31,881 nt of DNA from a virus: positions 1 through 31,881 of the IMG/VR virus record IMGVR_UViG_3300032050_000516, one strand, 5' to 3'. The translations under genes were made by a program, and so were the position numbers. Position 1 is the first letter of the stretch, and every line of letters starts with the position of its first letter. Positions 1 to 31,881 of the stretch are shown one piece after another. Below the pieces are notes generated by a model, which was given only the letters and a program-made list of their open reading frames with translations, did not search any database and was not told the DNA's origin.

Positions 1-149
1 GTTGTTGTGACACTCGGAGTTGTTGTTTGTGTATTTGTTGGAGTGCTCGTCTGTGTATTAGTCGGTGTGACTGTTGGAGTTGGTGTTTGTGTATTTGTTG
101 GAGTGCTCGTCTGTGTATTAGTCGGTGTGACTGTTGGAGTTGAGGTTAC
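1..149. repeat. Terminal direct repeat, left copy (assembly overlap of a circular genome)
   Basis: Bases 1-149 match 31733-31881 base for base except position 23 (T here, G at 31755). The repeat lies inside the Pro/Thr-repeat region of one gene, and that gene is in frame across the join. This fits an assembler overlap on a circular or circularly permuted genome better than a true terminal repeat. The mismatch may be strain variation or a repeat misplacement. Confidence 0.85.
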
Positions 150-617
150 ACTTGGAGTTGGAGTACTTGTTAAAGGAACTGTTGGAGAAGGTGTAATTGG
201 GTTTATCTCATCAGGAGCAAATATGGTATTGGAATTAAACTCATCATCAGAAATAAACTCAAAATAATTTTCATTTGTTGTATCCGCACTTACAACAATA
301 AACTCGGCAATACCGTTCTCAACCAACTCGGTGGCTAATATCGGGTTCAAGTTTGATGAACCAATAGGTTGGCTATACACATAATAATTATATTGACCTT
401 CATAAGGAAATGGGATTTCACCTCCACCCTGACCCTCAACAAACTCAAATTGATTATATCTCGTTGGATGTGGTGATACATCAGGTAAAATAAACTTTAC
501 CTCTTCTTTTGAGAATATATGAACAAATTGAAATAGATATTCAGGATTACAAAGAGTAGTATTCTGTGTGAGCGTTACGACTATCTTATTTAATTGATTG
601 GATTTTAATAATATCAT
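1..617 (-). CDS. PT-repeat fibre/lectin protein, N-terminal part (continues across circle join)
   Basis: This is the 5' part of a gene that runs off base 1 and continues in frame at the other end of the window. With the 149-bp overlap removed, the whole gene is 1563 nt and 520 aa. The start is the ATG at 617, just after a hairpin. Residues 1-142 form a non-repetitive domain starting MILLKSNQLNKIVVTLTQ, rich in beta-type sequence. From residue 143 the protein becomes a Pro/Thr/Ser/Asn/Gln linker (TPTPSV, NTQTST). The domain order (virion-binding N-terminus, linker, lectin-like C-terminus) suggests a surface fibre or decoration. It follows the tube-like protein and precedes the portal block. 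The virion location is inferred. Confidence 0.75.
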   Translation of the reverse strand, partial: MILLKSNQLNKIVVTLTQNTTLCNPEYLFQFVHIFSKEEVKFILPDVSPHPTRYNQFEFVEGQGGGEIPFPYEGQYNYYVYSQPIGSSNLNPILATELVENGIAEFIVVSADTTNENYFEFISDDEFNSNTIFAPDEINPITPSPTVPLTSTPTPSVTSTPTVTPTNTQTSTPTNTQTPTPTVTPTNTQTSTPTNTQTTTPSVTT

Positions 618-631
618 CTGTGTATAAAATA

Positions 632-659
632 ATCACAGGGAGTATGACCCCCCTGTGAT
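632..659 (-). terminator. Hairpin between tube-like gene and fibre gene
   Basis: The perfect 9-bp arms ATCACAGGG (632-640) and CCCTGTGAT (651-659) enclose a 10-nt loop. Read on the minus strand, the stem is followed by TATTTTATAC, a moderately U-rich tract. It sits directly upstream of the fibre ATG at 617. It may be a partial terminator or an mRNA-stabilising hairpin that sets the ratio between the two genes. Confidence 0.6.
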
Positions 660-665
660 AAATAT

Positions 666-1193
666 TTAGGATTCTACTGTCATACCTGAAACGATTGTAG
701 CAAGTGGGCCACTCAATTCGTTCATAGGTAATTGCTCGAGAGCCTGAAGAGTTAGGTTATAACCCTGTCTATCTCCCAAAGCGAGTCCAGTGACGTTAGA
801 ACCCGCACTTACGAACATTCCGTATTCCTGTCCTAATAGGAAATACGAACCATTATTGTCCTCAAATACAACCGCCAATCTAAAAGATTGTGCTAGTGTT
901 TTAATGATATTACGCTTGTATTGTTCTAGTTTTGCGAAGAACATTGTTAATTCTTGTGTATAGAATACTGTACCATTTTCAAGTGAAGCATTGATAGTTT
1001 CAGTCATCTCAGATGTAGTTCTGATTAACTCGAAAGAATAGAATGTACCTGTTCCTGAAATTGCTGTGATTGTACTACCAGTATTTTGAGTAATACCTGT
1101 TACATTATCATAATCAGTAATCCAAACCTTATTAACACCACCCGCATTGTCGCGACAACCAAGAGTAATACCTGCTGCTAAATTACAACTCAT
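666..1193 (-). CDS. Probable major tail tube protein (alternatively a capsid decoration protein)
   Basis: This 175-aa protein starts MSCNLAAGITLGCRDNAGG and ends in QALEQLPMNELSGPL. The pattern of an N-terminal Gly/Cys stretch, a central ENGTVFYTQELTM strand and a C-terminal GDRQGYNLTL strand is one I associate with tail-tube-like proteins of Bacteroidota phages. The evidence is family resemblance from memory, not a search. It lies just after the major capsid gene and is bounded by hairpins on both sides (632-659 and 1234-1252). That isolation fits a highly expressed virion protein. There is no signal peptide or membrane segment. Confidence 0.55.
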   Translation of the reverse strand: MSCNLAAGITLGCRDNAGGVNKVWITDYDNVTGITQNTGSTITAISGTGTFYSFELIRTTSEMTETINASLENGTVFYTQELTMFFAKLEQYKRNIIKTLAQSFRLAVVFEDNNGSYFLLGQEYGMFVSAGSNVTGLALGDRQGYNLTLQALEQLPMNELSGPLATIVSGMTVES

Positions 1194-1233
1194 ATTATTT
1201 TATATTTAGTTTTTTTGTTTATTAGTGAAAATA

Positions 1234-1252
1234 GGGGGGATTATCTCCCCCC
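1234..1252 (-). terminator. GC-rich hairpin after the major capsid gene
   Basis: The arms GGGGGGA (1234-1240) and TCCCCCC (1246-1252) form a 7-bp stem with a 5-nt loop. It lies between the capsid stop codon (1258) and the next start (1193). On the minus strand it is followed by TATTTTC. It probably acts as a partial terminator or 3' stabiliser that raises capsid mRNA relative to downstream genes. Confidence 0.65.
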
Positions 1253-1257
1253 ATATA

Positions 1258-2214
1258 TTAAAGTCCGTTTGTTACAAAGAACTCAGGGAACGCAATAGCA
1301 GTTCCGACCTTCCAAGCAGACATAATACGTACTTCTTGGAAATCTTGAGACCACCAGCTTCTGAAGCTGTCCTCATCTGACATCAAGTCAACACCTACCA
1401 TAAAGTATTGTTGAGGAGCTGCAGCGATAAGGTTAGATCCGTTTAGACCTGGTACACCAACAACCTTATATTTAGTTTGTGGGTGGAATGTCTCATATAC
1501 CTGACCCAAAGTAGGTTCAGTAAAGTGGAAGTTGTTTACGTTTCTAAGTGCCACTAAATAACACTTAAACTGCTGCTGAGACATAAAGATTACAATATCG
1601 TCTCTGTCATAGATGTTTCTATCTAATGCGTTGATGATATTATCAACCTGAGTTAAAACAGCGTTTGCCTTGTCTACCACAGAAGCTCCTGTTACAGAAC
1701 ATAATGCAGTTTGACCTGTCAATGCTACAACACCAGCAGTATTTGCTAATAATTCAATGAAACCAGAGAAAGTTGAAGTTCCTGATGAAGCATTCCATAC
1801 AAGGTCTTCGTTATATCTCTTGATTTGTTTTGTCTGAAGGTCAACAATTGCCTGCTCGAATGGAGCCTGCTCGTTGTAAGAACCTGCATTTAGGTATTGG
1901 CCTAACCACAAAGTGTTAAGCTCTTCCAAACATAAAGATTGGTTTACTTTAAGTGCTTGTACTGTCAAAGGTACAGCCTCAAAAGTCACATCACCCGCAT
2001 CATTCCATCCGCAAGTAGTACCAGTTTGAACTGATAAAGTTTCCTTCAATAGGTTTACGTTCTGTGTTCCTTTAATACCAGGAACAACATTTACATACTT
2101 CATAGTTACTGGAGACAATACTGCTTCAGATATAATATCAGATGAAAGTTGGTCTACGTACGCTGACAATCCGCCAAGGTCGTAGTTGAAGTTCATTTTT
2201 TGTAATTTTTTCAT
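1258..2214 (-). CDS. Major capsid protein (HK97-fold type, inferred)
   Basis: This 318-aa protein directly follows the scaffold and protease genes, the classic position of a major capsid gene. It starts MKKLQKMNFNYDLGGLSAYV. A long central region fits an HK97-type fold: an E-loop-like stretch around residues 55-90, a helix-rich segment near 115-145, and DDIVIFMSQQQFKCYLVAL around 205-223. The C-terminus (VRIMSAWKVGTAIAFPEFF) is a typical A-domain strand pattern. The length is normal for the family. The start ATG at 2214 has no Shine-Dalgarno sequence, only an AT-rich leader. No cleavage site was identified. Confidence 0.8.
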   Translation of the reverse strand: MKKLQKMNFNYDLGGLSAYVDQLSSDIISEAVLSPVTMKYVNVVPGIKGTQNVNLLKETLSVQTGTTCGWNDAGDVTFEAVPLTVQALKVNQSLCLEELNTLWLGQYLNAGSYNEQAPFEQAIVDLQTKQIKRYNEDLVWNASSGTSTFSGFIELLANTAGVVALTGQTALCSVTGASVVDKANAVLTQVDNIINALDRNIYDRDDIVIFMSQQQFKCYLVALRNVNNFHFTEPTLGQVYETFHPQTKYKVVGVPGLNGSNLIAAAPQQYFMVGVDLMSDEDSFRSWWSQDFQEVRIMSAWKVGTAIAFPEFFVTNGL

Positions 2215-2237
2215 TTTGATAATAAATTATAATTGGT

Positions 2238-3176
2238 TTAGTTTTTATTCATTGCTGCTCTCAATCTCTTAATTGCATCAACTCTATCGTTTTCTGACTT
2301 TGAGTCAGCGATAGTTTTTTGAGTGTAAACTCGGTCGCCCGCAGGTTCTTTAGCAAACTTTTGGACTTTGTTTTCTAGTTGAGTTTGTCTTGATACTAGA
2401 ATATCAATTTTAGATTCAAGGTTCTTCAATGCCTTCGAGAACATTTCAGCAATCTTTTCTGCTTCCATATCTTCCTCTTCAACATTTTCTCTTTCAGTAA
2501 TCTTACCATCTTTGGTGATGAACCTGATTTTGTTTTCTTTACCACTTTCGTCTTTAAGGACTACTTGGTGTTCTCCATCAGGAGCAGGGGTCTTAGAATC
2601 ACCGTCAAGGACATAAACTTCCTCTCCGACATCAAAGGTCTTAGATTCAACCTTTGCACCTTCTGCTGTCTCAGCAATAGTGAATGCTTGGTCTTTACCT
2701 TTTTCTGTAATCCCCTTGATTTCACCACCGACAATAGAAATCATCTTTCCATCAGCGGTCTCATAAGTTCCATCGGTAAATGGTAATAAAGCTCCATCAT
2801 AAGAAACCTTCTTGGTTAAACGACCCACAGTTGGCTCGTCACCTTCAACTCGCATAATTTCTCCGTCTTTCAACTTTACATCAGCAAACATCTCTTCGGT
2901 TTCCCCTTCTTCTACTTTATCCTCCATTTGACCCATATCAATCTTCTTGATTTTTGATTCCTCGTCAACTTCAATCTTGGTTCCATCTTGTAACATATGT
3001 TCTCCTGCTGGTGCGGGGATTAACCCTTCCTCAGTTGCTACATAAATTAAAGAACCCAATTCAAGTTCACCCTCCATTTTCATCGTAATTCCTTGATCGG
3101 TTTTAGCCTCAAAGAACACCTGTGGAGATAGACCTAAAATCTGTGCTATTTTTTGTAGGGTTTTTGTACTATTCAT
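2238..3176 (-). CDS. Probable capsid scaffolding protein with internal repeats
   Basis: This acidic 312-aa protein lies between the protease and the major capsid protein and overlaps the protease stop by 4 nt. Residues ~35-225 contain imperfect beta-type repeats: PAPAGEHMLQDGTKI, DGTYETADGKMI and PAPDGEHQVVLKD, each followed by a Gly/Ile stretch. Residues ~225-285 are predicted coiled coil (KALKNLESKIDILVSRQ), and the C-terminus is basic (AIKRLRAAMNKN). An acidic, coiled-coil protein with a basic tail beside the capsid gene is the usual scaffold profile. The repeats are unusual for a scaffold and might be displayed or act as a spacer. No enzymatic motif is visible. Confidence 0.65.
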   Translation of the reverse strand: MNSTKTLQKIAQILGLSPQVFFEAKTDQGITMKMEGELELGSLIYVATEEGLIPAPAGEHMLQDGTKIEVDEESKIKKIDMGQMEDKVEEGETEEMFADVKLKDGEIMRVEGDEPTVGRLTKKVSYDGALLPFTDGTYETADGKMISIVGGEIKGITEKGKDQAFTIAETAEGAKVESKTFDVGEEVYVLDGDSKTPAPDGEHQVVLKDESGKENKIRFITKDGKITERENVEEEDMEAEKIAEMFSKALKNLESKIDILVSRQTQLENKVQKFAKEPAGDRVYTQKTIADSKSENDRVDAIKRLRAAMNKN

Positions 3177-4774
3177 TTTAATAGTTTTATTATTTGGTTT
3201 ATTTGTTCTTCTGCTTTAGAAAAAACTGCTTTTTCCTTAAATAGTCCTTCAACTGAAAAACCACTTAAGTTATTTTGTTTAACTAGTTCCCATACCTTAG
3301 GGTCGTCGACTTTCATTTGGACAAACCAAGTACCAGCAGGTAGGTTGAATCCATATACAGATGACTTGTCTTTGGTAGGGTCTTCGCTAATCCAACTCTC
3401 AGTTATGTATACTTTGTCAGAACCCAACTTTATTCCATTATGTTCTATGGATGTTTCGTCAGTCCTTTTTTGTTTCAAGAACCTATTAGCCATTTTTCTA
3501 ATAGAATCCTTTGAGAAATAGACATAATACTTGTTTCCAAACATATCATATCTATGTATCATCTTATTTGGAACCATAGCAGCCCCAACAATAATCATTT
3601 TGTCTTCACTAGCAACAGCAAAGGTCATCTTCTCATTCTCAAGTTGTTTCAATTTTCTCTCAGACCAACTTAATGCGGCTTCACCACCCCAACTATCATA
3701 CATCAATTTACCACAACCATCTTCATAGGTCTTTGATGACTCAAGGTCAACCTTATGTCTTGATAAATAAGAATACATACGCTTTAACGTATCTACTGAA
3801 ATGGGGGCTCCACTTGCTAACTGCGATGCTCTGGTTTTTCCCACCTGAGTTCCACAAGAACCCCAACCATTCTTATCAGCCCATTCAACAGCCATCTTGG
3901 CTCTGTCCTTAACTCCCTGTGGATAATCTGAAATACTCTCAGCAAAATCATCTTCAGTCATTTTGATTGGAACACAATTAGGAACTTCTTTACCATCAAG
4001 TATTTTAGTTCCAATTGCTTCATATCCCTCCCAAAAAGCACCTTCAAGTCCTTTGTCTTCAGCAAACAAGTTAGGGCCTGTTCTCGGCATTCCATCTTCC
4101 CATTGCCCTTGTCCCCTTCCTTCATCTGCTGACCTGATGGTTGGGCCTGGTCTTGTATCTGGTTGTAATCTTGCTGATAATGGGTCAGTTTCTATTAGAC
4201 CTCTTGTTGAATCACCAGAGTTTCTAATCTTACCCTCAGGCTCAAATATTAACTTCACCCAAGTATGTCTGCAGTTGAATGAACCTCTCCATGTAAAAAT
4301 ATCATAATTACCAAACTCGGGGTTTGATAGTTGTTCTATGTCTTCAATTCTATACACTCTGTTCTTTGCCAACATATCAGCACAGAACCTTCTATTTCTA
4401 CTATCTCTTGGCCCAACATACTTGAACCTGATTCTAAATTGGACTGTATCTTCTTGGGATTCTGCGTTGGGATCTGAAAACCTCTCACGGCTCATTTTAA
4501 GTATCCTCTCAGGTGTCATCTGTTCTACACGAGTGATTACCCACCCCTCCTCAATTAAGTCGTTGTAGGGTTCCCCTAATGTGTCTAATAAAGGATTTGA
4601 CGAACAGAAGTCATCCTCCACAATTCTATATGTAATGGAATTATCAACAGGGGGTTCGTCTTGACTATTAAATGCAATCCAATTCTCTTCGTGTGCTGGT
4701 GTTCCAACTAAAGATATTGCTTCAATACCTGACTCCTCAAAATCATCGTCTATGAGTAATTCTACGATTTTCAT
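3173..4774 (-). CDS. Composite prohead protease (XkdF / S78_2-like) with two inserted domains
   Basis: At 533 aa this is far longer than a simple XkdF-type protease. Residues 1-35 (ELLIDDDFEESGIEAISLVG) match the usual N-terminus and residues ~385-533 the C-terminal protease core. The core has a candidate catalytic His in SIEHNG (~445) and Ser in LSGFSVEG (~507). Between them lie two extra blocks. Residues ~50-190 end in FNCRHTWVKL and resemble the Cys/His end of Mu-F-like head-morphogenesis domains. Residues ~262-380 contain NGWGSCGTQVGK and RMYSYLSRHKVDL, a domain often fused to phage proteases. The enzyme would process scaffold and capsid during head maturation. It starts the head cluster. 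Confidence 0.75.
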   Translation of the reverse strand: MKIVELLIDDDFEESGIEAISLVGTPAHEENWIAFNSQDEPPVDNSITYRIVEDDFCSSNPLLDTLGEPYNDLIEEGWVITRVEQMTPERILKMSRERFSDPNAESQEDTVQFRIRFKYVGPRDSRNRRFCADMLAKNRVYRIEDIEQLSNPEFGNYDIFTWRGSFNCRHTWVKLIFEPEGKIRNSGDSTRGLIETDPLSARLQPDTRPGPTIRSADEGRGQGQWEDGMPRTGPNLFAEDKGLEGAFWEGYEAIGTKILDGKEVPNCVPIKMTEDDFAESISDYPQGVKDRAKMAVEWADKNGWGSCGTQVGKTRASQLASGAPISVDTLKRMYSYLSRHKVDLESSKTYEDGCGKLMYDSWGGEAALSWSERKLKQLENEKMTFAVASEDKMIIVGAAMVPNKMIHRYDMFGNKYYVYFSKDSIRKMANRFLKQKRTDETSIEHNGIKLGSDKVYITESWISEDPTKDKSSVYGFNLPAGTWFVQMKVDDPKVWELVKQNNLSGFSVEGLFKEKAVFSKAEEQINQIIKLLK

Positions 4775-4780
4775 TCTATA

Positions 4781-4789
4781 ATAAATATA
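4781..4789 (-). promoter_or_regulatory. TATATTTAT box before protease gene
   Basis: The plus strand reads ATAAATATA, so the minus strand reads TATATTTAT, ending 6 nt before the ATG at 4774. It may be a Bacteroidota-like -7 promoter box (TAnnTTTG type) or an AU-rich translation start element. The same 9-mer precedes several other genes here. Confidence 0.4.
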
Positions 4790-4809
4790 TTTTATATTAT
4801 GTTATGCCA

Positions 4810-7011
4810 TTATATCAAAGACCTTGATTTTATGGTTCTATCAAACTGTTGTTGGTTAGACATATCCTGTGCTGTTACATAAGTTTTGATAGGTCTGTTA
4901 TTCATACTTTGACTCATAACATCCACTAATGACTGATTACCTAATGTTTGAGGTATTGCCGTATTTGGAAGGTTCCCCATATTATTCATCGCAGTCAACA
5001 TAGGGGAGAACATAGATGCTGACTTAGCATTCATAACAAACTCTCCATTTGACAACATCGCTGGTATTGAGTCAGTTATTGAACCTCCATCACCATACAC
5101 AAATCCACCTTGATTTCTTCTTGCGACAACTTGTATTGGTGCTGGAGCAGATGTTGAGTTAGTAGATGATGGGGCTTCGGGATTATTTCCACCACCTCCT
5201 CCACCACTTCCTGATTTTAATATTGCCTTTGCTCTTGATGCTGCCGATAGAATTGCCGCAACTTGACTTGCGTAAAAGATGGGGAATGCGAAAGCCGCAC
5301 CTGGCCCTCCAGCAATTGCTGATTGTTGTGCTATTCTTAACGCATTTATGAAACCAACACCAGTTCCGATAGCAATTTCTGCTAATGCTGCGGCTTTGGC
5401 GGCAGCTGTCCCTTGTTTCAATAACCCACTGAGTGCTCCTAATGCATTTCCAACTGCAGATGCGAACTGTAATTGTGCTGTTTCTCTTGCGAGTAATTCA
5501 TTCTTTTTATTTTGAGTTACTTGTTTGTCTATTTCACCTTCAGCATCGGCATATTTTTTGATTATTTCTAATCTTTTTACCTCATCATTTTCGACAGCTT
5601 GTAATTCTAAATCTCTTTGTTGTTGTAATAAAGTTCGTTTTTCTTCAAGTCGTATATTGTCTTCTTGAAAGTCAGTATTAAAGAGTTCATTAGCTTTATC
5701 TATTGCATCAATTTGGTCTTGTAATCCAATAAATAAAAGTTCCCTCTCCTTTTGTTGTTGTTGTTTTCGTTTTTCAAGTCGTTCTTTATTATACTTGTCA
5801 TCAATTACTTCAATATCTATTCTAAACTCTTCTTCAAGTGCAGTAAAATCAGTATATCCCGCTTCTTTGAGTTTAGCAAGTTCATTATTGAACCTTGTGG
5901 TTCTTTCAACTATTTCTCTTTCTTGGGGTTCTAATAATGATAATTCTGCTTCCCTTTGTATGTTCGCAGCTTCTTGTTGTTTCCGTATTCTATCTTGTTC
6001 CAACTTCAAGGCTTCAGCATTTGCTCTCTCTTGTGCTTGAAGTCCTTTTTGTCTTTGAGCTTCCTTCTCTTTGTTGAGTGCTGTGTCTGAATCAATCTCA
6101 AAGACATTTATTTCACTAATAAGATCTTTTTTCTGTTTTTCTAACTCCCTTCTTTTTTGTAGTGCCTTTTCTAAGTTTTCACCATTAGTAATTCTTTGTT
6201 CTTCCTCCTCAGATAATGCTTTGATATAAGCTTTATTAGTATCTTCAAGATCTTTTTTTAGACTTTCTAAACTGATTTTTCTTTGCTCCGATTCTGACTC
6301 ACCCAAGTTTCTAGATAATGCTATTCGTTCTGCGGTTTGTCTTTTTCGTTCTGCGATTGATTCTGCTAAAATCCTATCAGTTTCAGCTAAGGATTTGTCA
6401 AACTTAGCATTTGCGTCACTTGCCTCATCTGTTGCCGTCACATATTCCATCAGAGCACTGACAGCAAATCCCAAAGCCACCACAATCGCACCAATACCAG
6501 TCGCAGTCAAAGCTGCGGCAAATGCCCGAGCACCCACAGCTGCAGCCTGTTCTCCAACACCAACCGCAACAAATGATGATGCTAAGGCGTTATTGATAGT
6601 TGTGTAAATCTTAGTAATACCAAGATTTTTACCTAATGATAAACCAATATCTTTTACATCTTGTATAGTTTCCTTAAACTGAAAAGTGATGTCTTTTAAT
6701 GAGAATGATGAGAATTGTTTTAATAAAGAAATAGCACCATTAAACTTACCAGCAATCTCACCAATAGGACCAGGTATAAGTTGAAGGGAAGTCAATAAGT
6801 CCCCCGACCTTGCTTTGGTCTTTGCCATTTGGTCTTCAACATCACCTAATTTTGTAGATAATAACTCAAACTCTTCTTGAGAATATTTACCACTAGCAAG
6901 TTCAGCCTTCAACAATCTGACCTGTTGGGTCAATTTCATTGTATCCTCACCAGCGATTTTGACTGATTTAGTGTCTAAGTCAAACTTTATATCAATTTTT
7001 TTAGCGGCCAT
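4810..7011 (-). CDS. Tail tape measure protein
   Basis: This 733-aa protein has the layout of a tape measure. A short N-terminal helical region is followed by a strongly hydrophobic stretch (~138-195, TGIGAIVVALGFAVSALMEY). A long Glu/Lys/Gln/Arg coiled coil spans ~200-515, and a second hydrophobic Ala/Gly segment spans ~515-597. After a six-Gly run near residue 604, the C-terminus holds NQGGFVYGDGGSITDS and MLSNGEFVMNAKSA, which recur at tape-measure C-termini. It determines tail length and helps DNA entry. The length is modest for a long-tailed phage. It is separated from the protease by only 35 bp. Confidence 0.85.
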   Translation of the reverse strand: MAAKKIDIKFDLDTKSVKIAGEDTMKLTQQVRLLKAELASGKYSQEEFELLSTKLGDVEDQMAKTKARSGDLLTSLQLIPGPIGEIAGKFNGAISLLKQFSSFSLKDITFQFKETIQDVKDIGLSLGKNLGITKIYTTINNALASSFVAVGVGEQAAAVGARAFAAALTATGIGAIVVALGFAVSALMEYVTATDEASDANAKFDKSLAETDRILAESIAERKRQTAERIALSRNLGESESEQRKISLESLKKDLEDTNKAYIKALSEEEEQRITNGENLEKALQKRRELEKQKKDLISEINVFEIDSDTALNKEKEAQRQKGLQAQERANAEALKLEQDRIRKQQEAANIQREAELSLLEPQEREIVERTTRFNNELAKLKEAGYTDFTALEEEFRIDIEVIDDKYNKERLEKRKQQQQKERELLFIGLQDQIDAIDKANELFNTDFQEDNIRLEEKRTLLQQQRDLELQAVENDEVKRLEIIKKYADAEGEIDKQVTQNKKNELLARETAQLQFASAVGNALGALSGLLKQGTAAAKAAALAEIAIGTGVGFINALRIAQQSAIAGGPGAAFAFPIFYASQVAAILSAASRAKAILKSGSGGGGGGNNPEAPSSTNSTSAPAPIQVVARRNQGGFVYGDGGSITDSIPAMLSNGEFVMNAKSASMFSPMLTAMNNMGNLPNTAIPQTLGNQSLVDVMSQSMNNRPIKTYVTAQDMSNQQQFDRTIKSRSLI

Positions 7012-7012
7012 A

Positions 7013-7150
7013 TTACCTAATGTTGAATGATTCTAATAAATAATTATAGTTCAACAAACCCTGCATCTTACCACGTAAGTCATTCAAGTATGTGTTAATT
7101 TGTTTGGGGGTCTCTGAGACCTTTTCTGTTGTTATAAATCTAATTTCCAT
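7013..7150 (-). CDS. Small 45-aa protein upstream of the tape measure
   Basis: An ATG at 7150 opens a 46-codon frame ending in TAA one base before the tape-measure start. It encodes a charged, helical peptide starting MEIRFITTEKVSETPK. It fills an otherwise empty 138-bp gap with tight spacing on both sides (5 bp and 1 bp), which supports a real gene. The function is unknown. A tail-assembly helper translated together with the tape measure is possible. Confidence 0.55.
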   Translation of the reverse strand: MEIRFITTEKVSETPKQINTYLNDLRGKMQGLLNYNYLLESFNIR

Positions 7151-7155
7151 ATATA

Positions 7156-8562
7156 TTAAATAGCTGCACAGCTTCCTCCACTACAATTATAAAGTCCCAA
7201 TACCACTCCACTCGTATCTATTTCAGCTATTTGGAATGGACCAGTTGTTGTGTTAGTTGATACGTTTGAGTAAGCTACAAAACCAGCAACTCCGCCCTGA
7301 CCGAATATTGTATCACCAATCGTCAATGTCGCATAAGTTCCTGTTGCGTTTGTCAATGTTGCTATACTATAATTTGAATTACAATACCCTGAACAAGGGG
7401 TTATTACAGTTCCGTGAGTATAGATTTGTACAGCCTGAGTCGGTGTTGGTGTAGCAGTAGGTGTTGGACTAGTCGAAGGTTGAGTTTGGGTTGGTGTTTG
7501 GGTGGTAGTTGGTGTTAATGTTGGAGTTCTGGTCTGTGTGACAGTTTGAGTTGGTGTTGGTGTAACTAACCATTGAGAATATAACCATTTATTTTCAAGT
7601 TGAATCCTCACCAAATCCACATCAATTTGATTGAGTATCTTATCGAATACAATAATTTCCATTACCTCCGACAAGGCTAGATATTGTGTTGTAGATCCAG
7701 TTTGACCTCCAACAGCAATCGAAGTAATCGTTGTTGAAGTTGAACCCGTTTGTTTATTCGTCAAGGTCACACCATTCAATTGAACTTGTGAATTACCAAG
7801 AGTATTACCAGTAACAACACCCAAGAATAATCCCGATGCTCTCGAAATTGTATCTGCAGAGTTTTGTAATAAAACAATAGACCAATTATCAGGAACAGCA
7901 CCAACGTAAACATTGTCAGTTCCACCACCCGAATTTTGAGAATATAAATAATAATTAGAATTTAGTACTGGTGATGATGTTGGACCATCCAAAGAAAATG
8001 CAAAACCTTCAGGTTCATTTCTGCTTATACCAGCAACAAACATATATGTATAACCAGTATCAGAAAAAGAAATACCAGAAACAGACATAAATGTTCCTGA
8101 TGCTGTAAATGATCCATTGAAGGAAACACAATTTAATCCTGGTACTTGTGCATTTAAGGTTGATGCTGTATATAAAGGTTGATTACCTGAAATTGATTGT
8201 ATCAAATTATATGCATAAGGTCCCTTGTCGTTCCATTGTGAAACTTTATTATTCACATCTTTCGTTATTGTTGATTCGTCTGATGCATCAATCCAAAATC
8301 TAATGTTAGAATATGGCGGAGTACTTGAAGGTGTTACAGTTTGAGTTGGTGTAACTGTCGGTGTTGGGGTTACAATTGTGCTATCGCAAGCCCCACTAAT
8401 TGTCAAACCATCACATACAATCAATGGTAATTCTGCTTCCATACAAACAGAATCACCGAATGACATATTGTAAGATATTTCTATTCCATTACAGGTGGTT
8501 CCTGATATATATTTTGTTCCACTATCCAAAGGGTCATTGTGGAGGTATATTTGACAATTCAT
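7156..8562 (-). CDS. Modular surface protein: LamG-like domain on PT linkers
   Basis: This 468-aa protein has five parts. Residues 1-65 are a Cys-containing N-terminal module (MNCQIYLHNDP). Residues ~66-83 are a Pro/Thr linker. Residues ~84-330 are a concanavalin/LamG-like domain with IRFWIDASDESTI, VSQWNDKGPYAY and a terminal QIDVDLVRIQLENKWLYS. Residues ~333-376 are a second Pro/Thr linker. Residues ~378-468 are a four-Cys module starting IYTHGT and ending CSGGSC. The last module is a close paralogue of the C-terminus of the neighbouring 1469-aa protein. It lies between tail-tip and tape-measure genes, so it is probably a tail-attached adhesin that binds surface sugars. Confidence 0.7.
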   Translation of the reverse strand: MNCQIYLHNDPLDSGTKYISGTTCNGIEISYNMSFGDSVCMEAELPLIVCDGLTISGACDSTIVTPTPTVTPTQTVTPSSTPPYSNIRFWIDASDESTITKDVNNKVSQWNDKGPYAYNLIQSISGNQPLYTASTLNAQVPGLNCVSFNGSFTASGTFMSVSGISFSDTGYTYMFVAGISRNEPEGFAFSLDGPTSSPVLNSNYYLYSQNSGGGTDNVYVGAVPDNWSIVLLQNSADTISRASGLFLGVVTGNTLGNSQVQLNGVTLTNKQTGSTSTTITSIAVGGQTGSTTQYLALSEVMEIIVFDKILNQIDVDLVRIQLENKWLYSQWLVTPTPTQTVTQTRTPTLTPTTTQTPTQTQPSTSPTPTATPTPTQAVQIYTHGTVITPCSGYCNSNYSIATLTNATGTYATLTIGDTIFGQGGVAGFVAYSNVSTNTTTGPFQIAEIDTSGVVLGLYNCSGGSCAAI

Positions 8563-8569
8563 ACTACTT

Positions 8570-8578
8570 ATAAATATA
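8570..8578 (-). promoter_or_regulatory. TATATTTAT box before the 468-aa adhesin gene
   Basis: The box ends 7 nt before the ATG at 8562. Together with its flank it shares TTATAAATATAATTTTTTT (plus strand) with the site before the chaperone gene at 17319-17337. It is either a promoter or a start-site element. Confidence 0.4.
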
Positions 8579-8595
8579 ATTTTTTTTATAGTGAT

Positions 8596-11500
8596 TTATA
8601 GTGGATCACAACTTCCTCCTACACAAATCAAAACTGATAATACTTCACCATTACTATCTATTTCAGCAATCCTGAATGGACCAGTTGTCGTATCTGTGGA
8701 AACATCAGAATAAGCTATAAACCCTGAACCAGTAATTCCATAAATGAAACTTCCAATCGTAATACCCAAATATGAACTTGTTGCTGTTGTTAAAGTTGTA
8801 ATGTTATAGTTCGTATTACAATAATCCGAACAGGTTGCTCTTACCGCTCCGTGAGTATAAATTGTTGGTTGTGAGGTCACACTAGGGGTCGGTGTTTGTG
8901 TTCTTGTGTTGGTTGGGGTTGTGGTTGGCGTCACAGGTGGTGATGCAGATAAACTGACAGTTGGTGTTTGAGTAGGTGTTGGAGTTGCTGTTGGAGTTGG
9001 TGAAGGACAAACACTAAACAAGGACATAGCGCCGTCAGCATCAACTTGGAACACTTCACCACCACCAACGGACTTGAACCATTTCGAGTTTCCATTAAAC
9101 TCATTAGCAGGTATAAATGTGGTGCTTGTGTATAATGATAAACCATAAGTAATTGCTGCTTCTTGGAATGATGTTATACCAGCTTGTGCTACATAGACCG
9201 TGATTTGATTACAAACACCATCACAAGCTTCTGTGCTGCTATTCCATCCGATTGACCCCGTGTCTGTGCAGAGTTGTAAAGGTGTAAAATTGGTTGGTGT
9301 AGATGTTTGTGTCGGAGTCATAGTTGGTGTTTGTGTAGATGTCTGTGTCGGAGTATTACTTGGTGTCTGTGTCTGTGTTGGTGTTTGTGTTGCAGTATTA
9401 CTTGGTGTTTGTGTTGCAGTATTACTTGGTGTTTGTGTCTGTGTTGGTGTTTGTGTAGCAGTATTACTCGGGGTTTGTGTAGCAGTATTACTCGGAGTCT
9501 GTGTTGGACTTGGTGTTTGTGTAGCAGTATTACTCGGGGTTTGAGTTGGGGTATTACTTGGGGTTTGAGTTGGTGAAGAGGTTGTGGTTGGGGTATTACT
9601 TGGTGTATTGGTTGGTGTATTGGTTGGTGTTGGTGTTGGCGTTGGCGTAGGACATATTCCCCTATCTGTCGCTGTGAATGAATTGACACCATATATTCTA
9701 ACAGGAACGGTCAAAGAACATACGAAAACAATAGACAACGGTGTCATTTCAACATCCACAGTTTGATTAGTCTGACAATCTGTATATCTGAACCCAAGTG
9801 TTCCCGAATTAGAAGAGTTTTCACATTCATAGTTTATACACTGAACCACAGGTGATGGGGTTTGTGATGGGGTTTGTGATGGGGTTTGACTTGGGGTTCC
9901 CGTATTGGTTGGTGTTGAAGTAGGTGTTGAAGTAGGTGTTGAAGTAGGTGTTGGTGTTTGAGTTACAGTAGCAGTCGGTGTTGTACCAAGACTAGCTGTA
10001 ATACTTGGAGTTGGAGTTTGTGTTGGACTAGCAGTTATACTTGGAGTTGGAGTTTGTGTTGGGGTTTTTGTATTAGTTGGAGTTTGTGTTGGACTAGCAG
10101 TTATACTTGCAGTTGGAGTTTGTGTTGGGGTTTTTGTATTAGTTGGAGTTTGTGTTGGACTAGCAGTTATACTCGCAGTTGGACTAGAAGTAATCGATGG
10201 AGTTGCAGTTGGTGACGGTGTTTGAGTCGGGGTTAGGAACTGCGTTACTGTTGGTGTTGGTGTTGGAGTTTGAGATGGTGTCGAACTTGGCGCAGGTGGA
10301 ACAACAGAACCATTCTGCACTACATTCAATGCCGTGAAACCAGTACAATTACAATCAGAATAAGCATTTACAAAGTTTGGAGTAAACCCTGAAGAAATGT
10401 AATAATGTTGATAATTGTTATTACTACTGTAAGCCCCTTGAGTCACCTGATGACAACCCAACGCATTCAAGTCATCATCGTATAATGTTACATAATTTCC
10501 TATGTAAGCATATAAGTTATAGTTCAAGTCAGAATTACTATATCTTGTAGCACCACCCGCACAAGGTATTAAGTCATAATAAAGAACTCTATGTTCGTCA
10601 TAGGTTTTTGTAAGTTTGACTAATTCCAAATCACAAAGGGAAGGTTCCAATAAGTTGAACCCATCTATTTTGTTTATTCTAAATAATGAGTTTTTGATTA
10701 ATATTTTTTCATCATATAAAAGTGATTTCACCTCATTTGGGGTAAGGTATATTTTGACTTTGTATATCTTGTTTTCAGGACTGATTAAGTCCTCAATATA
10801 ATCTTTGTAATAGATGTCATATAAGTCCTCTGCAACGAACTCAAACTCTCTCGGTTGAATGGTAGTAAGGTCTTCCCCTCTGAAGTTAATATAATGAGAA
10901 AAACCACTATAATTAAAAGGATAAGTTGTAAACCTATTGATGTTGGTAAATCTTGTCTGTGGATATAATGTTCCAAATGACTTCATATACCAAGTTTGTA
11001 ATTCTGTTGTACCAGTACCAATGAAACCATAGTTTAATGATGGTAAAGTCAATCCCCTAAATACAACACGAGGTAATATCTTGAATGGTTGGAACTGTTG
11101 TAAAGTCGTTCCCGAAACATCAGTATTTTTGATTTTTGAAAATGATGACAGAGTTAAATAGTTTGATGTTACAGCATTGATTGTAATATCAATAGGAGAC
11201 GAGAATATGTATGTGAACTTTGTATTTGAGTTTTTATATGGAATGTTAAGATTGATTTTATCAGTTCCAAAAACTTTATTGGATGCCGAGTTGAAATCTT
11301 GATTCGCATAATCTTGGTCTAACCTAAACTCAAAATCTAGTGTTCCATTTATTAAAGATGTTGTTGGGGATAATGATTGTAGTTGGTTATAATCCACTTT
11401 TGTAGTCCAATCTAATACCTCACCCTTTCCAAAGTAATCTACAATAGGTTCAATTATTAAAGTGTTTGGTTTGTCAGGACTTGGGACAACAACCAAGTTG

Positions 11501-13005
11501 AAATACCTGTTTATAGATGTAATGAAATCAATTTGTTTATAATCATTATCGGGGAACTCCAACGAATAATCAAATGTCTGACCTGATACTAAAAATCTTG
11601 GCCCATTGAATATCTCAAACTTGAAGTTTGATACTGTTGCGTTTGTTCCAAAGAAATAAAATTGTAAATCAGTATTACCTGTCAAATTGAAAGCTCTTGT
11701 GAACTCAACTTGTGTCGTTGATGTTTCATTATTACAAAGTCCATCTCCCCTAAGTTCCGCAGTAGTAGTATAATCATTATAAAATAGTGATACATCAGAA
11801 GTAGTTTCATTACTGACTGTCCCATTACCACTTGTAATTCCAAGAAACGTACCAACTTCGGTATATGGGAGACCTATGTCTACACTTGGAATGAATCCAA
11901 CGACCTCATTACCAGATGAATTGACGTATAAATAATTCAAGTCACCAGGACCAGTATTGATGATAGTAAATCCACAACCACTAAAAAGATTTCTCTGTAA
12001 TGTATAACTAAACTTGAATGTGTATTCTCCCGCAAAAATTGTAGGGAAATTGATAAACTCTGTCGTTGCTGATAGATTAAGAGTATTACAAATTACTACT
12101 GAACTTGGATTTGTAGAAGCACTTTGTGGAGTGGTGGAAAAAAAGAATCCAAGATTTTCATAAGTATAACAAGGTATTATAGAGTTTCTTGAATATATTG
12201 TTTCATCTAAAAACTTCAGAGGTAAGTAAAATCTCTCAAAATAAGATGTATTAAAGAAATCAGATTGTATCTCATACCCCGCATCACGAACTATACTTGA
12301 ATATAATTCTTTGATTTGTAGTGTTGGCTTGAAATAATAATCATTTACTGGTGTCCCTGTAAAATCGAAATGACCGATTTTTGGGGTATAAGTCAGTCCT
12401 GATAAATCCGAGAACTCCACCAAAGGTGTAATTAAAGGATTAATAAACGCAGAATTACCAGAGTATTCATAACCAATATTATAAAGACCCCACATCGTCT
12501 TACCATTTTGATATGAATAGTTTGTAGCACCTGTTATTGGAAATAGGTTATAATCTACATTTGATTGTAGTATAACATCTTCTGTAAATGGGTGTGATAA
12601 ATGTGATAGGTCAGTTTGTCTCAAAAACTTATCCCCGATATTTGCTGCTAAATTACCGACCTGATTATAGAATGTAGCCTGATAGGTGAAATCTTCACCT
12701 TCAATAGAAACCCCATCTAATCGAATATTTCCAACCAGTATCTCATAACCATCCCAAGATATAATCGCATCAAACTTGTCGTTGGGGTCAAAGTCCAAAG
12801 GAACAGAATTAACATCATAATAATAATTGAATATGTCGTTATTATTCTTTGTTCCTGGTAAAGTGAATGATTTGGAATAACCTGAGTTTTTTGATGTTAT
12901 GTCTTGAATTTCCCCAACAGAAAAAGACATCAATATGTCTTCATCATCAAACAAATCCAAATATTTGTGAACACCTGATATTACAGTCCTGATTCTTAAA
13001 CTCAT
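8596..13005 (-). CDS. Large tail-tip/baseplate protein with C-terminal PT-linked modules
   Basis: This is the largest protein, at 1469 aa. Residues 1-~900 form a structural region. It begins MSLRIRTVISGVHKYLDLFD and includes FSVGEIQDITSKNSGYSKSF, an N-terminal signature I associate with tail-tip proteins of Bacteroidota phages. After residue ~905 come a Pro/Thr linker (~905-1048), a Cys module (~1049-1117, CINYEC to GICP), a linker (~1118-1235), a second module (~1237-1333, CTDTG to LFSVCP), a linker, and a final four-Cys module (~1381-1468). The last two modules have paralogues in the tail terminator and the 468-aa protein. It overlaps the upstream gene by one base (TAATG). It is probably the tail hub with receptor-binding extensions. 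Confidence 0.75.
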   Translation of the reverse strand: MSLRIRTVISGVHKYLDLFDDEDILMSFSVGEIQDITSKNSGYSKSFTLPGTKNNNDIFNYYYDVNSVPLDFDPNDKFDAIISWDGYEILVGNIRLDGVSIEGEDFTYQATFYNQVGNLAANIGDKFLRQTDLSHLSHPFTEDVILQSNVDYNLFPITGATNYSYQNGKTMWGLYNIGYEYSGNSAFINPLITPLVEFSDLSGLTYTPKIGHFDFTGTPVNDYYFKPTLQIKELYSSIVRDAGYEIQSDFFNTSYFERFYLPLKFLDETIYSRNSIIPCYTYENLGFFFSTTPQSASTNPSSVVICNTLNLSATTEFINFPTIFAGEYTFKFSYTLQRNLFSGCGFTIINTGPGDLNYLYVNSSGNEVVGFIPSVDIGLPYTEVGTFLGITSGNGTVSNETTSDVSLFYNDYTTTAELRGDGLCNNETSTTQVEFTRAFNLTGNTDLQFYFFGTNATVSNFKFEIFNGPRFLVSGQTFDYSLEFPDNDYKQIDFITSINRYFNLVVVPSPDKPNTLIIEPIVDYFGKGEVLDWTTKVDYNQLQSLSPTTSLINGTLDFEFRLDQDYANQDFNSASNKVFGTDKINLNIPYKNSNTKFTYIFSSPIDITINAVTSNYLTLSSFSKIKNTDVSGTTLQQFQPFKILPRVVFRGLTLPSLNYGFIGTGTTELQTWYMKSFGTLYPQTRFTNINRFTTYPFNYSGFSHYINFRGEDLTTIQPREFEFVAEDLYDIYYKDYIEDLISPENKIYKVKIYLTPNEVKSLLYDEKILIKNSLFRINKIDGFNLLEPSLCDLELVKLTKTYDEHRVLYYDLIPCAGGATRYSNSDLNYNLYAYIGNYVTLYDDDLNALGCHQVTQGAYSSNNNYQHYYISSGFTPNFVNAYSDCNCTGFTALNVVQNGSVVPPAPSSTPSQTPTPTPTVTQFLTPTQTPSPTATPSITSSPTASITASPTQTPTNTKTPTQTPTASITASPTQTPTNTKTPTQTPTPSITASPTQTPTPSITASLGTTPTATVTQTPTPTSTPTSTPTSTPTNTGTPSQTPSQTPSQTPSPVVQCINYECENSSNSGTLGFRYTDCQTNQTVDVEMTPLSIVFVCSLTVPVRIYGVNSFTATDRGICPTPTPTPTPTNTPTNTPSNTPTTTSSPTQTPSNTPTQTPSNTATQTPSPTQTPSNTATQTPSNTATQTPTQTQTPSNTATQTPSNTATQTPTQTQTPSNTPTQTSTQTPTMTPTQTSTPTNFTPLQLCTDTGSIGWNSSTEACDGVCNQITVYVAQAGITSFQEAAITYGLSLYTSTTFIPANEFNGNSKWFKSVGGGEVFQVDADGAMSLFSVCPSPTPTATPTPTQTPTVSLSASPPVTPTTTPTNTRTQTPTPSVTSQPTIYTHGAVRATCSDYCNTNYNITTLTTATSSYLGITIGSFIYGITGSGFIAYSDVSTDTTTGPFRIAEIDSNGEVLSVLICVGGSCDPL
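9300..9652. repeat. PT-linker coding repeats (24-bp units)
   Basis: This in-frame repeat tract in the 1469-aa gene encodes SNTATQTP-type octapeptides (24-bp units) mixed with TQTQTP. The minus (coding) strand is almost free of G. The plus strand is a GT-rich tract that produces several false reading frames. Confidence 0.8.
9858..10290. repeat. PT-linker coding repeats (longer units)
   Basis: This is a second in-frame repeat tract in the 1469-aa gene. It contains at least two long near-identical units coding TASPTQTPTNTKTPTQTP and shorter TPSQTPSQTP units. It separates the structural body from the first Cys module. A third, shorter tract lies at about 8870-9000. Confidence 0.8.
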
Positions 13006-14681
13006 TAGTAAGGTAAATTATATTGTCTATAAGGGGTTAATTTCAATTCAAGTTCGTATTGGAATACTCTGTCGTATTTCTGTTGATACTTTTTAACTTC
13101 TTTATTCAACACTTGTACTGGTATTAGATATGGATAGATGAGTGGTTGGTTATTCTCTGGCGTCCAATCATCTTTAATTACATATACAGTTGGGGAGGTA
13201 ATCAATTCTTCAATTATATCCACATCATTCTGTTTGACAAAGTTAGAAGCAACAGTCATAAACTCCACAGCATCACCATAGTAAACTGTTTCAGAGGAAT
13301 CATAACTCTGCATATTCCATATTGTAGAATTAAGTGTTTTTTGAGACCCGTATATCTTTTTACTTGGGGTCTTAGCGTATTGACTTTTCTTGGTGAAGGT
13401 GAATGTATCCCATACCCCATTTCTATTGATAAACAAGAAATTGACAGGGTCATTGAAACACTCCTCACCCATCATCTTATATTGTACTATCTCTGATACA
13501 CCATTAGAATAATTTGTATCGCAGTTTCCACTTGATAGGAATATTGCAACATCGCTATTCGTCCTGAATAAAGGGCTTTGTTTCCAATTAACATATGCTA
13601 TTCTTTGACCTAAAAATGAATTATAACCTGTTGGATTTTGAGTGTATGAAATCGGTTGTGAATATATGACATCATAATTAGGTTGTGTATTTGGTTCTGT
13701 CTTTTGTAAGATACTCACAGAATTAATTAATGATGAGTTATTGAATAATTCGTTCTCCCCAAACATAAACCCTAACACAATAGGACAATTATAATAATGA
13801 CTTCTGAATCTAGTTTGGATTGGGGAACCATTCAAGATTGTCATAGGGATTGTGTCTTGACCGAATGTACCCATAAACCTACCTGCTATGTTGAATGGAA
13901 CAACCCCACTATTCATAGCGAAGTCATATACCTTTGTGTTCCAATAGTTATATTCACCATTCAAGTTTATACCTGAATAGTAGTAAGTTAATGCAGGGTT
14001 ATTAGATACACCATATCTTTTGTTGTCTTGAACACCAGGCCATACCATCACTCCATAAGGTTGAGTTGCAGCACTCGCTGGACTCATAGTTGGTCCTGTG
14101 AACCCTGAATAAACCCCGTAGTTCGTTTCATCTATGATAATGGTAGTTGTCCCTCCACTTGTATATTGAACCCCAAATATCAAACGATATTCATTAACGT
14201 GATAGATATTCTCGAATCCTACATAACCCCCGTTGAAACCATTAGAAAAACTTATGAAGTTTATAGGTAAATTATTTATCGTTGCTTGTGATGTTTCTTC
14301 ATCAATATTGATTAATGAACTATTCGTTACAGATACAGCATAAGGGTCTGACTCACCAAAACCAGTGTTCGTATTGTAAATCATAGACATATTACGAGGG
14401 TTTGGTTTTACTATATTTCTAATGATTGTTTCAACATTAAAGATACAATTTCCATACTCGTTGGAGGGGATTAATAACCTTCCTATTTTACCAAACTCTT
14501 GTGTTGACCCTGTGGTATTGTTCGGACCTAGATCGTTCTTATATGGGTTCTTATAGATGTCTACAACCAATCTTATATCGGTGTATGCAGAATAACTATT
14601 TAATGCCACATTCCAAGTATGGTCGGAGTGTGTCTCCGTCACAGATAATGGGGCTTGTAATAATGTTAAATTGAAGCTCAT
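13005..14681 (-). CDS. Tail protein, probable distal tail/tail-tip component
   Basis: This 558-aa protein starts MSFNLTLLQAPLSVTETHSD and ends LELKLTPYRQYNLPY. The sequence is rich in Asn, Tyr, Ser and Gly with alternating beta-type strands and no obvious enzyme motif. The C-terminus (YLIPVQVLNKEVKKYQQKYD) is charged and probably docks to a partner. It lies between the neck protein and the 1469-aa tail-tip protein, with a one-base overlap to the latter, so the two are translationally coupled and probably assemble together. It may be a distal-tail (Dit-like) or baseplate protein. The assignment rests mainly on position. Confidence 0.55.
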   Translation of the reverse strand: MSFNLTLLQAPLSVTETHSDHTWNVALNSYSAYTDIRLVVDIYKNPYKNDLGPNNTTGSTQEFGKIGRLLIPSNEYGNCIFNVETIIRNIVKPNPRNMSMIYNTNTGFGESDPYAVSVTNSSLINIDEETSQATINNLPINFISFSNGFNGGYVGFENIYHVNEYRLIFGVQYTSGGTTTIIIDETNYGVYSGFTGPTMSPASAATQPYGVMVWPGVQDNKRYGVSNNPALTYYYSGINLNGEYNYWNTKVYDFAMNSGVVPFNIAGRFMGTFGQDTIPMTILNGSPIQTRFRSHYYNCPIVLGFMFGENELFNNSSLINSVSILQKTEPNTQPNYDVIYSQPISYTQNPTGYNSFLGQRIAYVNWKQSPLFRTNSDVAIFLSSGNCDTNYSNGVSEIVQYKMMGEECFNDPVNFLFINRNGVWDTFTFTKKSQYAKTPSKKIYGSQKTLNSTIWNMQSYDSSETVYYGDAVEFMTVASNFVKQNDVDIIEELITSPTVYVIKDDWTPENNQPLIYPYLIPVQVLNKEVKKYQQKYDRVFQYELELKLTPYRQYNLPY

Positions 14682-14682
14682 T

Positions 14683-15240
14683 TTATTTCGATGGTATTTC
14701 TTTATTTAATGTTCTGATAATGAAGTTTTCAACATCGTTTCCAATCGCATTGTATAATCTCTCAAAATCATCTCTAAACTCAGCTGGAGGATTCATTAAA
14801 ACATCTTCCAATGAATCATAGGCTTTATCATAAATATTGGTTCTTCTAATACCAAACTTATGTATGTTCTTTTGTATGGCGAATGCTAAAGATAATTGAC
14901 TACCTTTCACAAATCGTCCTTTCTCATCTCGTCTTCGTATTCCCCTAATTTTTATCCAATCCAATAATGCTTTGATTGGAACAAACTTACCACCTTTTCT
15001 TCTACCTAAATTAACATACTTGAAATAGTCCATATACTCAACTTCAAGCATTAGTCCCTCAGGTGTTTCTTTTACCTTTGTTTTTATACTATTCAATAAT
15101 TTACCTGATGCAACTTTATTCGACACACCCCTAACATTCGGGTTTCCAAAGGGGTATATTTTTGCCTTTATCTTTTGTCTATAAAAAGCTGCAAACATAT
15201 TTCCTAATTGTTCGAGTTGTTCTTCAGTTAATTCCCACAT
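14683..15240 (-). CDS. Tail completion/neck protein (HK97 gp10-like)
   Basis: This 185-aa protein contains a region (~65-140) with YFKYVNLGRRKGGKFVP, RRRDEKGRFVKGSQLS and FAIQKNIHKFGIRRTN. Residues like these occur in HK97 gp10-type head-tail joining proteins, where a small beta domain is followed by a basic loop. It follows the tail-terminator gene by 6 bp and precedes the next tail gene by 1 bp. It would act at the neck or top of the tail during joining. The match is by pattern only. Confidence 0.6.
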   Translation of the reverse strand: MWELTEEQLEQLGNMFAAFYRQKIKAKIYPFGNPNVRGVSNKVASGKLLNSIKTKVKETPEGLMLEVEYMDYFKYVNLGRRKGGKFVPIKALLDWIKIRGIRRRDEKGRFVKGSQLSLAFAIQKNIHKFGIRRTNIYDKAYDSLEDVLMNPPAEFRDDFERLYNAIGNDVENFIIRTLNKEIPSK

Positions 15241-15246
15241 AGTTTA

Positions 15247-16560
15247 TCAGGTTGGACAGGTTCCAAATAACGACATAGCCCCGTCATTATCTATTTGGAA
15301 TATTTCAGATTTATCGGTTGCTCCAAACCATAAAGAATTACCATCATATAAGTTTGCTGGTATAAAAACAGGTGTTGTGTAGATAGGTAGTCCGTAAGTT
15401 ATTGCTGCTTGTTGGAATGTGGTTACTCCTGTTTGTGAAATATAAACGGTGACTGGAGTACAAGTCCCCGAACAAATATCATTAGTAGAAGCAAATCCAT
15501 CAACTCCATTAGTAGTACATAAACTTAATACAGAATAGGGTAATGCTTGTGTTGGAGTTGGGGTACTAGTTGTTGTTGGGGTCGGACTTTGAGTATTTGT
15601 TGGTGTAGTAGTTGGGGTTGCAGTCGGTATGATTGGTAATATCAAATTGACAGGACAAGGACATCCACTCAAGGTATATCCCAACACATCAAACGATGAT
15701 ACGATTTCACCAGGTAATAACACAGGTGCTAAATTAAATTGGTGTTGATGTTCCCCGCTTAATATAGTTTCTTGACCTGTAAATATTGTTCCTAATGAAC
15801 CATACGCAGTTCCTGAAATAATGTAATTACAATTTGCTGTCGCAGCATCTGTAAAGTTTGGTTGATTCCATAGTATCAACTTAAACTTGGTATTTTCTGA
15901 TAATTGAACTTCAAGATACTGAGTTGTCACAGGACAAGTTGAAGTAGGTGTTTGTGTTGGTGTCGTTGTAGGTGTCTGTGTATTAGTTGGAGTATTAGTT
16001 GGTGTTGTTGTTTGAGTTGGAGTTGGTGAAACACAAGGGTCAGCAGGAAAATCATCAAATGCTGCCACACATCTATCCAAGTAAGTTTTGGTCTTGATTC
16101 TAATAGTTGCTGAATAACCACATAACAAATCCTCATATTGTTCGATGAATGGAACCATAGTCACAGCATCATCTAAATAATAGTATTCGTTGTAGTTTCC
16201 AAGTTTTTCGGTTACAGACAAACGGAACATAGATATAACATCATTCATAATCTGCAATGTATCAGACAATATGTCAGTCATATTATCCATATCTCGTTTC
16301 ATAATATCTGAAACAATCAAGTTAAACTCATAGGTCATAAACCCAAACTCTTGGATTACATTTGCAGGAACAACATATAAATACGGATAGTATGGGGCTT
16401 GGTCCGATAGGTTTACTTCTTTATCTCTTCTATCAACTTGATATGAGAACTCATCCAAATCCCCAAATCCATATGAGTTAATTTGTTTGTGTCTTTGAGC
16501 TAAAAGTTGGAAGTCATCAACTATGTTTTTTAGATTGAGACCATATATCGTTTTTGTCAT
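15247..16560 (-). CDS. Tail terminator-like protein carrying PT-linked surface modules
   Basis: In this 437-aa protein only residues 1-~176 (starting MTKTIYGLNLKNIVDDFQLL) look like a tail-completion/terminator domain, judged from its position before the neck protein and its size. After that come a Pro/Thr linker (~177-208), a module (~209-312) starting CPVTTQYLEVQL, a second linker (~313-340), and a C-terminal Cys module (~343-437). The last module shares AAITYGL, FIPAN and DGAMSLF with a module of the 1469-aa tail-tip protein. Adding display modules to such a normally small protein is unusual and would place adhesins at the head-tail junction. It overlaps the chaperone frameshift frame by 4 bp. 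Confidence 0.65.
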   Translation of the reverse strand: MTKTIYGLNLKNIVDDFQLLAQRHKQINSYGFGDLDEFSYQVDRRDKEVNLSDQAPYYPYLYVVPANVIQEFGFMTYEFNLIVSDIMKRDMDNMTDILSDTLQIMNDVISMFRLSVTEKLGNYNEYYYLDDAVTMVPFIEQYEDLLCGYSATIRIKTKTYLDRCVAAFDDFPADPCVSPTPTQTTTPTNTPTNTQTPTTTPTQTPTSTCPVTTQYLEVQLSENTKFKLILWNQPNFTDAATANCNYIISGTAYGSLGTIFTGQETILSGEHQHQFNLAPVLLPGEIVSSFDVLGYTLSGCPCPVNLILPIIPTATPTTTPTNTQSPTPTTTSTPTPTQALPYSVLSLCTTNGVDGFASTNDICSGTCTPVTVYISQTGVTTFQQAAITYGLPIYTTPVFIPANLYDGNSLWFGATDKSEIFQIDNDGAMSLFGTCPT

Positions 16561-16823
16561 TTTTGTTGTTTCATTTGTTTTTTAATCGCCTTCTCTTGTT
16601 CCGAACGTAAGTCAGAAAGGTACGAAAGATGGTTGAGACAAAGAATAAGGGGCTGACTAGTAATACTATTAACTTTCCAAACTTTGTCCTCCGAGAGTTG
16701 AGAAATCCAGATATAGTAACCCCAAAATTTTGAAAAACTATTATCACCTTTAACACCCTCGTCAACCACTTGTTCTCTGAATAGAGTTGCGAAAGACCTG
16801 ACAATCCCCTTTCTAAAGTCCAT
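16557..16823 (-). CDS. Tail assembly chaperone, -1 frameshift extension (gpT-like)
   Basis: This 88-codon frame begins MDFRKGIVRSFATLF directly after the U10 run, in the -1 frame of the upstream chaperone. It has its own ATG but no independent start signals. Its content (FWGYYIWISQLSEDKVWKV, LSYLSDLRSEQEKAI) is the Trp/Tyr-rich helical end I associate with the second half of tail chaperones. A slip on U10 would join it to 163 upstream codons. The alternative is a one-base sequencing error in the homopolymer, with eleven T giving one continuous frame. Confidence 0.6.
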   Translation of the reverse strand: MDFRKGIVRSFATLFREQVVDEGVKGDNSFSKFWGYYIWISQLSEDKVWKVNSITSQPLILCLNHLSYLSDLRSEQEKAIKKQMKQQK

Positions 16824-17314
16824 AAAAAAAAAACCGCACCTTCAATATATTTCATCGGAAGTTGCTTGAACTTTTCTATGTTTTTCTTGAAGTCAGCCTC
16901 ACCATACTTCTTACCTTTTTCTGTGTATAAATATGCGGCTAATTCATTTAGATTGGCTATTTTATAACTCTCGTCTTTCATAATGAAAGTGTCAATATCT
17001 ACAAACTGACCGAATGTAATATTTCCAAAATCCACTAGTTCATATTCAATACCCTCAAATGTTATGTTTCCATAAACCTTTTTTGTTTCTTGACCTATGT
17101 ATGACTCCAACATTTTACCACAAACCATAATAGATTGTGCGTCCCCATCTTTTACTTGCTCTGGTGTTAAGCCAGTCATCTCTGCAATCATTCTGATATA
17201 CACGTCTGTTTCATCGAGTATATCTTTGAACTTCATAATGTTTTGCCATTTCTCAATGGTCAACTCTTTGAGTTCGTATTTTTTCTTGTCGTATTCTATG
17301 TACGTTCCTGCCAT
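16571..17314 (-). CDS. Tail assembly chaperone, frame-0 product (gpG-like)
   Basis: This 247-aa frame starts MAGTYIEYDKKKYELKELT. Residues ~1-160 are a soluble, helical domain (ITFEGIEYELVDFGNITFGQ, QLPMKYIEGAVFF) typical of tail chaperones of Bacteroidota phages. At codon 162-164 the mRNA has ten U in a row. After this point frame 0 continues for 84 more codons with a hydrophobic then very basic end (KRRRLKNK). A -1 slip instead enters the 88-codon frame listed separately and yields a 252-aa fusion. It lies after the large terminase and before the tail terminator. Confidence 0.7.
   Translation of the reverse strand: MAGTYIEYDKKKYELKELTIEKWQNIMKFKDILDETDVYIRMIAEMTGLTPEQVKDGDAQSIMVCGKMLESYIGQETKKVYGNITFEGIEYELVDFGNITFGQFVDIDTFIMKDESYKIANLNELAAYLYTEKGKKYGEADFKKNIEKFKQLPMKYIEGAVFFLWTLERGLSGLSQLYSENKWLTRVLKVIIVFQNFGVTISGFLNSRRTKFGKLIVLLVSPLFFVSTIFRTFLTYVRNKRRRLKNK
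16824..16833 (-). promoter_or_regulatory. Slippery U10 frameshift site
   Basis: The plus strand has ten A (16824-16833), read as T10 in GTT TTT TTT TTA on the coding strand. A -1 shift gives GTT TTT TTT TTT ATG. It sits where tail chaperone genes of many tailed phages have a programmed frameshift. No clear downstream pseudoknot was worked out by eye. Confidence 0.6.
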
Positions 17315-17320
17315 ATATTT

Positions 17321-17329
17321 ATAAATATA
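17321..17329 (-). promoter_or_regulatory. TATATTTAT box before the tail chaperone gene
   Basis: The box ends 6 nt before the ATG at 17314 and lies in an AT-only stretch following the large-terminase stop. It shares a 19-nt flank with the site at 8570. It may be a promoter for the tail genes or a start-site element. Confidence 0.4.
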
Positions 17330-17346
17330 ATTTTTTTATAATCGTT

Positions 17347-18486
17347 TTAATATACAAACACCCCTGTATTTCTATACATCTTCATTTCAAGGACATATCT
17401 GAGGGGGTCAATTAAGTGGTTATTGTCATCCACTGGTTCATCTAAGTTATTCCCATTTTTATCTGTCTTCCAAACATAACTTAATAGCTCAGTTTCTAAA
17501 TTGATTGATGATTCGTGAATGAAAAAATTGCTTCTTTTAATAAGGTCAATCCCATGTAGTATGGAGTTCTTCTTTACAGGTTTTGCGTTTATACCCTGTC
17601 GTCTTAGTTCCTCTATTGCTTGGGGGTTTGCACTATCACAAATAAAATCTTCTTTGAGGTTAATACCCAAGTCCTTTATCTTATAGATGAAGTCAGGTAT
17701 GGTTACATTTCTCAAGTATAATAATTCCTGACAATAGATTGACTCCCCGTTCTTATGAACTTGTATAAGTGTGGAGGGGTCAGAGTATCCCCAGTCAATA
17801 CCGAAACCAAGCAATTTAGACCCCTCTGGTAAGGTCGAATATTTCTGTTGGTGTGAGAATACCATTTTGGTGGGAAGTCCTCTCTGACCTAGTCCAAAAA
17901 CCCTCCAAAGGTTAGGGTCTCTATATTGTAGCTTCTCGATTTCTTGAACTTGTACTTCTGATAAAAAGGGATTGTCTTTGTAGGTGGTAATATTGTAATT
18001 TACATCAGGTTGTCCTTCAAGGTCATAAATCCACGATTTCCATAACGAGGGGTTCAAGTCCATTACTGTCAGATCTGATGTTCTTAGCATTAGTTGTATG
18101 TATTCGTCATAAGATACTTCTGTTGCTTCGTTGATAAATAAGTAATCCCTTTTCCTACCACGTAGTTTGGTTTCATCATCTACTGAGAACCACTCAATCA
18201 TATTCGACCCCAACTGATAATAACCATCCACAGAGTGCCAGTTGTTTTGGTCGTATAAATCAAACTTGATTAGTATTTCCTTGAGGTCTCGTAGGACTGA
18301 CCCTTTGAGTGCTGGTAATGTCTTTCTAACTATTGATAAGGTTTTGTTCTCCTCATTCAATAACTTGTATATGAAATAAATTAGGATATTGTATGTCTTT
18401 GATGCTCTCGATGACCCCTGAAATATGTTAATCCTTTTATCAGAGTTTAATAGCGTTTCGAATACGGATGTTGTTTGTATCTTCAT
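17347..18486 (-). CDS. terL: Terminase large subunit (PBSX type)
   Basis: This 379-aa protein is the packaging motor ATPase/nuclease. The ATPase half has a variant Walker A (GSSRASKTY, residues 24-32) and a Walker B (DYLFINEATE, ~114-123). The nuclease half has three spaced acidic residues: D231 in FGIDWGYSDP, D284 in FICDSANPQA and D360 in NNHLIDPLRY. The size is slightly short but complete. The start ATG at 18486 overlaps the upstream stop by 4 nt (ATGA), with no Shine-Dalgarno sequence. It pairs with the small subunit at 21285-21740, but nuclease and methyltransferase genes separate the two. Confidence 0.92.
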   Translation of the reverse strand: MKIQTTSVFETLLNSDKRINIFQGSSRASKTYNILIYFIYKLLNEENKTLSIVRKTLPALKGSVLRDLKEILIKFDLYDQNNWHSVDGYYQLGSNMIEWFSVDDETKLRGRKRDYLFINEATEVSYDEYIQLMLRTSDLTVMDLNPSLWKSWIYDLEGQPDVNYNITTYKDNPFLSEVQVQEIEKLQYRDPNLWRVFGLGQRGLPTKMVFSHQQKYSTLPEGSKLLGFGIDWGYSDPSTLIQVHKNGESIYCQELLYLRNVTIPDFIYKIKDLGINLKEDFICDSANPQAIEELRRQGINAKPVKKNSILHGIDLIKRSNFFIHESSINLETELLSYVWKTDKNGNNLDEPVDDNNHLIDPLRYVLEMKMYRNTGVFVY

Positions 18487-18875
18487 TCTAATAACTTATC
18501 AAACCATTTATCAATATCGTAGTATCTGCTATTTGTTCCTTTGTCAGCATAACCTCCAACTATTCTTTTATCAGTTTGTTTGTTATTTGTATTACCAAAA
18601 TTACCACCTGTCATATCCATAAGTGTTCCATCAAATATTGTGGATTTACTAATTACACCATCATTCAACATATCATCAGACACCAGTATATTAGCGGGGA
18701 AACGACCTTGTGAAGAACCACAAATAACAGAGTTTTTTATTTGACCGAACTTGGTATTAGAGTCCTTACCATAATCACTATCAATTCCATATTTGACCTG
18801 ATGTTCTAATAAACCATCACCCTCCTCAAATGGTATTCTACAGTCATCTATCCAACTAATACCCTTGCTATACAT
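18483..18875 (-). CDS. Free-standing methyltransferase insert domain, copy 2
   Basis: This 130-aa protein starts MYSKGISWIDDCRIPF and contains QGRFPANILVSDDMLNDG and TNSRYYDIDKWFD. Those three motifs normally occur inside phage DNA methyltransferases, between the middle region and the C-terminal SAM-binding block; this placement is from memory of the family. Here they form a separate gene with no catalytic motif of its own. It is a paralogue of the next upstream gene, with a 54-bp stretch identical. It overlaps its neighbours by 8 nt and 4 nt. It may be a target-recognition or partner subunit for the methyltransferase at 19241-20326. Confidence 0.7.
   Translation of the reverse strand: MYSKGISWIDDCRIPFEEGDGLLEHQVKYGIDSDYGKDSNTKFGQIKNSVICGSSQGRFPANILVSDDMLNDGVISKSTIFDGTLMDMTGGNFGNTNNKQTDKRIVGGYADKGTNSRYYDIDKWFDKLLE
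18657..18710. repeat. 54-bp perfect repeat, copy in second paralogue
   Basis: This block is identical to 19024-19077 over 54 bases and encodes the RFPANILVSDDMLNDG region of both stand-alone methyltransferase domains. Identity in the middle of otherwise diverged genes suggests recent duplication or gene conversion. Such blocks could also recombine and delete one copy. Confidence 0.85.
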
Positions 18876-19263
18876 CTATCAAATTATCAAACCATTTATC
18901 AATATCGTAGTATCTGCTGTTTGTTCCTTTGTCTCCCTTGAAATCGACATAATTTTTTTTTGTTTCTTGGAGTCCCCATCCTGATATTTTATGTAATTTC
19001 AAGTTCCCCTGACTACTGATACTACCATCATTCAACATATCATCAGACACCAGTATATTAGCGGGGAAACGACCTTGAGGAGCTTTAGGTAATAATTCTC
19101 TAACAATATTTTTTATCTCATTACCAAGATTAGTATTACTATCTTTTCTATTACCTGCATATAAGTTTTTCCATTCTTCATCAGTATAACCATCTCCATC
19201 CACAAAAGGAATACGACAATCATCTATCCAACTTATACCTTTAGAATAATTCCTGTTGTCCAT
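18868..19263 (-). CDS. Free-standing methyltransferase insert domain, copy 1
   Basis: This 131-aa protein (MDNRNYSKGISWIDDC) is the tandem paralogue of 18483-18875. It shares the N-terminal YSKGISWIDDCRIPF, the KDSNT segment, the central QGRFPANILVSDDMLNDG and the C-terminal DKGTNSRYYDIDKWFD, while the stretches between differ strongly. Conserved ends with variable middles fit two versions of a recognition domain. It overlaps the methyltransferase end by 23 nt, implying coupled translation. It could instead be a decaying fragment, but both copies keep open frames and tight overlaps. Confidence 0.7.
   Translation of the reverse strand: MDNRNYSKGISWIDDCRIPFVDGDGYTDEEWKNLYAGNRKDSNTNLGNEIKNIVRELLPKAPQGRFPANILVSDDMLNDGSISSQGNLKLHKISGWGLQETKKNYVDFKGDKGTNSRYYDIDKWFDNLIDV
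19024..19077. repeat. 54-bp perfect repeat, copy in first paralogue
   Basis: This is the partner of 18657-18710. A second shared block, encoding SRYYDIDKWFD, lies at the 3' end of both genes (about 18497-18531 and 18885-18919). Confidence 0.85.
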
Positions 19264-20326
19264 TACTTATTTTTTCCTTCAACAACTTCTTGAGGTCTTG
19301 CTTTGATACATTGAACCTTTCCTCAGCGATGTCATAATACTCCTGAGTGAAGTCGATATAGATATGGTTTCTGTCTAATAACTTGCAAGCTAATCCTGTC
19401 GTTCCGCTGCCACCGAATGGGTCTAAAATCCAATCACCAGGTCTTGTAAATAAGGTGATTAAATAAGACATTAACTTTATTGGTTTGACTGTTGGATGGT
19501 TATTTTTTCTCGGTAGTAATTCTGATGATGTCGCTGTCCCATTTGCCTGATAGGAAACTTTACTATTCTTATATTGATTTGTTGCTGGTTTCTCCTCACC
19601 ACTCAATCCAAAGTCCTTTTCCTTCTTTGCTGGTTTGGGGGTTTGAATAAGTGGATAGGTCATCTTGATATTATCAGGTAATGCCTCAAAGTTTAATACG
19701 TGGTCTATGTATGAACCCTCCACAAATGGTTTCATTCCAACGATGATTATTTCCCTTGAAGGTTTTGGTTGGAACCCCGCCTTTGCTCCGTCGTATTTTT
19801 TTGATAGGTCTGTTGCTGGTGCTGTGATATTAGTTATTCTATATCCATTCTCATCTATATCTTTTGAGAAGTTCTCAGCAAATGTGCCTTCGTTAATTAC
19901 ATTATTATCTTTTGTATTTGATACTTTATATGATGTTGTTTCTTGTGATACAACTTCTCTCTCAGCACCTTTTCTTTTATCTATCATCTTTCCAACATCA
20001 GATGCTTTGGGGAATCCACTATGATACACCCATTCAATATTGCTGAAAGATAAGTCAAACCCCGCCTCTTCAAGGTCTCTCGATATTCTCCATAATACAT
20101 CCGTTCTTGGTGCTGCCATAACTGTTATGAATGAGCCAGGTTTCAATACCCTATAACACTCTCTCCATATTTGAGTATCTGGTAATACTTTATCCCATTT
20201 GATAGAACCACTCATAAATGAATATCCATATGGTGGATCCGAACATAACATATCCACACTATTATCTTTTAATTCTTTGAGAACTTCTTTACTGTCCCCA
20301 CATCTCATTATTGTTTCTTGTTTCAT
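19241..20326 (-). CDS. DNA methyltransferase (N6-adenine or N4-cytosine, beta-type motif order)
   Basis: In this 361-aa protein the catalytic motif CSDPPYG lies near the N-terminus (DPPYG 30-34). The SAM-binding motif DPFGGSGTTG lies near the C-terminus (302-311), preceded by NNHPTVKPIKLMSYL. That order marks a beta-class amino-methyltransferase. DPPY fits adenine-N6 or cytosine-N4 methylation. The insert domain often found between these blocks is missing and appears as two separate genes directly downstream. No restriction enzyme is nearby, so it probably protects phage DNA from host restriction. It overlaps the HNH gene by ATGA. Confidence 0.88.
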   Translation of the reverse strand: MKQETIMRCGDSKEVLKELKDNSVDMLCSDPPYGYSFMSGSIKWDKVLPDTQIWRECYRVLKPGSFITVMAAPRTDVLWRISRDLEEAGFDLSFSNIEWVYHSGFPKASDVGKMIDKRKGAEREVVSQETTSYKVSNTKDNNVINEGTFAENFSKDIDENGYRITNITAPATDLSKKYDGAKAGFQPKPSREIIIVGMKPFVEGSYIDHVLNFEALPDNIKMTYPLIQTPKPAKKEKDFGLSGEEKPATNQYKNSKVSYQANGTATSSELLPRKNNHPTVKPIKLMSYLITLFTRPGDWILDPFGGSGTTGLACKLLDRNHIYIDFTQEYYDIAEERFNVSKQDLKKLLKEKISNGQQELF

Positions 20327-20985
20327 ATTATTTTGTTTGATTTTTCATAATTCTCTTTAGCCCACAAAGGTCTCAAGTTTGTATAATGAGATAGTTTGTA
20401 TATCTCTTCTTGATTATTAGCGGACGATATTGGTATAATATGGTCTATGTGCCAAGTTGTATGACTGTAATTCTCCCAAGACATCCCCTCCACAAATTGT
20501 GATTCAATATGGTTTCTCAAGTCATCAGGGCTACAACCTATAACATTAAAAGTTCTTCTATCTTTTTTATAACCCCTTTGTTTGAGATACTCATTCAATC
20601 TTGACCTCATCGTATTTATGAGTTTGTATTTTGGAGTTTGACTTCTAATTTTCATATATTCTTGAAGTGATAGTTTTTTTTCCTCTTCTGTTTTTCTAAC
20701 AATATCATACGGGGTTTCTACTATTCTTGGGGTCACCCCATTTGTTCTGCCTTGATATTGACAAGACGGGGAACAAAATACTTTACCGTGTTTTGTTGTA
20801 ATATGACTTTGACATCGGGTGAAACTTATACCACAGTTTCCACATTCACAATCAACTTGATTAGAAAGTTTATCAGACCTAAAAACATACGAACATTTAC
20901 GAGAGCAAGTAGTTTGTCTCCCCCACTTTGATCTTTGGGGGTCAGCGTCATATTCAACATTACAGACAGGACAATTTCTTTTCAT
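20323..20985 (-). CDS. HNH endonuclease with N-terminal zinc fingers
   Basis: This 220-aa protein has N-terminal Cys pairs (C5/C8, C27/C31, C46/C48/C51, C71/C75) that make zinc-binding knuckles. A C-terminal HNH domain holds TTWHIDHIIPISSAN (H179, D181, H182), H200, YTNLRPLW (N203) and the terminal ENYEKSNK. The middle (~100-165) contains NVIGCSPDDLRNHI, a DNA-recognition block seen in phage HNH proteins. It sits between the small terminase cluster and the methyltransferase. It may be a homing-type nuclease or may assist packaging, since HNH proteins near terminases do so in some phages. Confidence 0.85.
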   Translation of the reverse strand: MKRNCPVCNVEYDADPQRSKWGRQTTCSRKCSYVFRSDKLSNQVDCECGNCGISFTRCQSHITTKHGKVFCSPSCQYQGRTNGVTPRIVETPYDIVRKTEEEKKLSLQEYMKIRSQTPKYKLINTMRSRLNEYLKQRGYKKDRRTFNVIGCSPDDLRNHIESQFVEGMSWENYSHTTWHIDHIIPISSANNQEEIYKLSHYTNLRPLWAKENYEKSNKII

Positions 20986-21012
20986 AAACCAAAAATAAAA
21001 AAAATATTTCTA

Positions 21013-21177
21013 TTATCCTATTTGTAATTTTACTTCCCCATTTTCAAGGGTAGGGGTTTTCTGTTCTGCTATAGATTTTCTCAATAAATTGTTAAATTGA
21101 CGAGTAATGTTCTCGTTCTTCTTTTTCCAAGCATCTACCTTTTGCTTGTGGTTCTTTCTAAGTTTTGACTTTGGCAT
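21013..21177 (-). CDS. Small basic protein (54 aa)
   Basis: The ATG at 21177 (MPKSKLRKNHKQKVDAW) is preferred. It follows the upstream small gene's stop by one base, whereas a longer in-frame start at 21225 would overlap it. The protein is very basic and helical, with a less charged end (ENGEVKLQIG). The function is unknown. Its location behind the small terminase and its basic character suggest nucleic-acid binding. Confidence 0.55.
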   Translation of the reverse strand: MPKSKLRKNHKQKVDAWKKKNENITRQFNNLLRKSIAEQKTPTLENGEVKLQIG

Positions 21178-21178
21178 A

Positions 21179-21307
21179 TTATCTTCCTTGTCCTCTATAT
21201 CGTTTAGGTTTTTGGTCTTTACCACTAAACTTTTTTCTTGCTACTCCTTCCTTCTTTTTGTTGAGTAGGATTTTTCTTTCTGTATTAACCTTTGTCTTTG
21301 TCGCCAT
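21179..21307 (-). CDS. Very small basic protein (42 aa)
   Basis: This 43-codon frame starts at ATG 21307 inside the end of the small terminase gene (23-bp overlap) and ends TAA at 21179. The peptide (MATKTKVNTERKILLNKK, ending KRYRGQGR) is almost entirely basic and polar. It fills the gap between the small terminase and the next gene with minimal spacing, which supports it. A DNA-binding or packaging accessory role is possible. Confidence 0.5.
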   Translation of the reverse strand: MATKTKVNTERKILLNKKKEGVARKKFSGKDQKPKRYRGQGR

Positions 21308-21740
21308 CTGTTAGTTTCCTTACAATTTCAATTTCTATCTTTTTATTTGAGTCAATCTTGTCTCCTTGAGTGGTAATATCAACCTTACTCTCTGCGTTGT
21401 TCCACTCGTCCTTAAACTTATTTCTCATTACCAAACTATAAAGTTGAGAGTTCATCTGTCTTGATGTTCCTAATCCGAATGCTTCTCGTGGTAATCTAGC
21501 CCACCAAGCATGTGATAATTGCCTCATTACAGAAACGGATTCCGCAAAATCTGGTTCTTCAATCATCATTCTTGTAAATGTCTCGTTGGAAATGTTAAGA
21601 TATACCTTACAATCAATATCTAACATACCTTCTTTCCCCATTCTAACGAGTTCCTCTTTCCATCCCTTTGGGAACTCATCCATAGTAACCTTTGGTCTTC
21701 CTATTGGTTTCCCTGTTGGTTTATATGTTCGCTTTGTCAT
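21285..21740 (-). CDS. terS: Terminase small subunit
   Basis: This 151-aa protein has an N-terminal AT-hook-like stretch (KPTGKPIGRPK). A helical DNA-recognition region follows (LDIDCKVYLNISNETFTRMM), then an oligomerisation region with RQMNSQLYSLVMRNKFKDEW, which is characteristic of phage small terminases. The C-terminus is charged (EIEIVRKLTDGDKDKG). It recognises the packaging site and loads the large subunit. It overlaps the upstream gene by 20 bp. The large subunit lies about 2.8 kb downstream, past the nuclease/methylase insert. Confidence 0.78.
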   Translation of the reverse strand: MTKRTYKPTGKPIGRPKVTMDEFPKGWKEELVRMGKEGMLDIDCKVYLNISNETFTRMMIEEPDFAESVSVMRQLSHAWWARLPREAFGLGTSRQMNSQLYSLVMRNKFKDEWNNAESKVDITTQGDKIDSNKKIEIEIVRKLTDGDKDKG

Positions 21741-22047
21741 AGTTGTCTAATATTTTTGCCATTTCATTTATCCGAGTTTGGATTCTCGGTAAACATACAG
21801 CACAACTTGGTTGTAGTTGTTCTCTGTGATACTTGTTATGAAAGTCGTAGAGGTATAATTTCTCATCGTATGAACTTGTTATACCAGCAAGGTAATCAAG
21901 AGCTCGTTGAACTTCTTGTCTTGTGAAGGGGATTGGTTCATCCCCAATAAGTGATTCTAATGTCATAGGTTCAGGTTCGATTATGGTTGTGTTATTTACA
22001 ACTGTAGTTTTTGTTTGTCTTTTATTCCCTTTGCAATTACACCCCAT
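21721..22047 (-). CDS. Small protein with terminal Cys motifs (108 aa)
   Basis: It starts MGCNCKGNKRQTKTT (C3, C5) and has SCAVCLPRI (C82, C85), so the four cysteines could bind one zinc ion. The middle (FTRQEVQRALDYLAGI) is helical. It sits between the sigma-like gene and the small terminase with a 1-bp gap and a 20-bp overlap. I do not recognise a function; a regulatory or packaging accessory role is possible. Confidence 0.6.
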   Translation of the reverse strand: MGCNCKGNKRQTKTTVVNNTTIIEPEPMTLESLIGDEPIPFTRQEVQRALDYLAGITSSYDEKLYLYDFHNKYHREQLQPSCAVCLPRIQTRINEMAKILDNYDKANI

Positions 22048-22048
22048 A

Positions 22049-22564
22049 TCAATTTAATTTTTCATTTAGTTTATTGTTCAAAATCCCTTTTACAATTTTA
22101 ATATCACGACTCAAGTTATTGATGGGGATTTGTGTTAATTTTGATAATTTTGTCAGATTTGCTCCCTTTGATAAATATAAAAGGAAAATTTGCCCCAAAT
22201 ACCATTGCTCTTGTTTGATTTTTTCAACCTCCTGCAATACCCATTCCATTGTTATTACTTCAGGTTCATAATCATCCTGTGGAATATCCATATTTGAATC
22301 AAGTTCAACGAATGTATGTTTCCGATATACTTTGTGAAACTTGCTATTCTTGGAGTGATATTGATTTCTAACAATTCTAGCAAAATAAAAAAACTTCTCA
22401 TTATCAGGAATGGAATTGATTACCCGATTGTTGAGAAGTTCATAGATACAAAGTTGGAACAAATCATCTGTGTTCTCGCCTTTGCTAATTTTGGTTGTTA
22501 TATCAAATAACCTTGTATGATTTTGTTGAATCCACCCTTGTATCAAAACACATCTGATTAACAA
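22049..22564 (-). CDS. Sigma-factor-like protein
   Basis: This 171-aa protein resembles a minimal sigma-70-type factor. An N-terminal half holds KGENTDDLFQLCIYELL and EKFFYFARIVRNQYHSKN, reminiscent of region 2. A C-terminal half holds YLGQIFLLYLSKGANLTKLS and a helix-turn-helix-like end (QIPINNLSRDIKIVKGIL), reminiscent of region 4. The recorded start is TTG at 22564, overlapping the upstream stop; a slightly shorter start is possible. If real, it may direct transcription of phage late genes from the recurring TATATTTAT boxes. That link is inference only. Confidence 0.6.
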   Translation of the reverse strand: MLIRCVLIQGWIQQNHTRLFDITTKISKGENTDDLFQLCIYELLNNRVINSIPDNEKFFYFARIVRNQYHSKNSKFHKVYRKHTFVELDSNMDIPQDDYEPEVITMEWVLQEVEKIKQEQWYLGQIFLLYLSKGANLTKLSKLTQIPINNLSRDIKIVKGILNNKLNEKLN

Positions 22565-22812
22565 ATTGATGGTTCCAATTCCCCTTTGGTAATCTTTCTT
22601 TGAACATAATTATTTTGCTCATCGAAATAATCTAAGTAAGAATTCAAGTATCCCTTCTTTACCATTTTGAGAACTTTGTCTCTTACAGTAAATACTGATA
22701 TATTCAAATCCCTTGCTATTTGGGTATTGGTCGCCACTGTTGATAGTGATTGGGTTGCATTAATTTGGTTGAGAATGTAGGTGTAAATCCTTCTGTCATT
22801 TAAGTTTTTCAT
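22558..22812 (-). CDS. Winged-helix DNA-binding protein (84 aa)
   Basis: This small protein is essentially one winged helix. NTQIARDLNISVFTVRDK (~29-46) is a clear helix-turn-helix, followed by a recognition/wing region (VLKMVKKGYLNSYLDYFDEQ). It starts at ATG 22812, about 14 nt after an inverted repeat that contains a TATATTTAT box (22826-22849). The protein may bind its own promoter. It overlaps the sigma-like gene by 7 bp. The size and position fit an early regulator. Confidence 0.7.
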   Translation of the reverse strand: MKNLNDRRIYTYILNQINATQSLSTVATNTQIARDLNISVFTVRDKVLKMVKKGYLNSYLDYFDEQNNYVQRKITKGELEPSIC

Positions 22813-22825
22813 AGTTTTATCATTT

Positions 22826-22849
22826 TATAGTATAAATATATATACTATA
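22826..22849. promoter_or_regulatory. Inverted repeat overlapping a promoter-like box
   Basis: The arms TATAGTATA (22826-22834) and TATACTATA (22841-22849) form a perfect 9-bp dyad with a 6-nt centre. The box TATATTTAT (minus strand, 22832-22840) lies inside it. It is just upstream of the winged-helix gene, so it is a good candidate operator. Any dyad of pure AT can arise by chance, which limits confidence. Confidence 0.5.
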
Positions 22850-22865
22850 CTGACTATGGTAAATA

Positions 22866-23126
22866 CTAAAAGAAATTTATTTGTTTTTTTATTCTTTCAA
22901 ATAAATCTGCTGCTTCGTAGTTCTCTATCATTTTGAAATGCTCCACCCTACTTGAAAGGTATTCAACATATATTGGGAGGGAGCTAGGGTCTGCTTTGAG
23001 ATCTAAAAACTCTTTGATGATAATCATTCTTGCAATTGAATCCCTATCTTGTTCAGATACATCGAAATATTCCTTATCCATTAGGTCAATGAATTCCCCA
23101 AGTTCTTTTTCTAGTCTATGCTTCAT
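22866..23126 (-). CDS. Small helical protein with UvrB/C-like motif (86 aa)
   Basis: The ATG at 23126 (MKHRLEKELGEFIDLMD) is chosen because it follows the conserved ATATTTATAGAT context also seen before the portal gene. The end, ENYEAADLFERIKKQI, resembles the helical-hairpin UvrB/UvrC motif. The middle is helical and acidic. It starts 12 nt after the stop of the 45-aa gene. The function is unknown; the motif only suggests a protein-protein contact. Confidence 0.6.
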   Translation of the reverse strand: MKHRLEKELGEFIDLMDKEYFDVSEQDRDSIARMIIIKEFLDLKADPSSLPIYVEYLSSRVEHFKMIENYEAADLFERIKKQINFF

Positions 23127-23137
23127 ATCTATAAATA

Positions 23138-23275
23138 TCAATCCTTTGGAAATCCCTGTACTGGTGGTTCATCCCCTTCTTCTTGTTTCTTTCGTTGAAG
23201 TATTTTATCTTTAACTTCTTTATGTTGCTGCTGCAACCATTCCATGTGATGCATCAATCTTTCAATTGAAGTCAT
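23138..23275 (-). CDS. Small 45-aa protein
   Basis: This 46-codon frame runs from ATG 23275 to TGA 23138. It encodes a Gln/Lys/Glu-rich helix (MTSIERLMHHMEWLQQQH) ending DEPPVQGFPKD. It fills the gap between two other small genes with 10-12 bp spacing, which supports it. The function is unknown. Confidence 0.5.
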   Translation of the reverse strand: MTSIERLMHHMEWLQQQHKEVKDKILQRKKQEEGDEPPVQGFPKD

Positions 23276-23285
23276 TTTAGAATCA

Positions 23286-23501
23286 TCACCTCTTTGCCAG
23301 TCCTCTTTCATTCAATAGGTATTTAAGATGTTCAATCATATCTCCTGCTTCTACATAAGATTTAGCATAAAATAATCTGTCTTCAGTACATTCAATTGTA
23401 CTATAATCTGTTAAAAGGTATAATTGATGTTCTTTATGTTCTTTTAACATTTCAATTATTTCTTCAATGAGTTCATAATGTAATTCAATTTGATTTTTCA
23501 T
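23286..23501 (-). CDS. Small acidic helical protein (71 aa)
   Basis: It starts at ATG 23501 (MKNQIELHYELIEEIIEML) right after the G-run repeat region and ends KYLLNERGLAKR. It is helical throughout with one Cys. It is the first gene after the repeat-rich intergenic region at 23502-23662. The function is unknown; a host-interaction or regulatory role would fit an early small protein. Confidence 0.6.
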   Translation of the reverse strand: MKNQIELHYELIEEIIEMLKEHKEHQLYLLTDYSTIECTEDRLFYAKSYVEAGDMIEHLKYLLNERGLAKR

Positions 23502-23662
23502 TTTTATATAGGGGGGTTTAGTTTTTTTATAGGGGGGTTTAGTTTTTTAAGGGGGTATTATAACTATTCTATATTATATTTTATTTAATTTAATATAGTA
23601 ATGTTATAGTATCAGCCTCAAGTTTTTTAAGGGGGGGGTTTATTTTTTTAATGGGGGTATAC
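23502..23662. repeat. Gene-free region with G-run repeats and an AT hairpin
   Basis: This 161-bp non-coding region has five G-runs at 23511-23516, 23532-23537, 23551-23555, 23631-23638 and 23653-23657, most followed by TTTAG or TATTA and T/A-rich tracts. The unit ATAGGGGGGTTTAGTTTTTT is present twice, 21 bp apart. Between the clusters lies an imperfect hairpin (23559-23608) in pure AT sequence. Together with similar G-run motifs on the far side of the winged-helix gene, this resembles iterons plus an AT-rich melting region, as in a replication origin. It could also be a regulatory leader. Confidence 0.55.
23559..23608. repeat. Imperfect AT-rich inverted repeat
   Basis: The left arm 23559-23576 and right arm 23591-23608 pair as TATAAC, a 4-nt mismatch bubble, then CTATATTA, around a 14-nt AT loop. 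It lies between two clusters of G-runs. It may be a DNA-unwinding element, an operator, or a weak terminator. Confidence 0.45.
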
Positions 23663-24028
23663 TTATTTTTCAACGAAATCATAAATCTCAGAGATGTTAA
23701 AATAATATAAATTAAAAGTTTCTTGTTCAACTCTGACTTCTTTAACTGATATTAGATTCAATGAAGATAATTGATTTTCAATTTTTCTTTGTTGATAAGG
23801 ACTTAAATTAAGCTTATCAGTTAATTCTCTTCTGTATATTGACATACCATCAATATCTTCAATTTGCTTTGATTTTACTAAGAACTCATATTTGTCTAAA
23901 AGATAAGTTAAAAAACAAGCACTATTTGGGTCTAACTTTTTGATTAAGGTCATATTCAACATTAGGAACTTATCTTTTCCCAATATACCTCTAATCATAA
24001 TTTCGATTTCAGTTATTTTCTTTTTCAT
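23663..24028 (-). CDS. Winged-helix protein, possible replication initiator or regulator (121 aa)
   Basis: The ATG at 24028 (MKKKITEIEIMIRGILGKDK) is preferred over a GTG at 24058 because the latter would overlap the leader structure. The core has LDPNSACFLTYLLDKYEF and MSIYRRELTDKLNLSPYQQR, then KIENQLSSLNLISVKE and an NLYYFN strand. This is a winged-helix pattern similar to phage replication/regulatory proteins in which a sequence like LSPYQQR forms the recognition helix. It is flanked on both sides by G-run motifs and dyads. It is the first gene of the long minus-strand unit. Initiator and transcription regulator are both possible. Confidence 0.6.
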   Translation of the reverse strand: MKKKITEIEIMIRGILGKDKFLMLNMTLIKKLDPNSACFLTYLLDKYEFLVKSKQIEDIDGMSIYRRELTDKLNLSPYQQRKIENQLSSLNLISVKEVRVEQETFNLYYFNISEIYDFVEK

Positions 24029-24061
24029 AATAATAAAAAAACCCCCATATTTCTCCACTTG

Positions 24062-24127
24062 GTCTTCACATCAAGGGGTACTTTACAGGGGTTCTATAAT
24101 TTCTTTAATGTCCTATGTTGTGAAGAC
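24062..24127 (-). ncRNA. Closed-stem leader or small RNA upstream of winged-helix gene
   Basis: The perfect 9-bp arms GTCTTCACA (24062-24070) and TGTGAAGAC (24119-24127) lie two bases after a promoter-like 16-mer (24130-24145). A transcript starting near 24128 would have its 5' end paired in this stem. Further down, GGGGGTTTTTTT (minus strand) lies just before the ATG at 24028 and could pair with CCCC in the loop to form an alternative terminator. It may be a regulatory leader (attenuator) of the downstream gene. Confidence 0.45.
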
Positions 24128-24135
24128 GGACAATT

Positions 24136-24144
24136 ATAAATATA
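24136..24144 (-). promoter_or_regulatory. TATATTTAT box, leader promoter
   Basis: This box is part of the 16-mer ACAATTATAAATATAC (plus strand, 24130-24145), which is identical to 25415-25430. Both copies stand directly before the 5' arm of an inverted repeat on the minus strand. That shared layout is the best support that this 16-mer is a promoter. Confidence 0.55.
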
Positions 24145-24208
24145 CCCACCCTACATAAAAATTAAATATTATACAATAAAAATTATAAAAATATTTTGAC
24201 TGATTTTA

Positions 24209-24273
24209 AGGGGTATTACAGACACTTTCTCTTCAAGGTATACCTTCATATCACTTAGGTATAGAAATCCCCT
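24209..24273. promoter_or_regulatory. Nested dyad in the divergent control region
   Basis: A perfect 12-bp palindrome AAGGTATACCTT (24235-24246) lies at the centre of a wider inverted repeat (AGGGGTATT at 24209-24217, AATCCCCT at 24266-24273). Both have their centre near 24241. A half-site AGGTATA recurs at 24256. It lies between the minus-strand unit and the plus-strand gene, so a binding site for a dimeric protein is likely. The rest of 24128-24350 is AT-rich with no gene seen. Confidence 0.5.
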
Positions 24274-24350
24274 ACAATCAAAGAAAAATGGGTAAATTAT
24301 TTATTTTTATCTTCACCTGAACTTTTTGTGAAATCATACTATTTATTTAT

Positions 24351-24803
24351 ATGGAAGACAAAAGAATTTGTAGTATATGCAAAATAGAAAAATCAATCGA
24401 TTCATATTATCGATGTAAAGGCTGTAAAGGTGGCAGAAATTCAATCTGCAAATTATGTAAACAAAAAGGGTTGAAGGTTAATAAAGACCATATAGTCCAT
24501 CCATTCAATCAAATGTGGAGACAACCAGAAGAAAAATTTTTCTCTCTCAATGGAGTAAAAAAAGAAGATTATGTTCTTATGTGGGAATTACTAAAAAATA
24601 TGGGTTATGATATTGATAAAGATATTCATCAACAATTTTTAGATAAACACAATAAAACTAGAATCAAACCAATGAAATATAAAAAGCGAGCTATGAAAGA
24701 CAAATCTCAATGGTTTGCTGATGGAGAAAAAAATCCTGATAAAACTGTAAATATACCAAATAAAAAACCCCCATTCAGAATGAACAGGGGAAAAGGGAAC
24801 TAA
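24351..24803 (+). CDS. Zinc-ribbon protein, sole plus-strand gene (150 aa)
   Basis: It starts at ATG 24351 (MEDKRICSICKIEKSIDSYY). Six cysteines (C7, C10, C22, C25, C33, C36) form a zinc-binding region like that at the N-terminus of many phage HNH nucleases, but no HNH motif follows. The rest is basic (FLDKHNKTRIKPMKYKKRAM) with a WFADGEKNPDK segment. It is the only gene opposed to the rest of the genome and is followed by two hairpin terminators. It may be a DNA-binding regulator expressed at a different time, or a nuclease remnant. Confidence 0.65.
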   Translation: MEDKRICSICKIEKSIDSYYRCKGCKGGRNSICKLCKQKGLKVNKDHIVHPFNQMWRQPEEKFFSLNGVKKEDYVLMWELLKNMGYDIDKDIHQQFLDKHNKTRIKPMKYKKRAMKDKSQWFADGEKNPDKTVNIPNKKPPFRMNRGKGN

Positions 24804-24827
24804 TGGCATGGAAAACCCTTTTTTTGT
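24791..24827 (+). terminator. Terminator overlapping the plus gene's 3' end
   Basis: The arms AAAAGGG (24791-24797) and CCCTTTT (24816-24822) have an 18-nt loop and lead into a T run reaching 24825. The left arm is inside the last codons of the plus-strand gene. It is a moderate rho-independent terminator. Confidence 0.55.
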
Positions 24828-24833
24828 ATCAGT

Positions 24834-24858
24834 GTATATTTCTAAATATACTTTTTTT
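24834..24858 (+). terminator. Second terminator at the convergent junction
   Basis: The arms GTATATTT (24834-24841) and AAATATAC (24844-24851) form an 8-bp stem with a very tight loop, followed by seven T. It stops plus-strand transcription just before the oppositely oriented gene ending at 24857. Confidence 0.6.
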
Positions 24859-25072
24859 ATTGTTCTTCAAATTTAGCTGCAATAAATTTATCTATCGCAT
24901 CCAACCTTTCTCCAAGTTCTTTGGTATATCCATTCAAACAATAATCAACAAGTACATTAGTTACTCCCACCGTTTCTTTCAAGGTCAAATTAACTCCCAA
25001 TTTATTTGTATAATCAAATACAAATTTTAGTTGTGATTGAGTTACGATTGTTTTTTGTGTATCCTGTGCCAT
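24857..25072 (-). CDS. Small protein of unknown function (71 aa)
   Basis: The ATG at 25072 (MAQDTQKTIVTQSQLKFVF) is preferred because it follows the upstream stop by one base; a longer frame would overlap that gene. The protein is helical (VNLTLKETVGVTNVLVDYC, ELGERLDAIDKFIAAKF). It is the last gene of the minus-strand unit, ending at the convergent terminators. I do not recognise a domain. Confidence 0.6.
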   Translation of the reverse strand: MAQDTQKTIVTQSQLKFVFDYTNKLGVNLTLKETVGVTNVLVDYCLNGYTKELGERLDAIDKFIAAKFEEQ

Positions 25073-25073
25073 A

Positions 25074-25253
25074 TTAGTATTTGTCCGCAAGCATCTCCTC
25101 ATATGCTGATTGCATCTCAAGATAGTTTTTTATGTACTCCTCTTGGTCTTGTAATTGTTTATTTGTAACCCACTGCTGATATTCATAATCCATATCACAA
25201 GGGTAAAAATCCTCTTCGAGGATGTCTTCGAGTAATTTTTTTGTTAGTCCCAT
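25074..25253 (-). CDS. Small acidic protein (59 aa)
   Basis: This 60-codon frame starts at ATG 25253 (MGLTKKLLEDILEEDFYPCD) and ends EEMLADKY. It is Glu/Asp/Tyr/Gln-rich and helical. It starts 16 nt after a TATATTTAT box and follows the terminator at 25317-25347, so it probably has its own promoter. The function is unknown. Confidence 0.6.
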   Translation of the reverse strand: MGLTKKLLEDILEEDFYPCDMDYEYQQWVTNKQLQDQEEYIKNYLEMQSAYEEMLADKY

Positions 25254-25268
25254 AATTTTGTCTTTATT

Positions 25269-25277
25269 ATAAATATA
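25269..25277 (-). promoter_or_regulatory. TATATTTAT box before the small gene pair
   Basis: The box (ATAAATATA on plus) lies 16 nt upstream of the ATG at 25253 and downstream of a strong terminator. A separate promoter is therefore needed for the genes at 24857-25253, which strengthens the reading of this box as a promoter. Confidence 0.5.
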
Positions 25278-25316
25278 AAGATAAACAAAAAAGTACTACA
25301 GGTAAAGTATAAAAAC

Positions 25317-25347
25317 AAAAAAAAATCAGATATTTTTATATCTGATT
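25317..25347 (-). terminator. Strong rho-independent terminator
   Basis: The perfect 10-bp arms AATCAGATAT (25324-25333) and ATATCTGATT (25338-25347) enclose a 4-nt loop. On the minus strand they are followed by seven U (plus-strand A at 25317-25323). It ends the candidate small RNA and insulates the next gene pair. Confidence 0.8.
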
Positions 25348-25414
25348 CTTAAAAAAGGAGGGGAGTATGCGACAGAACAATCGATAAAATGGGAAAAACA
25401 AGGAACTCCCCTCC
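25317..25414 (-). ncRNA. Candidate ~98-nt small RNA with closed stem and terminator
   Basis: Directly after the 16-mer promoter-like site (25415-25430) begins a perfect 10-bp GC-rich stem. Its arms on plus are GGAGGGGAGT (25357-25366) and ACTCCCCTCC (25405-25414), around a 38-nt loop. A run of U and then the strong terminator at 25324-25347 follow. The frame is non-coding. Promoter, structured body and terminator together are the pattern of a small RNA gene. Alternatively the GC stem plus U run could be a second terminator of the beta-propeller gene. I do not recognise an RNA family. Confidence 0.55.
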
Positions 25415-25420
25415 ACAATT

Positions 25421-25429
25421 ATAAATATA
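25421..25429 (-). promoter_or_regulatory. TATATTTAT box, small-RNA promoter
   Basis: This box is part of the 16-mer shared with 24130-24145. Upstream, ATTG lies about 19 nt before the box on the minus strand, which would suit a Bacteroidota-type TTTG/TAnnTTTG promoter. The predicted transcript start is near 25414. Confidence 0.55.
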
Positions 25430-25454
25430 CAAATAGTATCTTGGTAATCAATAA

Positions 25455-26930
25455 TTATTCACAATTAAGTAATTTACCAAATGGATCTAATGCAACTAAT
25501 GTACCAGTTGTTGCTCCATCATATCCACTCAATAAACCTCCAATTACAATATTACCATCAGATAAAACAGTGCTCGGGAAACTAAATCCATTCACATCAT
25601 CATAGACAAATCCTGTTCCTTGATTCAAAGTGGAGTCAAAACTTCCATCGGAATTGAGTCTTGCTAAAACACTTACACTATTTCCGCTATATGTGTCAAA
25701 GGCACCACTGACTAAATATTTTCCGTTTTGGGTTAATGTTATATCCACCAAAAACGCTGTTGTGCTTGCTCCATTTTGAGTAAAACCACTTCCAACAGAA
25801 AAACTTGTATCACGAGTTCCATTACTCAATAATCTAACTATTTTAGAACTTGATACACCACTGACGACACCGAAATCACCACCAAATATAATTTTACCGT
25901 CAGGTTGTGCTACAACAACATAACCACCAGAATTGAATTGCCCACCACTAAATGTTCCAGTGATAAAAGTTTCATCAACAGTTCCACCAGTTGAAAACCT
26001 CACTATCCTATTGTAATTTGAAGAACCACTTACCTGTGTGAAATCACCACAAGCGAGTATTTTTCCGTCTGTTTGAATACTAATATCAAAAATTGTATTA
26101 TTCACAGTAGGGGTGCTAAATGTTGTATCATTTGAACCGTCTGTATTTAACCTTATTATTCTTGATTCAGAAACTCCACTATAAGAAGTGAAAACACCAC
26201 CAACTAATATCTTATTATCTGGTTGTATAACAATAGCCCAAACTGTGTTATTGAAACCTGTGCCTATTGAAAAAGTATTATCTAACGAACCATCTGTATT
26301 TAATCTGACGATTCTATTTCTTGATGTTCCTTTGTATGTTGTAAAATTTCCACCAACTAATACTTTGCCGTCAGATTGTATCGCTATTGCATTGACTGCT
26401 CCGTTGAAACCAGTGCCATAGTCAAATGTATCATCAATACTGAAGTCAGTATTTAATCTTACAATTCTATTAGCACTTACACCCTGATATGATGTGAAGT
26501 ATCCCCCAATAAGTAATTTACCATCAGGTTGTTGTTTGATTACTTCTGGTTCAGTTGTTCCACCAGCAAACGCCGCTCCGATAGAATAACAATCAAAGTC
26601 AGGGTCAGAGACAGCCATAGTTAAACTATCACCTGATTGAATGATTGGGGTTTGAACACTTACAATACCAGATGAATATTTTTCACTTGAATATAATGTG
26701 TTATTGACATAAGTGTCAATTTGTGCATCTCCTTGTTTCAAGAACATTTGGAATGTTCCATAAGGAGAACCTTTTTGGTTGTCTAAGGTTGTGTTTGTTC
26801 CACTAACCATTCCACCAGCAGATAATGGTAATGAACCACTTGTGACGGTCAATTCACCAGTCACACTACTCGGCGTTGTGATGTCCGTAATGACCGCTGA
26901 TGCCGATGTATTTGATATGCTAAAACTCAT
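25455..26930 (-). CDS. Seven-bladed beta-propeller (delta-60 / DUF5122 repeat) surface protein
   Basis: In this 491-aa protein residues 1-~100 form an N-terminal domain (MSFSISNTSASAVITD). The rest consists of seven repeats of about 50 residues, each with a PDGKILVGGxF core (for example QPDGKLLIGGYF, QSDGKVLVGGNF, QTDGKILACGDF) and most with a RIVRLNTDGSxDxTF end. This is the DUF5122/delta-60 repeat, and seven copies suit a closed propeller. Repeats 6 and 7 are the most degenerate. It is probably a tail fibre or decoration that binds the host surface. No signal peptide was seen. Confidence 0.8.
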   Translation of the reverse strand: MSFSISNTSASAVITDITTPSSVTGELTVTSGSLPLSAGGMVSGTNTTLDNQKGSPYGTFQMFLKQGDAQIDTYVNNTLYSSEKYSSGIVSVQTPIIQSGDSLTMAVSDPDFDCYSIGAAFAGGTTEPEVIKQQPDGKLLIGGYFTSYQGVSANRIVRLNTDFSIDDTFDYGTGFNGAVNAIAIQSDGKVLVGGNFTTYKGTSRNRIVRLNTDGSLDNTFSIGTGFNNTVWAIVIQPDNKILVGGVFTSYSGVSESRIIRLNTDGSNDTTFSTPTVNNTIFDISIQTDGKILACGDFTQVSGSSNYNRIVRFSTGGTVDETFITGTFSGGQFNSGGYVVVAQPDGKIIFGGDFGVVSGVSSSKIVRLLSNGTRDTSFSVGSGFTQNGASTTAFLVDITLTQNGKYLVSGAFDTYSGNSVSVLARLNSDGSFDSTLNQGTGFVYDDVNGFSFPSTVLSDGNIVIGGLLSGYDGATTGTLVALDPFGKLLNCE

Positions 26931-26957
26931 ATTTTTTTATGTTTTTATTTAATTTAT

Positions 26958-27773
26958 TTATTTAATGTAGGATTCAATCAACTCAATATGTCCGTCCATA
27001 TAAGAGACATCGTGTATCATACCCAATTCTTCATCTATTTCATCCATTAAGTCATAGAAATCATCAACCAATATTTCTGCTTGATTAAGTTGTTCTATTG
27101 TAGCCTTTTTATCTTCTAACACTTTTTTCTCAATCTCAAAGACATTATCAGCAATCTGTGCCGCACTTCTAATCATACCCGCAGTATCATCATCAGGATT
27201 CATACTGATAAGATGTTGAAATGTTGCCTGTGCTCCAGGACAGATATAAAAATATTTGGTCATATAACCCAATACACTCATCTCACTGAACTCGACAGGT
27301 TCAATCAATAAATCATCATTCATAACAATAGGTGTATTCGGAACAACCACCCTCGAAGCACATTCTCTATAGGCTTGTTTATAATCAATACCAGTCGCTC
27401 TTTTTCTGGCAATACATCTACCCAACGCTGAGTCAGAAGGAATGTTGCCATCCTCAAACTTACCCCACCATCTATAATATTCTGAATAAGCATTAAGACA
27501 ATATGACATGCGCTCCTTCATCATAGGGTAGGTTTCTCTCATTTTAGAATTAGCAGAGCATCTTTTCAGATATACGCCCCTACTTTCCTTACGACGAGGT
27601 TGAACGACAAATGTATCTTCCTTTTTTTGTTTAGACATAGTTGTCTTATCCAACTGTGAATAGCATACTGCCAACCGTTGCTCAAACGAAGGGAACTCGT
27701 CAGCAACCTTTACGACACATCTTGATATGAACTCACTGTCAGTTTCCTTTTCAGTTTTTATTGGTAATGGCAT
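26958..27773 (-). CDS. Protein with three paired-Cys repeats (271 aa)
   Basis: Residues 15-140 hold three copies of a short module in which an RC pair is followed 17-19 residues later by Cys: C19/C37, C72/C92 and C120/C138. The core of the first is DEFPSFEQRLAVC. I recall similar single modules near phage head genes, but the function is unknown. The C-terminal half is acidic and helical (QLNQAEILVDDFYDLMDEID). It overlaps the membrane/coiled-coil gene by one base. A virion or assembly role is the best guess. Confidence 0.55.
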   Translation of the reverse strand: MPLPIKTEKETDSEFISRCVVKVADEFPSFEQRLAVCYSQLDKTTMSKQKKEDTFVVQPRRKESRGVYLKRCSANSKMRETYPMMKERMSYCLNAYSEYYRWWGKFEDGNIPSDSALGRCIARKRATGIDYKQAYRECASRVVVPNTPIVMNDDLLIEPVEFSEMSVLGYMTKYFYICPGAQATFQHLISMNPDDDTAGMIRSAAQIADNVFEIEKKVLEDKKATIEQLNQAEILVDDFYDLMDEIDEELGMIHDVSYMDGHIELIESYIK

Positions 27774-28027
27774 TACAATTTAGATTTTAACATTTTATTC
27801 TCTTGATGGAGTCGGTCTATTTTCCCCTCCAATTCTTGAACTTTTATATTCAAAGATTCAATTTCTTTTTTTAGGTCTAATATAATCTGTCTATACAAAT
27901 CAACAGACAACTCAAGGTTTTTGAGTATTTGATTATCTGTATCTGCTTGTTGTCTTTTACGACCAACAAACCATGCGGCTGAAGCAGTTAAAGCATTTGA
28001 TATGAGTAAGATTATCGTTTCGTTCAT
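27773..28027 (-). CDS. Small membrane-anchored coiled-coil protein (84 aa)
   Basis: Residues ~4-21 (TIILLISNALTASAAWFV) form one membrane segment, followed by a basic GRKRQQ and a long coiled coil (VDLYRQIILDLKKEIESL to LHQENKMLKSKL). This topology fits a holin-like or spanin-like lysis protein, or an inner-membrane anchor. No endolysin was found nearby. It is linked by ATGA overlap to the GIY-YIG gene and by one base to the next. Confidence 0.6.
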   Translation of the reverse strand: MNETIILLISNALTASAAWFVGRKRQQADTDNQILKNLELSVDLYRQIILDLKKEIESLNIKVQELEGKIDRLHQENKMLKSKL

Positions 28028-28662
28028 TTGGAATGTCTTGATTTATGAGATAAACTTTGTTTTAATTTAGTTTCTTCAGAAACAATTTTTCCTTTATTGA
28101 ACTCACCTATTTTTTTTCTAGTTTCTTCAGATACAATTTTTCCTTTCAATTTTTCACTAATTCTTTTACGTGTTTCTTCAGAAACAATTTTTCCTTTACT
28201 TGCTTGACCTATTTTTTTTCTAGTTTCTTCAGAAAAAACTTTTCCTTTATTTGAGGGGGGGATTGACCCATTTTTTTTTGCGGATTCACTCAGTTTTTTT
28301 CGGGTTTCTTCTGAAACAATTTTACCTTTCATTTTTTTTATTGTTTCTTCAGATGTCTTTTTACCCTTATTCCAAGAAGTTCTACCAAGTTGACCCTCAC
28401 CTCCATCAGTCAAATTGACTAAAGTTCCCAAACCCAAATCTTTACGACCATACATTTGTATTAACTCAATTTCTTTTTCTACTGCTTGTTCCCAAGTCAA
28501 ATCATCAAAAAGGACTTGAACCTTATACTCAGTATTTTTGGTAATATGTTTCCAATATTTATTTCTGCTGCGCTTATCGTGAGCACGATTCTCCTTCTCA
28601 CCAATCCCAATATAGAAAGGTTCATTTTTGTCTAATCTGATATGTCTATAAACAATGGCCAT
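28024..28662 (-). CDS. GIY-YIG homing endonuclease with NUMOD3 repeats
   Basis: In this 212-aa protein the N-terminal nuclease core carries the variant GIY-YIG pair VYRHIRL (4-10) and FYIGIG (16-21). It continues with RAHDKRSRNKYWKHI and EIELIQMYGR. Residues ~100-205 hold several NUMOD3 DNA-binding repeats of SEETRKKIGxxxKGKIV type, the repeats themselves near-identical in DNA (TTTCTTCAGA units). It is a free-standing homing endonuclease inserted between the connector and membrane genes. The repeated DNA can change copy number. A TTTATATTTGTA stretch, a perfect TAnnTTTG match, precedes its start. Confidence 0.88.
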   Translation of the reverse strand: MAIVYRHIRLDKNEPFYIGIGEKENRAHDKRSRNKYWKHITKNTEYKVQVLFDDLTWEQAVEKEIELIQMYGRKDLGLGTLVNLTDGGEGQLGRTSWNKGKKTSEETIKKMKGKIVSEETRKKLSESAKKNGSIPPSNKGKVFSEETRKKIGQASKGKIVSEETRKRISEKLKGKIVSEETRKKIGEFNKGKIVSEETKLKQSLSHKSRHSK

Positions 28663-28694
28663 AATCTTTTTTTACAAATATAAACTTTTTTTAA

Positions 28695-29309
28695 TTACCA
28701 ACCACAACAAGCCCAAGTAGGGTCTGAGTAGATTACAGAAGTTAATACACCTGAACCAGGCCCAACCTGTAAGTTTTGTGATCTAGGCCCGTTATTAAGA
28801 TGAACTCCGCTAAAATAATTCTTGCCTAAGTGGGGTCTGAGTCCGTCTGTGGAGGTATAAGTATAAACCAAAGGATAATTGGATTGATTGTAGATAAGTT
28901 CTTCAATCATTCGTCTCTCAAAGAATTGTCCTCTATCATCGGCTCTGGTTTGCATATACTCCATTTCACTTATGGTAATGGTCTTTTCAGAACCAGCAAC
29001 AATACCATTATTCTTTATTCTCATAAAGATAGATGGTAATGCTTCTGCATACGCACTCCAAATTAGCATCGGTTGAACGAAGTATTGAAGGAAGTTATTA
29101 TTGATAGTAGTTAATGTACTAGTTTGAACTTGATTCAATAATTCGACATAATAAAGACGACCGATTATGTATTCTAACTTTGTCTGTTGAACTACCCCTA
29201 TAAAAGGAAGTAATACCGCAGAGGTTACGTTTTGGTCTATATCAGTAAAGTTTTTAAGTTTATTCTCTGATATTAATAGAATATTTTGTGGAACTAATGC
29301 TTGAGACAT
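28695..29309 (-). CDS. Probable head-tail connector/adaptor protein (204 aa)
   Basis: It starts MSQALVPQNILLISENKLKN and directly follows the portal with a 1-bp gap. The helical N-terminal two-thirds (DQNVTSAVLLPFIGVVQQTK, MIWSAYAEALPSIFMRIKNN) looks like the helical connectors that sit under a portal. The C-terminus is Gly/Ser/Tyr-rich (KNYFSGVHLNNGPRSQ) and ends in WACCGW, an odd double Cys. The assignment rests on position and helical character. Confidence 0.6.
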   Translation of the reverse strand: MSQALVPQNILLISENKLKNFTDIDQNVTSAVLLPFIGVVQQTKLEYIIGRLYYVELLNQVQTSTLTTINNNFLQYFVQPMLIWSAYAEALPSIFMRIKNNGIVAGSEKTITISEMEYMQTRADDRGQFFERRMIEELIYNQSNYPLVYTYTSTDGLRPHLGKNYFSGVHLNNGPRSQNLQVGPGSGVLTSVIYSDPTWACCGW

Positions 29310-29310
29310 A

Positions 29311-30513
29311 TTATATTTGGTTTTCTTGGATTGTTTCGTCTTTTACAACTCCAACATTTTCATTTTTATTTATATCTATCGTTGGTGCTGAATCTTTCAT
29401 AGTCACCATCTCAAATTGTTTTACATCTATTTCTGTTGGAACACCAGCATCTCTAATTGTTAATAACTTCTCAAATACAGTTTTGATTTCAGTTTGTAGT
29501 GGTTTAATAACAAGATGTTGGAAGTGGTCTTGGGCTTCCAAATGGTCTGCTGTCCCCAATTTACCTGGTGTCATAATACCCAATAATTCAGGTGAGGATA
29601 TTTGGTGTGCGGTCAAGATTGCTTCTTGAACCATTGAATTAAGTTCAACCCATAATTTATCAGAACCATTAGATTGAATTGGGGTAATTTCAGGTGCTTG
29701 TTCTTTACCATCAGAGAAAGTCAAAAATAACTTACCACTGACATTAGAACCAGCATACTTATTCACCATCGTATTATAGATTTCTTCACGTTGTTCGGGG
29801 TCAGGAATACCACTATTCAACGCAACAAATAAAGATGGGGATAAACCATTTACGATATTATTGAAGTGCCAGTTGAATATTTCTATCTGTGTAGAAATTG
29901 CTGTAGCACTTCCCCAATAAGATGGAGTTGGATAGTAGTTGTTCCCCGCTGAGTGTGTGGTATAATAAAAAACCTGTGAAGGTTCTTCATTCTGTATATC
30001 GAATGCTGGTAATTTTCTTGGAACAAACTTTTTAGGATAAGCCCAATCTGAACTATAATAAAAATTATGTATTCTATCGTGGAAGTCAGATTTTTCTGCT
30101 CTTAATTTGGAGAAGTCCATATAATACATATCAAATCCCATATCCCTATCTTTTCTCCATACCAGGTTGATGGCAAACCCACCATACAAAATGAAGTCAA
30201 GACATGCCTTATCCCAAATATCATATATGCCATCACCAAGGCTATTAGCCATCATTAACCTTCCATTGTCCCCTAATTTCAACGATATTGATTCTCCCCT
30301 TGTACCATACCACTTCGATGTAATAGCGGCTCTATGGGTCGGAGAAGTGTTGTAAAGACGTATCAATTCCTGTGGAGCAAGGTTTGCGACACCATAATAC
30401 ACCCAAGGCGTCCTTGTGTTTATGATTAAGTTTTCTTCAATCAAAGGAACTTTGGCTGTTGCAAAATCGAATACTTGTAAAAAGTCCTTACTATTTTTTA
30501 TTTCTTCATTCAT
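29311..30513 (-). CDS. Portal protein
   Basis: This 400-aa protein has typical portal features: a clip/wing-like region (APQELIRLYNTSPTHRAA), CLDFILYGGFAINLVWRKD near residue 115, and a long stem/crown helix with the ISSPELLGIMTPGKLGTADHL region near ~310. The charged C-terminus (KNENVGVVKDETIQENQI) is flexible. It would form the dodecameric DNA channel at one capsid vertex. The start at 30513 lies 5 nt after a TATATTTAT box. It is unusual that the portal follows the capsid genes instead of the large terminase. Confidence 0.82.
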   Translation of the reverse strand: MNEEIKNSKDFLQVFDFATAKVPLIEENLIINTRTPWVYYGVANLAPQELIRLYNTSPTHRAAITSKWYGTRGESISLKLGDNGRLMMANSLGDGIYDIWDKACLDFILYGGFAINLVWRKDRDMGFDMYYMDFSKLRAEKSDFHDRIHNFYYSSDWAYPKKFVPRKLPAFDIQNEEPSQVFYYTTHSAGNNYYPTPSYWGSATAISTQIEIFNWHFNNIVNGLSPSLFVALNSGIPDPEQREEIYNTMVNKYAGSNVSGKLFLTFSDGKEQAPEITPIQSNGSDKLWVELNSMVQEAILTAHQISSPELLGIMTPGKLGTADHLEAQDHFQHLVIKPLQTEIKTVFEKLLTIRDAGVPTEIDVKQFEMVTMKDSAPTIDINKNENVGVVKDETIQENQI

Positions 30514-30517
30514 ATCT

Positions 30518-30526
30518 ATAAATATA
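30518..30526 (-). promoter_or_regulatory. TATATTTAT box before the portal gene
   Basis: The box lies 5 nt before the ATG at 30513. The surrounding 17-mer TTCATATCTATAAATAT (plus, 30509-30525) is identical to 23122-23138 before the small gene at 23126. The same start context before two unrelated genes suggests selection, as a promoter giving nearly leaderless mRNA or as a translation signal. Confidence 0.45.
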
Positions 30527-30554
30527 TTATTCTGAGTATTTCATCATCAATCAA

Positions 30555-30782
30555 TTATATCGAACTAGGGGATGGTGGTACATACGGACCGACATAAATT
30601 GATAAAGTTAAATCTTTAACCCATTCGTGCTCTGCATAAATTGAACTATCAATTTCCTCACTTGAAATAAACCAATTTTCATTCGCATCTTGTAATGGAT
30701 TGAAATACCAATCAGGAGCAACAAGTTGTCCAATTAAACTATCTTTTTGATGTACTGTGAGTATTGCGACTAATTCTTCCAT
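30555..30782 (-). CDS. Small protein downstream of the fibre gene (75 aa)
   Basis: It starts MEELVAILTVHQKDSLIGQL and ends EWVKDLTLSIYVGPYVPPSP. It contains DWYFNPLQDANENWFISSEE. It follows the fibre stop by 4 bp and precedes the portal gene. Small proteins of this kind often sit next to fibre genes and may be chaperones or fibre-attachment factors; here this is only a guess. Confidence 0.6.
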   Translation of the reverse strand: MEELVAILTVHQKDSLIGQLVAPDWYFNPLQDANENWFISSEEIDSSIYAEHEWVKDLTLSIYVGPYVPPSPSSI

Positions 30783-30786
30783 TTTG

Positions 30787-31881
30787 TTAAATATTTCTAT
30801 TCAAAGTTGTGTTAAAGGTTGTTATTATGTCTCTCAAATTACCTAACTCTGTGGTTGTGAGTCCATCACCCATAAATGCTGTACCTAATGTTCTATTTGT
30901 AAATCCACCGAAACCAGCAGCATATAACAAACCAACATTAGTTCCTGTCCTTGTTATTGTTGTGTTTTGTGTGACTGTTTGAACTCCTCCACCTGCTCTA
31001 ACAAAAGAAACCTGTGAATTATTCAATCTCGTTAATGCGAAGAAGTTGATTGCTTGTGTGTTTGTTGTTGCAGTCAAAATATTCAATGCACCAGTTTGTA
31101 TCGAACCTCTTGTATTAGTACCATTAGAAGATTGTATAGTCAACCACCCACTTACATACTGTGCCCCGATTTCGAAACCTGTGGAACCTGTTTGTGATAT
31201 GAAATAACCTATGGTTGTATTCGCTGAAGTTGAGGTTTGTGCACTTTCAATCCAGTATGTATCAGCTTGACCGTTTGTACCATTCCCTTGTATACCCTTT
31301 TCTTGTGAAAAAGTTATACCACCTGCGAATGTCAATCTAAATGCTGCATTTGTATCTTGTGGATCTTTAGCATTCCATTTACAAGAAGCAGATGTACCAC
31401 CCAAGAATGGATAAAGTGCATCCAATTTAGTGTAAATACCCGCTGATTTCAAGTCAACAAACATAGTGTTCGTTGCTGCTGACACAGTTGAAGTAATTCC
31501 AGTACCACCTGCCGAAACTACTGCTTGTAAGTATGCAGCTGCATCTGCATCAAATGCTGCTGAACTAGGTGTTGGAGTATTCGTAGGTGTACTTGTTTGT
31601 GTTGTTGTGACACTCGGAGTTGGTGTTTGTGTATTTGTTGGAGTATTCGTAGGTGTACTTGTTTGTGTTGTTGTGACACTCGGAGTTGGTGTTTGTGTAT
31701 TTGTTGCAGTGTTCGTAGGTGTACTTGTTTGTGTTGTTGTGACACTCGGAGTTGGTGTTTGTGTATTTGTTGGAGTGCTCGTCTGTGTATTAGTCGGTGT
31801 GACTGTTGGAGTTGGTGTTTGTGTATTTGTTGGAGTGCTCGTCTGTGTATTAGTCGGTGTGACTGTTGGAGTTGAGGTTAC
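30787..31881 (-). CDS. PT-repeat fibre/lectin protein, C-terminal part (continues from base 617)
   Basis: This is the 3' part of the join-spanning gene. Position 31881 is equivalent to 149, and both are the first base of a codon in the same frame, so the reading frame is continuous. Its first ~105 codons here are Pro/Thr linker made of 66-bp and 60-bp repeats. Next comes an Ala-rich hinge (SSAAFADADAAAY). The last ~250 residues resemble a concanavalin/LamG-type beta-sandwich common in metagenomic phage fibres, with [11 protein letters not shown] near its start and [18 protein letters not shown] at the end. A GTG at 31485 could be mistaken for the start, but it lies inside the domain. The likely role is glycan or host-surface binding. 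Confidence 0.8.
31571..31881. repeat. In-frame tandem repeats of 66 bp and 60 bp coding the PT linker
   Basis: The marker GTTGGAGT or GTTGCAGT recurs at 31571, 31637, 31703, 31769 and 31829. The spacings are 66, 66, 66 and 60 bp, all multiples of three. The minus strand encodes Pro/Thr/Asn/Gln units ([15 protein letters not shown] type). Near-identical units suggest recent expansion and easy copy-number change without a frame shift. Confidence 0.85.
31733..31881. repeat. Terminal direct repeat, right copy
   Basis: This is the second copy of the 149-bp end overlap (see 1-149). Removing it gives a unit genome of about 31,732 bp. Because it falls in tandem repeats, the true repeat copy number at this point is uncertain. 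Confidence 0.85.

Follow-up and report, generated by a model that had tools for sequence, protein, structure and literature searches.

Four open reading frames of the window (the whole stretch of 31,881 nucleotides analysed here) carry Pro/Thr-rich (P/T) linkers between compact modules, as first described in the initial annotation: p437, p1469, p468 and a fibre that spans the join of the contig ends. The first three lie within 7156-16560, the region originally given for the observation, and the fibre gene is situated outside it, at 617..1 and 31881..30787 on the minus strand. The features, all on the minus strand, are the following:

201..617, minus: m5 anchor of the fibre, in a gene between capsid-region genes and the portal
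1..200, minus: fibre P/T linker, pre-join part (149-nt overlap with the contig end)
31552..31881, minus: fibre P/T linker, post-join part
30790..31551, minus: m3 payload of the fibre (phrog_17104)
15247..16560, minus: p437, with a tail terminator domain (aa 1-168), linker, m11, linker and module B (m2)
16057..16560, minus: m8, the tail terminator anchor
15907..16056, minus: p437 P/T linker 1
15643..15918, minus: m11, beta-sandwich module of p437
15523..15660, minus: p437 P/T linker 2
15250..15534, minus: module B (m2), tail-terminator copy (p437 aa 342-436)
8596..13005, minus: p1469, with a tail protein anchor of ~900 aa (m1), linkers, m19, module B and module A
10312..13005, minus: m1 anchor, candidate tail-tip/baseplate hub protein
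9850..10311, minus: p1469 P/T linker 1, with 66-bp tandem units of uncertain number
9670..9879, minus: m19, small Cys module
9259..9684, minus: p1469 P/T linker 2
9004..9288, minus: module B (m2), tail-protein copy (p1469 aa 1240-1334)
8854..9024, minus: p1469 P/T linker 3
8599..8862, minus: module A (m0), tail-protein copy (p1469 aa 1382-1469)
7156..8562, minus: p468, with the m4 anchor, linker, m7, linker and module A
8386..8562, minus: m4 anchor, 59 aa, Cys-rich
8302..8391, minus: p468 P/T linker 1
7564..8310, minus: m7, likely a ConA/LamG-like lectin module (predicted; phrog_10356)
7408..7578, minus: p468 P/T linker 2
7159..7425, minus: module A (m0), p468 copy (p468 aa 380-468)
25455..26930, minus: p491, DUF5122 beta-propeller (m10), standalone in the window and a payload in relatives

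Within a repetitive linker, the two contig ends share an overlap of 149 nt (148/149 identical), and joining them there results in a single in-frame fibre of 520 aa. This fibre is real, as the sequence of relatives continues straight over the join: collinear DNA blocks with 82-83% identity cross it in three of them (window coordinates 31749->5144 in G008, 31606->5156 in G018 and 31617->3958 in G027). The low complexity of the linkers, with the contig ends lying inside one, could suggest that metagenome assembly fused unrelated genes through them. That is scarcely credible, however, since the same phage is present in two further records from two different samples with 99.98-100% DNA identity, jointly covering p437, p1469 and the start of p468. 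In addition, the linkers of the four genes share no 27-mer with another contig, nor with the rest of the window except for the terminal overlap, the reading frames stay open across them and other architectures are found again in different samples (G008/G009, G013/G014/L018). An assembly chimera is thus rejected. Regarding the payload of the fibre, an m3 homologue adjoins the portal gene in the cultured Flavobacterium phage FL-1, and PDB sequence searches with m3 and m5 gave nothing credible.

The label of tail terminator initially given to p437 is backed by structure comparison, where aa 14-160 of the AlphaFold model match solved structures of several unrelated phage terminators (Z 5.6-7.0), including lambda gpU (3fz2, Z 5.7, 104 residues aligned), the NF5 neck (Z 6.8), the Bxb1 connector (7.0) and the R4C terminator (5.8). 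The assignment of the fold is only moderate because the model has a low pLDDT in this domain (34-63), which also counts as a point against the interpretation developed below. The gene sits between p247, with a weak tail-protein match, and tail/tape-measure genes. Further along the AF2 model, m11 and m2 have a pLDDT mostly of 67-92 (69-92 for m2) and the linkers of 27-45; in the two proteins modelled, p437 and one relative, folding is thus predicted for the modules tested and disorder for the linkers tested. The best structure matches of m11 are Calx-beta and other beta-sandwiches with Z up to 7.8, short of the level of a clear match for an Ig-like fold, and m11 is also found on propeller proteins of G007 and G011.

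The m1 anchor of p1469, for which a PDB sequence search gave nothing credible, is placed by synteny and by homology with phage P12024S as a candidate for the tail-tip/baseplate hub, and m19 also occurs on an m4 protein in G004. The m4 anchor of p468 has 18 homologous sequences, and in a relative joining m4 to module A the predicted pLDDT is about 77-90 for the former and 90-96 for the latter; matches in a structure search with this model fall only in the m4 region, none on module A. Combined alignments of m7 with module A and of m3 with module A were misaligned and excluded from folding.

The two shared modules are as proposed. Module A, starting with IYTHG and having four Cys, forms the C-terminal end of both p468 and p1469 (60% identity), while module B, with AAITYGL, is common to p1469 and p437 (54%). 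At the DNA level, the identity between the two copies of module A is about 70-72%, indicating that they are old. Their Cys 11/15/80/85 are conserved, all four being invariant in 19 homologues, with a mean column identity of 74%. PDB sequence searches gave no credible match for A or B, and A, B and m3 have no binding fold recognised by sequence, which counts against an adhesin role. As compared by hhalign (probability 31%, P 5e-4), a remote homology between A and B is suggestive only.

Outside the window, the modules are present in many other phages, as opposed to the absence elsewhere that would have spoken against the initial annotation. Module A was detected in 44 viral loci, and one pattern scan found no relative of it in the genomes of 84,980 species. 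Unlike m2, m3, m6, m7, m11 and m13, it is the exact C-terminus in 35/35 distinct occurrences, a position that also fits a domain for C-terminal assembly, capping or maturation recruited by several proteins, instead of a ligand-binding head. Such a role is improbable, as many orthologous anchors lack module A, which is consequently dispensable for assembly, and as it occurs after P/T, Ser/Thr and other linkers, as expected of a terminal head.

For a better understanding of these arrangements, 104 related contigs were split into position-specific anchors and movable payloads, resulting in five anchors (tail terminator, 900-aa tail protein, m4, m5 and m14) with at least 13 payload families in total, 9 of them on at least two anchors, and 30 anchor-payload pairings. 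Anchors that are 90-99% identical bear different payloads: m5 of G024 and G021 share 99% identity, yet one carries m3 and the other m6-m7, and m5 of the window and of G006 share 91%, yet carry m3 and m7, respectively. The payload of p437 is cleanly missing in G029, where the gene stops in a naked linker stub and the flanking DNA is 87% identical on either side, and terminators of G018, L030 and L038 also end in bare linkers. Moreover, m3 occurs on all five anchors across relatives and its tree requires 8 position changes (minimum 4), the window copy forming a 100/100 clade with tail-terminator and tail-protein copies, apart from other fibre copies; the trees of m0, m6 and m7 similarly need repeated position changes. 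The modules therefore pass from phage to phage and from one particle position to another, with the anchoring proteins nearly unchanged. This supports the initial idea of interchangeable modules, borne on flexible linkers at several positions of the virion, the positions themselves being assigned by homology and synteny.

As A and B are each present twice in one genome, the sharing could go back to an old gene duplication within one lineage, with no exchange between phages. This is very improbable considering that the closest kin of the window copies belong to other phages and occupy other positions, with module A of p1469 being 79% identical to the copy of L018 and close to that on a 163-kb contig, and module A of p468 being 75% identical to the copy on the tail protein of G006, versus 60% between themselves; the module trees also contradict it.

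The exchanges have their breakpoints in the linkers, as seen by 191/275 ends of DNA similarity blocks falling there against 22% expected (the ends are not independent). In p1469 linker 1, five relatives have their block ends at 9852, 9908, 10009, 10046 and 10058, and in p437 linker 1 the blocks of relatives break at 15950, 15985 and 15986; a block of G008 ends at 15588 in p437 linker 2, so that m11 is missing from the G008 protein. The suggestion that recombination goes through the repeats did not hold for the window, where linkers belonging to different genes match exactly over no more than 16 nt and the summed matches are 59, below the mean of 89 in a synonymous, codon-shuffled null. Longer matches, of 26-32 nt, are found in some relatives only (G006, G018 and G021). 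Swaps thus break in the linkers, but long DNA identity is not the reason.

Among the module families, support for a lectin fold is confined to m7 and m15, both putatively ConA/LamG-like by sequence comparison. PF13385 matches 2/11 of the m7 homologues (best E 0.0032), the m7 of the window itself having no Pfam match, and m7 is similar to a CBM40-type sialidase chain, 4c1w (E 0.003). Remotely similar to m7, m15 matches the lectin region of PilC (E 2e-4), a demonstrated glycan binder (PMC9934059). Meanwhile, p491 matches PF17164 with E 5.1e-80 (264 bits, cut-off 27; six repeats), and in relatives this propeller is fused to m1 (G029) or to module A (G003, G005, G007, G011, G030 and G032).

An ornamental role has been proposed for many phage Ig-like domains. 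The modules could likewise be neutral or mildly stabilising surface domains, spreading since disordered linkers tolerate fusions, as suggested by the Ig/Calx-beta-like appearance of m11, by the loss of payloads being tolerated in the bare-linker terminators and by modules A and B matching no known binding family. It is unlikely, because the invariant Cys and column identity of module A imply selection, m7 and m15 have lectin-like signals, and the turnover of payloads on nearly constant anchors resembles receptor-driven diversification.

The reading preferred here, with a probability of roughly two in three, is that a siphovirus of Bacteroidota type has a system of combinatorial surface display, with swappable binding modules on linker sockets. 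The anchors would be the neck tail terminator p437, the tail-tip candidate p1469, the m4 protein p468 and the head/portal-adjacent fibre, each running on into a disordered P/T linker acting as a socket. On these, the folded modules of the window (A, B, m3, m7, m11 and m19) would be strung as beads on flexible tethers, and relatives would add m6, the m10 propeller, m12, m15 and m16. As the linker is unstructured, a module fused in frame would fold independently, and could be gained, lost or moved from gene to gene and phage to phage without disturbing assembly. Incorporated into the virion and exposed at its surface, the modules probably bind host-surface or extracellular glycans in a multivalent, low-affinity and reversible manner, prior to irreversible attachment, and could thereby take part in adsorption.

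Several known systems resemble this one. Phage Ig-like domains, small and on diverse virion proteins, are reportedly mobile between phages (Fraser and colleagues, 2006-2007); they are one fold family, whereas the families here are many, seemingly cover several folds and sit on disordered linkers. In the PT-linker glycoside hydrolases, such as actinobacterial cellulases, flexible Pro/Thr-rich linkers lie between folded domains and carbohydrate-binding modules (CBMs), but these are secreted bacterial enzymes and not virion proteins. Nonlabens phage P12024S/L (Inhavirus) is syntenic to the window from the terminase to the tape-measure region, and gene 45 of P12024S, homologous to the p1469 anchor, has 754 aa without P/T-linked payloads and ends in an annotated weak BACON match, below the Pfam cut-off.

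The closest precedent is given by the CBMs of lactococcal 936 siphophages, which are located on the neck passage structure, the TpeX tail-tube extension and the evolved Dit, with neck proteins of near-identical N-terminus swapping C-terminal domains and with host-cell binding demonstrated for two modules (PMC6669499). Both systems have related modules on several virion positions, the positions being assigned here by homology and synteny. However, the 936 phages mainly use one BppA-type module family with compact junctions, partly by programmed frameshift (TpeX), whereas the present system is unusually combinatorial, with its payload families spread over five anchors, its P/T linkers, the use of a tail terminator as a carrier and phages of Bacteroidota type. 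No frameshift extension of the TpeX type was encountered, modules sharing one continuous reading frame with their anchors. No BppA chain is listed among the PDB sequences for the A, B, m3 and m7 profiles, a sequence comparison that cannot exclude the fold. Smug et al. 2023 (PMC10684548) describe fragments shared by otherwise unrelated phage proteins, with neck and tail-fibre examples where the N-terminus is conserved and the C-terminus exchanged. This is a database-wide pattern; in the sections of that paper considered, there is no case of one payload set that moves among the sockets of a single virion and has its breakpoints bounded by linkers. The initial view of the arrangement as little described is partly right, the 936 CBMs and domain mosaicism being published precedents.

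More tentatively, P/T stubs may be standing sockets of a general plug-in display, at least five virion positions drawing on one payload library that phage lineages share, a 163-kb phage among them, and re-targeting by relocating binding heads among the neck, the tail and the positions adjacent to the head, with structural genes nearly identical; this is possible, though somewhat doubtful. Receptor-binding diversification is usually studied per single tail fibre, while here the diversifying unit would be a module moving between positions, the linkers being the joints. This suggests that these uncultured phages may have their host recognition distributed over the entire particle, and explains how surface modules can change on anchors that stay nearly constant. 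The modules, of 70-260 aa, are ready-made units for testing, and the naked stubs are natural empty sockets.

Neither the 9.4-kb region nor p437 has a close relative among 50,697 phage records. The TerL is about 33% identical to those of Bacteroides, Parabacteroides and Flavobacterium phages, and a genome scan for it returned one relative, in a Cloacimonadota MAG, with 42% identity.

The window, a viral entry of IMG/VR that is 31,881 bases long, encodes a terminase (PF04466), a portal, a head-maturation protease and a tape-measure-like protein and is therefore a siphovirus, the TerL of which is nearest to those of Bacteroidota phages (~33% identity). Long Pro/Thr-rich (P/T) linkers are present in four of its proteins: p437, p1469 and p468, named by their length in amino acids, and a fibre lying across the contig ends. 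These ends overlap by 149 nt inside the linker and, joined there, give an in-frame fibre of 520 aa; as the join is crossed by DNA blocks of three relatives, the join-spanning fibre of the initial annotation is real.

The sharing of modules proposed in that annotation was also confirmed: module A (m0) is common to p468 and p1469 (60% identity) and module B (m2) to p1469 and p437 (54%). The copies of A are not recent duplicates, because their DNA is only ~70-72% identical. Both modules are present in related phages, as seen by scans of viral contigs, and the profile search that had been suggested, when deepened, reached 44 loci for A; the four Cys of A are invariant among 19 homologues. L004, a contig of 162.8 kb, carries A and B within one protein. 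In the genomes of 84,980 prokaryote species, one pattern scan returned no relative of A. This module is always exactly C-terminal, which is explained by a terminal head domain, and a capping role would fit too. Further linker types carrying it occur in contigs L186, L188, G010 (L136) and L161, being TSTSTS in L186 and L188, TTSTTTT in G010 and PASTPAS in G002.

The P/T proteins of related contigs were split at the linkers, the pieces were clustered and compared by profile, and the resulting module profiles (m-numbers) were mapped onto all ORFs of 104 contigs. The N-terminal anchors are position-specific, namely m1 (a tail protein of ~900 aa), m4, m5, the tail terminator (m8/m9) and m14; the payloads are not. 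m3 was found with each of the five anchors and m6 and m7 with four; m12 has three, and A, B, m15, m16 and m19 have two apiece. There are nine such multi-anchor families, and the anchor-payload pairings number 30 over the 104 contigs. m12 and m15 can be placed before the terminator or behind other anchors, and the DUF5122 propeller, standalone in the window (p491), is joined in relatives to m1 (G029) or, in several, to module A. Many relatives have two tandem terminator domains per ORF (profile m9 covers two m8 units), and payloads precede or follow them:
L153/G021, 14515-16671, tandem-terminator ORF
L159/G024, 1364-3520, tandem-terminator ORF
L172/G033, 20300-22624, tandem-terminator ORF

Exchange is seen where anchors of 90-99% identity often carry different payloads: m5 is 99% identical between G024 and G021, followed by m3 versus m6-m7, and 91% between the window and G006, with m3 versus m7. 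DNA blocks of five relatives stop in the first linker of p1469 (window 9852-10058), and those of four in the first linker of p437 (15950-15986). Over all pairs, 191/275 block ends fall inside a linker or no more than 15 nt from one, versus 22% expected; the ends are not independent, and changes in linker length interrupt alignments too, so the p-value is not to be read literally. In G029 the terminator stops after a bare stub of linker, and DNA identity is 87% on both flanks of the missing payload. The trees of m3, m0, m6 and m7 require 7-8 position changes each; the window m3, from the fibre, does not group with other fibre copies, standing in a 100/100 clade with a tail-terminator copy (G025) and tail-protein copies (G006, G008). 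Modules, linkers and exchange are demonstrated computationally. Terminators with a bare P/T linker and no payload, like empty sockets, are:
L168/G029, 2377-2967, bare-linker terminator
G018, 6251-6835, bare-linker terminator
L030, bare-linker terminator
L038, bare-linker terminator

Recombination through the repeats, as first proposed, was not borne out. Exact matches shared by linkers of different window genes reach at most 16 nt; summed over pairs, the value is 59, lower than the mean of a synonymous-codon null (89), ruling out linker DNA as a homologous-exchange tract in this genome. Tandem units expand the linkers internally. More likely, exchange is tolerated in linkers, because no fold is disturbed there, rather than driven by sequence identity.

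In AlphaFold2, the p437 linkers are disordered (pLDDT 27-45), while m11 and B are folded; residues 14-160, at low pLDDT, match tail terminators of several unrelated phages, in agreement with the earlier label. In a relative's m4-linker-A protein, A (pLDDT 90-96) and m4 (~77-90) flank a disordered linker. The description of the modules as lectins stands in part: m7 gives weak ConA/LamG signals and m15, remotely similar to it, matches the PilC lectin region, a module that binds glycans (PMC9934059), but the fold of module A had no clear match in the structure search. The best-supported model is that position-specific anchors carry disordered tethers bearing interchangeable heads, whose contact with surface glycans would be multivalent and reversible and would precede commitment; virion exposure, glycan binding and a role in adsorption are inferred. 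In the cultured Flavobacterium phage FL-1, the portal gene is immediately followed by an m3 homologue (31%; L215 8575-9729). This resembles the window, where the m5-m3 fibre adjoins the portal, and is a hint of a position at the head or neck.

Related systems have been described. The neck, tail tube and Dit of 936 phages are decorated with BppA-like modules, two of which bind host cells (PMC6669499), and another study describes wide domain sharing among phage proteins, with examples of neck proteins having a conserved N-terminus and an exchanged C-terminus (PMC10684548). Compared to these, the breadth here is larger (30 pairings, nine multi-anchor families), one payload set moves among virion positions, and the group has P/T-linker sockets and the tail terminator as carrier. 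The system is best regarded as a variant of this known kind of virion decoration and domain mosaicism, and could have been described before, the literature search having covered open-access papers.

Regarding the remaining genes, inspection by eye and family searches of part of the ORFs recognised no DNA polymerase, primase, helicase, recombinase or lysin in the window. Within 18483-20326, two overlapping ORFs of ~130 aa come after a DNA methyltransferase ORF (19241-20326); they are near-duplicates of one another (SKGISWIDDCRIPF...GRFPANILVSDDMLNDG...) and look like split, duplicated methylase segments. The ORF at 28024-28662 has a 51-bp tandem repeat encoding KIVSEETRKK units and resembles a homing endonuclease whose DNA-binding motifs are repeated.
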